Shown here: one piece after another, positions 1 through 64,000 of the stretch
How positions within the stretch are numbered: the stretch's first letter is position 1
Layout: every line of letters begins with the position of its first letter
Assembly: GCF_001046635.1 (NCBI RefSeq)
Contig: NZ_KQ130457.1
Span: 312,531-376,530, forward strand
Reading direction: 5' to 3'
Source of the DNA: Novosphingobium barchaimii LL02
Lineage (GTDB): Bacteria > Pseudomonadota > Alphaproteobacteria > Sphingomonadales > Sphingomonadaceae
Length of the DNA stretch: 64,000 nt
Notes under the pieces: generated by a model
Told to the model about the DNA's origin: nothing
The model's database searches: none
What the model saw: the letters and a program-made list of their open reading frames with translations, nothing else
Position numbers and translations under genes: made by a program

Positions 1-891
1 ATGTCCATTCTCATCGACAAGAATACCAAGGTCATCACCCAGGGCATGACCGGCGCGACCGGCACTTTCCACACCGAGCAGGCTCTCGCCTACGGCACGC
101 AGATGGTCGGCGGCGTCACCCCCGGCAAGGGCGGCACGACGCATATCGGTCTGCCCAACTTCAACACCGTCGCCGAAGCCAAGGCTTCGACCGGTGCGAC
201 CGCATCGTGCATTTACGTTCCGCCGCCGTTCGCCGCCGACTCGATCCTTGAGGCGATCGACGCCGAGATGGAACTGATCGTGTGCATCACCGAGGGCATT
301 CCCGTCCTCGACATGGTTCGCGTCAAGCGCGCCCTTTCGGGCTCGAAGTCGCGCCTTATCGGCCCGAACTGCCCCGGCGTCCTGACCCCCGGCGAATGCA
401 AGATCGGCATCATGCCCGGTTCGATCTTCTCCAAGGGTTCGGTCGGCGTTGTGTCGCGTTCAGGCACGCTCACCTATGAGGCGGTCTTCCAGACGACCAA
501 CGCAGGTCTGGGTCAGACCACCGCAGTCGGCATCGGCGGCGACCCGGTCAACGGCACCAACTTCATCGACGTGCTGGAACTGTTCCTGGCCGACGAAGCC
601 ACCCAGTCGATCATCATGATCGGCGAAATCGGCGGTTCGGCTGAAGAAGAAGCGGCTCAGTTCCTCAAGGACGAAGCCAAGCGCGGCCGCAAGAAGCCCA
701 TGGCAGGCTTCATCGCCGGCCGCACGGCGCCTCCGGGCCGCCGCATGGGCCACGCCGGCGCCATCGTTTCGGGCGGCCAGGGCGGCGCCGAAGACAAGAT
801 CGCAGCCATGGAAGAAGCCGGCATCAAGGTGTCGTCCTCGCCGTCGCTGCTGGGTGAGACCCTTGTGGAACGCCTGAAGGAACTCGCCTGA
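1..891 (+). CDS. sucD: Succinate--CoA ligase, alpha subunit
   Basis: This is the alpha subunit of succinyl-CoA synthetase, the TCA-cycle enzyme that converts succinyl-CoA and NDP/ADP to succinate and NTP/ATP in the cytoplasm as a complex with SucC. The protein is 296 residues, the usual family length. The N-terminal CoA-binding Rossmann domain carries [10 protein letters not shown] (15-24), and the phosphorylated histidine sits in GHAGAI at His251. The ATG is the first base of the window and the N-terminus [12 protein letters not shown] matches family starts, so the gene is probably complete, although its ribosome-binding site and the expected upstream sucC lie outside. A strong hairpin terminator follows directly. 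The identification is secure. Confidence 0.97.
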
Positions 892-895
892 TACG

Positions 896-931
896 AAAAG
901 GGTGCCCTCATCTAATGAGGGCACCCCTTTT
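896..931 (+). terminator. Intrinsic terminator of sucD
   Basis: A perfect stem of TGCCCTCA (903-910) and TGAGGGCA (916-923) around a 5-nt loop is extended by GGG/CCC and by an A run on the left and TTTT (928-931) on the right. The A and T tracts on both sides make it a bidirectional terminator, separating sucD from the opposing IclR gene. Confidence 0.9.
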
Positions 932-1025
932 CAAACTACGCTGCTTCGGGCACCGCCTTGGAGGCCGCAGATCAACGAGAATCCACGAATTTTCCAAGAT
1001 TTTTAAGGTTGCCCGGCCGAGCCGT

Positions 1026-1817
1026 TCACGACACGCCTCGCAGAAGATCGACTGGACCGGCCTTGTCGACATCACCCAGGTGAGCCAGCCCGTGCTTAAG
1101 CGTCGACGCCAGCGCCGTAGCGTCGATCCGCGCCGTATCCGGATATATGACACCTACTGCCAACCGATGCCTCGATCGTAGATCGGGGATGATCGCCGCG
1201 GTAACCTGAGTGCGTTTGGAAAAGCCGAACGTACCCGTTACGCAGCCCTTCTCCGACATCAAAGCCACCTCTTCGGTGACTTTCTTCAAGTCAAACCGGT
1301 CGTTCTCCAAGGCTTCAGCTTGCAGGCGCCAGAGCAGGCCATTCGAATGCGCTACAGGCAACGTCGATAACAGGAGCCTTCCTACTGCACTTGCCGATAG
1401 CAAGGCGCTTGATCCGGTTTCATGCTCCATCAGCGCTTCGTCAGGCCCATCAATCTTGTGAAACATTTGCACACGGGTGCCCACTATTCCGAACAAGCCC
1501 ACTTCACAGCGCGTAGTCTGGGCAAGTCTGTTCATATATTTATAGACTTGGCCGTCGCGAATGAAGTCTGGCTGACCGATTCGTCCGAGTTCAGCCAGCC
1601 GCGGAGTGGGGGAGTACGAGCGCGTTTCGATATCGCGGTACAGCAGCCCCATTTCGACAAGCGCCATCAGCAGTTCCGAAGTGCTCGATTGCGGGCGGCG
1701 GAATTGTCTTACGATGTCCATCACAGTGGCGCGTTCGTGGCCGGCGGCGAAGAACTCGAAGATTTCGATCACGCGCACTGCGGATTTGGCGCGACGCGGT
1801 TCGACGACAAATGTCAT
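1026..1817 (-). CDS. IclR-family transcriptional regulator
   Basis: This is a DNA-binding regulator of 263 residues, typical for IclR proteins. The winged helix-turn-helix lies at about residues 8-70 (KSAVRVIEIFEFFA, then QSSTSELLMALVEMGLL), followed by a dimerisation and effector domain with the usual RLAELGRIG linker. The ATG at 1817 was chosen because GGGAG sits 7 nt upstream; a longer reading frame to 1901 lacks a good ribosome-binding site. It points away from sucD's terminator and lies downstream of, and on the same strand as, the epoxide hydrolase gene 228 nt away. Together with the IclR gene at 12073 it is a candidate regulator of the catabolic island. The effector is unknown. Confidence 0.85.
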   Translation of the reverse strand: MTFVVEPRRAKSAVRVIEIFEFFAAGHERATVMDIVRQFRRPQSSTSELLMALVEMGLLYRDIETRSYSPTPRLAELGRIGQPDFIRDGQVYKYMNRLAQTTRCEVGLFGIVGTRVQMFHKIDGPDEALMEHETGSSALLSASAVGRLLLSTLPVAHSNGLLWRLQAEALENDRFDLKKVTEEVALMSEKGCVTGTFGFSKRTQVTAAIIPDLRSRHRLAVGVIYPDTARIDATALASTLKHGLAHLGDVDKAGPVDLLRGVS

Positions 1818-2045
1818 TATGAAACTCCCTTGCGGTGTTGCATTAATCCGATGCCGGGGCGGTCTAGTCAATGAAAATCTCCGGGGTGGTCCCCCCGGCA
1901 TCGCCCGTTCCCCCTTCGCGCAACGTGCTCATGCAGGGCCGATGAGGCCTCCGCACGGGCCAAGTATCGGCGTTCGCATCGCCTAGCCGAGTGCGGTGAA
2001 CGGCGCGACCGCACCCCGCCGAGGCAGCCTCGCCGAGGGCAGGTA

Positions 2046-3203
2046 TCAGCGAAGCGCGCGGCAGAACTTTCGGACGTCGTCCACCAACAGCGCTGGTTGT
2101 TCCAGCGCGGCAAAATGCCCCCCCTTCGCAAGCTCGTTCCAGTACACGATATTGTACATCTGCTCTGCCCACAGGCGCGGCGTGGGCCGGATTTCCGCCG
2201 GAAAGCGGGCATGTCCCGTAGGCACTTCTATCTTTTGCCATTCAGGGGTGGCAGCCCGGTCGGGGCCGATGGATTCGTAGTACAGGCGCATTGCCGAGTT
2301 GATCGTGCCGGTGACCCAGTACAGCATGATGTTTTCCAGCATGCGGTCCATGCCCAGCAGAGCCTCGACATCGCCGTCGCAGTCCGTCCATGTGCGAAAC
2401 TTCTCGATGATCCAGGCTGCGAGGCCCGCCGGCGAATCCGTCAGCCCATAGGCCAGCGTCTGCGGCTTGGTGCTCTGGATTGACTGATAGCCACTTTCCC
2501 GCTCGTCGTAATGGCGCTTCCACTGCAGGGCCGCGGTCTCCTTTTCCGTCAATCCGGCCAGGGGTTTATCGGGATCGGCGGGTTGTCCCAGGATGAAGTT
2601 CAGATGCAACCCGATCATACGATCGGGGTGGAGCATCGCCATTCTGCTCGAGATGGCGGACCCGAAGTCGCCGCCTTGTGCAAAGTAGCGGTCGTAGCCG
2701 AGTATCTCCATGATCCTGCTGTTGACGGCCGCAGCGCGCATCAAGCCAAAGCCTTTCGTCCTGGTGGGACCAGAGAAGCCGTAGCCGGGGATCGACGGAG
2801 CGACGACGTGGAACGCGTCCCGCCTGTCACCCCCGTGGGCAGCAGGGTCGCTGAGTGGTCCGATTATGTCCAGAAACTCGGCCACCGAACCCGGGAATCC
2901 ATGCGTGATGATTAGCGGCACGGCGTCCGGCTCGGGAGACCGTACGTGATAGAAATGGACATTCTCACCGTCGATCTGCGTGGTGTACTGCGCAAAGCGA
3001 TTGAATCGCGCTTCGGCCGATCGCCAGTCAAATTCGTCGCGCCAGTAGGCGCACAGCCGATCGAGGAAACCGCGCTCCGTTCCATAATCCCATCCCGCAT
3101 CGGTCAGCTGGTCCGGAAGGCGGGTCCGTTGTAATCGCGCCTTCAGGTCGTCCAGCATGCTCTGGGGTACATCGCAGCGGAACGGTTCGATGCTCTGGGT
3201 CAT
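2046..3203 (-). CDS. Epoxide hydrolase (EHN-type alpha/beta hydrolase)
   Basis: The protein is predicted to open epoxides to diols. It has 385 residues, normal for the microsomal/juvenile-hormone epoxide hydrolase type. The N-terminal EHN cap region occupies about 1-105 (including WDYGTERGFLDRLCAYWRDEF), followed by the oxyanion motif HGFPGS (101-106), the nucleophile Asp179 in GGDFGS, a lid tyrosine pair near 308-309, and the base His363 in KGGHFAALEQP. The ATG at 3203 is supported by AAGGA 6 nt upstream. It is transcribed divergently from the SnoaL-like gene, with a palindromic site in the shared promoter. Family assignment is firm; the substrate is unknown. Confidence 0.9.
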   Translation of the reverse strand: MTQSIEPFRCDVPQSMLDDLKARLQRTRLPDQLTDAGWDYGTERGFLDRLCAYWRDEFDWRSAEARFNRFAQYTTQIDGENVHFYHVRSPEPDAVPLIITHGFPGSVAEFLDIIGPLSDPAAHGGDRRDAFHVVAPSIPGYGFSGPTRTKGFGLMRAAAVNSRIMEILGYDRYFAQGGDFGSAISSRMAMLHPDRMIGLHLNFILGQPADPDKPLAGLTEKETAALQWKRHYDERESGYQSIQSTKPQTLAYGLTDSPAGLAAWIIEKFRTWTDCDGDVEALLGMDRMLENIMLYWVTGTINSAMRLYYESIGPDRAATPEWQKIEVPTGHARFPAEIRPTPRLWAEQMYNIVYWNELAKGGHFAALEQPALLVDDVRKFCRALR

Positions 3204-3308
3204 GGGGTGTCCTTCCTTGCGGTGACCCGCAAAATCGAGATGAAACCGCAACTGGCCGCAACGCAGTGGCATGCAACGGAGGGGCTGGCGCTCGGCGCGC
3301 CGAGTCGG

Positions 3309-3330
3309 TATGCACATGTGCTATTGCATA
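3309..3330. promoter_or_regulatory. Candidate operator, TATGCA-N10-TGCATA
   Basis: This perfect inverted repeat with a 10-nt spacer lies in the divergent promoter between the epoxide hydrolase (start 3203, minus) and the SnoaL-like gene (start 3389, plus). Sites with the same geometry occur at 12019 and 18600 in the same island. It is probably the binding site of one of the local IclR-type regulators; that link is inferred. Confidence 0.55.
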
Positions 3331-3388
3331 AATGCGGGCGGTCAAGGCAAGTGCCGGGCACGGCCGCAACGGGAAGAGGGAAGCGGCA

Positions 3389-3835
3389 TTGACCGACCGA
3401 TCCAATGATGTGAGCGCCATGCTGGATGAAATGGCAATCCGTCGCTTGCTCGACGAATATTGTCTCCGGCTCGAGATCAACCAGTTCGAGGACTGGCTCG
3501 ACCTGTTCACCCACGACACCGTCTACGATGTATTCCGGCAAAGCCTGCGAGGCCGGGAAGAAGTGGCCGCGATGTTGTCGCAGGCGCCGCACGGCATTCA
3601 TTTGCCAGGGGCTACCCGCATCGAACTCGGTACGGACACTGCGCAGACGGTTCAGAGCTATCTGTTCCTTTCCGCAAGCGAGGACACCTGGAATGCCGGT
3701 TGGTACCAGCGCACGGTCGTTCGGACCGGGGAGGGCTGGAAAATCGCGCACACGCGCGTCAAGATCGGCAGGCTGGGCAACCTCGCGCCGGAAGAGAAAG
3801 CGCGGATGCTCGCATTCCCGGTGCAGTTCGCCTGA
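3389..3835 (+). CDS. SnoaL/NTF2-like small enzyme or accessory protein
   Basis: This 149-residue alpha+beta cone protein of the SnoaL_4/NTF2 superfamily resembles those found beside ring-cleavage and hydroxylase genes. The visible hallmarks are LDEYCLRLEINQFEDWLDLFTHD near the start and GWYQRTVVRTGEGWKIAHTRVKIG at the C-terminus. The TTG at 3389 has AGAGGG about 8 nt upstream and is preferred to an ATG at 3332, which lacks a ribosome-binding site; ATG 3419 is another possibility. It starts the plus-strand run EthD-like, amidohydrolase, MDR, ALDH, GMC. Members include isomerases, dehydratases, cyclases and inactive subunits, so no reaction is assigned. Confidence 0.75.
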   Translation: MTDRSNDVSAMLDEMAIRRLLDEYCLRLEINQFEDWLDLFTHDTVYDVFRQSLRGREEVAAMLSQAPHGIHLPGATRIELGTDTAQTVQSYLFLSASEDTWNAGWYQRTVVRTGEGWKIAHTRVKIGRLGNLAPEEKARMLAFPVQFA

Positions 3836-3928
3836 ATTGACGCCATGTCATCGACATAAACAAGGTGGTTCGGCGACGAGCCGTCCGACTGCCGCCAAGG
3901 CAAACGAATGTGCGACAGGAGAGAATAC

Positions 3929-4255
3929 ATGCACAAGATGGTAGTCCTCGCAAAAGCGGTTGAAGGAAAAATCGAGGAGCTCCAGCGGTGGTACGATGAT
4001 CGTCACATACCCGATCTTCTCGCCGTTCCCGGATTCGTCAGTGCGGAGCGGCACCGGGTGTTTCCAGTCAAACCACTCGAAGGCATGCCGGCATGGGACT
4101 TCATGCTGATTTACGAGATAGCCGGCGATCCGATGCCGGTGCTCCAGTCCATGGGCGGCATGATGGGAACGGAACGCATGCCGGTAAGTGACGCCCTGGC
4201 AAGCACGCACACGTTGTCGCTGGTGGGCATCTCGGAGCATCATCAGGCGAACTGA
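3929..4255 (+). CDS. EthD-like dimeric alpha/beta-barrel protein
   Basis: This is a 108-residue ferredoxin-fold protein of the EthD-like dimeric alpha/beta-barrel type. The pattern is typical: an N-terminal beta strand (MVVLAKAVEG), then ELQRWYDDRHIPDLLAVPGFVSAERHRV with the conserved W-Y/H-I-P-D region, and a second half ending in the short strand TLSLVGI. The ATG at 3929 has AGGAGAG 5 nt upstream. Such proteins sit in catabolic operons as small enzymes or uncharacterised accessory factors. A second member lies at 28837 in the P450 block. No catalytic role can be read from the sequence. Confidence 0.75.
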   Translation: MHKMVVLAKAVEGKIEELQRWYDDRHIPDLLAVPGFVSAERHRVFPVKPLEGMPAWDFMLIYEIAGDPMPVLQSMGGMMGTERMPVSDALASTHTLSLVGISEHHQAN

Positions 4256-4288
4256 GAGCAGGTTCAGCCGCCTCGCTATATCTCCATG

Positions 4289-4313
4289 ATATCAAGATGA
4301 GGCATTTTGATAT
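4289..4313. promoter_or_regulatory. AT-rich inverted repeat upstream of the amidohydrolase gene
   Basis: Two 11-nt arms (4289-4299, ATATCAAGATG, and 4303-4313, CATTTTGATAT) pair with one G-T mismatch around a 3-nt loop. The site lies 33 nt after the EthD-like stop and 59 nt before the amidohydrolase start. It could be an operator or a weak intercistronic hairpin; no T tract follows, so a terminator is unlikely. Confidence 0.35.
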
Positions 4314-4372
4314 TTGATAAGAATGCGCGGTGCGCCCAAAGTCGGCGGCAGAATAGAACAAGGAATCGTCAA

Positions 4373-5527
4373 ATGGATGCTATGACCCGGGCCAACCCGA
4401 TCGTTGACGCCGATGCCCACGTTAATCCTTCGCACGACATGTGGGCCGACTATCTGTCAGAGCCGTTTCGCGAGATGGCGCCCCAGATCGAGCATGGCGA
4501 AGACTGTGACTACATCGTCTTCGAAGGGCGCCGCAGGAAGCTCAACCTGATCAGCGCGCAGGCGGGGCGTGACGGCAAGGACTTCAAGATGCACGGTCGT
4601 GCAGCGGATGCCCGCGCCGGTGGCTGGATGCCCAAGGCACGCCTGGACGACATGGATTCCGATGGCATCGATACAGCCGTGCTGTTTGGCGGCGGTCCGC
4701 TCGGCACCACCAATAACGAACTGTTCCTCGCCAGCTTCGAGGCATACAATCGCTGGCTGGCCGATTTCTGTGCCTACGCGCCGTCGCGTTTCGCCGGTGT
4801 CGGCTATGTGCCGATGCAGGACGTCGATGTGGCGATCCGGATGATGCGCGATTTCGCGGCACGCGGGCTCAAGGCCGTGAACATACCCGCTTTCCCGATG
4901 GCAAAGGTGGACGTTGCCGGCGCGACGGGCCTGGATGCGCAGACCCGCGCGCTCACCGGCGACGTCAATGGTGACCGCAGCTATGCCGATCCGGAGTTCG
5001 ACCCGTTCTGGAAGGCGGCGTGCGACCTCGGCATTCCGGTAACGATCCACCTGGGCGGACGCGCGGTGCGCTTCACCGAGCCGAAGTTCTTCCTTTCCGA
5101 CCTGCTGATGTCGAAGTTCGGGATGGGCGAACCCATCGCCATCATGATCTACGGCGGCGTATTCCAGCGCTTCCCCGACCTCAGGCTGGTTTCGGTGGAG
5201 AGCGGCGTGGGCTGGTTCGCGTTTGCGGCCAACTACATGGACGAGACCTGGGACAAGCAGCGCCACTGGGTTAACAGCGTTCTTGAACATGCGCCCAGTT
5301 ATTTCTGGGAGCGCAACATCTTCGGTTCATTCATTCATGACCGCGCCGGTATTCTGATGCGTGAACTGCCAGGCGCAGGCAACATCATGTGGTCGTCGGA
5401 CTACCCGCACTCGGAAACGACCTTCCCGCACTCGCTCGCCAAGATTGAAGAGCTTTTTGCGGGCGTTCCGGAAGACGAGAAGAACATGATCATCGGTGGA
5501 CGGGCCAAGGCGCTGTTCAATCTTTGA
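4373..5527 (+). CDS. Amidohydrolase family 2 (ACMSD-like) hydrolase or decarboxylase
   Basis: This is a metal-dependent TIM-barrel enzyme of the amidohydrolase-2 (PF04909-type) family, 385 residues long. Metal ligands expected for the family are visible: the first-strand motif DADAH (Asp14, His16), His226 in TIHLGG, and Asp343 in WSSDYPHSE near the C-terminus. ATG 4373 has AAGGA 8 nt upstream. Family members hydrolyse lactones and amides or decarboxylate aromatic acids, so in this operon a ring-cleavage product or aromatic acid is the likely substrate (inference). A nested hairpin separates it from the next gene. Confidence 0.85.
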   Translation: MDAMTRANPIVDADAHVNPSHDMWADYLSEPFREMAPQIEHGEDCDYIVFEGRRRKLNLISAQAGRDGKDFKMHGRAADARAGGWMPKARLDDMDSDGIDTAVLFGGGPLGTTNNELFLASFEAYNRWLADFCAYAPSRFAGVGYVPMQDVDVAIRMMRDFAARGLKAVNIPAFPMAKVDVAGATGLDAQTRALTGDVNGDRSYADPEFDPFWKAACDLGIPVTIHLGGRAVRFTEPKFFLSDLLMSKFGMGEPIAIMIYGGVFQRFPDLRLVSVESGVGWFAFAANYMDETWDKQRHWVNSVLEHAPSYFWERNIFGSFIHDRAGILMRELPGAGNIMWSSDYPHSETTFPHSLAKIEELFAGVPEDEKNMIIGGRAKALFNL

Positions 5528-5529
5528 TC

Positions 5530-5594
5530 GAATGCGGCAATCGACCAGGGACCGGCTGCGTTGTGCGGCCGGTCCGCGTTCTCTTGCCGCATTC
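5530..5594 (+). promoter_or_regulatory. Nested intercistronic hairpin
   Basis: The outer arms GAATGCGGCAA (5530-5540) and TTGCCGCATTC (5584-5594) pair perfectly over 11 bp, and inside them GGACCGGC (5549-5556) and GCCGGTCC (5568-5575) pair perfectly over 8 bp. The structure fills almost all of the 87-nt gap between the amidohydrolase stop and the MDR gene and ends 20 nt before its ATG. A short A run but no T tract follows. It suggests an mRNA processing or stability element, or a control on translation of the next gene. Confidence 0.5.
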
Positions 5595-5614
5595 CAGGTA
5601 AAAAAGGACAGAGG

Positions 5615-6664
5615 ATGAGTCTCGAAAACGAGGCATCAAGGCGAGTGACGCTTTCGCGCTATCCCGAAGGCCGATTGCGCGCGGACGACTTCAAGATCGA
5701 GACGGGCGCCATACCCGAGGTTGCCGAAGGCAGCTTTCTCGTCCGTAATCTGGTCGTCTCCGTCGATCCGATGCTGCGGATTTTCATCGACCGCAAACCG
5801 CTCGGCATCAGCAGCATGCCTTCGCTGCCGTTGGGTGCGACCATTCCCGGCGCGGCAGTCGGCGAGGTCGTGGAATCGCGGCATCCCGATTACCAGCCAG
5901 GCGACATCGTCGAAGGGCGCTTCGGTTGGCAGGATCATGCCGTGTCCAACGGGCAAGGCGTGAACCGGGTACCCCGGGGCCTTGGCGGGGTCGAGAATGC
6001 GCTGGGCATCGGGGGGCTCCCCGGCTTCACCGCATATATCGGGCTCGAGACGGCAGGCGGCGTCAAGCCGGGCCACACATTCCTGGTGAGCGGCGCGGCC
6101 GGTGCGGTCGGTTCCGCAGTCGGTTCGCTGATTCGTGCCAGAGGCGGCCGTGCGGTGGGGATCGTCGGCGGCGAGGACAAGCGCCGCTATCTGCTGGACG
6201 AGGTCGGCTACGACGCTGTCGCCGACCGGCTTTCGCCCGATTTCCATGCGCAACTGGCACAGGCCCTGCCCAATGGGGCCAATGTATATTTCGATAACGT
6301 CGGCGGCCCGCTGCTGGCGGAAATGATGCCTTACGTGGCGTTCGGGGGGCTCGTTCTGATCTGCGGCCTGATGTCGCAGTATCAGGACGGCGGCGCGGGC
6401 GGTGACCGCGACAACCTGCCGTCTGTGCTGCATGCGGTCATGGGCAAGGGCATACGTATCGAAAGTTTCAGCCAGTACGGCAGGGATGCCTTGCGCCCTG
6501 CGTTCGAGGCGGAGATCACCGATCTGCTGGCAAAGCGCAGTATAAAGCCCCTAGTCCATATCGTGGACGGGCTGGAACGCTTGCCACAAGCACAGATCGA
6601 TCTTTTCGAAAACAGCACGACCGGCAAGGTCGTGGTCCGCGTGGCCGAAGCCGGCGCCCGCTGA
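5615..6664 (+). CDS. NADP-dependent MDR-family oxidoreductase (prostaglandin/leukotriene reductase type)
   Basis: This 349-residue medium-chain reductase is of the zinc-independent PTGR/CurA kind, which reduces the C=C bond of alpha,beta-unsaturated carbonyl compounds with NADPH. The catalytic GroES-like N-domain contains SVDPMLRIFI and the sequence GWQDHAVSNG; the nucleotide-binding loop is VSGAAGAVGSAVG, followed by VYFDNVGGPLL, which is typical of the subfamily. No zinc-ligand cysteines are visible. ATG 5615 has AAGGA 6 nt upstream. In the operon it probably reduces an enone intermediate before or after the aldehyde dehydrogenase step; the order is inferred. Confidence 0.88.
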   Translation: MSLENEASRRVTLSRYPEGRLRADDFKIETGAIPEVAEGSFLVRNLVVSVDPMLRIFIDRKPLGISSMPSLPLGATIPGAAVGEVVESRHPDYQPGDIVEGRFGWQDHAVSNGQGVNRVPRGLGGVENALGIGGLPGFTAYIGLETAGGVKPGHTFLVSGAAGAVGSAVGSLIRARGGRAVGIVGGEDKRRYLLDEVGYDAVADRLSPDFHAQLAQALPNGANVYFDNVGGPLLAEMMPYVAFGGLVLICGLMSQYQDGGAGGDRDNLPSVLHAVMGKGIRIESFSQYGRDALRPAFEAEITDLLAKRSIKPLVHIVDGLERLPQAQIDLFENSTTGKVVVRVAEAGAR

Positions 6665-6692
6665 ACGAAGCGGAATTAACGGAGTGAATAAT

Positions 6693-8189
6693 ATGGCAAC
6701 GCTCGCACCAGAAGCTGCGGTATCATGGCTTCCGACCAAGCTGCTTGTCGCAGGGCAGCTGGCGGCAGGTGAGGGCCCGGAAATGACGGTGCGCAATCCG
6801 TCGTCGGGTGAAGTCACCGCATCGTTCCCAGGCGCGTCGCTCGCGCAGTTCCATAGCGCGATCGCCGCGGCCCGTGCCGCCGCCGACAAGGGCGAATGGG
6901 CGAACACGCCGCTGGTGCGGCGCGTTGCGAAATTGCGGGCGTTGCTGGATCTCATGGTCGCCCGCAGCGATGATCTGCGTTCGCTGATCGTCACCGAGAC
7001 CGGCATACCCATCAAGTCCTTCGCGCTGGAGGCGCAGGTAGGCTCTCCGCTCAAGCAGATGGAGGTCATGCTGGACCTCTGCCTCAAGCTGCCCGAGCTG
7101 GAAGAAAACCCCATCTCGCTCGATGAGCGGATCAACGCACAGGGGGGCTTCGTCCAGAGCATCCGCCGCTATGTTCCGGTCGGCGTCGTGGCGGCGATTT
7201 CGGCATACAATTTCCCGCTGCACATCAACTTGTGGAAACTGATGCCGGCGCTTGCCACCGGTAACAGCGTGATCCTGCGGCCCAGTCCCCTCACGCCGTT
7301 CAGTGCCTTCGCGCTTGCCGAGATCGTCGCGCAGGCCGGTTTGCCCGAGGGAGTCGTCAGCATTCTCGCCGAAGCCGGTGCGGAAGGTGCGCAATTGCTC
7401 ACCACCGATCCGCGCATCAATATGGTCAGCTTCACAGGCTCGACCGAGGTCGGGGGCATCGTGGCCGGCCAGGCCGCGCCGTCCATGAAGCGCCTTCAAC
7501 TGGAGCTGGGCGGAAAATCGGCGCAGATCTATCTTCCCGATCGGGTCGAAGCGGCGGCGACTGCGGCGATCGGTGTATGTATGGCGCACGCCGGACAGGG
7601 CTGCGTTCTGGGAACGCGCATTTTCGTGCCGCAAGAGCGCAAGGCCGAAGTCCTCCAGGCCATGAAGGCCAGCCTTGCCTATGCCGTCATCGGCGATTCC
7701 ACCGACCCGGCAACCACGATGGGTCCCGTCATCAGCGAAAGCCAGGTGAACCGCTGCGCGCGGTACGTCGAACTGGCCGTGGCGGCAGGTGCGTCCGTGG
7801 TCGCGGGCGGCAAGCGCGCGGACCGTCCGGGCTATTTCTTCGAACCGACGATCCTTGACGTTCCCGACAATTCGAACCCGGCCGCGCAGGATGAAATCTT
7901 TGGACCGGTCGTCGCGGTGATCGGGTATCGCGATGTCGACCATGCCGTCGAGATGGCGAACGATTCCCCGCTTGGGCTTTCGGGGTACGTCTACGGCAAG
8001 GATGCCCGCCAGGCGCTGGACGTCGCAAAGCGGATTCATACCGGCACGATCAACGTGAATGCCTTCTTCGCCAGCGCCAATTCGTCTTCCGGGGGGCACA
8101 AGATGAGCGGTATCGGCCGTGAACGCGGTGTCGAAGGTATCCGCGCGTTCCAGGACGTTCAGGTGATGAACCTGGGTTCCGCCACCTGA
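6693..8189 (+). CDS. NAD(P)-dependent aldehyde dehydrogenase
   Basis: This 498-residue ALDH-superfamily enzyme oxidises aldehydes to acids. The general base Glu271 lies in QLELGGKSAQ and the catalytic nucleophile Cys304 in AGQGCVLGTR; the cofactor turn is FTGSTEVGG, and EIFGPVVAV is near the C-terminus. The usual cofactor-binding lysine in the KPSE motif is an arginine here (ILRPSPLTP), an uncommon substitution. ATG 6693 has GGAG 8 nt upstream; a GTG at 6684 overlaps that ribosome-binding site and is less likely. Next to the GMC enzyme, it fits sequential oxidation of an alcohol to a carboxylate. Confidence 0.93.
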   Translation: MATLAPEAAVSWLPTKLLVAGQLAAGEGPEMTVRNPSSGEVTASFPGASLAQFHSAIAAARAAADKGEWANTPLVRRVAKLRALLDLMVARSDDLRSLIVTETGIPIKSFALEAQVGSPLKQMEVMLDLCLKLPELEENPISLDERINAQGGFVQSIRRYVPVGVVAAISAYNFPLHINLWKLMPALATGNSVILRPSPLTPFSAFALAEIVAQAGLPEGVVSILAEAGAEGAQLLTTDPRINMVSFTGSTEVGGIVAGQAAPSMKRLQLELGGKSAQIYLPDRVEAAATAAIGVCMAHAGQGCVLGTRIFVPQERKAEVLQAMKASLAYAVIGDSTDPATTMGPVISESQVNRCARYVELAVAAGASVVAGGKRADRPGYFFEPTILDVPDNSNPAAQDEIFGPVVAVIGYRDVDHAVEMANDSPLGLSGYVYGKDARQALDVAKRIHTGTINVNAFFASANSSSGGHKMSGIGRERGVEGIRAFQDVQVMNLGSAT

Positions 8190-8237
8190 GCGCCACTGCC
8201 GTATACACGTAGCCGGAAAGAACTGGGCGGAATTGCC

Positions 8238-9836
8238 ATGACTATCGAAGCAGCCGATTACGTGATCGCCGGAGGCGGGAGTGCGGGGTGCGTCCTGGCC
8301 GCCCGTCTTTCGGAAGACCCTGGTTGCCGTGTGGTTCTTCTCGAAGCCGGCGGTGAAGGTGATCGTTTCATGGCGAACATGCCATCGGGCTGTTACACCA
8401 TGCTCGCCAAGCCGGCGGCGGACTGGATGTACATGACCGAGCCCGATCCCTCGCTGGGCGGCAGGCAGGTCATGTGGAGCGCCGGCAAGATGCTGGGCGG
8501 CGGATCTTCGATCAACGGCATGATGTACATTCGCGGCTCGCGCGCGGATTACGATAGCTGGGAACGCGATCTGGGCTGCGATGGCTGGGGCTGGGATGCG
8601 GTCCAGAGCTATTTCAGGAAATCGGAAGATTTCAACGGGGCGCCCGGGCAATCGCATGCGGTCGGCGGGCCACTTGGCGTCACGCTGCCGCGCCGCGTCC
8701 ATCCGCTGTCGCGGGCGTTCATCGCGGCCTGCGGCGATGCCGGTCTGCGCAAGGTCGATGACTACTGTTCAGGTGACATCGACGGAGCGTTCCTCTCATT
8801 CGTCACGCAACGGGCGGGGCAGCGATCCAGCACGGCCCGGGCTTTTCTTTCCAAAGCCACCAAACGCCCGAACCTGACCGTCCTGACGGGCGCCCTGGTG
8901 GACAAGGTCCTGATCGACGACGGACGAGCGACCGGGGTGCAGTTCATTCAGGATGGCGAGGTGAGGACGGTTTCGGCGCGCCGCGAAGTGATCGTCAGCG
9001 CAAGCACCATGCAGTCGCCCGCGATCCTTCTGCGCTCGGGCATCGGCCCGGCCGATGCCTTGCAGGCTCAGGGCATACCCGTAGTTGTAGACGCGCCCGA
9101 AGTCGGCAAGAACTTGCAGGAACATGCCAGCGTCGCGACCAGCCTGCTGGTCGATATTCCCACCGTGAATACGCGGATGGGGCCGGTGAGGCTGGCGCTG
9201 GGCATGGCCGGGTATCTCCTTGCGCGGCGGGGCATCATGACGATCACTCCCGTCGAAGCGATGGCGTTTCTGCGCTCGGAACCCGGATTGAAAGAGCCGG
9301 ACATCAAGCTGCAGTTCGGACCCCTGGCATTCGATCCAGCCACGCACGGCCCGCACAAGAAGCCGGGCGTGGTGATCTACGCCAACGTCGCCAAGCCGCG
9401 CAGCCGCGGGGAAATCCGTCTGCGCAGTGTCGATCCGCGCGATGCGCCGGTGATCGACCACAGGCTGCTTGGCGCGCCCGAGGATGTCGCCGCGCTGATC
9501 AAGGGCCTCAAGCAGGTCGACAGTATCATGCGCGAACCCAGCTTCCGGGGCCATCTTCGCGGGCGGATCGCGCCAGCGGACATTCCTCGCAATGATGAGG
9601 AGTGGGAGCAGTCGATCCGCAGCAGGGCCGGGATCGGATATCATCCGGTCGGCACCTGCCGGATGGGCGGGGATGCCGCTTCGGTGGTCGATCCGCGCCT
9701 GTCTGTCCGCGGGGTTGCAGGACTGCGTGTGGCGGATGCCTCCGTCATGCCGATCATGCCCTCGGCCAATACCAATGCACCCGCGATCATGGTGGGTGAA
9801 AAGGCGGCTGACCTTATCCGCGCAGACGCGGCGTGA
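8238..9836 (+). CDS. GMC-family FAD alcohol oxidase/dehydrogenase
   Basis: This is a choline-dehydrogenase-like flavoprotein of 532 residues. The FAD dinucleotide fold is at the N-terminus (VIAGGGSAGCVLAARL, 9-24), the GMC signature GKMLGGGSSINGMMYIRG follows, and the C-terminal active site has His469 in YHPVGTCRMG and Asn513 in SANTNAPA. It has no signal peptide, so it is cytoplasmic and probably passes electrons to an acceptor other than an exported partner. It sits 48 nt after the aldehyde dehydrogenase and probably supplies its aldehyde from a primary alcohol. The substrate is unknown. Confidence 0.92.
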   Translation: MTIEAADYVIAGGGSAGCVLAARLSEDPGCRVVLLEAGGEGDRFMANMPSGCYTMLAKPAADWMYMTEPDPSLGGRQVMWSAGKMLGGGSSINGMMYIRGSRADYDSWERDLGCDGWGWDAVQSYFRKSEDFNGAPGQSHAVGGPLGVTLPRRVHPLSRAFIAACGDAGLRKVDDYCSGDIDGAFLSFVTQRAGQRSSTARAFLSKATKRPNLTVLTGALVDKVLIDDGRATGVQFIQDGEVRTVSARREVIVSASTMQSPAILLRSGIGPADALQAQGIPVVVDAPEVGKNLQEHASVATSLLVDIPTVNTRMGPVRLALGMAGYLLARRGIMTITPVEAMAFLRSEPGLKEPDIKLQFGPLAFDPATHGPHKKPGVVIYANVAKPRSRGEIRLRSVDPRDAPVIDHRLLGAPEDVAALIKGLKQVDSIMREPSFRGHLRGRIAPADIPRNDEEWEQSIRSRAGIGYHPVGTCRMGGDAASVVDPRLSVRGVAGLRVADASVMPIMPSANTNAPAIMVGEKAADLIRADAA

Positions 9837-10029
9837 TTGCCGGCGGTGCCGGATAGGGGGCTTCCCGGTCGCCAGATCGCGGCGCCATCCTGCCCCTGCA
9901 AAGGCTGTTGCCCCGGTCTTGTGGGAACGCGGATCGCCAACCGTGTCGGGGCGGCCCCGCTGCGAGGTGGCGATTGCGTTCGTTCGCACTGATGCCGCCG
10001 CGAACTTTTCCGAACGGACATGTAGACGA

Positions 10030-10046
10030 GGGGCCGATCCGGCCCC
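10030..10046 (+). terminator. Possible hairpin after the GMC gene
   Basis: GGGGCCG (10030-10036) pairs perfectly with CGGCCCC (10040-10046) around ATC. It lies in the 256-nt gap between the GMC stop and the small acidic gene. There is no T tract, so termination here is uncertain. Confidence 0.3.
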
Positions 10047-10092
10047 CGACTTGCGACGCCTTGACCATTTACCAGAAGGAACTCGAACTGTG

Positions 10093-10290
10093 ATGGAACC
10101 CGATACCGCCCGCATCGAACTGCGCCGGGCAACGCACGATTTCAACGAATCCCTCGTCGATCTTGTTGTCAGGCTGACGCCGGTCGATGGGGACGCGGCG
10201 GCGGCCGTGAAGCGGGCCCGGTCGGCGCTGTTCGAGGCATGGACCATCCTGTGTTCGCCGCCGGAAGACGACGACGACCACGATCATTGA
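10093..10290 (+). CDS. Small acidic hypothetical protein
   Basis: This is a 65-residue reading frame with high-GC third positions, as in neighbouring genes. The first 50 residues are predicted helical (IELRRATHDFNESLVDLVVRL), and the C-terminus ends in PPEDDDDHDH, an acidic/histidine tail that could bind metal. AGAAGGA lies 12 nt upstream of the ATG, a rather long spacing. It ends 3 nt before the stop codon of the opposing MFS gene. No family was recognised. It is plausibly a real small gene, but a chance frame is not excluded. Confidence 0.45.
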   Translation: MEPDTARIELRRATHDFNESLVDLVVRLTPVDGDAAAAVKRARSALFEAWTILCSPPEDDDDHDH

Positions 10291-10293
10291 GGT

Positions 10294-11847
10294 TCAGCCC
10301 GGGATCGGCTCGCCTGCCTCCACGGCAAGAGCGAGCCGATGCGCCGCGCTCTCGTGCGGCAGCCGCTTTGCCGCCAGCCAGAGCACCAGGAGCGTTAATG
10401 GGGCAAGCAGCAGGATGCTGACAATGCCGGTGGCCAATGACCCCGTCATTTCGCTGACCTTGCCCGTCCAGTAAGGACCGATTCCGGAAGCGACCACGAT
10501 GGCGACCAGCGAGTAGCAGGCCGCGGCCGCGCCCCGCATGCGCGGCAAGACCAGGTCCTGGACAAGGGCGGCGATGCCCCCGCTCCACAGCGATGCGAAA
10601 ATGCTCAGGAAGAAGTAGGCGCCGAAGAACACTTCCACCGATTTCGTGGTGGCGATGACCGCGATGCTCGGGACCAGGCCCAGCAACGTAATCGCGGACA
10701 TGTGGAGCGGCGCGCGGGCATCGCTCGCCTTCCACTTGTCGGTCAACCACCCGCCAAGCACGACACCGAGCAGGGACCCCAGGACGAACACCGAGCCAAG
10801 GCCGATGCCGATCTTGACCGGAGAGATCGCGAACGTACGCATGGCCAGAGGCGCTGCCCAGACGCTGATCCCGGCGATGATGCAGGCGACCAGCGCGGTC
10901 GAGACGATGCTCAGCAAGAACGTCGGGTCGCCGTAGGTCAGCCTGTACAGCGGCTTGTCGCCATAGCTTTGTACCTGGCCCCAGGTGGCTATCGAATATG
11001 CGCCCAGACCACAGGCGATCCACTGCGCCGCATCGCCGCTGAGCCATGTCAGCACGCCCGAAACGCAAGCGATGGCGATCATGAGGAGAAAGTTGCGTAC
11101 GGTTCCCGGCCACCCGGCCAGTTGATGAATGACGATCAGGGTGAACGGCGGCAGGGCCGATGCGATTTCACGCACGATAATCCGCACGATGCCGGTGCGA
11201 GCCACATTGGGCCGCGCAGGCTCATGCAGGGTGAGGACCATCAAGGCAAGCACCAGACCCGGCAGGCCGACCGCCACGAGCGCGGCCTTCCAACCGGCCA
11301 GCGAACATGCTCCGGCGATCGGAATGGCCGAACAGAACGAGGGCCAGCTCTGAACGAACAGGCCGCCCACGATCATCGCGATCGCGCTGCCCAGGAAGGT
11401 GCCGGTCAGGTAAGTGCCGAGCGCCAGCGCGCGGTTGCGCGGCGGGAACACGTCCGCCAGCAGCGAATGCGAGCAAGGGTTGGCGACCGCTTCACCCACA
11501 CCCACGCCGATGCGGGCGGCACTGAGCGAAAGAAAGCCCGTTGCAGCCCCTCCCAGCGCCGTCATCACCGACCAGAGTGCAAGGCCGAACGCCAGCATCT
11601 TCTTGCGCGAGACGAAGTCGGAGATGCGGCCCATGGCGATCCCCACGACCGAATAGAACACCGCAAAGGCTGTTCCCAGCAGGAAACCCAGGTCGCCGTC
11701 GCTGAGGTTGAGGTCCACCTTGATCGACTGGGCCAGGATGGAGACGATCGTCCGGTCCAGCATGTTGAACAAGTTCGTCAATACGAGGACCAGCAATGCA
11801 AAGTAGGCCGAGCGCGCAATGCGCGCGGAAGGGGGGGCTGCCGTCAT
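10294..11847 (-). CDS. MFS transporter (spinster-like)
   Basis: This inner-membrane secondary transporter has 517 residues and about 12 predicted membrane segments. The N-terminal half shows SAYFALLVLVLTNLFNMLDR, with the TM1 aspartate-arginine pair seen in spinster-like carriers, and the conserved loop GRISDFVSRKKML of MFS motif A between TM2 and TM3. ATG 11847 is preferred because GAGAAGG lies 8 nt upstream; ATG 11877 is an alternative. It is probably the uptake system for the compound degraded by the surrounding enzymes. A palindromic site lies about 170 nt upstream, between it and the IclR gene. Confidence 0.88.
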   Translation of the reverse strand: MTAAPPSARIARSAYFALLVLVLTNLFNMLDRTIVSILAQSIKVDLNLSDGDLGFLLGTAFAVFYSVVGIAMGRISDFVSRKKMLAFGLALWSVMTALGGAATGFLSLSAARIGVGVGEAVANPCSHSLLADVFPPRNRALALGTYLTGTFLGSAIAMIVGGLFVQSWPSFCSAIPIAGACSLAGWKAALVAVGLPGLVLALMVLTLHEPARPNVARTGIVRIIVREIASALPPFTLIVIHQLAGWPGTVRNFLLMIAIACVSGVLTWLSGDAAQWIACGLGAYSIATWGQVQSYGDKPLYRLTYGDPTFLLSIVSTALVACIIAGISVWAAPLAMRTFAISPVKIGIGLGSVFVLGSLLGVVLGGWLTDKWKASDARAPLHMSAITLLGLVPSIAVIATTKSVEVFFGAYFFLSIFASLWSGGIAALVQDLVLPRMRGAAAACYSLVAIVVASGIGPYWTGKVSEMTGSLATGIVSILLLAPLTLLVLWLAAKRLPHESAAHRLALAVEAGEPIPG

Positions 11848-12018
11848 GCTAACTACCTTCTCCCAAATCCCAGCCATCGCGTCCCGCTGGCAGTAACGCC
11901 GGCCGGAAGCATTCACGCCGCCTGGTTCGCTGTCCCGCAGTTGCGCGAAAGCTGCCATGCCGCCGGAGGCTTGATCCGCTGATGTGTCGGTTCGTGATCT
12001 TTAATCGCTTTGGCGCAT

Positions 12019-12040
12019 ATTGCATCTAGTGACATGCATT
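12019..12040. promoter_or_regulatory. Candidate operator, ATTGCA-N10-TGCATT
   Basis: This inverted repeat with a 10-nt spacer and one mismatch lies between the IclR gene and the MFS transporter start. It has the same geometry as the sites at 3309 and 18600. An overlapping TTGCAA at 12039-12044 may extend it. Confidence 0.5.
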
Positions 12041-12072
12041 GCAAATACTCTGGTTCAGGTTTCCGGCCCGGT

Positions 12073-12849
12073 TTACGGAATCGTCTGATCCGCATGATGA
12101 TGATCGTCCAGCCGCGTGACGGCAGATCGTAACAAGTGCGCCAGTTCCTGTCGTCTTGACCTGATGCGGTCGGCCGGTCCCGCAAGCCCGAGAACGAGCG
12201 GAATGCTGGCGTAACGCTGGGGAACGGGGATCGCGACCGACCAGACGGCATCCTGTGCGCTGGGTCCGTCAGCAAAGCCCGCGGTCCGCACTCGCGCGAG
12301 CCGAGGCAGCAGCCTTTCACAATCCTCGCCGGATATGCGCGCCCGCTCCGCCAGACGTCTGACTTCGGCGACGGTGATCGTGGAGAGATAAGCCGCCCCG
12401 ATCGCGGAGCCGAACATCGACACACGCAGCCCCCGTTCGGCGCTGTCGCGGCCGTCCGACGGCAGGGCTTCGTCCGCAAGGTCGACGACTTGCATGAACA
12501 GATCGTTGGGCGTGGTCAGCGTCACCACTTCCCCGGAGGCAACATGCACCTCGGCGATGGCTTGGCGCAACGGCACGTTGCTGCCGTATGTCGCCGCCAT
12601 CCAGCTTCCGAAGCGCGTCAGCCGGGGAGACGGCAGGTAGGTCTTGGTGCTGGCATCGAATGCGAGATGGGCAGATTCCAGCATCGTCTTGAGCAACTGG
12701 TTGGCTGACGATGGCTGAAGTTCCAGATGCCGCGCGATTTCCACCGCGCGCAGCGGGCGTCGGACTTCCCCGAAATACTCCAGCACATCAAGCGCACGGG
12801 TTGCGGACCGCGAAAGGCTGCGCCGTTCTCCCGAACGGACGACTTTCAT
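12073..12849 (-). CDS. IclR-family transcriptional regulator
   Basis: This 258-residue IclR protein has its DNA-binding domain at about 12-75 (RSATRALDVLEYFGE, then LRAVEIARHLELQPSSANQLLKTMLE) and an effector domain after residue 90. The C-terminus is rich in histidine (RLDDHHHADQ). ATG 12849 was chosen by family N-terminus; a GTG at 12927 would add 26 residues, and neither has a strong ribosome-binding site. It lies upstream of the MFS transporter on the same strand, with a palindrome in between. It is the better placed of the two IclR proteins to control this island. Confidence 0.85.
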   Translation of the reverse strand: MKVVRSGERRSLSRSATRALDVLEYFGEVRRPLRAVEIARHLELQPSSANQLLKTMLESAHLAFDASTKTYLPSPRLTRFGSWMAATYGSNVPLRQAIAEVHVASGEVVTLTTPNDLFMQVVDLADEALPSDGRDSAERGLRVSMFGSAIGAAYLSTITVAEVRRLAERARISGEDCERLLPRLARVRTAGFADGPSAQDAVWSVAIPVPQRYASIPLVLGLAGPADRIRSRRQELAHLLRSAVTRLDDHHHADQTIP

Positions 12850-13031
12850 CGGCCAGTTGTCTTCAGGCGCGGGCGAATCGGTCAAAGGCAGTCCGAACCT
12901 CCCGTTCGCTCTTGCGTCAAAAATCACCTGCTTCGCCGGATCGGTGCAGGCCTGCGCTTGTCTGTGTCCAGACTAGCGTCAGCCTCAACTTGCGTCCAGA
13001 GATCTCGCTTCGGTCGCGGTGCCGGTTCGGG

Positions 13032-13913
13032 TCAGCCGACCAATGGGCGCAGGAAATTCGTCAGCCTGCCCATGACAGGGGCGTTGGCAGGCAGGGTGGG
13101 ATCGCGCGTAATGGCGACGTGTTCCATTCCTTCCACCAGGTCCAGTTCGATCGTTACACCGGCGTTGCGCAGTCGCCGTGCCATCCCGATCGCGTCGCCG
13201 GCGAGAACTTCACCTGATCCTGCATTTATGAATGTCGGCGGAAAGCCGTGCAATCGCCCGTGAAAAGGCGACGCGCAGGCATGATCGGGGGCGGTGCCCT
13301 GAAGATAAAGCGCGGCGGCGGCCTGCGCGGCGGCCTGCGAGAACCAGGGGTCAGTTGCCGCATTGGCGGTGTAGCTTTTGTGAGTGACCGTAAGATCCAG
13401 CCACGGGGACAGCAGCACAAGAGCGGCAGGCGCCGTATCGGATACAACAGCCATAGCTGTGAGGCTGGCGGCGATCGCTCCGCCGGCTGAATCGCCGGAA
13501 ATGGCGACTATTCGACCTTCCTGAAGCCGCAATGCCGCAAACACGGCCCATGCATCGACGATGGCTGCCGGGAACGGGTGCTCGGGCGCAAGCCGGTAGG
13601 CGGGGCAGACGACGTCGACGTCACACTGGGCGGCCACGGCTGCCGCGAAAGGCCCGACCTGTTCCGGGCAGCCGATCCGCAAGGCTCCTCCGTGGAAATG
13701 GAGAAGGGTGGCGCGTGGCTCGCCGTGTCCGGCAAACCGCAAACATCGCACCGCGCCGATGTAGAATTCCTCGGGCTCTGGATCGGTGCGCCATATCCCC
13801 GCGCCGACAGCATCACGCAGCCCCGCCCTTTGGGCCGCGAGTTCGCCAGAGGCTGCGAACCCGCTGCGCTGGGCAGGCAGGCCCGGGCAGATGGGGTGAC
13901 TTGGCGCGACCAT
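13032..13913 (-). CDS. HSL-family alpha/beta-hydrolase (esterase/lipase)
   Basis: This 293-residue carboxylesterase is of the hormone-sensitive-lipase (acetyl-esterase) family. The oxyanion motif is HGGAL (74-78), a variant of HGGGx; the nucleophile Ser142 is in GDSAGG; and a C-terminal histidine is in EGMEHVA. It is cytoplasmic, with no signal peptide. Its ATG follows the SDR stop codon by 5 nt, so SDR and esterase are probably co-transcribed, with the ribosome-binding site inside the end of the SDR gene. It may cleave an ester or lactone made by the upstream oxygenases (inference). Confidence 0.88.
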   Translation of the reverse strand: MVAPSHPICPGLPAQRSGFAASGELAAQRAGLRDAVGAGIWRTDPEPEEFYIGAVRCLRFAGHGEPRATLLHFHGGALRIGCPEQVGPFAAAVAAQCDVDVVCPAYRLAPEHPFPAAIVDAWAVFAALRLQEGRIVAISGDSAGGAIAASLTAMAVVSDTAPAALVLLSPWLDLTVTHKSYTANAATDPWFSQAAAQAAAALYLQGTAPDHACASPFHGRLHGFPPTFINAGSGEVLAGDAIGMARRLRNAGVTIELDLVEGMEHVAITRDPTLPANAPVMGRLTNFLRPLVG

Positions 13914-13918
13914 CCGGT

Positions 13919-14743
13919 TCAGGCGGCAGCAGGCGGCAAGTCAGGAACGGTGGCGGCGAGGGGGTCTGCCAGCTTGAAGAAGGGGTTGGTCACGAGCGAC
14001 CCTCCATCCACGGCCAACGTCTGTCCCGTGACGTAGGGCGAAAGTTCGGACAGGAAGAAGGCGATGGCCTTGGCTATGTCTTCCACCGTGCCGCGCCGAT
14101 GCATGGGCACGTTGACCATGGCTTCGCGTTCCGCCTCCTCGCCCATAAAAGGGATGCGAGGCGTGATGATCGGCCCTGGCGCCACCACGTTCACGCGCAC
14201 GCCATAGGGCGACCATTCGGCCGCCATAGTGCTGACGAGATTTATCAGCCCGGCCTTCGCCGCGCCGTAAGCCCCGTGATTGGGGGCCGAGCGCATGCCA
14301 TCGACTGAACTCACGCAGACGATCGACCCGCTGGCGCGCCGCGCCATCAAGCTGCGGGCGACCTGCCTGGCCGCGAGGAAGAAATACCGCAGGTTGCGGT
14401 TCTGGTCCTCGTCCCAGGTGCTCATGTCCATGTCCACGAGTTGCCCCCAGGCTGCCATGCCCACGACAGTTGCCATGCCATCGAGCGGGCCGGAGCGTTC
14501 TTCCACCTCCGCGATCCCGGCTACCAGCGCGCCGTCGTCCAGGACGTCGAAGCTGTGGGCGCGGGCTGAACCGCCTGCGCCAAGCACCTCCTCGACGACC
14601 TCTTGCGCACGGTGCGGCTCGCGATCGACCACAGCCAGATCAGCGCCCAGCCGGGCCAGCAGTTGCACCGTGGCCCGGCCCATCCCCTGACCGCCGCCAA
14701 GGATCAGGATTCGTTTTCCCGTCATTCCGAAAAGTTCGTTCAT
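13919..14743 (-). CDS. Short-chain dehydrogenase/reductase
   Basis: This is a classical SDR of 274 residues. The cofactor loop is ILGGGQGMGRA near residue 14, an aspartate follows the second strand (AVVDREPHR), favouring NAD(H), and the catalytic motif is YGAAK preceded by VSSVDG. A C-terminal extension of about 25 residues (FFKLADPLAATVPDL) goes beyond the usual end at TLAVDGG. It is 71 nt downstream of the luciferase-like gene and immediately upstream of the esterase, forming a minus-strand run. It probably oxidises a secondary alcohol in the pathway. Confidence 0.9.
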   Translation of the reverse strand: MNELFGMTGKRILILGGGQGMGRATVQLLARLGADLAVVDREPHRAQEVVEEVLGAGGSARAHSFDVLDDGALVAGIAEVEERSGPLDGMATVVGMAAWGQLVDMDMSTWDEDQNRNLRYFFLAARQVARSLMARRASGSIVCVSSVDGMRSAPNHGAYGAAKAGLINLVSTMAAEWSPYGVRVNVVAPGPIITPRIPFMGEEAEREAMVNVPMHRRGTVEDIAKAIAFFLSELSPYVTGQTLAVDGGSLVTNPFFKLADPLAATVPDLPPAAA

Positions 14744-14814
14744 CCGCGTTTCCCGACATACGCCATGATGGTACCGTACGCCCGGTCCGCTGGCCGCGAC
14801 CGGGCGTAGAGAGA

Positions 14815-16002
14815 TCAGATCGAAGCGACCGGCTCGTCGACGGCCTTTTCAGCACTGGCAACGGCGCTGCGCAGTGCGGCGACCGAACTGTTTTTCCCGC
14901 GTTTTGCCAGGGCCGGGATTACGTACTTGCCCAAAAGTTCGATGGATTTCATCACGGCTTCGTGCGGCAGGTAGCCGAAGTTGAGGTAGCAGAGGAGCTG
15001 ATCGACGCCCACCTCGTCGTACTTGAGGAACTTTTCGATGCATTCGTCCGGCGTGCCGACGATGACCATGTCTTCCTTGTCGAACTGGGTAATATCGAAA
15101 TCACCGCGCGCCTGCTTGTCCAGCAAGGGGAAGGCGGCGTTCTGCTGTTCCGGGCTGAGATGGCCGAACTCCCACTTGAGGTGGAACTCGGCCAGACCCT
15201 TGTACCACCACCACATCGACTCCCAGAGCTTGTTCTTCTCGAAATCGTCGCGCGATTCGGCGCAATGCACCAGCGTGTAGATGCCGACCTTGTCCGTCAC
15301 GATGCTGGTGAGGGGGGTCGCGCGCGTTTGCGCCTGCCGGTAGGCGTCGATCATCGGTTTGAGCTTGCTGAGGGGTTGCATGATGCTGAAGCACAACAAT
15401 CCGCAGCCGTTCTCGCCCGCCATCACCGCGCTCGATTCCGACCCGGCCGCCATCCAGGCTGGCGGATGCGGATCCTGCCATGGCTTGGGAGTGACCATAC
15501 GCTTGGGAAAGTCGAGGAACTCGGAATGTTCTTCGTAGTACTCCGCTTCCCACATTCCGACGACGGTGCGTGCGGCTGCAAGCATCTTTTCCTTGCTGCG
15601 GGCGATGTCGACCCCGAATGCGAGTTGTTCCATGGGCGTGGAACGGCCAAGTCCCCACACGGCCCGTCCGCCCGAAAGCAGGTCGACCGTCGCCACTTTT
15701 TCGGCGACGCGCGCGGGATGCACGAACTCGTGCGGCATCAGGGACACACCGAACCCGAGCTTGATGGTCTTGGTGATCTGCGAAAGCGCGCCCAGGACCA
15801 CTTCATTGCTCGGCATGTGCGAGCGATTTTCGCGGAAATGATGCTCCACGCACCATACCGTGTCGAAGCCCAGTTCGTCGGCAAGGACGATCTGCTCGAT
15901 GTTCTCCTTGTAGACGCGGCGTTCTTCCATCCGCTGGCCCCACGGATGCGCCCCGTGCCAGGGTTGCGGCACGTCGAACTCGTACAAGAGCCCAAGATCC
16001 AT
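14815..16002 (-). CDS. Luciferase-like (LLM) flavin- or F420-dependent monooxygenase
   Basis: This 395-residue TIM-barrel protein belongs to the bacterial luciferase-like superfamily. It shows the N-terminal EFDVPQPW region, VWCVEHHFRE, the typical ATVDLLSGGRAVWGLGRS and the substrate/cofactor segment HPPAWMAAGSES. Members use FMNH2 and O2 for hydroxylation or Baeyer-Villiger-type cleavage, or use F420H2 for reduction. The sequence looks closer to FMNH2-using two-component monooxygenases, and a flavin-reductase domain is encoded at 22296; FO/F420 genes at 41954-44993 make a deazaflavin cofactor possible. It heads a minus-strand run with the SDR and esterase. Confidence 0.87.
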   Translation of the reverse strand: MDLGLLYEFDVPQPWHGAHPWGQRMEERRVYKENIEQIVLADELGFDTVWCVEHHFRENRSHMPSNEVVLGALSQITKTIKLGFGVSLMPHEFVHPARVAEKVATVDLLSGGRAVWGLGRSTPMEQLAFGVDIARSKEKMLAAARTVVGMWEAEYYEEHSEFLDFPKRMVTPKPWQDPHPPAWMAAGSESSAVMAGENGCGLLCFSIMQPLSKLKPMIDAYRQAQTRATPLTSIVTDKVGIYTLVHCAESRDDFEKNKLWESMWWWYKGLAEFHLKWEFGHLSPEQQNAAFPLLDKQARGDFDITQFDKEDMVIVGTPDECIEKFLKYDEVGVDQLLCYLNFGYLPHEAVMKSIELLGKYVIPALAKRGKNSSVAALRSAVASAEKAVDEPVASI

Positions 16003-16090
16003 TGTTCATCTCCCGACCGTTTTTTTGAAGATCCCGACCTTACCCGCCTGACACGTACAATCGGCAAGCCATTCGTGTCGGAAGACCCGC

Positions 16091-16124
16091 AAATGCGTAA
16101 TGCAGGATCGAAATGCGTAATTAC
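16091..16124. promoter_or_regulatory. Direct repeats upstream of the LLM gene
   Basis: AAATGCGTAAT occurs at 16091-16101 and again at 16111-16121, exactly 20 nt apart, and the second copy forms the palindrome CGTAATTACG (16115-16124). The 249-nt gap separates the LLM start from the hydrolase stop. Two turns of helix between copies suit a regulator bound on one face of the DNA. Confidence 0.4.
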
Positions 16125-16251
16125 GGATACGCGCAGCCTGCGCAGGTCATGGTGTGGCGCGGAACGAGCGGCGATGCCGAAAAGACGATTCTGGCAGTAG
16201 CCGGCATAGCCGGTTCAAAATTGGCAGGCCGCGGCCGCCAACGATTTCGGA

Positions 16252-17289
16252 TCAGTCTTCAGTGCGCTGTTCGATTTCCGGGATCGACGTCCCGAGGCGC
16301 CGCAAGGCTTCGATCCGAGAGCGGTCGCCCTTGAGATATCCGTCCAGAAAATCGCGAACCGCCGTGCGGGTGATTTCCTTTTGGCGAAGGGGAGCGATGA
16401 GCTTTACGCCGGGCTCGCAACCCGGCAGGCTCGCTGCGTTCGGCCCCAGGTGAGTGCAATCGGGATTGCCGCCGTCAGGGAGCTGGTCGTTGGTATCGGT
16501 AAACCAGACGTGCACGCCGCCCTTCACCATGATCTCATACTTCGGCTTTTCAAGCCTCGCGAATGCGGCATAAGGTCGGCCGGTGAACCGTGCGAAGGCG
16601 TCGTGCTCAGCGGACAGGAACAGGGCTGGAACGGGTGCGGGAACGTGCCAGGCGCCGGCCAGGCCCATGTTGCCTGAAAGTGCAGCCTGAACGGGGTCGC
16701 CCGCGCCCAGAAGCACCGTCGCGGCGACACGGGGTTCGCGAACGGTGCTGGCGAAGCTGGCGAAATAGCTCGTCACGGCGCCAAGGGAATGCCCCATCGT
16801 CGCGATCTTTGCGGGATCTATCAAAGCTGCCAGCGCCTTGTCGGCAAGCAGGCGGTCGATGACGAAGTGAATGTCACGTGCCTGCTGCGCGACGTCGCCC
16901 GGGTCGCTTGCCGTCACTTCGGTATAGGCCGCGCGCGATGAAAGCGGATAGTCCGGTGCCGCCACGACGTATCCGGCGCGTACCAGATCGCTCACCAGAT
17001 ACATCGCGTTGTCGGCTTGGCCGTAGCTGCCGTGGCTATACAGCACAAGCGGCAGCCGTGTCCGGGAAGCGCGCGCGCCATCGGCGACATCGTTGGGATA
17101 CCAAACTGTGACATCGATGCGACGATCGGTCGAGCCGGCGAACCCATTGGCCGCTCTGACCGCGCGTGTTTCATCAACGAAAGTAAGATGCACGACGCCA
17201 ATGCCGCGATCACGTTCCCCCGCGATCGCGGCTGTGGCGGCTAACCAGGCGATAACCCCGGTAACAAGAACGCGCAGCAGCATTCGCAC
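16252..17289 (-). CDS. Exported dienelactone-hydrolase/PAF-acetylhydrolase-like esterase
   Basis: This is a 345-residue alpha/beta-hydrolase with an N-terminal signal peptide (hydrophobic 3-20, cleavage likely after AAIAG near residue 23), so it is periplasmic. Ser168 lies in GHSLG, an aspartate in LSAEHDAF and a histidine in KGGVHVWFTD. The fold resembles platelet-activating-factor acetylhydrolase and dienelactone hydrolases. A GTG start with GGAGGG 5 nt upstream was chosen; ATG 17283 is two codons inside. It follows the Rieske gene by 84 nt on the same strand. It may hydrolyse an ester of the incoming substrate outside the cytoplasm. Confidence 0.85.
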   Translation of the reverse strand: MRMLLRVLVTGVIAWLAATAAIAGERDRGIGVVHLTFVDETRAVRAANGFAGSTDRRIDVTVWYPNDVADGARASRTRLPLVLYSHGSYGQADNAMYLVSDLVRAGYVVAAPDYPLSSRAAYTEVTASDPGDVAQQARDIHFVIDRLLADKALAALIDPAKIATMGHSLGAVTSYFASFASTVREPRVAATVLLGAGDPVQAALSGNMGLAGAWHVPAPVPALFLSAEHDAFARFTGRPYAAFARLEKPKYEIMVKGGVHVWFTDTNDQLPDGGNPDCTHLGPNAASLPGCEPGVKLIAPLRQKEITRTAVRDFLDGYLKGDRSRIEALRRLGTSIPEIEQRTED

Positions 17290-17373
17290 ACTCGCCCTCC
17301 GATGCCTCTATGCCGGCCCCAGGCCCCGACGCTAAAGGCCGTCTGAATTTGCCCAGTCAGCCTTCGAGCGCCA

Positions 17374-18438
17374 CTATTCGGCAGGCTGTAGTACGTCTGC
17401 GTTCTTACTAGGCTGTTCCGCCCGGATTTTCTGGCTCATGATGCGTCGTGCCATAACACCCGCCGCGTCGGCCTTGAGAATGATGGGCTTGTGGTCGAGG
17501 AAATCGGTGGAATGGCCCATGTCGCGCTGTTGGGCTTCGACCATCGGGCCATCCTGCGTTTCAAAGACGTTTTTCATGGTTGCGGCAGTCGCGGTTGTGA
17601 CCGCTTCGTTGTCGCGCGCGAAATTGCGGCCGGATGCCCAGAAATAATGGCTGGTCGTTTCCGTTTCTGGAGTGATGAGATGGGCATTTGGGGTGCGTAC
17701 GCCCTCTTCGAAGCTGCTGCCATGATCCCACCAGGCGGTGTTGACGAACAGCACGCCGGGGGCATCCCAACGCGCATGCCCCTGACCTTCCACGTCCTCG
17801 GCATCGCCGGGCATTCCGAAGAACGGCCGCTTTGCAGCATCCACGTGATAATGGTGGCGCCACAACATCGACCAGACAGTATCGCCGTCACGCTGCACCT
17901 TGTTGGTGAAGTCCGCGAAGCTCGAACCTTCGTGAATTCCGGGATGCAGATAGTGAATATGGCTGAGATCGAGAAGATTGTCGGAGATCAGTTGGTAATT
18001 GCCCTTGATGTGCGAATACCCCTGGCAGCAGGTGTAATTTTCCTGATCCGCCAGGAACTCGAACGCGGGAATTTTTTCTTCGTCCGCCAGCGCGGGATCG
18101 CCCATCCAGATCCAGACGACCGAATACCGCTCGACCGCTCTGTACGACTTCACGCAGGCACGGGCCTTCTGGTTGTCGTCGTCGTTGGGGGCATCCACAC
18201 AGGCACCGGTCCCGTCGAAACGCAGGCCGTGGTATCCGCATTCGAGGCTATCGCCGACTCGGCGGCCCATCGATAGCGGTACGAATCGATGCGGACAGCG
18301 ATCCTGAATTGCCGAGACTTCGCCGGTAGAGGTACGGAACATCACGATCTGTTCGCCACAGATCATGCGGCTCACCATATCCTGATCAAGTTCCGGAGCG
18401 TTGGCAGCAACATACCAAGTGTTCTTGAGGAACGGCAT
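17374..18438 (-). CDS. Rieske non-haem iron oxygenase, vanillate O-demethylase type
   Basis: This oxygenase component has 354 residues. The Rieske [2Fe-2S] ligands are Cys48/His50 (CPH) and Cys67/His70 (CGYH), and the mononuclear iron site is Asp157, His160 and His165 in LLDLSHIHYLHPG. The N-terminus MPFLKNTWYVAA is typical of VanA-type monooxygenases, which demethylate methoxy-aromatics or hydroxylate. ATG 18438 fits that N-terminus; the frame stays open upstream to 18594, without support. No partner reductase is encoded nearby, so electrons must come from elsewhere. It is divergent from the acyl-CoA ligase, with a palindrome between them. Confidence 0.92.
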   Translation of the reverse strand: MPFLKNTWYVAANAPELDQDMVSRMICGEQIVMFRTSTGEVSAIQDRCPHRFVPLSMGRRVGDSLECGYHGLRFDGTGACVDAPNDDDNQKARACVKSYRAVERYSVVWIWMGDPALADEEKIPAFEFLADQENYTCCQGYSHIKGNYQLISDNLLDLSHIHYLHPGIHEGSSFADFTNKVQRDGDTVWSMLWRHHYHVDAAKRPFFGMPGDAEDVEGQGHARWDAPGVLFVNTAWWDHGSSFEEGVRTPNAHLITPETETTSHYFWASGRNFARDNEAVTTATAATMKNVFETQDGPMVEAQQRDMGHSTDFLDHKPIILKADAAGVMARRIMSQKIRAEQPSKNADVLQPAE

Positions 18439-18599
18439 GGCCTTGGTTCTTCCTTCTCTCAATGGCTTGGCCGCCTGGATCATGGGTCGGGCCAGCCGTA
18501 TAATGTTTTTGAAATGCTGCGTCATGGTAGCGGGCAGCCATCCTGGCGCGCGACCCGCATCGCGACATTTGACAAACGGAATATTCTCCCTCACCCATC

Positions 18600-18621
18600 A
18601 TTGCAATGCCTTCCATGCAAT
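18600..18621. promoter_or_regulatory. Candidate operator, ATTGCA-N10-TGCAAT
   Basis: This perfect inverted repeat with a 10-nt spacer lies in the 237-nt divergent region between the Rieske oxygenase (start 18438) and the acyl-CoA ligase (start 18676). It is the best copy of the motif also found at 3309 and 12019. Confidence 0.55.
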
Positions 18622-18675
18622 AAAATGCTGGGGGCGCGTGAGATGGCCTCGATGGCCGCGACCGGAAGAGGGACG

Positions 18676-20184
18676 ATGAACGAACTGTCACGAATGGCTG
18701 CGGCGACTCTTGAGCGTGATACCGCCGACCCGGCGATCGAATTCGAAGGCCGCTGGTATAGCTGGAGCGATGTTCGCGCACTAGCCAACCAAGTCGATGG
18801 ACTTATTGATGCAAGCGGGGCTGTCGCCGGCGCCCCAGTAGTGTTTATCGCACGTAGTCAGGCTGCAGCTATCGCGGCGTTTCTCGCGCTCATTCGCACA
18901 GGTCGGACCATACGCATGGTCTATCCCTTCCAGTCACAGGCAGGCATCGCCCGCGACATCGCGCGATTGAAACCGGCCGTCGTCATAGCTGCAGAACGGG
19001 AAATCGGAGACGAGGTCCGCGAAGCGATTCGAGAACAAGGCGCAAGCGTAATCTTGATTTCCGAAATGTCGGCTCAAGCATTAACCGGGTTCGAACGGTC
19101 CACCGCAGCGCTTCCAGAAGACCTGTCCGTAGAGCCGCAAATCGAAATTCTCACCAGTGGAACGACAGGAAAGCCCAAGCCGTTCGCGGTTCGTCACGAG
19201 ATGCTGGCAACCCACTTCACCGGCAATTCCGCCGCGATTTTCGGCAAAGACGACAAGCCGGTCGAGCCGCTTCCTGCTTTACTCTATTATCCTCTGGGCA
19301 ACATATCGGGCCTTTTCAGCATTTTGCCGTCATTGCTGAACGGGTATAAGTTAATCGTCCAGGATCGGTTCACCGTGAAGGGATGGCGCGACTATATCGT
19401 AACGTATCGTCCACCAGCTAGCGGAACTCCGGCTGCAGCCGTCCAGATGATACTCGATGCGGATCTCCCGCCCGAGGATCTGGCATCCATTCAGTATTTC
19501 AGCACCGGGGCGGCGCCGCTCGACCCGCGCGTTCAACGCGCGTTCGAGGAGCGTTACGGGATACCGGTCCTGTTGTCTTACGGCGCCACGGAATTCGGGG
19601 GACCGGTCTGCGCGATGACGCCACCGCTGTACGAACAGTTCGGCGTCGCCAAATTCGGTAGCGTCGGCCAACCTTTCGGCGGAGCGCGCATCCGGGTCGT
19701 CGATGCGGAGACCGGCGAGGAATTGCAGGCAGGGCAGGAGGGCCTTCTGCAGGTGATCTCGCCGAAGATGGGGCCCGACTGGATCCATACCTCCGACTTG
19801 GGGATGATCGATGAGGATGGCTTCCTGTTTTTGCGCGGACGGGCCGACGGGGCCATCATGCGGGGCGGGTTCAAATTGCTGCCTGAAACCATCCAGGAAG
19901 CACTACTTGGTCATCCTGCGGTTTCCGCAGCTGCTGTGGTGGGAATACCGGACCGCAGGCTCGGGCAGATGCCGGCGGCCGCAATCCAGTTCAAGCCAGG
20001 CGTCGAGGAACCAAACGTCGCGGAACTCGAAGCTCACCTGCGTGAGAAAGTGTTGGCAACCCATATCCCAGGTCGCTGGCTAATCGTTGATGAACTGCCC
20101 AAGACGGTATCGTTGAAGGTGGATCGGCCAGCCGTGATCGCGCTGTTCTCGAAGGAAGACGCTGGCGGGGCGGCGGTTCAGTGA
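18676..20184 (+). CDS. AMP-dependent acyl-CoA ligase
   Basis: This 502-residue member of the ANL superfamily activates a carboxylic acid as acyl-AMP and then acyl-CoA. The phosphate-binding loop SGTTGKPK starts at Ser161; the A5 motif is YGATEFGG, the hinge region is LGMIDEDGFLFLRGRADG, and a late catalytic lysine is in LPKTVSLKVDRP. ATG 18676 has GGAAGAGGG just upstream. Its stop codon overlaps the GTG start of the kinase-like gene (GTGA), so the two are translationally coupled. Third-position GC is somewhat lower than in the genes before it. It probably activates the aromatic or aliphatic acid for thiolytic degradation. Confidence 0.9.
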   Translation: MNELSRMAAATLERDTADPAIEFEGRWYSWSDVRALANQVDGLIDASGAVAGAPVVFIARSQAAAIAAFLALIRTGRTIRMVYPFQSQAGIARDIARLKPAVVIAAEREIGDEVREAIREQGASVILISEMSAQALTGFERSTAALPEDLSVEPQIEILTSGTTGKPKPFAVRHEMLATHFTGNSAAIFGKDDKPVEPLPALLYYPLGNISGLFSILPSLLNGYKLIVQDRFTVKGWRDYIVTYRPPASGTPAAAVQMILDADLPPEDLASIQYFSTGAAPLDPRVQRAFEERYGIPVLLSYGATEFGGPVCAMTPPLYEQFGVAKFGSVGQPFGGARIRVVDAETGEELQAGQEGLLQVISPKMGPDWIHTSDLGMIDEDGFLFLRGRADGAIMRGGFKLLPETIQEALLGHPAVSAAAVVGIPDRRLGQMPAAAIQFKPGVEEPNVAELEAHLREKVLATHIPGRWLIVDELPKTVSLKVDRPAVIALFSKEDAGGAAVQ

Positions 20185-21248
20185 ACGCTGCATCGGCACC
20201 GGGCATCGTCGCTCCCGAAACCAGAGATCTTGGTGAGCTTGCGGAGGCTGTCGCGGCATGGCTGTCACTGCGAATGCCGAATGCCCAAGCGATTGAGTTG
20301 AGCAATTTCGCCTATCCGCTCGGTGCGGGCATGTCGCACGAGACGATCCTTTTCGATGCTACGTGGCGTCAAGGCGGTATGTCGTCGTCGCTAGGAATGG
20401 TCGTGAGGATCAAACCGACGCGCCGGACCGTGTATCCTGACGACCTGTTCGTGCAGCAGTACCGCCTTATCGAACTTATGCATGAAACCGGCGCGGTACG
20501 GGTCGCCCGTCCGCTATGGTTCGAGGCCGATGCCGAAATACTTGGCGCTCCGTTCTTCGTTATGGAAAAGGTGGCTGGCCGTGTGGCGGTGAGCTATCCG
20601 CCCTATTCCCGCGAAGGCTGGCTGGTCACAGCCGCGCCGCAGGACCGTCGTCGGATCTGGGAGAGTGCGGTCACCCAGCTCGCGTCAATCCAGCACGTGC
20701 CAGTTGCCCGCGCCGGCTTCCTTGAGCTGCCAGGCGGGCCCGACGGGTTCGACCAGGAGGTGGATCGCTGGCGCCGCTATGTGGAATGGGTCGACCCGGC
20801 GGCTGAGCGGGGACTGTTGCGCGACACGTTCGCAAGGCTAATCGAGGCTAGGCCGGCAGATCCGCCGGAAGGCATCGTATGGGGCGATTCCCGCCTGGGA
20901 AACATGATGATCGGCAACACGAACGAAGTCGTTGCCGTCATGGATTGGGAGCAGCCTTCTTTGGGCGGAGCATTGCATGATCTCGGATGGTGGCTGACGA
21001 GCGATCACAACCAGACGATCGGCCAGGGCATCACGCCGCTTGAGGGCATGGGCAATCGCGACGAGACGATTGCCCTGTGGTCTCAGGTTTCGGGCAAGTC
21101 GGCTGCCGGGATCGAATGGTATGAAATTTTCGCCTGCCTGAAGATGGAATGTCTCGCAATCCGCATGATGGCGCTTCGCGATATGCCGGCGAGCGTGCGG
21201 CTGGCAGAACCAGGAGCCCGGACGGCCCGGTTGCTAGATGGACTGTAA
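20181..21248 (+). CDS. APH-type phosphotransferase family protein
   Basis: This 355-residue kinase-fold protein is of the aminoglycoside-phosphotransferase (APH/ACAD10-like) family. The nucleotide-binding region includes VVRIKPT and FFVMEKVAG; the catalytic loop is WGDSRLGN (Asp236, Asn241), with Trp replacing the usual His, and the metal aspartate is Asp255 in VMDWEQ. The GTG start overlaps the ligase stop by 4 nt. Fixed coupling to an acyl-CoA ligase suggests phosphorylation of an acyl-CoA or hydroxyacid rather than antibiotic resistance; the ACAD10/11 kinase domain acting on 4-hydroxyacyl-CoA is a precedent. The substrate is inferred. Confidence 0.85.
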   Translation: MNAASAPGIVAPETRDLGELAEAVAAWLSLRMPNAQAIELSNFAYPLGAGMSHETILFDATWRQGGMSSSLGMVVRIKPTRRTVYPDDLFVQQYRLIELMHETGAVRVARPLWFEADAEILGAPFFVMEKVAGRVAVSYPPYSREGWLVTAAPQDRRRIWESAVTQLASIQHVPVARAGFLELPGGPDGFDQEVDRWRRYVEWVDPAAERGLLRDTFARLIEARPADPPEGIVWGDSRLGNMMIGNTNEVVAVMDWEQPSLGGALHDLGWWLTSDHNQTIGQGITPLEGMGNRDETIALWSQVSGKSAAGIEWYEIFACLKMECLAIRMMALRDMPASVRLAEPGARTARLLDGL

Positions 21249-21282
21249 ACGGTTCAAGGATCGTCAGGTACGCGCAAACCCT

Positions 21283-22209
21283 CTAGCCGGAGCCGGTCGC
21301 GCTTGCATCGGCGTCTAGCAGCAGCGGATTGGCTTGCAGGTGGTCCTCGACGATTTTGATGAAGTTGCGCGCCTGCTCAGTAAGGTGATCGGGGTGCCAA
21401 GCCATAGCCATCTCCCAACGAACGTGAGGCAATTCGTCTTCAAGGGGGATGAAGACGACGTTCCTGAAGGTTTGCAGCGCGGCGGTTGCCATGACGAGAC
21501 TGCAACCCAGACCGGCGCTTACCAGACTTAACGTTGTATTGGTCTGGCTTGCTTCCTGTTCGACGCGGGGCACCACACCAAACGACTTGAAAAGATTGAG
21601 TGTCTCGGACTGTTCAGTGTATTTCGGCGGCGGCAGGATGAAGGGCTGCCCGGCTAATTCGATCATGCCAACGGAATCCCTGCCAGCCAGTGGATTATCG
21701 GCAGGAACTGCTGCGACGAAGCGGGACCGCTCCACGAGTTTGCTGTGGCACCCCGCATGACTAATGCCGTTGGTAATGAAGCCCACGTCGTAGTCACCGG
21801 CAAGGATCCCCTGTATTTGTTGGGGGGTCGAACGCTCAAATAAACGTGTATGGACGTCTGGAACCGCAGCGCGAAACCTTACAAGAACGTCTGGAAGCAC
21901 CTGATACAAGGCTGGGCCGATGAAGCTGATGCGAACCTGAGGTATTTCGGTCGCGGCGCTCAGGACCATCTTACGCGTCACTTCCGCTTGCAAAAGCGTC
22001 CGCCGCGCTTCGACAAGGAACACGCGGCCTGCCTTGGTCAGTTCCACATTACGCTTGGCGCGATCGAACAGGCTGACGCCCATGTTGGCTTCCAGCCTGC
22101 GCATCGCCTGGCTAAGTGGTGGCTGGGCCATATTGAGGCGCGCTGCGGCCCGGCCAAAGTGCATTTCCTCCGCGACAGTGACGAACTGGCGCATCTGCCT
22201 GAGATCCAA
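21283..22209 (-). CDS. LysR-family transcriptional regulator
   Basis: This LTTR of 308 residues has its helix-turn-helix at about 18-40 (GRAAARLNMAQPPLSQAMRRLE) and a two-lobed effector domain starting near 90. The TTG at 22209 was chosen because it gives the family N-terminus MDLRQMRQFVTVAEE and has AAGGAG 9 nt upstream; a TTG at 22218 abuts that site and is unlikely. It lies 86 nt downstream of the flavin-reductase fusion on the same strand and ends against the kinase gene. It probably controls the fusion and neighbouring catabolic genes; the inducer is unknown. Confidence 0.88.
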   Translation of the reverse strand: MDLRQMRQFVTVAEEMHFGRAAARLNMAQPPLSQAMRRLEANMGVSLFDRAKRNVELTKAGRVFLVEARRTLLQAEVTRKMVLSAATEIPQVRISFIGPALYQVLPDVLVRFRAAVPDVHTRLFERSTPQQIQGILAGDYDVGFITNGISHAGCHSKLVERSRFVAAVPADNPLAGRDSVGMIELAGQPFILPPPKYTEQSETLNLFKSFGVVPRVEQEASQTNTTLSLVSAGLGCSLVMATAALQTFRNVVFIPLEDELPHVRWEMAMAWHPDHLTEQARNFIKIVEDHLQANPLLLDADASATGSG

Positions 22210-22295
22210 AGGTGTCAACTCCTTGTACGAGCCACATCCCTAGACCGGATCGGGGGCGGGATGCACGCTTTTGTGTGTCATCGTGCCGCGGCAGA

Positions 22296-23633
22296 TCATG
22301 AAAAATGAAGGCGCCGATACTTCCCTTTGAAATAGAGTAGCGGATCGCGATGCGGCTCGAACCATGCGTGGTGAACCTCGCCCACGAACATCATGTGATC
22401 TCCTCCTTCATGGACCGCAAAGGTGCGGCAGTCGAACGAGGCCAGCGCTGCGGTGAGCACCGGTGAACCTTCCGGCGATCGAATTTCCCAGTCGACGCCT
22501 TCGAAGCGTGCTGCCTCCCGACTGGCAAATCGGTTAGAAAGGGGTTGCTGCCCCATGTGCAGGACGTTCACGGCGAAGCGCTGCGATGCGATGAATTTTT
22601 CGAGATTGGCCGACCGTTTCGACAGCGAGAAAAGGACGAGTGGAGGATCCAGTGAAACCGAGGTGAAGCTGTTCGCAGTAAGGCCGATCGGATCGCCCGC
22701 GTCATCCAGAGTGGTGATGACGGTGACTCCGGTCGTGAAACAGCCCAACGCATCACGCAGGATACGCGGTTCGCACCCTCCGATGTAGCTGAGCGGCGTC
22801 AAGGGCGCATGGCGTTCCAGGAAGTCGAGAAGGACAGCATTGAACAGGTCGTCCCGCTCGGCGGTCAGGAAATGTCCGGCACCTTCGATCTCGGTGTATT
22901 CGGCTCCAGGGATAGATGCCCTTAGCCGTTGAAGAGTCTCACTCGATATCGTCGCATTTAGTGATCCGCGCAGCAGGATCACTGGCGCCTGTATGCGAGC
23001 GGCGGCCGTGGCAAGGCGATCCTGCTGGAGGAACAGGTCGGAATTTTCCAGTGCCAAGGGATCACCGCGCCACCTGAGTTTACCGTCGTCGAGCTTTTCG
23101 AAAGAAGCCAGCAGCCGCGCCGTGCCACCGGGCGCTGGTTCGTCCGGGTGAGCGGAAGTCAGGGCGGCTACGATCTCGTCGGAACCGGCTATTCCGGTCG
23201 TCCGCTCCAGCAATGCCGCGTGGAGGCGTGTTAGGTCGTTTTCTTCGAACCAGATATTGACGTCCACCAGCGCCAGTCCTGAAACCATATGTGGTGCGCC
23301 TTCTCCCACAACCGAAAGGGCGATGATGCCTCCCAGGCCCGTGCCGACGACGAATGCGCGACTGGAAAGCGAACCCAGCACGGCCAGCAAGTCACGGGCG
23401 TGGGCATCCAGATCGTACCTGCCATCTGCAGCATGGCCGCTGGCCCCGTGTCCTCTCAGGTCGATGCAGATGGCATAACGTCCGGCCTTCGCCAGCGCGT
23501 GGGCCGCCTCGTGCCAGAATTCCTTGGTCTGTCCGCCCGAAGGTATCAGAACGACCGGTGGGGCATCGCGAGAGCCGAACGCATCTGCTGCGATCTTGAT
23601 GCCGCCGAACCCGAAGAATTCCTGGCTTTCCAT
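22296..23633 (-). CDS. Fusion: degenerate alpha/beta-hydrolase plus flavin reductase
   Basis: This 446-residue two-domain protein joins an alpha/beta-hydrolase fold (about 5-265) to an HpaC-type flavin reductase split barrel (about 285-446; GCFTTGVTVITT, LTANSFTSVSLDPPLVLFSL, FAVNVL). In the hydrolase the nucleophile elbow reads VGTGLGG, so the serine of GxSxG is glycine, and the acid position reads RGSLNATI, without a clear aspartate; the C-terminal histidine (GAGHFL) remains. The hydrolase half may therefore be a non-catalytic or mechanistically different domain. ATG 23633 has GAGGGA 9 nt upstream. The reductase half could supply FMNH2 to the LLM enzyme at 14815. Confidence 0.85.
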   Translation of the reverse strand: MESQEFFGFGGIKIAADAFGSRDAPPVVLIPSGGQTKEFWHEAAHALAKAGRYAICIDLRGHGASGHAADGRYDLDAHARDLLAVLGSLSSRAFVVGTGLGGIIALSVVGEGAPHMVSGLALVDVNIWFEENDLTRLHAALLERTTGIAGSDEIVAALTSAHPDEPAPGGTARLLASFEKLDDGKLRWRGDPLALENSDLFLQQDRLATAAARIQAPVILLRGSLNATISSETLQRLRASIPGAEYTEIEGAGHFLTAERDDLFNAVLLDFLERHAPLTPLSYIGGCEPRILRDALGCFTTGVTVITTLDDAGDPIGLTANSFTSVSLDPPLVLFSLSKRSANLEKFIASQRFAVNVLHMGQQPLSNRFASREAARFEGVDWEIRSPEGSPVLTAALASFDCRTFAVHEGGDHMMFVGEVHHAWFEPHRDPLLYFKGKYRRLHFS

Positions 23634-23706
23634 TGCGCCCGCTCCCTCCAACTCATTAAAGAATGACTTAGGTGCATTCCATTATAGGGTTATGTGTATA
23701 GGATCC

Positions 23707-24687
23707 TTATCCGTCGTTGCAAGCCGATGACGCGGTGAACGTAGGGGTGGAGCAGGCGAGCAGGTACTCCTTCCTAAGCCTGTCTACCAGTTCAGCAACA
23801 CTGGGTATATCACAGATCAGGCCGAGTCCTTGTCCGCCGCTCCAGATATCGCGCCATGGCTTGCCCGTACCCGCAGATTCGTCGGACAAACGCCTCTCGG
23901 TAGAGGGGAGGTTGTCCGGGTCGAGCCCGGCGCGGCGAAGCGACGGTTTCAGCCAGTTGGCGGGCAAGCCGCTGACGTCTTTGGTATAGATCAAGTCTGT
24001 CAAGCCGGCGTCAACCAACATCTGCTTGTACAGCGGCGGGGCCGCAGCTTCCTGCGTCGCGATCATCCGTGTTCCGACATAGGACAGATCGGCGCCCAGA
24101 ACTTCGGCGGCGCGGATCGCGGCGCCGTTGGCAATGGCGCCCGCCATAACGATGGTTCCAGCGAACATCTCACGGACCTGCGGGATGAAGGCGAGATGGC
24201 TGATCGTGCCGGAGTGGCCACCGCCACCGGCGCCGATGCATATGATGCCATCGACCTTCGCCCGCACCGCTTTTTCCGCAAAGCGGATCGTCGTGGCGTC
24301 GTGAAAGTGCAACATGCCATAATCGCGGACAAGGGGCGCGTTCAGCGAAGGGTCGCCTACCGATGTCACGATTATGCGTACGCCGTATCGGCGGCATTCC
24401 GCCAAGTGCGCGCGAAACTCGTCCTGGCTAAAGTTGGGGGAAATATTGACCGCGAGCGGCGCGATGACCCTGTCCGGGTGGTCTTGTGCAAAACGCGCAA
24501 GGGCGTTCGACACGGCCCGGAGCTGGACAACCAGTTCTTCCAAGTTCCGGCAGTGATTGCGCGTCAGGGAACCGATGACGCCTGCCTGACAACATGCGAT
24601 GGCCAGTAGCGGACCACTGCATAAAAACATCGGCGCCGCGAAAACAGGCAACGACAGTTGATGGCGAATGTCGGCGGGCAAAGGCAT
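23707..24687 (-). CDS. Nitronate monooxygenase/2-nitropropane dioxygenase-like flavoprotein
   Basis: This FMN-dependent TIM-barrel enzyme has 326 residues. The family marks are PVFAAPMFLCSGP at the start, the FMN phosphate-binding segment GAGGGGHSG, the strand IVMAGAIANGAAI and GADLSYVGTRMIAT. ATG 24687 has GGGAG 6 nt upstream. Members oxidise nitroalkanes or act as enoyl reductases of the FabK type, and in catabolic clusters their reaction is often uncertain. It lies 73 nt upstream of the hydrolase/flavin-reductase fusion on the same strand, suggesting co-expression. Confidence 0.86.
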   Translation of the reverse strand: MPLPADIRHQLSLPVFAAPMFLCSGPLLAIACCQAGVIGSLTRNHCRNLEELVVQLRAVSNALARFAQDHPDRVIAPLAVNISPNFSQDEFRAHLAECRRYGVRIIVTSVGDPSLNAPLVRDYGMLHFHDATTIRFAEKAVRAKVDGIICIGAGGGGHSGTISHLAFIPQVREMFAGTIVMAGAIANGAAIRAAEVLGADLSYVGTRMIATQEAAAPPLYKQMLVDAGLTDLIYTKDVSGLPANWLKPSLRRAGLDPDNLPSTERRLSDESAGTGKPWRDIWSGGQGLGLICDIPSVAELVDRLRKEYLLACSTPTFTASSACNDG

Positions 24688-24825
24688 CCAGAACTCCCGG
24701 TCAACTCGTCTGTGACCTGCCTTAGCTTCCCAGACGTTGCGGCACGGCACAATCGCGCAGCACGATCATAGGCCCGGCATCGAGTAGTCGATGTGGCCCG
24801 AAAGACAGGCGCCCGCCGGAACCAG

Positions 24826-25308
24826 TCAGCCAAGCAAAGCTTCTATCTCGCTGCGCAGTGCCGCCGGCTTGGTGGTGGGGGCGAAGCGTGAAACGGACTT
24901 TGCCTGCCGATCCACAAGGAACTTGGTGAAGTTCCACTTGATGCGCTTGCTGCCTAGCAAACCGGGCGCCTCGGCCTTCAGCCATCCGAACACCGGGCTT
25001 GCGTCAGGCCCGTTCACATCCACCTTTTCGAACATCGGAAACGTCACGTCGTAGGTCAAATTGCAGAAGCTGGCGATTTCTTCGGCATTGCCCGGTTCCT
25101 GCGCGCCGAACTGGTTGCAGGGGAAGCCAAGGACAACGAGCCCTCGGTCGTGAAATTGGCGATGCAGTTCTTCAAGCCCGTCATACTGCGGCGTGAAACC
25201 ACATTTGCTTGCCGTGTTGACGGCCAGCACCACGTTATTCCGATAGTCGCCTAGTGAAACTTCGCGCCCGGATATGTCTCGGACTGTTAGATCATATAAG
25301 GAAGGCAT
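24826..25308 (-). CDS. Glutathione peroxidase family protein
   Basis: This is a 160-residue thiol peroxidase of the glutathione-peroxidase family, using cysteine rather than selenocysteine: Cys36 in ASKCGFTPQY. The other catalytic residues are in GFPCNQFG (Gln) and KWNFTKFLVD (Trp, Asn). It reduces H2O2 and organic hydroperoxides, usually through thioredoxin or glutathione. ATG 25308 has AAAGGA 9 nt upstream. It follows the ohrR-like gene on the same strand by 30 nt, so the three genes ohr, ohrR and gpx probably form one peroxide-response operon. Confidence 0.95.
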   Translation of the reverse strand: MPSLYDLTVRDISGREVSLGDYRNNVVLAVNTASKCGFTPQYDGLEELHRQFHDRGLVVLGFPCNQFGAQEPGNAEEIASFCNLTYDVTFPMFEKVDVNGPDASPVFGWLKAEAPGLLGSKRIKWNFTKFLVDRQAKSVSRFAPTTKPAALRSEIEALLG

Positions 25309-25338
25309 GGTCGAAAATCCTTTTGTATCCAGAAAAAT

Positions 25339-25815
25339 TCAGTCTTTGCAGGCGGTAACGGCATCGCTGAGCCGCCCCACGAGCGTTGTGCTCAATTCGT
25401 AAAGTTGCTGCATGTCGGCAGGATCAGAGTTGAAATTCGCGGCCAGCATGATCGGCACCTGACTGGCAGCGCTTTTCAATTTGTCGCCATGCGGTGTCAG
25501 GTTTACTAGTACGCGCCTTTCATCAGCAGGATCGCGTTTCCGCGTTACCAGCCCGTCCCGCTCCATTCGCTTGAGCAGAGGGCTAAGAGTGCCTACGTCC
25601 AAGTACAGGCAGTTTTGCAGCTCCCCTACCGATACGCTCTTGCGGTCCCATAGCACCATCATCACCAGATATTGCGAATAGGTGAGGCCCAAAGGTGCCA
25701 GCAAAGGCCGGTAAAGCCGCTGCAGGAGGTTGGTCGCCGCATAGAGCGGAAAGCATAGCTGTCGGTCGAGCTTTAGGCGGTCATCAGCGTCGGAAGCGCT
25801 TCCGGATAGAGGCAT
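25339..25815 (-). CDS. ohrR: MarR-family regulator, OhrR-type
   Basis: This 158-residue MarR protein has the winged helix at about 45-110 (GLTYSQYLVMMVLW, LDVGTLSPLLKRMERDGLVTRKRDPADERRVLV). The peroxide-sensing cysteine of OhrR proteins is at Cys21 in RQLCFPLYA. Oxidation of that cysteine by organic hydroperoxide releases the protein from DNA. ATG 25815 lies 7 nt after the ohr stop codon. The pairing with ohr and the tandem palindromes at the ohr promoter support the OhrR call. Confidence 0.92.
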   Translation of the reverse strand: MPLSGSASDADDRLKLDRQLCFPLYAATNLLQRLYRPLLAPLGLTYSQYLVMMVLWDRKSVSVGELQNCLYLDVGTLSPLLKRMERDGLVTRKRDPADERRVLVNLTPHGDKLKSAASQVPIMLAANFNSDPADMQQLYELSTTLVGRLSDAVTACKD

Positions 25816-25822
25816 TGGGGGT

Positions 25823-26242
25823 TTACTCGACCCCAACGGTTAACTTGACGTCAATGTTGCCACGTACTGCGTTCGAATAAGGACATGTCCGGTGGGCCTG
25901 CTCGACGACCGCTTCGGCGGTTTCCTGGTCGACTCCGGAAATCGTGATGTCGAGGGCCACCGACAATCCAAACGCGGCACCTTCGGGGTGCAGGCCGACT
26001 GTGGCGGCGACGACAACCTGATCATCGGTTATTTTGTGGTTGCTGCGCGCGACGTGGATCACCGCGTTACCGAAACACGCTGCATAGCCGGCGGCAAAAA
26101 GCTGTTCGGGGTTGGACGCACCGCCCTTGCCGCCGAGGCCTGTTGGCAGCGCCAAGTTCAGGGAAAGCAAGCCGTCATCGCTCAAGACCGAGCCATTTCG
26201 CCCGCCGATGGCGGTCACCGAAGTCGAGTAAAGCGCGCTCAT
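25823..26242 (-). CDS. ohr: Organic hydroperoxide resistance protein
   Basis: Ohr reduces organic hydroperoxides to alcohols with a lipoyl/thiol donor. The 139-residue OsmC-fold protein has both active-site cysteines: Cys56 in YAACFGNA and Cys120 in HRTCPYSNAVRGN. The N-terminus ALYSTSVTAIGGRNG is standard. ATG 26242 has a GGGAG ribosome-binding site, and the promoter with its operators begins 18 nt further upstream. It is the first gene of the ohr-ohrR-gpx operon. Confidence 0.97.
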   Translation of the reverse strand: MSALYSTSVTAIGGRNGSVLSDDGLLSLNLALPTGLGGKGGASNPEQLFAAGYAACFGNAVIHVARSNHKITDDQVVVAATVGLHPEGAAFGLSVALDITISGVDQETAEAVVEQAHRTCPYSNAVRGNIDVKLTVGVE

Positions 26243-26260
26243 GTCGTGTTTCTCCCGTGA

Positions 26261-26320
26261 TTATCGCGTCGAATATATGGCTAGCCATTTATATGGCAAG
26301 CCATATATTCGACGCGATAA
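26261..26320 (-). promoter_or_regulatory. ohr promoter with tandem operators in a long inverted repeat
   Basis: Two 22-nt arms (26261-26282 and 26299-26320) pair perfectly around a 16-nt spacer. Within it, ATGGCTAGCCAT (26277-26288) and ATATGGCAAGCCATAT (26291-26306) are palindromes 16 bp apart centre to centre. On the minus strand a -35 TTGCCA (26294-26299) and a -10 TATATT (26272-26277) are 16 nt apart, so both operators cover the promoter. The likely ligand is the OhrR protein encoded at 25339. Confidence 0.7.
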
Positions 26321-26334
26321 GATGTTGGCGTGGT

Positions 26335-27279
26335 TTATCGCGCGGGCCCAGGTCGGCGGAACATCTGCGGAGGCAGTCCGAAATGGCGAAGGAAGGCGCG
26401 GCGCATCCGTTCCGGATCGCCGAACCCGCAATCCCGAGCCACTGCATCGACGGACAGTCTCGCGTCCTCGATCCTTGTACGGGCCTCTTCGACCCGCAGT
26501 TTCTCGACCGCCTTTGCTGGCGTGATGCCGACTTCACGGGTGAACGTGCGAGCGAAATGCCGCGGGCTCATCGCCGCCTGCTCGGCCAGTTGTTCGACCG
26601 ACATCGGTTCGGCGAGGTGGTCGCGCACCCAGCACATCAGATCGGAAAAACGGCCGTTCATGCCGGCAAGTTCGAGAAGTGCCGAATGCTGTGACTGACC
26701 GCCGGGCCGCCGGTGATCGACTACCAGCAACTGGGCGATGCGCCTCGCCGCCTCCGCCCCGAGGTCGTCCTCGACAAGCGCCAGGGTAAGGTCGATGCCC
26801 GCCGTCGCACCGGCCGAGGTCCAGATTGAATCATCGCGAATGAAGATGCGGTCGGCATCCAGCGAAACGGTTGGGAACCGGCGTGCGAAAAGCTGGGTGG
26901 CGCCCCAGTGGGTCGTCGCGCGCCTACCATGCAGGAGTCCCGCCTCAGCAAGCAGGAACGCGCCGGTCGAGACACTTGTGGTCCGGCGGGCGCCGGGTGC
27001 CTCACGCTGCAACCACTCCACGAGCAGCCCGGTTGTGTGGTAGTCGTCAGCGATTTCGCCGCCTGCAACCATGATCGTATCGAACGGTCCTGTCGCAAGG
27101 GGAGCCGTTTCGAAAGTGATGCCAGCGGTACTGCGGATCGCGCCGCCGGTAACAGACAGCAGGCGAATGTCGTAGGCGTGCGGTTCGGATCGGCGAATGA
27201 GATCGAAGACTGCGATGGGTCCGGCAGCGTCAAGTAGGTGAAAGCCTGGAAACAGGACCAGCGCTACCTGGCGGATCAT
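26335..27279 (-). CDS. GlxA-family AraC-type transcriptional regulator
   Basis: This 314-residue regulator has an N-terminal DJ-1/PfpI-like domain (about 1-185; QVALVLFPGFHLLDAAGP, AGGEIADDY) and a C-terminal AraC double helix-turn-helix (about 215-310; SVEQLAEQAAMSPRHFARTFTREVG and DAVARDCGFGDPERMRRAFLRHFG). At the nucleophile elbow the usual cysteine is serine (VSTGAFLLAEAG), so the domain is a ligand sensor rather than an enzyme. ATG 27279 fits the family N-terminus but lacks a strong ribosome-binding site. It is divergent from the P450 gene and may regulate it. Confidence 0.9.
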   Translation of the reverse strand: MIRQVALVLFPGFHLLDAAGPIAVFDLIRRSEPHAYDIRLLSVTGGAIRSTAGITFETAPLATGPFDTIMVAGGEIADDYHTTGLLVEWLQREAPGARRTTSVSTGAFLLAEAGLLHGRRATTHWGATQLFARRFPTVSLDADRIFIRDDSIWTSAGATAGIDLTLALVEDDLGAEAARRIAQLLVVDHRRPGGQSQHSALLELAGMNGRFSDLMCWVRDHLAEPMSVEQLAEQAAMSPRHFARTFTREVGITPAKAVEKLRVEEARTRIEDARLSVDAVARDCGFGDPERMRRAFLRHFGLPPQMFRRPGPAR

Positions 27280-27464
27280 GGCAGGTTTCGAGGGATATTT
27301 GTCATTGCAGACAATCCTTCGCCTACTATCATCTACCCCGTCAAGGTTTCGGAATCTCCGACGCTGGATAAAGGCGATTTCTGCGCCGACGAGCGACAAC
27401 GCACGCAGGCTCCAACGCTGCGGCGCAAACGACAGACCGCAAACACGCGGCAGACGAGGATGTC

Positions 27465-28754
27465 ATGGGCGACGATTCGATCATTCGTAAGGATGCACGC
27501 TACGACGAGATATTCAGCGTCGAGAAGGAGGTAGCCCATGCGGGCGGGACCCTGATCGACGATCTTTATCCAAGGGTTGCCGCATTGCGCCGAGAGGGCG
27601 CGGTCGTGCGCGGCGATCTCGAGGAGTTGTTGACGGGCCGGCCAAACAGTCAGTTCACCCGTGGGCGCGCGCATTTTACCACGCTCAGTTTCGACAGCGG
27701 CAGCAAGGCGCTGATCGACAACGCGACATACTCGTCGGAGCACTACCACGAGATGCCGGGCATGATGATGGCGATCGGCCATACCGTGCTTACGATGGTC
27801 GGACGCGAGCACAGCCGATATCGCGGCGCGATCCAACCGATGATGACGCGCGAGCAGGCGATGGGCTGGTGGACGCAGAAGTGGATCACGCCATTCGTCG
27901 ATCAGATCGTCGATGACATCGCGACCCAAGCCGATAGCGGGGTCGATCTTTCGCTCGCGCTATGTGCGCGGCTGCCGATGCATACGGTTACCGCAGCCTA
28001 CGGCCTGTCCTCGGACGAGGCTCTCGACTTTCGCGACAGCCTGCTGGGCAGCATGGCACCTCAACTTGCTCCGGCCCAGCGCGAAGCAAGCATCGCCAAG
28101 GTCCGTGCCGTATTGCTGGCGGCAGTCGCAGACCGGCGGCAGGAGCGTCGCGACGATCTCATCTCGCGCCTGATCGACAGCCCTTTCAAGAACGCAAAAG
28201 GCGAAGCTGCCGAATTGTCCGACGAGGATATCCTTTCGTTTTCGCGGCTTCTGCTATTGGCCGGCGGCGGCACCACTTTCCGCCAGATGGGCATCCTCCT
28301 CTTCGCGTTACTGAGCAACCGGGACCAACTCCACGACCTGCGCGCCGACCGGACGTTAATGCAGGCGGCGATCGAGGAATCGGTCCGCTGGGAATGCACT
28401 GACCCGTTGTTCCATCGATTGGCGACGAAGGATAGCGTGCTTGGCGGCGTGGAGATACCGGAAGGATCCATCGTCGATGTGTGCCTCGGGGCCGGGAACC
28501 GGGATCCTGAGCGCTGGAGCGATCCCGACCGCTATGACCTGCATCGGCCGGAAAAGCGGCACATTGGTTTTGCAGCAGGGCCACATACCTGCCTTGGTCG
28601 TTTTGTCGCGTCAGCGGAGATGGATGCAGCGATCAACGCTCTTCTGGACCGGTTCCCCAATCTCCGCCTCGACGATCGGGTAGGTCAGCCCACGCGCATC
28701 ATCGGGGCCCTGCAAGCGCGAGGTGTCAATCACCTGCGCGTCCGCTTCGACTGA
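27465..28754 (+). CDS. Cytochrome P450
   Basis: This soluble bacterial P450 has 429 residues. The haem-thiolate ligand is Cys376 in GFAAGPHTCLG, the K-helix ExxR is Glu305-Arg308, and the I-helix oxygen-activation segment is AGGGTT (266-271), in which glycine replaces the acidic residue usually before the threonine. It would hydroxylate a hydrophobic substrate using a ferredoxin and reductase not encoded here. ATG 27465 has GACGAGG upstream. The next genes, EthD-like and SDR, are on the same strand, giving a hydroxylation plus alcohol-oxidation pair. Confidence 0.94.
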   Translation: MGDDSIIRKDARYDEIFSVEKEVAHAGGTLIDDLYPRVAALRREGAVVRGDLEELLTGRPNSQFTRGRAHFTTLSFDSGSKALIDNATYSSEHYHEMPGMMMAIGHTVLTMVGREHSRYRGAIQPMMTREQAMGWWTQKWITPFVDQIVDDIATQADSGVDLSLALCARLPMHTVTAAYGLSSDEALDFRDSLLGSMAPQLAPAQREASIAKVRAVLLAAVADRRQERRDDLISRLIDSPFKNAKGEAAELSDEDILSFSRLLLLAGGGTTFRQMGILLFALLSNRDQLHDLRADRTLMQAAIEESVRWECTDPLFHRLATKDSVLGGVEIPEGSIVDVCLGAGNRDPERWSDPDRYDLHRPEKRHIGFAAGPHTCLGRFVASAEMDAAINALLDRFPNLRLDDRVGQPTRIIGALQARGVNHLRVRFD

Positions 28755-28836
28755 AGCTCCGGCGCATGACGATGTCTCCAAGGCATCTGCAACGGCATCC
28801 GAGGGACATTCATCCGAGAAAGAGAGGACAGAGCAC

Positions 28837-29151
28837 ATGCCAAAATTCCTGCTTATCGCCATCAATGGTCCAACCGACGGCGAAGGGGACGAAGCAGCGT
28901 ACAACGAATGGTACGATCAGGTTCATGCGGTAGACCTGATGTCCGTCGAAGGAGCGAGGTCGGTGCGTCGTTTCAAAGTTGAAGCCCAGAACCGAATCGA
29001 CAAGCCTTACGTCAACGTCACGGAAATCGAAGGCGAAAGTGCCGAGGCGGTGATGAAGGAACTGGCGGAGAAGGCGTCCACCTTTTCTGACAAGATTGAT
29101 CGTAGCAGCTCCGTTTTCATCCTCGGCAGGGAAATCACGAAGTCGGTCTAG
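28837..29151 (+). CDS. EthD-like dimeric alpha/beta-barrel protein
   Basis: This 104-residue ferredoxin-fold protein starts with MPKFLLIAINGPTDG and contains EAAYNEWYDQVHAVDLMSVEGARSVRRFKV, the same Y-x-W-Y/H/G-A-R-S layout seen in EthD-like proteins near P450 and dioxygenase genes. ATG 28837 has GAGAGGA 8 nt upstream. It lies between the P450 and SDR genes in an apparent operon. EthD was first reported as essential for a P450 (ETBE-degrading) system, so a helper role for this P450 is possible but unproven. Confidence 0.78.
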   Translation: MPKFLLIAINGPTDGEGDEAAYNEWYDQVHAVDLMSVEGARSVRRFKVEAQNRIDKPYVNVTEIEGESAEAVMKELAEKASTFSDKIDRSSSVFILGREITKSV

Positions 29152-29202
29152 TTTGGCCACCACCGCCGATCGTTTTCGCACGCAGCACCGAAAGGAAGAA
29201 TT

Positions 29203-29967
29203 TTGACGCTTACAGGCAAGGTCGCGATAGTCACTGGGGGATCGCGCGGCATCGGCCGCGCCTACGCGCAGGCGCTCGCGGATGCAGGGGCAGCTGTCAT
29301 CGTCGCGGACCTGCTGGAAGAGGAAGGTAATATTACTGCGGCGGCGATACGGGACAAAGGACAAAGCGCCGCTTTCTACAGCGTCGATGTCTCCAGCCTG
29401 GAAGCGACGGAGGCGATGGCGAAGTTTGCGGCTGACACGTTTGGCGGCATCGATATCCTGGTGAATAATGCCGCGATCTTCGCGACCTTACGTGGGGGGC
29501 CGATGGATGAAATCGCGGTAGAACGCTGGGACCGGACCATGGCGGTGAACGTGCGAGGGCCTTGGCTGTGCATGCGCGCGGTTGTTCCCTACATGCGCCA
29601 GCGGGGCGGCGGGGCGATAGTCAACCAGACCTCGATCTCGGCGTTCGGCATGGCAGGGATGCTTGATTATACCGCATCGAAGGCCGCCGTCATCGGGATG
29701 ACCAAGAGCGCCGCTTCGGAGCTGGGCCGGGACAATATCCGGGTCAATGCGATCGCGCCCGGTGGCACCGCAACGGAAGGCTATGCCCAGATCCTTGGCG
29801 GCGACCTTGCCGCAGCCGAGCAACGCGCCAAGGCGACGCAGCTTATCGCCGCGCAGATCACGCCGGAGGATATTTCGGGGACGCTACTGCATCTCGTGGG
29901 GCCGGGCGCCAAGTTCATTACGGGTCAGACCGTTGTCGTCGACGGCGGTAAATACTTCTTGGGCTGA
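29203..29967 (+). CDS. Short-chain dehydrogenase/reductase
   Basis: This is a classical SDR of 254 residues: GGSRGIGRAYA cofactor loop at residues 12-22, Asp after the second strand (VIVADLLEE, NAD preference), NNAAIF, catalytic YTASK preceded by SISAFG, and C-terminal TGQTVVVDGG. The start is TTG at 29203 with AAGGAAG a few bases upstream; no ATG fits the family N-terminus. It is the third gene of the P450 run and is suited to oxidise the alcohol made by the P450 to a ketone (inference). A hairpin terminator follows. Confidence 0.92.
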   Translation: MTLTGKVAIVTGGSRGIGRAYAQALADAGAAVIVADLLEEEGNITAAAIRDKGQSAAFYSVDVSSLEATEAMAKFAADTFGGIDILVNNAAIFATLRGGPMDEIAVERWDRTMAVNVRGPWLCMRAVVPYMRQRGGGAIVNQTSISAFGMAGMLDYTASKAAVIGMTKSAASELGRDNIRVNAIAPGGTATEGYAQILGGDLAAAEQRAKATQLIAAQITPEDISGTLLHLVGPGAKFITGQTVVVDGGKYFLG

Positions 29968-29983
29968 AAAACAAGGTATATCG

Positions 29984-30009
29984 ATCCCCGTGGCTTCGGC
30001 CACGGGGAT
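29984..30009. terminator. Hairpin between convergent genes
   Basis: ATCCCCGTGGC (29984-29994) and GCCACGGGGAT (29999-30009) form a perfect 11-bp stem capped by the stable TTCG tetraloop. It lies between the SDR stop and the stop of the opposing GH3 gene. T tracts are weak, but the position and stability suit a shared terminator. Confidence 0.75.
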
Positions 30010-30033
30010 AATCAAGCGAAAAAGCGCATCCGT

Positions 30034-32730
30034 TCAGTTGGGTAAGACCGTAGTTCTACCGACCTTGAACGCTGACGATACACCCGGTAGTCCGCTATCC
30101 GGCTGCCCTCCACCCACGAACGCCTTGTATGCGCCTGCGACCACTTGCACGCTGCCTTCCGGTGAGACGGAGCTTATGTCGCGGGGCGTCAGTTCAAAGC
30201 GAACTTTGCGCGTCTCGCCCGGCTTGAGCGAGATTCGCTCGAACCCCCGCAGCGCGATTTTCGCAGTGCCCGGCACCGATGGGAAGGACAGGTACAACTG
30301 TGCGACCTCATCGCCGGAACGAGCGCCCGTATTGCTGACCTGCGCTTCGATGGTTGCCCCTCCCGACGCATCACGGCCATGCGGGGTAACCTTTACGCTG
30401 CGATAGGCGAATGCAGTGTAGCTCAGCCCGTAACCAAATCCGTAGACCGGCTCTCCCTTGAAGTAGCGATAGGTGCGCCCTTCCATGGCGTAATTCTCGA
30501 GTGGCGGGAGTTGGGTGACGTCACGGTAGAACGTCACCGGCAGGCGGCCGGCCGGGTTGGCCAACCCGGCCACGGCCCGTCCGACCGCCAGACCTCCGGC
30601 TTCGCCAGGATACCAGGCCTGGACGATGGCGCTGGCGTTCTGTTTCGCCCAATCGAGGTCGATCGCGGATCCGCTCATGTTGACTACGATGACCGGCTTG
30701 CCGCTGGCCTTGGCCGCCTTGAGCAAAGCTATCTGCTCCGCCGGCAGGTCGAGCGATGTCCTGTCGCCGCCGTTGAAGCCGGGCAGCTTGATCGAGGACT
30801 CTTCGCTTTCGAGCGTCGAATTGATACCGACCACGGCGATCACGACGTCGGCGTCCTTGGTCGCTTCGGTCAGTTCGGCTTCGGGTTTGCGCGAAACGCG
30901 CTGCCAGTCCAGTTCGCCGAAATGAAGCGCGGGGACCTGCATGGCGAACGTGAACGGGTATCGCTTACCCGCTACGAGATCCACGGTTTGCAGATTCGGC
31001 ATGACCGCAGGATTGAAGCCGTTCTTGATGACGATTTCCGGCTGATCGGCGAATTTGAAGGCACCCAGAATCGTGCGTGCCCCGATCCGGTAAGTTCCCG
31101 TCTCGGGAGCCACGATGTAACCGCTCGCAATCACTTTTCCGCCATCGGGCAAGACCGGCTGGGTAAAGACTTCATAGTTGACCAGCGGCTCGATGCGGGT
31201 CAGCAATGGCGCCGATGCAGGAGTAGCAGTGACGGCGCGCATGAACTTTTCCATCAGCGACTTGGGTGCGGGTTTGCCATCGGCCTGGAATGGATAATAG
31301 CGCACCGTGACGCCCGGTGTGCCGTCATCGCTCAATAGTGCAGAAGGAGGAATGACGTTCCCGTCGGTGATTGATTCGCCCGCCGGTACGTATGTGATGC
31401 GGGCATCGGGGAGGGCTGCCTTGAGCCCGTCCAGGACCGAAGGAAGCTCAGCCGTTTCGCGCGAGGTGTAGTTGCCGCGCAGCACGCGCCGCGAATCCGC
31501 GAGGGGGCCGACGACGGCGATTTTCACGCCCTTGCGGTCCAGCGGAAGCACGCCATCGTTCTTGAGAAGAACCAGCGACTGTTCGGCAGCCGTCAGTGCC
31601 AGTGCGCGATGCTCAGCGGAGTCGAGCGAACCAGCGGTTGCTGCTGACGGCTTGCCATAGAGCAGTCCCAGCTTGATTCTTGCGGTGAGGCCCCGGATTA
31701 CCGCCTGATCGAGTTCTGCTTCGGTGAGTTTGCCGGACCTGACAGCGTTCACGTAGTTTGCTGATTGACCAAAGCTGTTTCGATCGAAAAGGCTTTCCGT
31801 GGCACATTCGATATCGAGCCCGGCTCGTACAGCCAGTGCGGACCCTGCAGTCGCATCTGCGGCATATTTGTGGGCGGACGATATGTCGCGGATGGCTCCG
31901 CAGTCCGAGACGACCACGCCCTTGAACCCCCAGGCCTTGCGCAGGGTGTCCTGCATCAGAAATGTGTTGCCGCAGGCCGGCTGTCCGTTGATCGAGCTGT
32001 AGGCGCACATGACCGATCCAGCGTGGCCTTCGACCACCGCGGCCCGGAAGGCTGGCAAGTAGGTGTCTCGCATGTCGTGCAGAGAGACTTTCACGTCAGC
32101 GGAATGGCGTGTGGATTCCGGTCCGCTGTGTACGGCGAAGTGCTTGGGCGTGGCGATGATCACTGGCTTGTCCGCATTTGGGCCTTGGAGTCCCGTGACG
32201 TAGGCCACACCCATTCGGGCGGTCAGGAATGGATCTTCGCCGTATGTCTCCTGCCCGCGTCCCCATCTCGGATCGCGGAAGATGTTGAGGTTGGGAGACC
32301 AGTACGTCCGTCCGGCCCCAAGCTCCAGCGGCCGGCCAGCAGCAACCATAGCATCGCTTGCCTCAATGCCTTCAACCGCGATCGCGGCGGCAATGTGCTT
32401 GAGCAGGGGCGCATCGAAGCTGGCGGCAAGGCCGATCGGTTCGGGAAAATTGGTGGCGTGCGGCGCGAAGGCGAACCCGTGGAGTGCCTCGCTCCACCAT
32501 TGATAATCTGGCAGATTCAGCCGCTCGATTGCCGGCGCCGAATTGATGATCTGGCTTGCCTTCTCCTCCAGCGTCATTTTGCCCACCAGATCTCTGGCGC
32601 GTTGTGCGGGTGCTACTTCGTCCTGCGCAGCGGCTGGATGTGCCAGGCCAAGTAGGGCCAGCGCGGTTACCCACGAGGTGCTGCCCCGTAGCAGGGATCG
32701 AAGGGAAAGGTTCGTCGCTGAATTGTACAT
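30034..32730 (-). CDS. Exported GH3 beta-xylosidase/beta-glucosidase
   Basis: This 898-residue secreted or periplasmic glycosidase has a signal peptide ending AHPAAA near residue 35. The GH3 barrel has WWSEALHG (79-85), typical of the xylosidase/arabinofuranosidase branch, the nucleophile Asp276 in VVVSDCGA, the acid/base domain around GESEESSIKLPG-like sequence at 640-660 (STLESEESS), and a C-terminal fibronectin-III-like domain ending the chain. A PA14-like insert (SGYIVAPETGTYRIGA, about 530-600) lies between the two catalytic domains. The downstream neighbour arrangement with GH51 indicates arabinoxylan degradation. Confidence 0.92.
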   Translation of the reverse strand: MYNSATNLSLRSLLRGSTSWVTALALLGLAHPAAAQDEVAPAQRARDLVGKMTLEEKASQIINSAPAIERLNLPDYQWWSEALHGFAFAPHATNFPEPIGLAASFDAPLLKHIAAAIAVEGIEASDAMVAAGRPLELGAGRTYWSPNLNIFRDPRWGRGQETYGEDPFLTARMGVAYVTGLQGPNADKPVIIATPKHFAVHSGPESTRHSADVKVSLHDMRDTYLPAFRAAVVEGHAGSVMCAYSSINGQPACGNTFLMQDTLRKAWGFKGVVVSDCGAIRDISSAHKYAADATAGSALAVRAGLDIECATESLFDRNSFGQSANYVNAVRSGKLTEAELDQAVIRGLTARIKLGLLYGKPSAATAGSLDSAEHRALALTAAEQSLVLLKNDGVLPLDRKGVKIAVVGPLADSRRVLRGNYTSRETAELPSVLDGLKAALPDARITYVPAGESITDGNVIPPSALLSDDGTPGVTVRYYPFQADGKPAPKSLMEKFMRAVTATPASAPLLTRIEPLVNYEVFTQPVLPDGGKVIASGYIVAPETGTYRIGARTILGAFKFADQPEIVIKNGFNPAVMPNLQTVDLVAGKRYPFTFAMQVPALHFGELDWQRVSRKPEAELTEATKDADVVIAVVGINSTLESEESSIKLPGFNGGDRTSLDLPAEQIALLKAAKASGKPVIVVNMSGSAIDLDWAKQNASAIVQAWYPGEAGGLAVGRAVAGLANPAGRLPVTFYRDVTQLPPLENYAMEGRTYRYFKGEPVYGFGYGLSYTAFAYRSVKVTPHGRDASGGATIEAQVSNTGARSGDEVAQLYLSFPSVPGTAKIALRGFERISLKPGETRKVRFELTPRDISSVSPEGSVQVVAGAYKAFVGGGQPDSGLPGVSSAFKVGRTTVLPN

Positions 32731-32824
32731 CGTTGCCCTGTTCCATCTGTTGCGAATGAGTAGTTGTCGACCCGGGACGGGAAGGGCGCGAAAAGAGTGA
32801 TCCTCGGCCCTTCCCGTAGTGTCC

Positions 32825-34552
32825 TCAGGGCTGAAGACGAACGACCGTGACCGAATGCGGCGGCAGGTGGAGCATCAGCTTGCCGTTGCTGGCACTGGCA
32901 CTGAACGGCTTGGGTGCAACGGCTGCAGGTTTGCTGTACGTGTTGACGGAGTTGAACGAGGGCGCTGTCAGAACCTCGCCGTCGGCACGGTTTGCGGTGA
33001 TGCCTGCGACGCTTGCGTTCACGTCGGCGGCGGCGTTGGGATCGAGATTGACGAGCGAGAGCCAAACCTGCCCGTCCTTGCCACGCGCGGCCAGCGCATC
33101 GACCTTGGGTAGGGTGATCTTGTCGAACTTGTATTCGCCTGCGCCGAAGGTGACGGGAAGATACGTGGCATCCTGGAACGGCACGTACATCTTATAGACG
33201 TGGTATGTCGGCGTCAGGAGCATCTTGCTGCCGTCTGTCATGATCATCGACTGCAGCACGTTGACCATCTGCGCGATGTTGGTCATACGCACGCGATCGG
33301 CATGACGGGCGAAAATGTTGATGTTCATGGCGGCGGCAATACCGTCGCGCAGGGAGTTCTGTTGTTCCAAGAACATAGGTTCGGTGCCCTCTGTGGGCTT
33401 CAGCCATACGCCCCATTCATCGACGACCAGCGCGATTGCCTTGTTCGGGTCATATTTGTCCATGATTTCAGAGTGCTTGGTGATCGTCCGGTCCATCAGC
33501 TGGGTTTGCATCAGGACCGTCGCATATTCCTTTTCGCCAAAGTTTGTAGCGGGTTCGGCGAAGGGCAGCGATCCCCACGTGTACTGGTGCAGCGATATGC
33601 CATCGATGTCCCAATAGATTGGACTGCGTGTCTTCCAGGCCTTCATGATGACTTCGGTGTAGGATGGGTCGGCGCTGTTCGGGCCAGCGGCGATCCGCCG
33701 CATGCCGTTGGGATTGCGGGGCAGGCCGTCCATCGGCTTGCCCGTCATCAGATCCTTGGCAATCTTCGCGAAGTCGATCGGAGGCGCCGCCTGTTCCGGG
33801 TTCTGGTTGTGGACGAAGTGAGCGAACGTCTTCATTTTCGTGACGTATTCGTCCGGGGTGAGCGGGCCGCCGCAACCCCACATCTCGTTGCCCAGGCCCA
33901 GATACTTGATTCGGTAGGGCTCCTTGTGCCCGTTGAGGGCGCGTTCGCGCGCTGCAGAGGCAGGCGCTACCGAAGTCATGTATCCCAGCCAGTCACCGGC
34001 TTCCTGGACGGTGCCCGAGCCGACGTTCACAGAGAGATAGGCTTCCGAACCGATCTGCCGCGCGAAATCCATGAATTCGTCGGTCCCGAAGGTATTGGGT
34101 TCGACCGCGTTCGCCCAGTTGGTGTTCACCGTCGTGACGCGCTTTGCGGCTGGGCCGACCCCGTCGCGCCAGTGATATTCGTCTGCGAAGCAACCCCCGG
34201 GCCAGCGCACGACGGGCACCTTGATCGCGCGCAGCGCATCGACAACGTCAGTGCGGATGCCCCGCACGTTGGGAATCTTTGAATCTGGGCCGACCCATAC
34301 ACCCCCATAGACACCGCGTCCGAGATGTTCTGCGAACTGGCCGAAGATATCCCGATTGATGACCGGTCCGGGCCGGTCGGCTTGGATGGTGAGTGGGCCA
34401 GGATTCGCTGTCGCAGCCGATGTTGCAATTGGACCGGAAGCCGGCGCCGCAGACTGCGCGAGCGCTGGAACTGACGCAATCAGCGCAACGCAACCCGTAA
34501 ACTTGAGGAAACCAGCGGCACGCCCCGTTCGTATGTTCGGCATCGAAAACAT
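32825..34552 (-). CDS. Exported GH51 alpha-L-arabinofuranosidase
   Basis: This 575-residue enzyme removes arabinose side chains from arabinoxylan or arabinan. It has a signal peptide (hydrophobic 14-32, ALAQ). The (beta/alpha)8 barrel shows FGQFAEHLGRGVYGG, RWPGGCFAD, the acid/base Glu223 in GNEMWGCG and the nucleophile Glu379 in VVDEWGVW, and a C-terminal beta domain ends the protein. ATG 34552 has GAGG 5 nt upstream; an internal ATG at 34543 is possible. It lies 94 nt upstream of the GH3 gene, likely one operon, and is divergent from the TetR gene. Confidence 0.94.
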   Translation of the reverse strand: MFSMPNIRTGRAAGFLKFTGCVALIASVPALAQSAAPASGPIATSAATANPGPLTIQADRPGPVINRDIFGQFAEHLGRGVYGGVWVGPDSKIPNVRGIRTDVVDALRAIKVPVVRWPGGCFADEYHWRDGVGPAAKRVTTVNTNWANAVEPNTFGTDEFMDFARQIGSEAYLSVNVGSGTVQEAGDWLGYMTSVAPASAARERALNGHKEPYRIKYLGLGNEMWGCGGPLTPDEYVTKMKTFAHFVHNQNPEQAAPPIDFAKIAKDLMTGKPMDGLPRNPNGMRRIAAGPNSADPSYTEVIMKAWKTRSPIYWDIDGISLHQYTWGSLPFAEPATNFGEKEYATVLMQTQLMDRTITKHSEIMDKYDPNKAIALVVDEWGVWLKPTEGTEPMFLEQQNSLRDGIAAAMNINIFARHADRVRMTNIAQMVNVLQSMIMTDGSKMLLTPTYHVYKMYVPFQDATYLPVTFGAGEYKFDKITLPKVDALAARGKDGQVWLSLVNLDPNAAADVNASVAGITANRADGEVLTAPSFNSVNTYSKPAAVAPKPFSASASNGKLMLHLPPHSVTVVRLQP

Positions 34553-34637
34553 CTCTCCCTCGCAACCGGCCTCATGCATCGATCAGCGAACCGTATTGCT
34601 TTGATTCAAGCGTATCTCATTCCTAAAAAGTGTTCAA

Positions 34638-34666
34638 TTGACATAAATATGTCGTGTGAATAATTT
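34638..34666 (+). promoter_or_regulatory. Sigma70-type promoter with internal operator for the TetR gene
   Basis: TTGACA (34638-34643), a 17-nt spacer and TAATTT (34661-34666) form a near-consensus promoter reading toward the TetR gene at 34769. The palindrome GACAT-AAAT-ATGTC (34640-34653) overlaps the -35 and spacer, as expected of an autorepressor site that could also shut the divergent GH51 promoter. Confidence 0.65.
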
Positions 34667-34768
34667 TCAACGAATGGGTTCAGGCGTGGGGCATGGTCGG
34701 AACATGCTGCTATGCGGCCACATGCGAGGCTGAAAGTGCCTTGGTGTTCGCCCGAATGGAGTGTTTCG

Positions 34769-35488
34769 ATGATGCGCCGAACCGTGGAAGCACCGTACTC
34801 GAGGGGGGAGGCGACACGCGCACGCATCCTTGACGTCGCTGTCGATCTGTTCGGCACCAAGGGCTTCGACCGCGTGTCCACCAGGGAGATCGCCAGTGGC
34901 GCTGAAGTGCCGCAGGCCTCGCTACGTTATTACTTCGAAACCAAGCAGGGACTTTATGTCGCTTGCCTCGAATATATTCAGGCGCGCATTTACCAGCAAA
35001 TGGAGCCTGCGCTGGAACGTGCCGAGCACTTGCTTGCAGACCGGACGACCTCGATAACCCAGTTGATCGACAGCTTCTGTTCGCTGCAGGACGCGATGGT
35101 CGATGCCATGATCGGCGCGGACGACAGCGGCACAGCGGCGTTGCTACTGGTACGCCACGATCTGCCTTCCGAAGGAGGCGCGGGCGCGCTTTCCGGCGAT
35201 GAGTCGGACGTGCGACGCATGGCCTCCTGTTTCGCAGGCATGTTAATGCGGATCAGCGCAGATCGGCTGGACCAACAGTCGGCCTCTCGCGTCGCCGGCC
35301 TGATCAACGGGCAAATTACTAACGTCTACCTCCGCAGAAATCGGCTGCTCGAGGAGGGCTGGGACCTCACGACCAAGCGGGTGCTGTGGATCAAAGGCAT
35401 GATCAGGATGCACACCATGGCCATATTGCAGGCTCACGGGGGACAAACGGAATTGTCGGTGCCTCCGCCGGCCTCGCTGGGAAACTAG
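34769..35488 (+). CDS. TetR-family regulator (CecR-like)
   Basis: This 239-residue TetR repressor has its helix-turn-helix at about 36-57 (VSTREIASGAEVPQASLRYYFETKQGL) and a C-terminal domain resembling CecR/DUF1956 proteins. ATG 34769 has GGAG 7 nt upstream. It is divergent from the GH51-GH3 genes and convergent with the esterase gene, whose stop codon shares the bases CTAG with its own. It probably controls the hemicellulose block; the ligand is unknown. Confidence 0.85.
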   Translation: MMRRTVEAPYSRGEATRARILDVAVDLFGTKGFDRVSTREIASGAEVPQASLRYYFETKQGLYVACLEYIQARIYQQMEPALERAEHLLADRTTSITQLIDSFCSLQDAMVDAMIGADDSGTAALLLVRHDLPSEGGAGALSGDESDVRRMASCFAGMLMRISADRLDQQSASRVAGLINGQITNVYLRRNRLLEEGWDLTTKRVLWIKGMIRMHTMAILQAHGGQTELSVPPPASLGN

Positions 35489-36747
35489 TGCGCGATCGGT
35501 TCCGGGTCGGCGCTGACGCCGTTGCGTCTCAGGAATTTCAGGGTAGCTTGACGCACGAACTGGTTTCCGATGCTGCCGCTCATCTGGTCGAAGCTGTGCT
35601 CGCCGAAGGGGTAGGCGATCATCTCGATATCCCCGCCCGCCGCCCTGGCCCTGGCGACGAAGTCGAACGCAATGGGTGCAGGAAGCAGATGGTCGGCTAG
35701 GCCGGGCAGTATGAGCGTTGGTGGTGTGCGATCGCCGATATGCGTTCCCGACGAGACTTCGGCATAGCGGTTGGGATAACGGGCGGGAGTTCCACCGGTA
35801 TAGCGGACGGTCATCTGGCGACCGAAGGGGCCTGCCACTGGGTCCGGGTTGTTATACATCCGTACCGCATCGAGAACGGGATAAGGGGCAACGACGGCGC
35901 GGATGCGTGGTAGCTGGCCTGGGCACGATGGCCGAAGCGAACCAGCCGTGATCCGGTAGGCGACGTTAAGGACGAGATTTCCACCGGCCGACTCGCCCAG
36001 AAGCGCCAGATGTCCGGTATCGCCTCCCAGGCGACTGGCGTTCGCCGTCACCCAGTTGAGAGCACAGCCCACCTGGGGTTCAGCAACATCCCATGTCGGT
36101 CGCCCTTGGGACGACAGCGTATACTGCACCGAGATGACGAGGTATCCGTGATCTGCGTACCAGCGCATATCCGGCTGCTTGTCATGTTGGGTGCCGCCAC
36201 CCCAACCGCCACCATGCACGTAGACAAGGACTGGCGCCCTTGATTTTCCAGGCCCGGCTGGGGGTTGATAGATCGCAAGCTTGAGGGGACGTCCTCGATC
36301 GCTGGCATACTGTACGGATACAGGCAGCGCACTGGCATGCGACACCGAGCCAAGCCAGAGCGTCCGGGCCAGGTCGATGTTCACCCCGTGCGCCCGGGCG
36401 GCGGCGATCTGCTGCGCTTCGACTATCACCGTCCCGATCGCAGCGATTGCGGCAAGCATCGACATGAATACCGGCACTGCGGCGCGAAGTCGGCGCCAGC
36501 GCAGGAAGTAGAACGTCGATGCCGCGAGCGAGAGGATGATGATCCATGATCCGAATGCAGAGATCAGAATCGGACCCAGCGATCCCAGCACCGGGAGCGC
36601 GGGCAGGAAGCACCCGGCCACCGCCAACGTAAGCACAACGATCAGCGTATAGCCTATGAACAGGAAGATTCGCTTAATCCACACTGGCATCTTCCCTAGT
36701 AGCGTCTGGCCCTTGCGCTCTACGGGCGAGATCGATTGAGCCGTCAT
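35485..36747 (-). CDS. Membrane-anchored alpha/beta-hydrolase (esterase, HSL/BD-FAE-like)
   Basis: This 420-residue protein has three predicted N-terminal membrane segments (about 27-45, 50-80, 90-112) followed by an esterase domain: HGGGW (178-182), Ser253 in GESAGG, an aspartate in GLADHLLP and His in GEHSFDQ. The catalytic domain probably faces the periplasm. The likely role is removal of acetyl or acyl groups from plant polysaccharide fragments or glycosides. Its ATG overlaps the TGA of the SGNH gene by one base (TGATG), indicating coupled translation. Confidence 0.87.
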   Translation of the reverse strand: MTAQSISPVERKGQTLLGKMPVWIKRIFLFIGYTLIVVLTLAVAGCFLPALPVLGSLGPILISAFGSWIIILSLAASTFYFLRWRRLRAAVPVFMSMLAAIAAIGTVIVEAQQIAAARAHGVNIDLARTLWLGSVSHASALPVSVQYASDRGRPLKLAIYQPPAGPGKSRAPVLVYVHGGGWGGGTQHDKQPDMRWYADHGYLVISVQYTLSSQGRPTWDVAEPQVGCALNWVTANASRLGGDTGHLALLGESAGGNLVLNVAYRITAGSLRPSCPGQLPRIRAVVAPYPVLDAVRMYNNPDPVAGPFGRQMTVRYTGGTPARYPNRYAEVSSGTHIGDRTPPTLILPGLADHLLPAPIAFDFVARARAAGGDIEMIAYPFGEHSFDQMSGSIGNQFVRQATLKFLRRNGVSADPEPIAH

Positions 36748-37655
36748 CACCTGTTGGAAGCTGCCACGATCACCGACCGGGCTAGCGGAGCCATGGCAGC
36801 GTATCCAGTCCGATTGGGATGAACTCCGTCATTGCCGAGATCGGTCCGCAGGCGTCCGTCAGCATCTTTCAGGACACTGTAGTAATCGAGAAACTTCGCT
36901 TTGCGCGACAAAGCAAGTGCCTTTAGACGTTGGTTGAGCCGGACCACTCTTGGCCCCGGCTTCAATTGGGGTTGCCAGGACCTTTCGGAAATCGGCAGGA
37001 TCGAGGCGATCACGACATTTATCTTATGAACCTGAGCGAGGTCGAGCATCGCAACGAAGTTGTCGATGATGGCGTCGTCGGAAGTTGGCCCGAGGTCCTG
37101 CAGGATGTCGTTCGTACCCGCCATGATATGGACAGTGCCTGGCCGCAGGCGGATTACGTCGGCTTGGAAGCGCAGCAGTATCTGGGCGCTGGTCTGCCCA
37201 CTGATACCACGGTCGAGCACCTTGGCGCTGAACAGCGAAGGGTCGCCGTAAATCCAGTTATCGGTGATCGAATCGCCTAGAAACACGACGTCTGGGGCAT
37301 CCTTGCCGCGCTGTTCGGCATTTGCCGCTCGATAGCGGCAGAGCCCGGCCCAGTCGATCTTCTGACGCTGCTTCTCCTTTTCGGAGACCTGCGCGATCAG
37401 TTTCGCCATTTCCGGGTCCTGCATCAAGGTCGCCGGATCGATTCGGCCGCCCGGCTTTAGTCCCAGTTCGCGCATACGGGGTATCAGAGGAGAATCCGGC
37501 ATCTGCGCCGCCGCGCACTGGGTGTCGGCGGAAGACGCCGCCGTTTCGGTTTGCCCGGACGTCGCCCCCGCCGCGAATAAACCCGCGCACACAAGTGCGG
37601 CAAGCCGTGACAGCCGCAATGCCAGGCAATTCAAAGCATCGGTATTTGTCGTCAT
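36747..37655 (-). CDS. Exported SGNH/GDSL-family esterase
   Basis: This 302-residue SGNH hydrolase has an N-terminal signal segment (16-33). Block I is VVFLGDSITDNW with Ser129, block II glycine is in RGISGQTS, block III asparagine in MAGTNDI, and block V Asp/His in DGVHPN. Between the signal and the catalytic domain is a helical spacer of about 60 residues. It resembles acetyl-esterases of the hemicellulose and rhamnogalacturonan type. ATG 37655 has GGGGGAG 8 nt upstream, 25 nt after the GH3 stop, so it belongs to that operon. Confidence 0.9.
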   Translation of the reverse strand: MTTNTDALNCLALRLSRLAALVCAGLFAAGATSGQTETAASSADTQCAAAQMPDSPLIPRMRELGLKPGGRIDPATLMQDPEMAKLIAQVSEKEKQRQKIDWAGLCRYRAANAEQRGKDAPDVVFLGDSITDNWIYGDPSLFSAKVLDRGISGQTSAQILLRFQADVIRLRPGTVHIMAGTNDILQDLGPTSDDAIIDNFVAMLDLAQVHKINVVIASILPISERSWQPQLKPGPRVVRLNQRLKALALSRKAKFLDYYSVLKDADGRLRTDLGNDGVHPNRTGYAAMAPLARSVIVAASNR

Positions 37656-37680
37656 GGCAACTTCTCCCCCGAAGTATCGC

Positions 37681-40044
37681 TCAGTTCGCCGGACGCGGAG
37701 CGCCACCTACATTGAAGGTTCCGTGCGCATCCGCTGTTGAACTGTTCCCCACCCAGACGTCGAACGTGCCGGGATCGATGACCCATGTCCGCTCGATCGA
37801 GTTCCAGTACCGGACATTGGATTCGTCGAGCGTAAACGTGACCTGGCGACTTTCGCCGGCGGCCAGGGATACTCGCTGGAAGCCCTGTAGCAACCGGATT
37901 GGACGCGACTGTCTGCCAGCGCGCTGGTGGATGTAAAGCTGTACGACCTCATCACCTGGCCGGGCGCCGGTATTGGTGACAGTCGTTGATACCGCAATCC
38001 GCCCGCCGGGCATCAGTTCGGTCTTGTCCATGGTTGGCGGTGCGATGGTGAACGTCGTGTAGCTGAGGCCAAAGCCAAAGGGGAACATCGCGGTGGACGG
38101 CGCGTCCCAGTACCGTTTGTCGGCTGTGTCCGGATTGTGCGTCAGATTATGCGCGTAGTAGATTGGCACCTGGCCGACGCTGCGGGGCCAGGTGATCGGC
38201 GTCTTGCCACCAGGATTGACGTCGCCGAACAGCGCGCGGGCAATCGCGGTCCCGCCTCGCATGCCGCCGTGCCACCCCTCGAGCACCGCCGGAACCTTGT
38301 CATACACGCCCGTCAGGTCAAGCGGACGACCGTTGATAAGCACCACCACGACCTTTTTGCCTGTGGCGAGTACTGCGTCGAGCAGCTGGCGCTGGTTCCC
38401 GGGCAACGCAAGGTCCGCCTGTGACCCCTGTTCGGAACTCATGCTCAGCGATTCGCCCAGTGTCATGACGACGACGTCAGATCGCTTGGCGAGGTCGACC
38501 GCTTTCTGGATCTCGGCAGCCGCCTGCTGCTGGCTCCAACGGGCAGGGGGCTTGATCAGTCCGGCGAGCGGCCCCTCGTTAAGGCGAAACAACTGTACGC
38601 CCGGGGTGGTTTCCACTGTCGCGGTGCCCTGAAGGCGCTCGCTCACGCCCTTAAAGACGGAGACGGTGTTCGCGGCCTGCTCGGGATAGGCAAGCGATAT
38701 CGTCATGTCCTTGGGCGAGTCAGCCATGGGGCCGATTACAGCGACATGCTTCAGCGCTCCGGGATCGAGCGGCAGTGCCTTGCCGTCGTTCTTGAGCAGC
38801 ACCAGGCTTCGCTCGGCTGCGGCCTGCGCCGCCGCCGGATGGGCGGGGTCGTCCAGTGCCTGCTTTGCTGCGGTCTCGTCAACGTACGGGTTCTCGAACA
38901 GGCCCATGCGGAACTTGGCGATGAGAACACGCCGGACTGCCTCGTCAAGCCGTGCCATCGGAACCTTGCCTGCCTTCACCGAATCCACCAGCGTCGCAAA
39001 GGCATTCGGTGCCATCGACATTTCCATGTCGACGCCTGCCGTGATCGCGCGGATCGCCGCATCGGCCTTGTCGGCTGCGAAACCCTGCTTGACCAGATTA
39101 TGAACGGCGCTGGCATCGGTAACCACCCAACCCTTGAACCCCAGCTCACCGCGCAGCACGTCCTTGAGCAGATATTTGTTCGCCGATGCCGGAACGTCGT
39201 TGAAATCCATGTAGGCGCTCATGACATTGCCGGCGCCGGCATCCACCGCCGCCTTGAAAGGCGGCAGATAGACATTGTGAAGCTCGCTTTCCGACATATA
39301 GGCGGAATCGTAGTCTCGCCCGCCAACCGATGCACCGTAACCGACAAAATGCTTGGGGCCGGCAATGATGTGGCCGGGCGCGCCGATGTGGTCTCCCTGG
39401 AAACCCTTTACCTGCGCGCGGGCAATCGCGGCTCCCAGGTACGGGTCTTCTCCGGCGCCTTCGACGATGCGGCCCCAGCGCGGATCGCGCGCGATGTCTA
39501 TCATCGGCGCGAAGGTCCAGTGGATACCCTGCGCGCGCGCCTCCGCCGCCGCGATTGCCTGATCATGCTCCACCCCGGCAGGATCGAAGCTCGCTGCGTT
39601 GGCCAAGGGCACCGGGAACATGGTGTGAAGGCCCCATACTACGTCATAGCCTAGCAGCAGCGGGATCTTGAGTCGCGTCTTCTCCACGGCCAGACGCTGA
39701 TACCGGTTGGCGATGGCCGGATCGTGGACGAACAGGACAGCCCCGATTTGTCCCTTGCCGATCACGTCGTCCAGGGGTGTGATTGGCGGCATTCCCGGTA
39801 TTGCCGGTGCGCCTGCAGGGAACAGCGACGCGATGTCGAAGCGCTGGCTGATCTGGCCAACCTTTTCTTCGACAGTCATTTTGGCAAGAAGCCGGTTGGC
39901 GCGCGATAGCGCTTCCTTTTCCGACATTCCGGCGGCTGATGCAGAAGCCTGTGCAGTGGGCGCGGAAGGTTCAGATAGCGCCGGCTGCGTAAAGGCCAGA
40001 ACCAGACCAAGGGCCGGAATTCCCTTAAGAATCGACTTACGCAT
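37681..40044 (-). CDS. Exported GH3 beta-glucosidase (BglX-like)
   Basis: This 787-residue periplasmic beta-glucosidase has a signal peptide (cleavage near PALSE, 22-25). It shows the GH3 N-domain (MTVEEKVGQ, DPRWGR, AGPKHFVGYG), nucleophile Asp310 in WVVTDASA, a second domain with SSEQGSQADLALPG carrying the probable acid/base, and a C-terminal FN3-like domain. It is the first gene of the minus-strand run with the SGNH esterase and membrane esterase. The palindromes at 40135-40168 lie 90 nt upstream. It probably cleaves cello- or xyloglucan-derived oligosaccharides. Confidence 0.93.
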   Translation of the reverse strand: MRKSILKGIPALGLVLAFTQPALSEPSAPTAQASASAAGMSEKEALSRANRLLAKMTVEEKVGQISQRFDIASLFPAGAPAIPGMPPITPLDDVIGKGQIGAVLFVHDPAIANRYQRLAVEKTRLKIPLLLGYDVVWGLHTMFPVPLANAASFDPAGVEHDQAIAAAEARAQGIHWTFAPMIDIARDPRWGRIVEGAGEDPYLGAAIARAQVKGFQGDHIGAPGHIIAGPKHFVGYGASVGGRDYDSAYMSESELHNVYLPPFKAAVDAGAGNVMSAYMDFNDVPASANKYLLKDVLRGELGFKGWVVTDASAVHNLVKQGFAADKADAAIRAITAGVDMEMSMAPNAFATLVDSVKAGKVPMARLDEAVRRVLIAKFRMGLFENPYVDETAAKQALDDPAHPAAAQAAAERSLVLLKNDGKALPLDPGALKHVAVIGPMADSPKDMTISLAYPEQAANTVSVFKGVSERLQGTATVETTPGVQLFRLNEGPLAGLIKPPARWSQQQAAAEIQKAVDLAKRSDVVVMTLGESLSMSSEQGSQADLALPGNQRQLLDAVLATGKKVVVVLINGRPLDLTGVYDKVPAVLEGWHGGMRGGTAIARALFGDVNPGGKTPITWPRSVGQVPIYYAHNLTHNPDTADKRYWDAPSTAMFPFGFGLSYTTFTIAPPTMDKTELMPGGRIAVSTTVTNTGARPGDEVVQLYIHQRAGRQSRPIRLLQGFQRVSLAAGESRQVTFTLDESNVRYWNSIERTWVIDPGTFDVWVGNSSTADAHGTFNVGGAPRPAN

Positions 40045-40134
40045 GTTTTTCCGCTCCCGATACAGGCAATTTTCGGCGTCGTCGTAAATGCCGGCAGCTA
40101 CTCCACGCGACCCGACGATCTAAAGAGACTCTAA

Positions 40135-40168
40135 ACTGACACTATGTCAGTATCAAGGGTGTCACACC
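40135..40168. promoter_or_regulatory. Two palindromes between GH3 and TetR genes
   Basis: ACTGACA-CTA-TGTCAGT (40135-40151) is a perfect inverted repeat, and GGTGTCACACC (40158-40168) is a second palindrome close by. They occupy the 207-nt divergent region between the GH3 gene (start 40044) and the TetR gene (start 40252). The first is a good candidate operator for that TetR protein. Confidence 0.5.
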
Positions 40169-40251
40169 GCAGGCTGGTTTAAATCGACCTGGCGTATTGA
40201 TTGCCGGGCGGGCAAGGGCCGAAAGCGGAGCCCCAAGGACCTGAGAGTACG

Positions 40252-40809
40252 ATGCACCAACCAGAGGAATCCGAGTACCGCGAGCGCTTGCTTGATGCAG
40301 CCGCCGGAATTATCGCGGCTGATGGCCTGGAAGGGCTTACCGCGGGTAAGTTGGCAAGGCACGTCGGCCTGGGCCGTACGGTCGTCCATTATCATTTCGG
40401 GACGATGGATCACCTGCTTGCTGCACTATTGCGACGCTCTTCGGCCGAGATCAGGAAGGATATCGCTGCCCGCTTCGATTTGTCACGGTTGGGGGCGGAC
40501 ATCTGGGGCGAATACACGGTCAGCATTCCTGCTGCCGAAGCAATCCGAGCGCGCGCGTTGAGCAGCAGCGTCGTGGCAGATGCCTACCGCGAGGTATTCG
40601 AGGCGCTCCAGGTCATGATTGCAGATATGCTCGACGAGGCCCACCGTCTGCGTTCGATCGAGCCGGAAATACCTACCGGAGTGATGGCCTCTATCATGCT
40701 GATGTCGGCCCAGTTCGTCGGCACCCAGCGCGCACTGGGCGCGGACGTCGGCCTCGATGCCGTGGAGTCCTACATGAAATCGCTTTTCGCGATCACGACG
40801 TCCAGCTGA
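40252..40809 (+). CDS. TetR-family regulator
   Basis: This 185-residue TetR repressor has the helix-turn-helix at about 30-50 (LTAGKLARHVGLGRTVVHYHFGTMDHLL). The ligand-binding domain has no recognised subfamily. ATG 40252 lies just after GAGAG and 12 nt after AAGGA. It is divergent from the GH3 beta-glucosidase gene, with two palindromes in between, and convergent with the kinase gene at 40896. It probably represses the GH3-SGNH-esterase run and itself. Confidence 0.85.
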   Translation: MHQPEESEYRERLLDAAAGIIAADGLEGLTAGKLARHVGLGRTVVHYHFGTMDHLLAALLRRSSAEIRKDIAARFDLSRLGADIWGEYTVSIPAAEAIRARALSSSVVADAYREVFEALQVMIADMLDEAHRLRSIEPEIPTGVMASIMLMSAQFVGTQRALGADVGLDAVESYMKSLFAITTSS

Positions 40810-40895
40810 GGTTCTTCGGTCGGCAGCAGACGGTTTGGTGTTTGATGACTCCCATTCATATCCCAACCTGGACTGTACCCCCCTCGAACGCGGCT

Positions 40896-41939
40896 TTATT
40901 CCTCCAGCAGTTCCATGCTGCCGAGATCATCGACCGCCGTGCCTAGGCGATGGACGAAAAGGTTCGTGATTGCGGGTTCCACCTTCTGGGTGATCGACCA
41001 AAGGTAATAACCGTAGATCAGTGCCACGCGATACCGGCTCCACGCTGCTTCGGCCGTGATTTCCGGCCCGCCCATCTCTGCCAGCCGAATGCGGTAGAAA
41101 TCGAGCAAGGCCCCTTCATGCATGCGCCGTTCCTCCGGAGAGAAGATCGCGGCAATGTGGTAGGCGATGTCGAGCGCCCACTCGCCTCGCTGGAAAATCT
41201 GCCAGTCGACGATGCCGATACCGCCTGCATCGCGATAGATATTGCCGGCATGTGCATCGCCGTGCAGAAGCAACGCGGGCTGTTCATGACCTTGCCGCGC
41301 CAGCGCGGCCACGGCGCGCTCCAGCCGGCCTGCATCCTTGATCGCATGGGACAGGGCATCGCCGCGGGGACCGTCCAGCAGCAGCTGCAGTTTTTCCGTG
41401 GGCATGATCGGGCGGGAACCGATCTGGTCGAGGAAGCGGGGAACCCAACCGAAGCTATCAGCGCGCGGGTCGTTCCAACTGAAAGCATGAAGCGCGGCCA
41501 GTTGCGCGACCGAGCGCATTGCTTCGTCGAGCGTAACCGGAGAGAGGGCCGAAAGGAATACGCCGCCCGCCGCTTTGATATCGTGCATGACGATTACGCC
41601 TCTTTCGGCATCTGCCGAAAAGCCAGCATGAATGCAGGCGGGCGTCTGAACCGGAAGATATTCCGCGCCGTCACGATAGAAACGAGTTTCCACCAGCGAA
41701 CTCGACGCCATAGCTCCAGTGTCGGTAAGCACCCCCTTAATGCAGATTGCGCGCGGCATGGTCTCGTCACCGCCTGACGTCTCAAGCGCGAGCCGTACTT
41801 TCGTAGCCTGCGTGGCGAGCAGCTCCTTGACCTCGACCGCTACTACCCGCGCGTCGGGCCACCGCTGCCGAAGCATTGCGGTGAGCCATTCGGGACTGAC
41901 GACGACATCGAGGGTGGAAGGGGCGGGGTCAAAAGTCAT
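40896..41939 (-). CDS. APH-type phosphotransferase family protein
   Basis: This 347-residue kinase-fold protein is of the APH/ACAD10-like family. The catalytic loop is LLHGDAHAGNIY (Asp228, Asn233) and the metal aspartate is Asp245 in IVDWQ; the N-lobe is shorter and weakly conserved. Its ATG lies 14 nt after the F420 reductase stop, so it is the last gene of the FbiC-NpdG run. A second such kinase is coupled to the acyl-CoA ligase at 20181. Phosphorylation of a hydroxyacyl-CoA or hydroxyacid is a guess based on context. Confidence 0.84.
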   Translation of the reverse strand: MTFDPAPSTLDVVVSPEWLTAMLRQRWPDARVVAVEVKELLATQATKVRLALETSGGDETMPRAICIKGVLTDTGAMASSSLVETRFYRDGAEYLPVQTPACIHAGFSADAERGVIVMHDIKAAGGVFLSALSPVTLDEAMRSVAQLAALHAFSWNDPRADSFGWVPRFLDQIGSRPIMPTEKLQLLLDGPRGDALSHAIKDAGRLERAVAALARQGHEQPALLLHGDAHAGNIYRDAGGIGIVDWQIFQRGEWALDIAYHIAAIFSPEERRMHEGALLDFYRIRLAEMGGPEITAEAAWSRYRVALIYGYYLWSITQKVEPAITNLFVHRLGTAVDDLGSMELLEE

Positions 41940-41953
41940 CGGGTGTGCTCCCG

Positions 41954-42613
41954 TCAGGCCGCCGGTTCGGTTAGCGTTCCGGTGATCTGGATTCCCGCTC
42001 CGTCAGCAGCGTAGGTCTTGTTCAGGAAGATCAGGATCGAAGTCAGCGCCTCGGCGGCGGCCGAATTCACCAGTGCCCCTGCATGCAGACCGCGCAGGCC
42101 GCAGTCCGCCGCTAATGCAACCACCTTGGACCGCGCCGCCTTGTCGTCGCCGAACACGAGCACATCGCAAGCGACATCCTCCTCCTTGATCAGCTTGTGG
42201 GCGGCGACGTTGTGGAAGGCTGACACCACAGTCACGCCTTCGCCAAGCAACTGCTGGGCACGCGCCGCAGCAGAGCCTTCGACGGGCAGTTGGACGCGCA
42301 TTACACGGGGAGGGACCAGCGGGACGGTAGTATCGACCACGATCTTGCCCTGGACATGAGGCTGGATGGCAGCCAGCGTGCCTTCCTGCGCGGAGAAGGG
42401 CACCGAAACGATGATGAGGTCCGCCGCACTCGCAGCATCCTCGTTGTTCATTCCAGTGAGCCCGAAACCCAACCGCTCTGCGGCCTCTGCCGCGCTTTCC
42501 GCCGAGCGCGATCCAACGATGACCGTACGTCCAGCCTTCGCTAGACGACGGGCGATGGCAGACCCCAGATCGCCCGTGCCGCCGATCACTGCGATTGTCC
42601 CAATGGCCGTCAT
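41954..42613 (-). CDS. npdG: NADPH:coenzyme F420 oxidoreductase
   Basis: This 219-residue Rossmann protein matches F420-dependent NADP reductases (Fno/NpdG), which move hydride between NADPH and F420. Seen are the loop VIGGTGDLGSA (9-19), the NADPH 2'-phosphate site GSRS after strand 2, SVPFSAQEGTL, the family motif VVDTTVPLVPP, then VQLPVEGSAA, VVSAFHNVAA and the C-terminal GAGIQITG. ATG 42613 has AGGAG 9 nt upstream and lies 4 nt after the fbiC stop. The adjacent FO synthase gene strengthens the call. It would provide reduced F420 (or perhaps FO) for a reductase. Confidence 0.9.
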   Translation of the reverse strand: MTAIGTIAVIGGTGDLGSAIARRLAKAGRTVIVGSRSAESAAEAAERLGFGLTGMNNEDAASAADLIIVSVPFSAQEGTLAAIQPHVQGKIVVDTTVPLVPPRVMRVQLPVEGSAAARAQQLLGEGVTVVSAFHNVAAHKLIKEEDVACDVLVFGDDKAARSKVVALAADCGLRGLHAGALVNSAAAEALTSILIFLNKTYAADGAGIQITGTLTEPAA

Positions 42614-42617
42614 CAAA

Positions 42618-44993
42618 TTAAACTCCTGCTGTTTCGAGACACGGTGTCGGAACCGCGCCGTACGTCGTGGTGCGTTGGCGGGCAGGGCGCCCGGCGCTGC
42701 GCGCGAGATTGTGCATCTGTTCGACCCCGAAGACCTGCCCGTTTCGGCCGCCGGCGGCGCGCGTGATGGATTCGTCCATCAGGACGCCGCCCAGATCGTT
42801 GACGCCGGCCGCCAGTGCGGCCTGCACCCCTGCGGCGCCGAGCTTCACCCAGCTTGCCTGGATGTTGGAAATCTGGCCATGAAGGGCGAGCCGCGCTACC
42901 GCGTGCATCAGCAGCGCCTCTCGAAAGCTGGGGCCTGAACGTGACCGGCCCTTGCGCCACATCGGCGCTTCCATGTGGACGAACGGGAGCGGCACGAACT
43001 CGGTGAAGCCTCCGGTTTCGGCTTGGAGATCGCGAATTAACAGCAGGTGGCGCGCCCAGTGCTTGTAGCTGTCGACATGGCCGAACATGATCGTCGCGGT
43101 GGAACGTAGCCCGACGCCATGGGCGGCGCGCATGACGTCAATCCACTCCGATGCGGTGATCTTGTCCGGACATATGACGGCCCGCACTTCCGGATCGAGA
43201 ATTTCGGCAGCAGTGCCGGGCAGGGTCGAAAGGCCTGCATCCTTGAGCCAGGTCAGATATTCCGGCAGCGACTGCCCCAGCGTCTGTGCGCCATGCGTGA
43301 TCTCGAGAGGGGAGAACGCGTGGATGTGGATGTCGGGCGCGGCTGCTCGCACCGCTTCGAGCACGCGATGATAGGTGTTTCCGTCGAAGTTGGGATGGAT
43401 GCCGCCTTGCAGGCAGACTTCGGTTGCGCCGCGTTCCCATGCTTCGGCTGCGCGGCGCCCAATCTCTTCGCCGTCGAGATTGTAGGCGGGGCCCCGCAGG
43501 TCCTTAGTTCCACCCTTGGAAAATGCGCAGAAAGTGCAGCGATAAAGGCAGATGTTGGTGTAGTTGATATTGCGATTGACGACATAGGTCACGGCGTCGC
43601 CGGATACCTCACGACGCAGCGCATCCGCGGCATGAGTGATGCGCGCGACATCTGGCCCATCTGCAAGGAAAAGCGTCTCGATATCAACGACATCCAATCT
43701 CTCACCGGCGCTTGCCCGCTCGATTATCGCGTCGATCCTGGCAGATGACAGGGTCGCCCCCCCGTGCAGGACTTGCGGCGGATTGATCTCTCCACCAGCC
43801 CGCCAGGGCTCGACTACCGGAAGTCCACGCGCATCGATCGCGCGCAGTACAGGTGTCACGAGCGAAGGATCAAGCCAGCGGTCCGGTGCGCGAGCGTATG
43901 CGGGGCCAATGGCCAACCGCTCGGTCAGAACGCGTCCGCTTTGCGATGTCGCCTGCGCCAGAGCGTCGAGATGGGGCCAAGGCGCTTCCGGGTTGACGTG
44001 GTCCGGTGTGACGGGTGACACACCGCCCCAGTCGTTGACGCCCGCCGCCAGAAGTTTGGCGAGATCTGCGGGCTGAAGGTTTGGCGGCGCCTGAATCACC
44101 ATGTCCGGCCCCAGAACCAACCGGGCCGCGGCGATGGTCCAGAGGTGTTCGTCCAGTGGCGGCTCTGGCGCCTTGGCCATGCGTGTAGCCGGCTTGGCCT
44201 TGAAATTCTGGATTATGACTTCCTGGATATGCCCATGGCGCGCGTTGAGATCGCGGATGGCCACCAGGGCCTCGATCCGCTCCTCCCGCGTTTCGCCTAT
44301 GCCGATCAGCACGCCAGTGGTGAACGCGACGGCCGCCCGACCCGCTTGCTCGATGGCTTCGAGCCGGCGCGCCGGGTCCTTGTCAGGCGATCCGAAATGG
44401 GGACCGCCCCGTTCGGAAAGGCGCGACGAGGATGTCTCCAGCATCAGACCCATCGAGACCGCTACCGGGCGTAATGCCGCATAGTCGGCACTTGTCATCA
44501 GGCCGGGATTGAGGTGGGGAAGCAGCCCCGTCTCTGCGAGAACGGCAGCTGCCATTTCGCGCAGATAGGATAGTGTCGTCGCATGGCCCATCGAGGCAAG
44601 TGCCTCGCGCGCTGCCGGATGCCGCGCTTCGGGCTGATCGCCCAGAGTAAAAAGGGCCTCGCGACAACCCGCAGCCACACCGGCGCGGGCGATCGCCAGT
44701 ACTTCTTCGCGGTCTAGGTAAGCCTTGCCGACCGCGCGAGGTGTGCTCGCGAATGTGCAGTAATGGCAAACGTCCCGACACAGGCGAGTGAGCGGGATGA
44801 AGACTTTGCGCGAATAAGTGACCACGGGCCCATGCCGGTCGAGCGTCATTCGCTCGGCGACGTTCATCATGTCGACAAGGGGCACGCCCTCCAGCTTCGC
44901 CCAGATCGCGTCGGCTGGATCGTCCAGTGAAATTGCGGGCAGGGTGACTGCCTTGTCGACCGGCTTGCCGCCCGGAGGTCTCAAATGAATCAT
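42618..44993 (-). CDS. fbiC: FO synthase, fused CofG/CofH (FbiC)
   Basis: This radical-SAM enzyme makes FO (8-hydroxy-5-deazaflavin), the chromophore of F420, from tyrosine and the ribityl-aminouracil intermediate of riboflavin synthesis. The 791-residue chain contains both halves: CofG with Cys72-x3-Cys76-x2-Cys79 (CRDVCHYC) and CofH with Cys482-x3-Cys486-x2-Cys489 (CLYRCTFC). Other marks are EALFTLGDQPE, GVNDWGGVSPVT, QGGIHP and ANDLGG-like GVNDLGGVLMDES. The fused form is the actinobacterial arrangement. ATG 44993 was chosen; a GTG at 45035 would add 14 residues. No other F420 genes (cofC, cofD, cofE) are in the window. Confidence 0.95.
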   Translation of the reverse strand: MIHLRPPGGKPVDKAVTLPAISLDDPADAIWAKLEGVPLVDMMNVAERMTLDRHGPVVTYSRKVFIPLTRLCRDVCHYCTFASTPRAVGKAYLDREEVLAIARAGVAAGCREALFTLGDQPEARHPAAREALASMGHATTLSYLREMAAAVLAETGLLPHLNPGLMTSADYAALRPVAVSMGLMLETSSSRLSERGGPHFGSPDKDPARRLEAIEQAGRAAVAFTTGVLIGIGETREERIEALVAIRDLNARHGHIQEVIIQNFKAKPATRMAKAPEPPLDEHLWTIAAARLVLGPDMVIQAPPNLQPADLAKLLAAGVNDWGGVSPVTPDHVNPEAPWPHLDALAQATSQSGRVLTERLAIGPAYARAPDRWLDPSLVTPVLRAIDARGLPVVEPWRAGGEINPPQVLHGGATLSSARIDAIIERASAGERLDVVDIETLFLADGPDVARITHAADALRREVSGDAVTYVVNRNINYTNICLYRCTFCAFSKGGTKDLRGPAYNLDGEEIGRRAAEAWERGATEVCLQGGIHPNFDGNTYHRVLEAVRAAAPDIHIHAFSPLEITHGAQTLGQSLPEYLTWLKDAGLSTLPGTAAEILDPEVRAVICPDKITASEWIDVMRAAHGVGLRSTATIMFGHVDSYKHWARHLLLIRDLQAETGGFTEFVPLPFVHMEAPMWRKGRSRSGPSFREALLMHAVARLALHGQISNIQASWVKLGAAGVQAALAAGVNDLGGVLMDESITRAAGGRNGQVFGVEQMHNLARSAGRPARQRTTTYGAVPTPCLETAGV

Positions 44994-45134
44994 CTCTGCC
45001 GTCCGCCTTTCAGACTGCTGAAGGGTCAAGATCACGATACCGCCGGCCTTCCCCGTGGCGCGGCGACAACCCCGGACTGGCGCCGCTCAGCGAACATATT
45101 CATTTGCGAAACGATTTGCCAATGATCCTCGAAT

Positions 45135-45162
45135 GAAACAGCCATGCATCAATTGCTGTTTC
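45135..45162. promoter_or_regulatory. Inverted repeat upstream of fbiC
   Basis: GAAACAGC (45135-45142) and GCTGTTTC (45155-45162) are perfect 8-nt arms separated by 12 nt. The site lies in the gap between the CoA-transferase stop (45213) and the fbiC start, about 140 nt upstream of the chosen ATG. It could be an operator of an internal promoter; no T tract marks it as a terminator. Confidence 0.4.
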
Positions 45163-45212
45163 GCCCGGGCGCTTATGTCGATCGGTCCCTGCTGCCACTG
45201 GCGGCCGCCGTG

Positions 45213-46421
45213 CTACTGTATCGTGCGACGCGATTTCATGTCGGCGATTTTATCGGCGGAATACCCCACTTCTGTCAAAAGAGCGTCGGTATGCTCGCCC
45301 ATGCCGGGAGACGGCTTGGGATCGATAGGTTTCGCATGTCCATCGAAAGTGGCAGGGCCGGATACCAGCTGCACCGGGGCACCGTTCACATCCATGGTGA
45401 AAAGCATCTCGTTGGCGTGGGCCTGAGGGTCGACCGTCACATCGAAGATCGTGCGGATCAGCTCCCAAGGCGCGTCCCAGGCGTAGAAGATCGGTTCCCA
45501 TTCAGCCCAGTCACGTGCGGAAATGCGATCGCCGATCAAGGCGGCGAGTTCGTCGCAGTTGGTCTGTCGTGCGCTGTTATCGGCGAACCGCGCATCGTCA
45601 ATCCACTCATCAGCGCCTAGCAACTTGCACAGACTGGGCCAGTGAGGGCGGGGGTCGAGAAGCATCAGCTGGATGATGCGATCATCCTTCGTCCGATATC
45701 CCGACATAAGGGGGAACCGGTTCGAGGATTCGCCATGAATCTTGTATCCGGGGACTTGCGAATACGTAATGTCTGACGAGAGGATCCAGGTTGCGGTCTG
45801 GAGGAGCGAGGTTTCGACGACCGAGCCCTCGCCGGTTACGGAACGCTTATAAAGTCCACCTGCGATCGCGAAAGCGAGAGAAGTTGCACTGGAATGATCG
45901 CCGAACGCGGCTCGCGGCGGGGTCGGGGCATTGCCTGGCAGCGTGAACGCGTGTGACAGTCCACCGCGGGCCCAGAAGGCCGATGCATCGAAACCGGCCT
46001 TGTCTGCTTCCGCTCCGCGAAATCCGTAGCCGTTGCCCCGAGCATAGATGATCCGGGGGTTGCGCGCTTGCACGTCTTCTACGTCAAGTCGCAGCGCGCG
46101 AAGCGCCTTGGGCCGCAGGCTGGTGATAAAAACGTCGGCGGTTTCAATCAACTTGAGCAGTGCCTCGCGGCCTTCATCGCTCTTTAGATCGAGTGCGATG
46201 CTTTTCTTGCCGCGGTTGTTCTGCTCCATCGCTAGATTGGTAGCGCCGACTTCACGACCATCGCCGACTTTAAGGGTGCGATAGGGATCACCCAGCCCAG
46301 GCGTTTCGATCTTGATGACCTCCGCCCCCTGATCGGCGAGGAGCACACTTGCGCCCGGGACGAAAACGAACTGCGCAAGTTCAATAATACGTACGCCCGA
46401 AAAAACTCCCGTGGCCGTCAT
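45213..46421 (-). CDS. CaiB/BaiF-family (class III) CoA transferase
   Basis: This 402-residue formyl-CoA-transferase-like enzyme moves CoA between carboxylic acids. The N-terminal Rossmann half carries VFSGVRIIELAQFVFVPGAS and DQGAEVIKIETPGLGD; the catalytic aspartate is Asp145 in GFDASAFWARGG. ATG 46421 is preceded by GAGGAGAG. It is the promoter-proximal gene of the run leading to fbiC, npdG and the kinase, though a 219-nt gap follows it. It is divergent from the TonB-dependent receptor, suggesting that uptake and CoA activation of one substrate are co-regulated. Confidence 0.9.
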   Translation of the reverse strand: MTATGVFSGVRIIELAQFVFVPGASVLLADQGAEVIKIETPGLGDPYRTLKVGDGREVGATNLAMEQNNRGKKSIALDLKSDEGREALLKLIETADVFITSLRPKALRALRLDVEDVQARNPRIIYARGNGYGFRGAEADKAGFDASAFWARGGLSHAFTLPGNAPTPPRAAFGDHSSATSLAFAIAGGLYKRSVTGEGSVVETSLLQTATWILSSDITYSQVPGYKIHGESSNRFPLMSGYRTKDDRIIQLMLLDPRPHWPSLCKLLGADEWIDDARFADNSARQTNCDELAALIGDRISARDWAEWEPIFYAWDAPWELIRTIFDVTVDPQAHANEMLFTMDVNGAPVQLVSGPATFDGHAKPIDPKPSPGMGEHTDALLTEVGYSADKIADMKSRRTIQ

Positions 46422-46863
46422 CCCGAATTCTCTCCTCGTGTTCCGCCAGCATACCCGAACGTGCCATGTTCGCCCTGAAAGGGCTACGAAATCGCACATT
46501 CATGCCTTCCGTTGGAAAATGTCCTCTGGCGGGTTTTTATTCATAATCAGAGCGCTAGCTGCCACTTCATGCTAAATCAAATATCAAAAATGCATCCGTT
46601 GAGACCAAAAAGATATGAAGATGTTTTGCCAAACCTGCGCATATCGTCCACGCGATGGCTGTCATCGTTCCATCTTGGATAAACCAAAAAGGAGGCGCGC
46701 GGTCGCCGCGATCACCGGCACGAGCCCATCTTTCTGTATTGCAATGCGCTGCTATCATTCGAATCGTATTGCATCTCTCGCAAATAAAAAATACGCTTCC
46801 GTTCGTAATGGTTTGAATGAACCGAAAACGACCCGAGATTTGTCGGGCAGGGGGAGAAAATCC
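46422..46863. other. Divergent intergenic region, no gene seen
   Basis: This 442-nt region separates the CoA transferase (minus) from the TonB receptor (plus) and must hold both promoters. It is clearly poorer in GC than its surroundings, with A-rich stretches near 46570-46620 and 46780-46800. ATTGCA occurs at 46738 and 46768 without the paired half seen in the operators elsewhere. The reading frame of the receptor stays open upstream to 46615, but a GTG at 46864 with a strong ribosome-binding site is the better start. Confidence 0.6.
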
Positions 46864-49119
46864 GTGAGCTATTCAAGCGCGATCCGCGCTGTATTCGCTA
46901 CGGGAGTGGCAGTGCTTGCGCTGGCTCCGGACGCCGGCATGGCGCAGCAAGCCGTCGACGACAAAGCGGAAGCGGGCGGTAACGAGATAATTGTAACAGC
47001 GCAACGTCGAGCAGAGTTGCTCGAGCGAGTGCCGGTCGCCATCGTAGCGCTCACTTCCAACACGCTGGAAAAGGCGGGCGTGCAGCGAATGGACGATCTC
47101 GGGCAGGTTGCTACCGGAGTGCAGATCAATCGCGGTGGATCCTTTACACAGCCCGCAATTCGCGGGATCAGCACACTTACCCTAGGCTACGGCTTCGAGA
47201 ACAACGTCGCTGTCTATGTGGATGGCTTCTACCAGCCAGACATGGTCACCATCAATGGCGACCTCGCCAACCTGGCTAGCGTTCAAGTCCTCAAAGGACC
47301 GCAGGGGACGCTGTATGGGCGGAACGCCACAGGTGGTGCGATCGTTATGGAAACGATGACGCCTTCAAAGGTTTTCACCGCCAACGGCCAGATTTCATAC
47401 GGCAGGTTCGATGATCGGCGGGCGCAAGCCTACGTCTCAGGTCCACTCAACGACCAGATTTCGTTCGGCGTCGGCGCCTATTACCGCAGCAGCGACGGCT
47501 ACATCCGCGATATCGGCGCAGATCCTTTATCGTCCGCAGACGATACCGATGCAGCGCCCCTCAAAAACGTATCGATACGGGCCAAGGTATTGTGGGAAGC
47601 CACGGACGATCTTAAAGTGACCTTCGGATACAACCATGGCTTCGTTGAAGACGCGCGCGGCATTGTCTATCGCATAGACAAGTTCGCTTCGCCAGCTCTA
47701 CCCATGCCGCCGGCCCGCGCCGATCGCCGTGACACTGCTTCTCTTTCCATCCCTGCGGACTCCTCTGCGAAAGCCGACGAGGTTACTGGAAAGATCGTCC
47801 TCGAAACCGGGATCGGCACTTTGTCGTCGTACACCGGGTTCGCAAAACGACACAGTAAATCGGTTTTTGATTTCGATGGTAGCAAGCCTTTTATATCACA
47901 ATCTAAATCAACGAATATCCGGCAAAGAACGTTTCAGCAAACCCTCGATTATTCAATCAACGCGATCCAAGGTTTGGATCTCATTTTGGGCGCTTTTTAC
48001 TATAACGACAAACTAAATGTTAATGACGCTCGGACATATTCTGGTGGTGTCGAAGAGTCTAACCGCCTACGTAGCCAGTACGATCTGTTGACGTCGAAGT
48101 CTTACGCGTTTTATCTCGATGCCACATACCTCATAGCGGACAAGCTGTTCCTGACAGGAGGCGTTCGCTACAGCCACGAAAAACGCCGTATTGCATATTT
48201 TGAATTGCCTGGGATCGTTACCGCAATTGTCGCGCCTGCTGACAAATCCGCTACTTTCAGTTCCGCAACTCCTCGAGCGGTGTTAAGGTACGAACTAGGT
48301 GCGCGGACCAATATATACGCATCGTTTTCAACCGGGTTTCGTTCCGGTGTATTCAACCCGACCGCCGTACCTTCACCAGCACTGGTCATTCCGATCAAGC
48401 CGGAGAAACTAAAGGCTTACGAGCTGGGATTTAAGACAGCTTCGTCGATTTTTCGTTTCGACACTGCAGCTTATTACTATGACTTCCGCAACTTGCAGGT
48501 CGGCGTCAGTGTCCCCAGTCCTATCACTCCGGGTAGTGTAGTTCAGCTCATCAGCAATGCTAAAAAGGCGGAAGTCTACGGTATCGAAGGGCAGGTCGCG
48601 GTGACGCCGCTGGAAAGTCTCAACATGCGCGCAGGAGCATCTTGGACGCATGCCCGCTACAAAGATTTCAAGAATGCTACTGGCACCGGCCTCAACTCAG
48701 CTACCGGACTTAATGCGACAGGTCAGGTACAGGATTGGTCCGGCAAGCAGATGGCGCGTGCACCTGGCTTCACGGCGAACCTTGGGGCAGACTACTCGAT
48801 CGACTTTGCTGGCGGCCGCCTCTCAATGGCTGCTAACGGCAGTTATACATCTTCGTTCGTTGTCTCGAATCCATCCCTTTACGGTCCGCTTGCGGGCTCT
48901 GCCTTGGCGAACCGCCAGCGCTACCGTCAAAAGGCCTACGCGCTGGTTAATGCCCAGATCAACTGGACTGATCCGAGCGATCATTTCACCTTCGGAATTT
49001 ATGGGGAGAACGTGACAAACACGCGGTATGCGATGACTCTGTCAGGCGGTGTATTCGGAGACTATTCTCAGGGTAATCAGCCAGCCACTTATGGTGCACG
49101 AGCGGGTTTCAAGTTCTGA
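46864..49119 (+). CDS. TonB-dependent outer-membrane receptor
   Basis: This 751-residue ligand-gated outer-membrane transporter starts with GTG, which has GGGGGAG 7 nt upstream. The signal peptide (1-28) ends AGMAQQ; a TonB-box-like EIIVTAQRRAE follows at about 40, then the plug domain (VPVAIVAL, RGISTL, VYVDGFYQPD, VLKGPQGTLYGRNATGGAI), and a 22-strand barrel ending with aromatic Phe (ATYGARAGFKF). Such receptors in sphingomonads import aromatics, steroids or glycosides. Base composition is noticeably lower in GC than neighbouring genes, suggesting separate acquisition. It is divergent from the CoA transferase. Confidence 0.95.
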   Translation: MSYSSAIRAVFATGVAVLALAPDAGMAQQAVDDKAEAGGNEIIVTAQRRAELLERVPVAIVALTSNTLEKAGVQRMDDLGQVATGVQINRGGSFTQPAIRGISTLTLGYGFENNVAVYVDGFYQPDMVTINGDLANLASVQVLKGPQGTLYGRNATGGAIVMETMTPSKVFTANGQISYGRFDDRRAQAYVSGPLNDQISFGVGAYYRSSDGYIRDIGADPLSSADDTDAAPLKNVSIRAKVLWEATDDLKVTFGYNHGFVEDARGIVYRIDKFASPALPMPPARADRRDTASLSIPADSSAKADEVTGKIVLETGIGTLSSYTGFAKRHSKSVFDFDGSKPFISQSKSTNIRQRTFQQTLDYSINAIQGLDLILGAFYYNDKLNVNDARTYSGGVEESNRLRSQYDLLTSKSYAFYLDATYLIADKLFLTGGVRYSHEKRRIAYFELPGIVTAIVAPADKSATFSSATPRAVLRYELGARTNIYASFSTGFRSGVFNPTAVPSPALVIPIKPEKLKAYELGFKTASSIFRFDTAAYYYDFRNLQVGVSVPSPITPGSVVQLISNAKKAEVYGIEGQVAVTPLESLNMRAGASWTHARYKDFKNATGTGLNSATGLNATGQVQDWSGKQMARAPGFTANLGADYSIDFAGGRLSMAANGSYTSSFVVSNPSLYGPLAGSALANRQRYRQKAYALVNAQINWTDPSDHFTFGIYGENVTNTRYAMTLSGGVFGDYSQGNQPATYGARAGFKF

Positions 49120-49738
49120 CGCCGGCGTTAGCGTAAAGACAGCGTTACTGAAAAGTCGCGCTGGCGTCAGGGCATGCGAAATGCCTGAAATGAACAAATG
49201 CTGCGGCGAATTGGGCGACCGCCCGTTCGTCGCAGTGCCCCGCACCGGAACTGCCGGATGCCATTAGTGTTGAATTAGGCTGCCAGTAGTCCGTTGTCCG
49301 GAAAGGTCTAGTAGCGCTGCTTAGTTTCGCCGGCGGAATGTTGCCAATCGATTCTAAGAGCGCGTTTGAGAGGGCCGATGCGGCGGCTTGGGGATGATTC
49401 AAGCGTGGGATGTGGGCCTGAGCAAGCCGTAGCCGGATAGCTGGATCTGAAAGCGATCGAAGCGTAGCAGACCGATCTGACGGACGACGAGTGGCGGTTG
49501 ATTCAACCGTTTCTGCCGTACGTGGCCTTGCGCGGTTGCAAGCCGGCGACAGGCATACTCGATGCTCTTCGTTATCTGGCATGAACAGGTAGTAGATGGA
49601 CTCCCCGCTGGGCTGAACCGAAGGTCTCCTCGGTTTCAACGCACCTGAGGGCGTTACGCCGCCCGAGCCAAGGGTCTGAGCACGCTTTGCCAAGTCAAAC
49701 CCGAGGAGCCATAGCGATGGCGGCACGTTGAACTGGGT
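49120..49738. other. Degenerate region after the TonB gene
   Basis: This 619-nt stretch holds an imperfect inverted repeat at 49117-49127/49159-49169 overlapping the TonB stop codon (11-nt arms, one mismatch, 31-nt loop), a transposase fragment at 49468-49584, and no other recognisable gene. Several short frames on both strands look random in codon use. Confidence 0.5.
49468..49584 (+). pseudogene. Transposase N-terminal fragment (IS5-like)
   Basis: The 38-codon frame from 49468 to a TGA at 49582 reads QTDLTDDEWRLIQPFLP and then RGCKPATGILDALRYL, which is the start of IS5-type transposases (DUF4096-like: LTDEEW-x-LI-x-P-x-LP, then RGRP and the helix before YLL). A TAG stands directly upstream where an initiator codon is expected, and the frame ends after the first helices. 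It is a dead remnant; no terminal repeats were found. It marks a past insertion between the TonB gene and the conserved block. Confidence 0.6.
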
Positions 49739-50584
49739 ATGAGCGAAGGCAATCGCACAACCAACCCGATCAAACGGGTCATCCGGAACCAGGTTGTTGG
49801 CATGTTCAACGACAGCCAGCGAGGAGAGGTGCCGGTCGTCAGGAGCCGGAACGCCTTGTTCACGCCGACGTCGGTCGCCTGGCGGGTCCATGGCGACGTC
49901 GCCTCGATGATGGCGGGCGGGATCGCCAGCCTTCTGCTGCAGATGCTGCATCCCAGCGTTCTTGCAGGGGTGTGGGATCATTCGAACTTCCGTACCGATA
50001 TGCACGGCCGGTTGCGCCGCACCGCCCGTTTCATTGCCACCACCACCTATGCCGATCGGTCCGAGGCCGAGGCCATGATCCGGCGGGTCCGGTCCGTCCA
50101 CGACGGCGTCAGAGGTCACTTGCCCGACGGCACCGCGTACGATGCGAACGACCCGGCGCTGCTGGCCTGGGTGCATGTCACCGAGACCCGCAGCTTCCTC
50201 GATGCCTGGATCCGCTATGGCGAACCGTGGATGTCGCGCGCGGATCAGGAACAATACTTCGCCGAGATGGCCCTGATCGGCGGGGCGCTGGGGGCAGACC
50301 CCCTGCCGCGCACGCGCCGGGAGGCGGACCGCCTGATAGCAGGGATGCGTCCGGCGCTGAAGGTGGACGCGCGAACGGCCGAAGTCGCCAGGCTGATCCT
50401 GCACCCAGCAGCAACGAGCCGGCTCGCCGCCATGCCGGGTAGACTTGCCGGCCAAGCAGGGGTCGATCTGCTGCCACGCTGGGCACGCGCTCTTCACGGC
50501 CTGTCTCCCTCGGCGCTTCGAACGCCGCTGGTGCGCGCTGGAACGCTCGGCGTCGCGCAGGCGCTGCGCTGGGCATTCAGGTGA
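49739..50584 (+). CDS. MpaB/DUF2236-family haem oxygenase-like protein
   Basis: This 281-residue protein is of the oxygenase MpaB (DUF2236) family, related to latex-clearing protein. Seen are SVAWRVHGDVASMMAGGIASLLLQMLHPSVLAGVWDHSNFRTD, with the conserved His-Pro and HSxFRxD positions, TTTYADRSEAEAMIRRVRSVHDGVRG and WVHVTETRSFLDAW. These residues in homologues ligate a b-type haem. The start ATG has a weak ribosome-binding site. High GC resumes here, showing the return to native DNA after the transposase remnant. Its stop overlaps the next start (TGATG). Confidence 0.88.
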   Translation: MSEGNRTTNPIKRVIRNQVVGMFNDSQRGEVPVVRSRNALFTPTSVAWRVHGDVASMMAGGIASLLLQMLHPSVLAGVWDHSNFRTDMHGRLRRTARFIATTTYADRSEAEAMIRRVRSVHDGVRGHLPDGTAYDANDPALLAWVHVTETRSFLDAWIRYGEPWMSRADQEQYFAEMALIGGALGADPLPRTRREADRLIAGMRPALKVDARTAEVARLILHPAATSRLAAMPGRLAGQAGVDLLPRWARALHGLSPSALRTPLVRAGTLGVAQALRWAFR

Positions 50585-50880
50585 TGGAACGCGACGAGGA
50601 GCAGCTACAGGAACTGCAGCGCGCCATGTATGAGGCCGCAGCGCGGGGGGATTTCGAGAAAGCGGCACAACTGCGCGACCGGATTAGCCTGCTGCGTGGC
50701 ATGCCGCTTGGTGAGCCGGCACAGGATTTCGACCCCTCCGGCCTTGTGCGTCAGCAGCCGGGAACGATGGGGCTGGGCACAAGCCGCCAGCATGTAAAGC
50801 CGCCTTCGGGATGGCAACCGCCGAAGAAGCCGGACCCGATGACGAAGGGGCGTGGGCGAGGTCGCCGGAGCAACCCTTAG
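50584..50880 (+). CDS. UVR-motif small protein
   Basis: This 98-residue protein has a UvrB/UvrC (UVR) motif at about 5-40 (LQRAMYEAAARGDFEKAAQLRDRI), a helical hairpin that mediates protein contacts in UvrB-UvrC and in McsA/Clp adaptors. The rest is a low-complexity basic tail (PPKKPDPMTKGRGRGRRSNP). Its ATG overlaps the stop of the MpaB-like gene by one base. It is likely a protein-protein or nucleic-acid adaptor; the partner is unknown. Confidence 0.82.
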   Translation: MERDEEQLQELQRAMYEAAARGDFEKAAQLRDRISLLRGMPLGEPAQDFDPSGLVRQQPGTMGLGTSRQHVKPPSGWQPPKKPDPMTKGRGRGRRSNP

Positions 50881-50949
50881 GTTATACAAAGGATGTCGGC
50901 GAAAAGCGAAAACGCCCCGGCCTGACCCTTATTCGGGCGCAAAACGACG

Positions 50950-50967
50950 CGTCACCGCGCGGTGACG
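50950..50967. promoter_or_regulatory. 18-bp perfect palindrome between convergent genes
   Basis: CGTCACCGCGCGGTGACG is a perfect palindrome between the UVR-motif gene and the end of the response-regulator gene. No T tract is present. It may act as a hairpin at the end of both transcripts or as a binding site. Confidence 0.35.
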
Positions 50968-51002
50968 ATCCGACGGCATGACAAATTGCAACTTGTGTAC
51001 GA

Positions 51003-51449
51003 TTACGCCGCCGCCCATCGCCTTTCGAGATGCGACGACGTGACCAAACTAGCCGGCAACGGTTGGCTCGGTGGAGGGTTGAACACGCCATCGGCAAGGT
51101 ATTTGAGGGCGTGTTTGATACCAGCGTGAGAGAATGGCTTGGCAATTACCCCATGGGCGCCAGAAAAGTCCTCCGGGATTTTTGCGACATTGGCGGTGAC
51201 GTATATGATCAGCGCATCGGGCCAACGCATTTGGATAACGCGAGAAACGTCAAGTCCATTCGATCCATTGGCAAGGTGAATATCTACGAAAGCCAATTGT
51301 GGATCGATGTCGTCGGGCAGGTTTTCAACGTCTTTCAGGCTGGCAGCTTCCGCCAGCACCTGGTGTCCGCAGTCTTCGACAATCGCCTCGATATCCATGG
51401 CCAGGAGAATTTCGTCTTCGACGATCAGGACATTCATCGCGGTGGTCAT
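51003..51449 (-). CDS. Single-domain response regulator
   Basis: This 148-residue receiver protein has phosphoacceptor Asp56 (AFVDIHLA), the acidic pocket EDE (11-13), Thr in YVTAN and Lys104 in AKPF. After the receiver is a short tail of about 25 residues without a DNA-binding domain. It overlaps the LOV histidine kinase stop by 4 nt (ATGA), making the two a cognate pair. Output is likely through protein contact, for example phosphotransfer or an anti-sigma switch. Confidence 0.9.
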   Translation of the reverse strand: MTTAMNVLIVEDEILLAMDIEAIVEDCGHQVLAEAASLKDVENLPDDIDPQLAFVDIHLANGSNGLDVSRVIQMRWPDALIIYVTANVAKIPEDFSGAHGVIAKPFSHAGIKHALKYLADGVFNPPPSQPLPASLVTSSHLERRWAAA

Positions 51450-52552
51450 GCTTCCGTCTCGCTGCGGGGAAAGGTAATCGTCACACATGTGCCGGGAGCG
51501 TTATCGCTCCAAATAGCTTCGGCCCGCGCCTGCCGTGCAAGGCGTGTGATCAGCGAAGTGCCGATGCTTTTGGTACGCTGGGTAGAGGCAATACCTGGGC
51601 CGTCGTCGCAAATTCTGATGAGTCCGCAGTCGGCGTCCTCGTCCACGACAACGCTTAGTCGGCCTGCTCTCCCATCGGCAAATGCGTGCTTAATCGCATT
51701 TGTTAGAATTTCGTTGAGAATCAGTCCAAGCGCCGAGGCATGTGCGGCATCAACAAGCAAAGGCTGTGCGTCTAGGCGCAGTTCAATATCGGTTCGGCCG
51801 CTAGCTCCGACGACATCGGCAGCCATGTTGCGCGCGAAGGTGCCGAGGTCAAACCGAGCGAGGTCGGATGATTGATAGAGCTGTCGGTGGACAACGGCCA
51901 AAGCATCGACGCGCTCCAGCATAGAATCAAGTTTGGCTGCGACCGCCGGGTTATCGATCGTGCGGACCTGAAGACGAAGCAGTGAACCAATCATTGTCAG
52001 ATTGTTTTTGACCCGGTGGTCGACCTCGTGAAGCAGAAGGGTTTTCGCCTCGAGGGCGGCTTGCAATTCGGCGGTCCGCCTGCCGACCTCTCGCTCGACC
52101 AACAGCTTTTGATCATTGATGATCTGTTGAGCCTCGATGCGTTCTGACACGTCCATCTGAGAGGCGAAGAAGAAGCGTATGACACCATTTTTGTCGCGGA
52201 CTGGAGATAGATAGAGAGCATTCCAGAAAGTCGAGCCGTCCTTGCGGTAGTTCAACAGATCGACGTCGATGTCATTACCCTGGGCTATCGCATCGCGAAC
52301 ACGGGCAACGGAACTGGCATCTGTTTCTGGCCCTTGAAGGAAGCGGCAGTTGCGGCCCACGATCTCGTCTCGGGTATACCCGGTCAGCTCTTGAAAGGCC
52401 TCATTGCAAAACACGATCGGATTGTCCTGCTGCGCTGGGTCTGTGATGACCATGGGCATTCGCGTGGCGCGCACGGCCGCAGCAAAGGGGTCGCCTCGGC
52501 CGTGTTCATAATCCAAAATGTCCGTTAAATGCCAGTTGTCGCTTTGCTTCAA
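51446..52552 (-). CDS. LOV-domain blue-light sensor histidine kinase (HWE/HisKA_2)
   Basis: This 368-residue soluble kinase has a LOV/PAS domain at about 25-135, with the photoactive Cys69 in the hallmark GRNCRFLQGP and the FMN contacts NYRKDGSTFWNAL. A helix (138-170) leads to the HisKA_2 dimer/phosphoacceptor segment HEVDHRVKNNL (probable His179) and an ATPase domain with ILNEILTNAIKHAF and DDGPGI. Blue light forms a cysteinyl-FMN adduct that alters kinase activity, as in Brucella and Erythrobacter LOV kinases. It starts at TTG with GGAGG 5 nt upstream. The response regulator gene overlaps its end. Confidence 0.94.
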   Translation of the reverse strand: MKQSDNWHLTDILDYEHGRGDPFAAAVRATRMPMVITDPAQQDNPIVFCNEAFQELTGYTRDEIVGRNCRFLQGPETDASSVARVRDAIAQGNDIDVDLLNYRKDGSTFWNALYLSPVRDKNGVIRFFFASQMDVSERIEAQQIINDQKLLVEREVGRRTAELQAALEAKTLLLHEVDHRVKNNLTMIGSLLRLQVRTIDNPAVAAKLDSMLERVDALAVVHRQLYQSSDLARFDLGTFARNMAADVVGASGRTDIELRLDAQPLLVDAAHASALGLILNEILTNAIKHAFADGRAGRLSVVVDEDADCGLIRICDDGPGIASTQRTKSIGTSLITRLARQARAEAIWSDNAPGTCVTITFPRSETEA

Positions 52553-53069
52553 TTTTGCCTCCGGCGAAGGCCAGTGGGCATCGCATGTTTGAAAACCGCC
52601 CCCGACAGCGTTGGTTCCCCTGGATAACCAACACTTCTATCGGCAGTCTACCAACCGCCGATGGAGCCCATCGCTGGCGGCTTCGAGAGAACAAAAGGCT
52701 GAACTGCTGGCGCGCAGTATGACGCAGCAGCCGCTATCACACCAGACCGGCCGAATTTTCGACAAAGGCCGTGGCGCTGGGCCAGGGCAGGACGTAGGCG
52801 ATTGTTGGCGGCCCTCTCCCGCTCAAAAGCCGCTCGTCGATGCACTATGCTGGCCGGCTGATGGTATTGCTGTTGAGTTCGGTAAGTGGCTGGTCTTGTG
52901 GCACCGCGATGCGGATTTTCTAGCCGGAAGGGACAGGCACGCGGTGCGATTTTTGCCGCGCATCCAAAGTATCCACTCACGCCGTGAAACTAACTCGCTT
53001 GCTTGGGCATTCAGGTATCAGATTCGGCAGATGCGAATTTGGCCGCCCAAGAATTTCGAGAGGTTGACG
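52553..53069. other. Intergenic region, no gene seen
   Basis: This 517-nt divergent region between the LOV kinase and the transglutaminase-like gene should contain both promoters. A hairpin, CGATGG-AGC-CCATCG, lies at 52659-52673. The transglutaminase frame remains open upstream to 52611, but there is no ribosome-binding site for a longer start and the codons look random. Confidence 0.5.
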
Positions 53070-53918
53070 ATGCTAATTCGCGCTGGTTACCAGCTGGCCT
53101 TCGAGGCTTGTGCCTCCACTCCGTTGGTCCTCATGTTGAACGTAAGACCCGAGCGTTTTGCCGACCTGAAAACGCCGCACAGGATTTTGAACGACCGATC
53201 TGTTCCCTCATACGATTTCCGGGATGCGTTCGACAATGTCTGTACCCGAATGACGTTGCCATCCGGAGTGACCACGCTGTCGTGCGATTTCACGATCGAG
53301 GATACCGGCCTTGTCGATCGCCAGAGCCCATGGGCGGTGCAGCATGAGATCGCGGATTTGCCAAGTGATGTGCTGATGTATCTGGTGGGCAGCCGCTACT
53401 GCGAAACTGACATCTTGGGCAATATTGCCTGGGGCCTTTTTGGGCATATCGCGCCCGGCTGGCAGCGAGTGCAGGCGATCGTCGATTTCGTGCATAATCA
53501 CCTGACCTATGGCTACCAGTATGCCCGCGCCACCCGTACCGCCTGGGAAGCCTATTCTGAAGGGGTCGGCGTTTGCCGCGATTTCGCGCATCTGGCTGTT
53601 GCACTGTGCCGGTGCATGAACATCCCGGCCCGCTACTGCAGCGGATATCTGGGTGACATCGGTATTCCGCCCGTTGATGTTGCAATGGACTTCCATGCCT
53701 GGTTCGAGGTTTACCTGGGCGGCGAATGGCACAGTTTCGATGCGCGTCACCGAGTTCCCCGGATCGGCCGCATCCTGATGGCTTGCGGCCGGGATGCGGC
53801 AGATACCGCGCTTACGACGGCTTTTGGCTCCGTGCGTCTCGCCAGCTTCCTTGTCCACACCGACGAGTTGCAGACGGTACAGCATTCGTCCGTCGCACAG
53901 ACACGTCTTGCCGCCTAG
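53070..53918 (+). CDS. Transglutaminase-like cysteine protease-fold protein
   Basis: This 282-residue protein of the bacterial transglutaminase-like family has its triad Cys169 (EGVGVCRDFAHLA), His209 (DFHAWFEVYLGG) and Asp224 (SFDARH). An N-terminal beta domain precedes it (LVLMLNVRPERF..., SCDFTIED). It has no signal peptide. ATG 53070 has GAGAGG 6 nt upstream. Homologues are peptidases acting on peptides or amide bonds. It converges on the ABC1-kinase gene. Confidence 0.88.
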   Translation: MLIRAGYQLAFEACASTPLVLMLNVRPERFADLKTPHRILNDRSVPSYDFRDAFDNVCTRMTLPSGVTTLSCDFTIEDTGLVDRQSPWAVQHEIADLPSDVLMYLVGSRYCETDILGNIAWGLFGHIAPGWQRVQAIVDFVHNHLTYGYQYARATRTAWEAYSEGVGVCRDFAHLAVALCRCMNIPARYCSGYLGDIGIPPVDVAMDFHAWFEVYLGGEWHSFDARHRVPRIGRILMACGRDAADTALTTAFGSVRLASFLVHTDELQTVQHSSVAQTRLAA

Positions 53919-53925
53919 GATTTTA

Positions 53926-55287
53926 TCATTGTTTGGGGCTGAAATCCGTCATCGCGGCTGGGCCTCGATCGCGATAACTGGCGATCATCCGATTGATATC
54001 GACATGGGCTTTGAGCCTCGCGGCGAGCAAAGCCGTGCCACTGATTTTGCGCTGGACGAAAAGGGTGTCGGTGGGCGGCAGATGCCATGTCGTACGGTCG
54101 CCTGCCAATATCGCCGCCTGTTCGCGGAGTAAGCCTAGGAACGCCCGGTCGCCAAAATCAAAGGGGCCCGGTTTTCCCAATTCCGCGAGGATCACATCTA
54201 TCATTTCGTCGATCACGCGGCGGTGCTTTGACGCCGCAGCACTTCCAAGAAAACCTGCATCGACCGCTGCGGTTCTAACCTCGTCGCGATTTCCATCAAG
54301 GGCCGCCATCAGCAACCTGTGATAGCCCCCCGCTGTCACCGACGGTACTTCGCGTGCTGCGCCGAAATCCAGCAGGACCAGTCGTCCTGTCGTCTCTTGC
54401 CAGCGATAGTTGGCAAAATTGGGGTCGGTCTGCATGACGCCCCATTCGAACAGTTCGCGCAGCACGAGCTGGGCAAGAGCCTGGGCCACCGCGTCCCGCG
54501 TTTCTTGCGGAGCGAAGGCGACCGCCTCGATCGGCGTGCCCTCCACGTAATCCATGGCCAGAATACGCTCTGTTGTGAGAGTAGGAATTGGCAGGGGCAC
54601 CAAGTATGCCCGATCTTTGCCCACCAGTTCGCCGTAGCGCTCCATCATCCACGCTTCGCGTAAGTAATTGGCTTCCTCATGGAGCTGATGCTTCGCTTCG
54701 ATCAGGAGCGGGCCGAGGTCCAGTTCGCGTGGAAGCAGGCCCGTGACCCGTAGCAGGGTGGCGACGTTATCCACGTCAGCGTCGATGCTGCGGGCGATAC
54801 CGGGATATTGAATCTTGATCGCGATTTCACGGCCGTCAGGCAGCCGCCCGCGATGCACCTGCCCAATCGAGGCTGCGGCGATCGGCGTGCCCTGAAAGCC
54901 CGAGAGGCGCGCGCGCCATTGAACGCCCCATTCAGCGGTCAGAACCTCGTCGAGCTGCCGCGCGGTCATGTGATGAGCCTGATCGCGCAGGCGGGCGAGA
55001 ATTTGGGTGAATTCGGGCGGCAGGATGTCGCCAGCATCCATGGAAATCATCTGCCCGAGCTTCATGGCCGCCCCGCGCAAATGGGAAAGCTGGTCGGCAA
55101 GGCGCGCCGCATTGCCCGGTGTCAGGAGAAGATCATTAAGGCGAGGTCGTTGCCCCGATGCCAGTCGCCGGGCACCCTCGGCCACGACCCCTCCAGCAAT
55201 CCCGCCTGCCAGCCTTCCGAAACGGCTCAAACGAGAAAGTCGCCCGGTGGGGACCACGCGCCCACCGCGCTTTTCATCTTCTGTCAT
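53926..55287 (-). CDS. ABC1/AarF (UbiB-like) atypical kinase
   Basis: This 453-residue protein of the ABC1/ADCK family is associated with quinone and lipid metabolism. The motif KLGQMISMDAGDILP (the KxGQ motif) precedes the A-rich loop AAASIGQVHRG; the catalytic region is TDPNFANY (a variant of HxDPHPGN) and LLDFGAARE. The substitution of the His-Pro residues suggests altered catalysis. No membrane segment is visible at the C-terminus, unlike UbiB. ATG 55287 has GGAG 6 nt upstream. Confidence 0.9.
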   Translation of the reverse strand: MTEDEKRGGRVVPTGRLSRLSRFGRLAGGIAGGVVAEGARRLASGQRPRLNDLLLTPGNAARLADQLSHLRGAAMKLGQMISMDAGDILPPEFTQILARLRDQAHHMTARQLDEVLTAEWGVQWRARLSGFQGTPIAAASIGQVHRGRLPDGREIAIKIQYPGIARSIDADVDNVATLLRVTGLLPRELDLGPLLIEAKHQLHEEANYLREAWMMERYGELVGKDRAYLVPLPIPTLTTERILAMDYVEGTPIEAVAFAPQETRDAVAQALAQLVLRELFEWGVMQTDPNFANYRWQETTGRLVLLDFGAAREVPSVTAGGYHRLLMAALDGNRDEVRTAAVDAGFLGSAAASKHRRVIDEMIDVILAELGKPGPFDFGDRAFLGLLREQAAILAGDRTTWHLPPTDTLFVQRKISGTALLAARLKAHVDINRMIASYRDRGPAAMTDFSPKQ

Positions 55288-55328
55288 CGCAATCTCCGAG
55301 GGACCGGCACGGCACCGTTTTACTTCTG

Positions 55329-55646
55329 TTACGAGGCCGGCCGTTCCGCCCGATCTGTGAGCCACTGAGCGAGCATTTCGTTCCCTCGTATCCCGAGCCA
55401 ATGCCGCGACAGTGTTGCCCGCCGCGTTGACGGCCTCGATATCCCCCCGGGCCAGGGCAAATAAAAGACCAGCTCATCGCGGCCAATCCTAGCGGCACCG
55501 ACGACACCGGCGGGACCATTTCGGACGGTCAGGTCGATAAAGGCCAGATTTGCTTTCCCACCAACTCGCAGGACTTCCTGGCGGTCTGCGAGTGGTGGCA
55601 ACGACGCGGTAGCGGTGCCGTATTCAAAATGCGCTCTTCCGCGCAT
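55329..55646 (-). CDS. Hypothetical protein
   Basis: This 105-residue reading frame lies upstream of the ABC1-kinase gene on the same strand, with 41 nt between them. It contains RQEVLRVGGKANLAFIDLTVRNGPAGVVGAARIGRDELVFYLPWPGG, which looks like a small beta domain, and the rest is basic. No family was recognised and no clear ribosome-binding site precedes the ATG. Codon third positions are only moderately GC-rich, so it may not be a real gene. Confidence 0.35.
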   Translation of the reverse strand: MRGRAHFEYGTATASLPPLADRQEVLRVGGKANLAFIDLTVRNGPAGVVGAARIGRDELVFYLPWPGGISRPSTRRATLSRHWLGIRGNEMLAQWLTDRAERPAS

Positions 55647-55748
55647 TTTCAAACGGTCTCTGAGAATTATGATAGGCTTTTCGGCCGGGCGGCGGGGTGC
55701 CTGGACGGCCGAAAAGATTTACTCGTGCGGCTTTGTCACGGTTGCCCC

Positions 55749-56375
55749 TCAGAGCCAGCGAACCTTACCCGTCGCAAGTTCGTACACGGCGCCTACGACT
55801 TTCAACTCGCCGCGCTCCTGCGGTTCAAGAAGCATGGGCTCAGAAAATTTCTGTAGCCGCTCGACCATGCGCCGGACGTTTTCCTCCACGGCCGCGTCGA
55901 CAAGCTGTTCCTCACCCACATTGCGCTGCGCCGCCAGGACGGCGGGAACGATAGGCTCAATCATGCGCGCTATGCTGCCAGGGAACCGCGCGTCCTTGGT
56001 CACCACATCAGCAGCAGCGGCAACTGCTCCGCATTTCTCATGACCGAGTACCACGATCAACGGTACCTTCAGCACGGCTACCGAGTATTCGATCGATCCC
56101 ATGCCTGCGGTATCCACGTTGTTCCCCGCGGTGCGCACTATGAAGAGCTCGCCAAGTCCAGCCCCAAACAGCTGTTCCGGGCCTACGCGCGAATCTGAGC
56201 ACCCCACGAGGGTTGCGAATGGCTGCTGGCCCTCAGCAAGAGCCAATCGCCGCTCGCGCGACAGATCCGGTGGTAGCGGCTCGTCGGCGACGAACGCGTC
56301 GTTGCCGCTGACCAGACGTTGAAGGGCCTCGTCAGGCGTTGGCTGCCTGGCAATTGCGCTGGCGGATGTTGCCAA
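55749..56375 (-). CDS. Beta-class carbonic anhydrase
   Basis: This 208-residue zinc enzyme hydrates CO2 to bicarbonate. The zinc ligands and catalytic pair are visible: Cys and Asp of CSDSR, then His and Cys of GHEKCGAV, about 53 residues apart. The start was placed at TTG 56375 because AGGAG lies 7 nt upstream; an ATG at 56390 is possible but has no ribosome-binding site. It is divergent from the hydroxyproline operon. It probably serves bicarbonate supply and pH balance. Confidence 0.95.
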   Translation of the reverse strand: MATSASAIARQPTPDEALQRLVSGNDAFVADEPLPPDLSRERRLALAEGQQPFATLVGCSDSRVGPEQLFGAGLGELFIVRTAGNNVDTAGMGSIEYSVAVLKVPLIVVLGHEKCGAVAAAADVVTKDARFPGSIARMIEPIVPAVLAAQRNVGEEQLVDAAVEENVRRMVERLQKFSEPMLLEPQERGELKVVGAVYELATGKVRWL

Positions 56376-56390
56376 TGATATTCTCCTCAT

Positions 56391-56726
56391 CAGGTAAAGC
56401 GTTCAACGCCAAAGTGGGCATCGTGGAGCAAGTTCCCATCACTCGTTTGTGACGTTTGGTTTCTGGATAGGAAATTATCCCGTTTGCCTCACTGATGATT
56501 TTCGCGCCCGCCTAACGATCGCTGGCGGCCTGAGGCGCTGCTTCCAAGGTCGGTATGTTGATATGAAATCTGCCGCGTAAACACCGTTTTGCGCTGGGCT
56601 CCGGCTCGTACGGCGACCGTATCTGCGACCCCCTGCAAGATGTGAAACCCGCAAAAAGGACCATTGATCGCGAGGAAATAATATCGTATACGATATCTCA
56701 AGTTAACGTATAACAGGACGAAATTC
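56391..56726. other. Divergent intergenic region with a GntR-type palindrome
   Basis: This region of about 336 nt separates carbonic anhydrase from the hydroxyproline genes. It holds the perfect palindrome at 56681-56696 and no gene. Confidence 0.5.
56681..56696. promoter_or_regulatory. Perfect palindrome ATATCGTATACGATAT
   Basis: This 16-bp perfect palindrome lies 30 nt upstream of the first hydroxyproline gene. The GTATAC core is like operators of FadR-subfamily GntR repressors, which often control sugar-acid and hydroxyproline catabolism. No GntR gene is in the window, so the regulator must lie beyond the right edge or elsewhere. Confidence 0.6.
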
Positions 56727-57641
56727 ATGGCAATCGGTTGGAAGGGTGTTTTCCCGGCAGTCACCACGCAGCTCCGCGCGGACCTGTCGATCGATATCGC
56801 GGACACCCAGCGCGTCGTCGACGATCTGATCCGTGACGGTGTGACCGGCGTGATCGCGCTCGGCACGGTGGGGGAAAACAACTCGCTGGAATACGACGAG
56901 AAGGTCCAGGTTCTCTCCGCCATCGTCGAAGTGGTGGATGGCCGCGTACCCGTCATCACCGGCGTTTCGGAATACGACACCCGCCGCGCGGTGCGCTATG
57001 CGCAGGCCGCTGAGAAGGCCGGCGCGGATGGCCTGATGCTGCTGCCGCCGATGGTCTACGTGCCCAAGGCGCATGAACTCGTCGCCCACTTCAAGGGCGT
57101 GGCGGAACAGACCGGCCTGCCGATCATGCTTTACAACAACCCCCCGGCGTATCGCACCGTGATCGACCAGGAAGTGCTGACCCAGCTGATCGATGTGCCG
57201 AACATCGTCGCGGTCAAGGAATCGGCTCCCGATACGCGCCGCTTCACTGATTTCCGCAACGCCTTCGGCGATCGCTATGTCTTGTTCGCCGGTCTCGACG
57301 ACGTGGCCCTCGAAGGCCTGTACCTGGGCGCGCAGGGCTGGGTTTCCGGCCTTACCAACGCTTTCCCCAAGGAATCGGTGGAGCTGGTTGCGGCGTTCGC
57401 GCGCGGCGATCATGCCAAGGCCATGGAAATCTACCGCTGGTTCATGCCGCTGCTGCACCTCGATGCCGAGCACGACCTTGTCCAGTCCATCAAGCTGGCC
57501 GAAGAAGTGATGGGCCGCGGTTCGGAGCGCGTCCTGCCTCCGCGCTATGTTCTGCAAGGCGAGCGCCGCGCCGAAGTGATCGCGATGGTCGAGAAGGCCG
57601 CCGCTACCCGCCCGGACCTGTCCGTCGCAAAGGCAGCCTGA
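56727..57641 (+). CDS. DapA-family lyase, probable pyrroline-4-hydroxy-2-carboxylate deaminase
   Basis: This 304-residue (beta/alpha)8 aldolase of the DHDPS/NAL family forms a Schiff base through Lys164 in VAVKESA, with Tyr136 in LYNNPPAYR. The N-terminal GVFPAVTT and GVIALGTVGENNSL are family marks. Being next to a 4-hydroxyproline epimerase, the likely reaction is deamination and dehydration of Delta1-pyrroline-4-hydroxy-2-carboxylate to 2,5-dioxopentanoate. ATG 56727 has AACAGGA 8 nt upstream. The family alone also includes dihydrodipicolinate synthase, so the call depends on context. Confidence 0.88.
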   Translation: MAIGWKGVFPAVTTQLRADLSIDIADTQRVVDDLIRDGVTGVIALGTVGENNSLEYDEKVQVLSAIVEVVDGRVPVITGVSEYDTRRAVRYAQAAEKAGADGLMLLPPMVYVPKAHELVAHFKGVAEQTGLPIMLYNNPPAYRTVIDQEVLTQLIDVPNIVAVKESAPDTRRFTDFRNAFGDRYVLFAGLDDVALEGLYLGAQGWVSGLTNAFPKESVELVAAFARGDHAKAMEIYRWFMPLLHLDAEHDLVQSIKLAEEVMGRGSERVLPPRYVLQGERRAEVIAMVEKAAATRPDLSVAKAA

Positions 57642-57651
57642 AGGAGCATCG

Positions 57652-58650
57652 ATGCGGCACACATTCTTCTGCATCGACGGTCACACAGCCGGTAACCCCG
57701 TCCGCTTGATTGCGGGCGGGGTTCCGCTGTTGAAGGGCGCGTCCATGTCCGAGCGGCGCCAGGATTTCCTGGAGCGTTTCGACTGGATCCGCACTGGCCT
57801 GTGCTTCGAACCGCGCGGCCATGACATGATGTCGGGCGGCTTCCTCTATCCGCCGACCGATGCCGCGAACGACATCGGCATTCTGTTCATCGAGACCAGC
57901 GGCTGCCTGCCCATGTGCGGCCACGGCACCATCGGCATCGTCACTTTCGGTCTGGAGCACGGGCTGATCCAGCCCGCCACGCCGGGCCGCCTGCGCGTGG
58001 AAGTGCCGGCGGGCGTGATCGAGATCGCCTATGAAACCGAAGGGCCAAAGGTCACTTCGGTGCGCATCACCAACGTCCCCGCCTATGTCGCCGCACGCGG
58101 CATCGAGGTGGACGTGGAGGGTATCGGACCGCTTTCGATCGACGTGTCCTATGGCGGCAACTACTATGCCATCGTCGAGCCGCAGGGCGCCTACACCGGC
58201 CTCGACGATCTCGGCGCAGCGCGGATAATCGACCTGAGCGGGCGTGTCCGCGAGGCGGTTCGGGCGAAGTTCGAGCCGGTTCATCCGCTGGACCCCACGA
58301 TCCGGGGCGTCAGCCATGTGCTTTGGGCGGATAAGCCCCGGCATGAGGGCGCCGATGGCCGCAATGCCGTGTTCTACGGCGACAAGGCGATCGACCGCAG
58401 CCCTTGCGGCACCGGCACCTCGGCGCGTCTGGCGCATCTGGCGGCGTCTGGACGGTTGTCCGTCGGCGACAGCTTCGTGCACGAAAGCTACATCTGCAGC
58501 CGCTTCATAGGCCGGGTCGAGAAGTCGGTCATGCTGGGCGACCAGCCGGCGATCATCCCCTCGATCGAGGGATCGGCGATCGCTACCGGTTTCAATACCA
58601 TCTGGATCGACAAGGCCGATACCTTCTGGGAAGGCTTCCAGGTCAAGTAA
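57652..58650 (+). CDS. 4-hydroxyproline 2-epimerase (proline racemase family)
   Basis: This 332-residue PLP-independent epimerase has both catalytic thiols of the active enzymes: Cys89 in MCGHGTIG and Cys252 in SPCGTGTSAR. Two cysteines indicate epimerase rather than the dehydratase with Thr. It converts trans-4-hydroxy-L-proline to cis-4-hydroxy-D-proline, the first step of the pathway whose later deaminase is the preceding gene. It starts 11 nt after that gene's stop. The D-amino acid oxidase and semialdehyde dehydrogenase of the pathway are not in the window. Confidence 0.92.
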   Translation: MRHTFFCIDGHTAGNPVRLIAGGVPLLKGASMSERRQDFLERFDWIRTGLCFEPRGHDMMSGGFLYPPTDAANDIGILFIETSGCLPMCGHGTIGIVTFGLEHGLIQPATPGRLRVEVPAGVIEIAYETEGPKVTSVRITNVPAYVAARGIEVDVEGIGPLSIDVSYGGNYYAIVEPQGAYTGLDDLGAARIIDLSGRVREAVRAKFEPVHPLDPTIRGVSHVLWADKPRHEGADGRNAVFYGDKAIDRSPCGTGTSARLAHLAASGRLSVGDSFVHESYICSRFIGRVEKSVMLGDQPAIIPSIEGSAIATGFNTIWIDKADTFWEGFQVK

Positions 58651-58673
58651 CCGGGCGCCTGCGCGCCCCGATC

Positions 58674-58701
58674 GGCCGGGCCTTCGCGGTCCGGCCTTTT
58701 T
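58674..58701 (+). terminator. Intrinsic terminator of the hydroxyproline pair
   Basis: GGCCGGGCC (58674-58682) pairs with GGTCCGGCC (58688-58696) with one G-T, loop TTCGC, followed by TTTTT (58697-58701). It lies directly after the epimerase gene. Confidence 0.88.
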
Positions 58702-58723
58702 CGTTTCTAGAGGTCATCGCTCC

Positions 58724-60994
58724 ATGCTGCGCCCGTTTCGCCATTTCCAAGTTGCCGGGGCCATCGCCGGCTTTGGCATTCTCTTTGCTGCGATGGCGCA
58801 GGCCGCGCCCACCCGCGAAGATATCGATCGCTCGGTTGGCCTCCGGGAAAGCTGGCAGTATCTTACCCGCGATGTCGCTTGGCCCGCTCGCTGGACGCCG
58901 GACGGAGCTGCCTTCACGTACCGCAAGACGGTGGAAGGCGGGTTTGCTTTCGAGACTGTCGATGCGCGAACGCTGGATAAGTCGCGGGCCTTCGATCAGC
59001 AGCGGCTTGCCATCGCTTTGGGCAATGCGCTGCGCCGCCCGGTCAAGCCTCTGCGCTTGCCATTCGAGACGTTCGACTATGCCGGTGACCGCCAGACGAT
59101 CGTCTTCTCGCTGGACGAGGCCGGCTGGCGCTGCACTCTGGCAGACTACCGTTGCGAGGCGCTGGTGGACCCAAGCCGCCCGCGCGGCTTTGGCGTCGTG
59201 CGTGATCTGAGCGCTCCTGCCGACAACCACCCGCGCCTATCGCCCGATGGCCGCTTGGAAGCGTTGGTAGAGGACGACAACCTGGTGGTGCGAAAGGCGG
59301 GCGGGGGCGATGCCGTGCGCCTCAGCTCCGATGGTTCGGCCGGCGATTTCTACGATCCCGAGACGATCGCCTGGTCGCCCGACAGCCGCCGGCTGATGAT
59401 CTACCGCGTCCGGCCTGGATATGCCCGCCATGTCCAGCGGGTCGAGGCAGCGCCTGCGGGGCAGGGGCAACCGGCGCTGCGCAGCCAGCTCTATCCCAAG
59501 CCCGGCGATACGGTGGATCAGGAGCGGCCCGTGCTCATCGATGTTGCCAGCGGCCGGCACACCGAGATTGATGCGGCGCTATTCCCCAATGCCTACCAAC
59601 TCTCCGCCCCGCGCTGGCGGCCCGACGGAAACAGCGCTGCGTTCGACTACGTAAGGCGTGGCTTCGGACAGGCGCGGATCATCTCCGTCGATGCCGCGAC
59701 GGGCGTGGCCCATGCTGCCGTCACCGAGGACGCCCGCACCTTCGTTTATGCCGACCGCCGGTTCGCGCAGGATGTCGGGCCTGCCGGCAACGAGATTGTC
59801 TGGGCGTCCGAGCGCGACGGATGGAACCACCTCTACTTGATCGACGGCAGGTCCGGCCGCGTGAAGAACCGCATCACCCGGGGCGACTGGGTGGTTCGCG
59901 ATGTTGTCCGGGTGGACGAGAAAAAGCGTCAGGTATGGTTCGCGGCCAGCGGCATGAACGCCGGGGAGGATCCCTATTTCCGGCACTACTACCGCATCGA
60001 CTTCGATGGCCGGAACCTGATCCCGCTCACCCCGGAGCGTGCGGATCATGTCGTCAGCTTCTCACCCGACATGACGCTGTTCGTCGACAACTACTCGCGC
60101 GTGGACCTGCCTAACGTCAGCGAACTGCGCAGGGCGCGAGACGGTGCGCTGATCGCCCCGGTGACGAAGGGTGACATCAGCCGCCTGACCGCCGCCGGGT
60201 TTCGAGCGCCGGAAGTATTCACCGCCAAGGGCCGCGACGGCAAGACCGATATCTGGGGCCTCGTCGTGCGCCCGCGGAACTACGATCCGGCCCGCAAGTA
60301 CCCGGTGATCGAGAACATCTATGCCGGGCCGCACGACAGCTTCGTGCCCAAGGGCTTCTGGCCCTTCGGCTACCACTCCGGCGGCGACAAGGTCATCGGC
60401 ATGCAGGCGCTGGCGGACCTCGGCTTTATCGTCGTGCAGATCGACGGCATGGGCACGGCCAACCGCTCCAAGGCGTTCCAGGACGTGGCGTGGAAGAACC
60501 TTCAGGATTCCGGCTTCCCCGACCGCATCGCCTGGCACCGCGCGCTGGCCGCGCAGGACCCTGCCTACGACATCAGCCGCGTCGGTATCTACGGTGCCTC
60601 GGCGGGCGGGCAGAGCACGCTCAATGCGTTGCTGTTCCACGGCGATTTCTACAAGGCGGGCGTCGCCTATGCCGGCTGTTACGACAACCGCATGGACAAG
60701 ATCAGCTGGAACGAACAGTGGCTTGGCTGGCCGGTCGACGGCAGCTATTCCGCCGCCTCTGGCGTCGACAACGCGGCTCGGCTGCAGGGCAAGCTTTTCC
60801 TGATCGTGGGCGAGCAGGACAGCAACGTCGACCCTGCCTCTACCATGCAGGTGGCCGATGCGCTTATCAAAGCGGACAAGGACTTCGACTTGCTGGTCGT
60901 GCCGGGCGGCGAGCACAGCGTCGGCCGTTCGACCGGTCCGATCGACTACGTGACTCGCCGCCAGTTCGAATTCTTCGTGCGGGCGCTCCAGTGA
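58724..60994 (+). CDS. Exported S9-family dipeptidyl peptidase (DPP-IV-like)
   Basis: This 756-residue serine peptidase has a signal peptide (hydrophobic 10-26, AQAA). The N-terminal beta-propeller (about 50-480) contains WSPDSRR and WASERDGWNHLYL repeats, and the C-terminal alpha/beta-hydrolase has Ser626 (YGASAGGQS), Asp699 (GEQDSNVD) and His731 (GGEHSVGR). DPP-IV cleaves Xaa-Pro dipeptides from peptide N-termini. Placement after hydroxyproline catabolism suggests it releases Pro/Hyp dipeptides from collagen- or extensin-like peptides. It starts 22 nt after the terminator. Confidence 0.92.
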   Translation: MLRPFRHFQVAGAIAGFGILFAAMAQAAPTREDIDRSVGLRESWQYLTRDVAWPARWTPDGAAFTYRKTVEGGFAFETVDARTLDKSRAFDQQRLAIALGNALRRPVKPLRLPFETFDYAGDRQTIVFSLDEAGWRCTLADYRCEALVDPSRPRGFGVVRDLSAPADNHPRLSPDGRLEALVEDDNLVVRKAGGGDAVRLSSDGSAGDFYDPETIAWSPDSRRLMIYRVRPGYARHVQRVEAAPAGQGQPALRSQLYPKPGDTVDQERPVLIDVASGRHTEIDAALFPNAYQLSAPRWRPDGNSAAFDYVRRGFGQARIISVDAATGVAHAAVTEDARTFVYADRRFAQDVGPAGNEIVWASERDGWNHLYLIDGRSGRVKNRITRGDWVVRDVVRVDEKKRQVWFAASGMNAGEDPYFRHYYRIDFDGRNLIPLTPERADHVVSFSPDMTLFVDNYSRVDLPNVSELRRARDGALIAPVTKGDISRLTAAGFRAPEVFTAKGRDGKTDIWGLVVRPRNYDPARKYPVIENIYAGPHDSFVPKGFWPFGYHSGGDKVIGMQALADLGFIVVQIDGMGTANRSKAFQDVAWKNLQDSGFPDRIAWHRALAAQDPAYDISRVGIYGASAGGQSTLNALLFHGDFYKAGVAYAGCYDNRMDKISWNEQWLGWPVDGSYSAASGVDNAARLQGKLFLIVGEQDSNVDPASTMQVADALIKADKDFDLLVVPGGEHSVGRSTGPIDYVTRRQFEFFVRALQ

Positions 60995-64000
<3,006 letters not shown>

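Follow-up and report, generated by a model that had tools for sequence, protein, structure and literature searches.

Predicted genes for FO synthesis and F420 reduction within a sphingomonad catabolic island of Novosphingobium barchaimii LL02

Introduction

The actinobacterial npd operons for picrate and dinitrophenol, reportedly described by Heiss et al. in 2002, are said to carry npdG together with an F420-dependent hydride transferase. Similar to these operons, the locus studied here places a predicted NADPH:F420 reductase inside a catabolic cluster. However, no npdI-like or nitroaromatic genes were seen in the window (the whole 64,000-nucleotide stretch of DNA analyzed), and its cluster includes fbiC as well. 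On the way to the rare redox cofactor F420, enzymes of the FbiC family make FO from tyrosine and a riboflavin precursor.

Comparable loci also occur on sphingomonad plasmids. As in the window, fbiC is followed by npdG among TonB, CaiB, luciferase-like monooxygenase (LLM) and Rieske catabolic genes on Croceicoccus marinus pCME4A9I and Novosphingobium resinovorum pSA2, and an EcKL-family kinase lies nearby on pCME4A9I. In contrast to the window, both plasmids have tail genes (cofC on pSA2, cofE-cofD-cofC on pCME4A9I) and a TIGR03619 LLM beside fbiC. Plasmids of Sphingobium (TomMM7A and S. herbicidovorans pMSHV) likewise carry CoA-transferase and acyl-CoA dehydrogenase genes near fbiC, but their fbiC has no adjoining npdG and their CoA-transferase belongs to another subfamily.

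Why Proteobacteria make F420 is described as an open question in the available excerpt of a review (PMC8498797), which also states that no F420-dependent enzyme of Proteobacteria had been studied up to that time. F420 biosynthesis appears in a list of cofactor genes in Novosphingobium (available excerpt of PMC13318209). The accessible part of the tomatine-Sphingobium paper (PMC10653915) mentions neither F420, deazaflavin, luciferase, CoA transferase nor TonB, and a literature search for Sphingomonadales with F420 and fbiC gave no match.

Results

The initial annotation described a minus-strand run of CaiB, a fused FbiC, NpdG and an APH-type kinase; all four genes are present with no internal stops (Table 1). 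FbiC scored 1133 bits against the NCBIfam model for bifunctional CofGH (NF006687, cut-off 1018) and also exceeded the cut-offs of the equivalog models for its two domains, TIGR03550 for CofG and TIGR03551 for CofH. Its CofG and CofH radical-SAM domains are fused, and the CxxxCxxC site claimed for each was located, CRDVCHYC at residue 86 and CLYRCTFC at residue 496. In an alignment of 115 FbiC sequences, the window protein matches 213 of the 214 columns conserved in at least 97% of sequences. It is a predicted bifunctional FO synthase. Both an equivalog score of 189.7 bits (TIGR01915, cut-off 149.8) and the NADP-binding motifs GGTGDLG and GSRS mark NpdG as a predicted NADPH:F420 reductase, for which the closest solved structure is T. 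fusca Fno (5n2i, 137 bits), with 1jax/1jay also among the nearest.

The kinase has the HGDxxxGN and DW motifs of the EcKL/APH families (HGDAHAGN at 226, IVDW at 243). The CoA_transf_3 match in CaiB is full length (positions 2-366 of 366), placing it in class III (CaiB/BaiF). CaiB reached no NCBIfam equivalog cut-off, and its closest solved structures are those of succinate-hydroxymethylglutarate CoA-transferase (9br6/9br7). Its longest open reading frame starts at 46499; the start at 46421 given in the initial annotation is likelier and has a ribosome-binding-like stretch.

FbiC and NpdG are separated by 4 nt, as originally noted, and NpdG and the kinase by 14 nt. FbiC-NpdG-kinase is thus spaced as a tight block. 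The CaiB-FbiC gap is 177 nt and contains a promoter-like match (2 matches in the region scanned, versus 1.7 expected). CaiB is only a possible member of the same transcript as the block.

Table 1. Features of the window, by position
Feature	Coordinates	Strand	Remarks
Epoxide hydrolase, amidohydrolase, MDR reductase, aldehyde dehydrogenase, GMC oxidase, MFS, IclR; alpha/beta hydrolases, SDRs, Rieske oxygenase, AMP ligase, APH kinase, LysR; hydrolase-flavin reductase fusion, NMO, AraC, P450	2046-29967		Pfam
Luciferase-like monooxygenase (LLMw)	14815-16002	-	Best NCBIfam match TIGR04020
Flavin reductase domain	22296-23651		
GH3	30034-32730	-	
Arabinofuranosidase	32825-34579	-	With Alpha-L-AF_C
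TetR gene	34712-35488	+	
BD-FAE esterase	35485-36750	-	
GDSL hydrolase	36747-37706	-	
GH3/BglX-like	37681-40044	-	
EcKL/APH-family kinase	40896-41939	-	347 aa; Pfam EcKL 46.7 bits, APH 46.6 bits
npdG/fno, predicted NADPH-dependent F420 reductase	41954-42613	-	219 aa; ATG at 42613
fbiC, predicted fused CofG-CofH FO synthase	42618-45035	-	805 aa; GTG start; ATG at 44993 possible
CaiB-type class III CoA-transferase	45213-46421	-	402 aa; Pfam CoA_transf_3 316 bits
TonB-dependent receptor	46615-49119	+	Divergent from CaiB; Pfam TonB_dep_Rec 145 bits

The nearest FbiC (81%) and NpdG (81-82%) were found in the sphingomonad genome G177, where the two genes stand in the same order and FbiC is sister to the window protein (SH-aLRT 100). 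There, however, the pair continues into cofE-cofD-cofC and a TIGR03619 LLM as a single gene run, and the genome has no EcKL match at E <= 1e-20. The Sphingobium plasmids form the next nearest FbiC clade (support 98). Comparison with actinobacteria, which the initial annotation had proposed, set the window FbiC within a sphingomonad clade, and the nearest relatives found were all sphingomonad. A recent transfer from Actinobacteria was rejected on this tree, which came from a quick search and has only two actinobacterial rows, each on a long branch, and on identities of 48-50% to the Rhodococcus plasmid copies versus 81% to G177. The arrangement had not been recognized when first annotated, and the possibility that it is unprecedented was also rejected, as other sphingomonads repeatedly have fbiC-npdG next to CaiB, LLM or tail genes.

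The catabolic setting claimed for these genes was supported, with glycosidases, esterases, a P450, a Rieske oxygenase and CoA genes across much of the window. This island content is common to the window, G162 and G210, and in part to G202, with gene order rearranged. The TonB-dependent receptor has a 74-76% relative on the G162 contig that bears fbiC-npdG. In G210, relatives of the arabinofuranosidase (79%) and the GH3s (75% and 72%, partial) lie beside fbiC-npdG-cofEDC. Judging from its gene families, the island appears to digest sugar-tagged plant compounds, and the combination of hydrolases, P450, Rieske oxygenase and epoxide hydrolase would fit a glycosylated terpenoid or steroid as substrate. 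Window genes gave only weak matches to steroid-enzyme families, every one below cut-off.

The distribution of F420 genes was surveyed in 347 genomes of the family to which Sphingomonas sp. SRS2 belongs, and 52 of these genomes encode FbiC. CofC accompanies FbiC in 52/52 of these genomes, CofD in 51/52 and CofE in 50/52, often at a locus separate from fbiC. The F420-type LLM family TIGR03619 passed its cut-off in 43 of the 52 and in 1 of the 295 others; Fisher values exaggerate the strength of such co-occurrence, as the genomes are related. The lone FbiC-less genome with TIGR03619 (G350) has CofD and CofE, and nine FbiC genomes had no match over cut-off. The fbiC of G210 has a TIGR03619 LLM (207.7 bits) at a distance of 1.6 kb. 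TIGR03619 luciferase-like reductases are therefore named by their distribution as likely F420 clients.

Among the window ORFs scanned, no TIGR03619-type LLM exceeded the cut-off. The window's own LLM scored 107 bits against TIGR04020 (FMN) and 87 bits against TIGR03619 (F420, cut-off 166.9), both below cut-off. Relatives were found in three of the 52 FbiC genomes (G162, G178 and G292) and one of the 295 others, the FbiC-less G202; none was found in G210. With the FMN family scoring better, a flavin reductase domain encoded at 22296-23651 and a relative in G202, this LLM was rejected as an F420 client and is probably FMN-dependent.

Discussion

Our studies have established directly the identity and intactness of the genes, the co-occurrence of FbiC with tail genes and LLMs, and the common content of the islands. 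From these we infer the activities, F420 rather than FO as cofactor, the client enzyme and the substrate in the following scheme, which we consider probable. The locus would be the portion of an F420 system responsible for making FO and reducing the cofactor, set in a large sphingomonad catabolic island, with TIGR03619 LLMs encoded outside the window as its clients. FbiC would make FO, which CofC, CofD and CofE, presumably encoded elsewhere in the genome, would convert to F420 by attaching the tail. NpdG would reduce F420 with NADPH, and the F420H2 would be used by TIGR03619-type reductases of the kind seen in relatives. Their target may be an intermediate of a glycosylated plant compound, the remaining steps coming from the island, while CaiB and the EcKL kinase would serve the catabolic core.

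A more specific proposal in the initial annotation was that the adjoining CaiB makes a CoA thioester or aromatic, which F420H2 then reduces. Of 28 sphingomonad loci, 8 do have a CaiB homologue no more than 8 kb from fbiC, whereas the density of CaiB genes would predict about 7% (binomial 5e-4, rising to 8e-3 once two near-identical pairs are collapsed), and relatives of the window CaiB are commoner in FbiC genomes (7/52 versus 1/74). Nevertheless, the homologues at other fbiC loci share only 27-31% identity with the window CaiB among the matches listed, its orthologues in G345, G293 and G210 are located away from fbiC, and 177 nt separate it from FbiC. Relatives occur in G162 (74%) and also in G202 (62%), where no match to FbiC, CofD or CofE was found but the island core is present (CaiB 62%, LLM 73%, Aldedh 56%). 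The core is thus independent of F420, and F420 is probably an accessory to the island. The kinase has relatives in G210 (59%) and G162 (58%), both more than 50 kb from fbiC among catabolic genes, and a 40% relative in G202. By this distribution, CaiB and the kinase are predicted members of the catabolic core, not of cofactor synthesis, and a CoA link drawn from the neighborhood of CaiB is unlikely.

The tail genes were said to be missing from the operon, and scanning of window ORFs indeed turned up no cofC, cofD or cofE. Two options had been offered, that FO itself works as the cofactor or that the genes lie elsewhere. FO could serve NpdG and its clients if the tail genes were lost or never present, and the redox part of F420 is its FO head (available excerpt of PMC8498797). 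However, in the set of 52 FbiC genomes, CofD and CofE are both missing only from G281, and CofE alone only from G212. G162 carries all of the tail genes, with cofE-cofD-cofC together on a different contig from the fbiC-npdG of its island. FO alone is therefore disfavored, indeed improbable, and the second option strongly favored: because CofC, CofD and CofE accompany FbiC so regularly, F420 is the most likely product.

It is equally doubtful that fbiC-npdG is a decaying or chance passenger with no function in the island. The absence of tail genes alongside the pair and the F420-free core of G202 would agree with this. On the other hand, the frames are open, FbiC conservation is near perfect, the two genes are tightly coupled, and G162 and G210 carry the same pair within their related islands.

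The kinase gene occupies the position that cofE has in G177, the nearest FbiC relative, and EcKL-family kinases also neighbor fbiC in Croceicoccus, Hirschia and G023, in the last of these directly upstream. We can speculate that it phosphorylates FO to FO-5'-phosphate, a tail-less working deazaflavin that would bypass CofC, CofD and CofE in this lineage; this is very improbable, weakened as it is by the kinase relatives in FbiC-less G202 and, far from fbiC, in G162 and G210. Least credible is that FbiC supplies FO as a light-harvesting pigment for DNA photolyase, as in cyanobacteria and some eukaryotes (available excerpt of PMC8498797), given the dedicated predicted reductase directly downstream of fbiC and the co-occurrence of fbiC with tail genes and F420-type LLMs.

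In conclusion, the parts of the proposed F420 system are themselves already known, but their setting hints at how sphingomonads use the cofactor. The sphingomonad fbiC-npdG pair in catabolic islands offers a concrete handle on what F420 does in Proteobacteria, and TIGR03619, which tracks FbiC nearly genome for genome, points to the candidate client enzymes. The island hydrolases suggest glycosylated plant compounds as substrates. If this is true, F420 would help root-associated or soil sphingomonads to break down plant defence compounds.

The F420 genes and their product

The initial annotation described a CaiB CoA-transferase, fbiC, npdG and an APH-type kinase, and their positions, minus strand and order were all borne out by the sequence. 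FbiC and NpdG exceed the equivalog cut-offs of curated models. Family placement of CaiB and the kinase comes from Pfam alone, and an NCBIfam search gave no equivalog to fix the substrate of either. The window's FbiC has both radical-SAM sites. An alignment covering 115 non-identical FbiC proteins of the fetched loci has 214 columns with at least 97% conservation; the window's protein matches 213 of them and departs at Ala 237 (Pro in 113 of 115). A chance reading of the four genes is not tenable.

Features of the window and their immediate surroundings
Feature	Position	Strand	Remarks
LLMw, luciferase-like monooxygenase (LLM)	14815-16002		The window's one LLM
Alpha/beta hydrolase fused to flavin reductase domain	22296-23651	-	
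EcKL/APH kinase	40896-41939	-	
npdG	41954-42613	-	14 nt to kinase
fbiC	42618-45035	-	4 nt to npdG
CaiB CoA-transferase	45213-46421	-	177 nt to downstream fbiC
507-aa open frame	49145-50668	-	TonB receptor on one side, sensor kinase on the other; no match in Pfam or NCBIfam
PAS/LOV-like sensor, HWE/HisKA_2 histidine kinase	51446-52552	-	Nearest models, blue-light-activated histidine kinases; score below cut-off

FbiC matches were found in 61 of 347 genomes of the family of Sphingomonas sp. SRS2, and 52 were retained after nine weak matches (E above 1e-6) were set aside; a few of the 52 are fragments at contig ends. CofD was over cut-off in 51 of these and two other genomes, CofE in 50 and one other, and CofC, sought in FbiC-bearing genomes only, in all 52. 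Profile searches found neither CofD nor CofE in G281 and no CofE in G212. The tail genes directly follow npdG in G177, SRS2, Croceicoccus and others. Since they are grouped on a different contig in G162, and FbiC genomes nearly all carry them, their absence from the window is ordinary. Of the two options initially offered, FO as cofactor or tail genes elsewhere, these counts in relatives favor the second, with F420 the likely end product.

We also looked at TIGR03619, whose members are annotated as F420-dependent LLM reductases. The family was over cut-off in 44 of the 347 genomes, 43 of 52 with FbiC versus 1 of 295 without (Fisher 8e-45, kinship ignored), leaving nine FbiC genomes with no member over cut-off. 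The sole FbiC-less genome with a TIGR03619 member, G350, may have an assembly gap at fbiC, as it carries CofD and CofE. The F420 run of G177 closes with a TIGR03619 LLM (241.7 bits), and G210 has one (207.7 bits) 1.6 kb from fbiC. LLMw is not taken as a candidate F420 client, because its nearest matches are FMN enzymes and bacterial luciferase-like structures and a relative occurs in the FbiC-less G202.

The neighborhood of fbiC was compared across 28 sphingomonad loci of sufficient length, L066 and L147 being too short; npdG lies within 8 kb in 24 of them, immediately downstream in 20. Also nearby were F420-type LLM (9), CofC (10), CofD (8), CofE (10), CaiB (8), TonB receptor (11) and EcKL kinase (2). 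Beyond the window, EcKL-family kinases occur near F420 genes in G023 (L134, directly upstream of fbiC), Croceicoccus (L092) and Hirschia (L005).

The catabolic island

Comparison of window proteins with stretches of relatives showed that 2-49 kb is mostly one catabolic island. In G162 its relatives are spread over two contigs: LLMw (83%), SDR (81%), NpdG (78%), TonB (76%), amidohydrolase and aldehyde dehydrogenase (75%), CaiB (74%), FbiC (73%), P450 (70%), GMC oxidase (69%), APH kinase (67%) and, in part, the hydrolase-flavin reductase fusion (53%). For G210 the comparison covered two stretches, of 40 and 36 kb, from a region of about 106 kb; these hold arabinofuranosidase (79%), SDR and GH3 (75%), Rieske (73%), partial GH3 (72%), APH kinase (65%), the fusion (60%), EcKL (59%) and CaiB (57%), plus fbiC-npdG-cofE-cofD-cofC. 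Judging by the GH3, arabinofuranosidase and esterase genes, the putative target is a plant compound decorated with sugars and esters.

Relatives of the window's CaiB (at least 54%) occur in 7 of 52 FbiC genomes versus 1 among the 74 FbiC-less genomes that were searched out of 293, and those of LLMw in 3 of 52 versus 1 of 295. Both lean to FbiC genomes (Fisher 0.008 and 0.011, respectively), and G202 is the single FbiC-less genome in each count. One G202 contig carries relatives of LLMw, CaiB, Rieske, aldehyde dehydrogenase, amidohydrolase, both kinases and regulators; a search of this possibly incomplete assembly found no FbiC, CofD or CofE match. In G345 and G293, CaiB, aldehyde dehydrogenase, EcKL and APH are grouped apart from fbiC. 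Based on these gene arrangements, CaiB and EcKL belong to the island core and F420 is probably an accessory, often though not always carried with it.

Origin of FbiC and significance

Among the best 80 FbiC loci of a genome-contig scan, the top matches were Sphingobium sp. 15-1, Sphingomonas sp. SRS2, S. fontiphilum and S. quisquiliarum (69-73%); a wider search gave G177 as best (81%). A quick IQ-TREE of 115 rows, with two Rhodococcus copies as outgroup, paired the window with G177 (SH-aLRT 100), joined next by Sphingobium plasmid copies (98) within a mainly sphingomonad clade. Nested among the sphingomonad copies is a beta-proteobacterial fbiC (66%) on a conjugative Paraburkholderia sprentiae plasmid (L150), neighbored by cofEDC, npdG, LLM and pqq genes and likely a case of transfer. 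Two FbiC copies, each with at least about 730 matched residues, were found in G004, G023, G077, G081, G090, G139, G156 and G210, and in some cases the pair falls in different subclades. The succinate-CoA ligase gene at the window's left end suggests a chromosomal location, only as a hint since several sphingomonads carry fbiC on plasmids of ~1 Mb.

One review (PMC8498797) reports F420 genes and trace F420 in Alphaproteobacteria and states that no F420-dependent enzyme had been studied in non-actinobacterial bacteria. Searches of openly licensed papers turned up no study of what F420 does in sphingomonads. Because such genes, and fbiC, npdG and cofC-E annotations in sphingomonad records, were already documented, these gene kinds are known; what is new here is a further instance with a useful lead on function.
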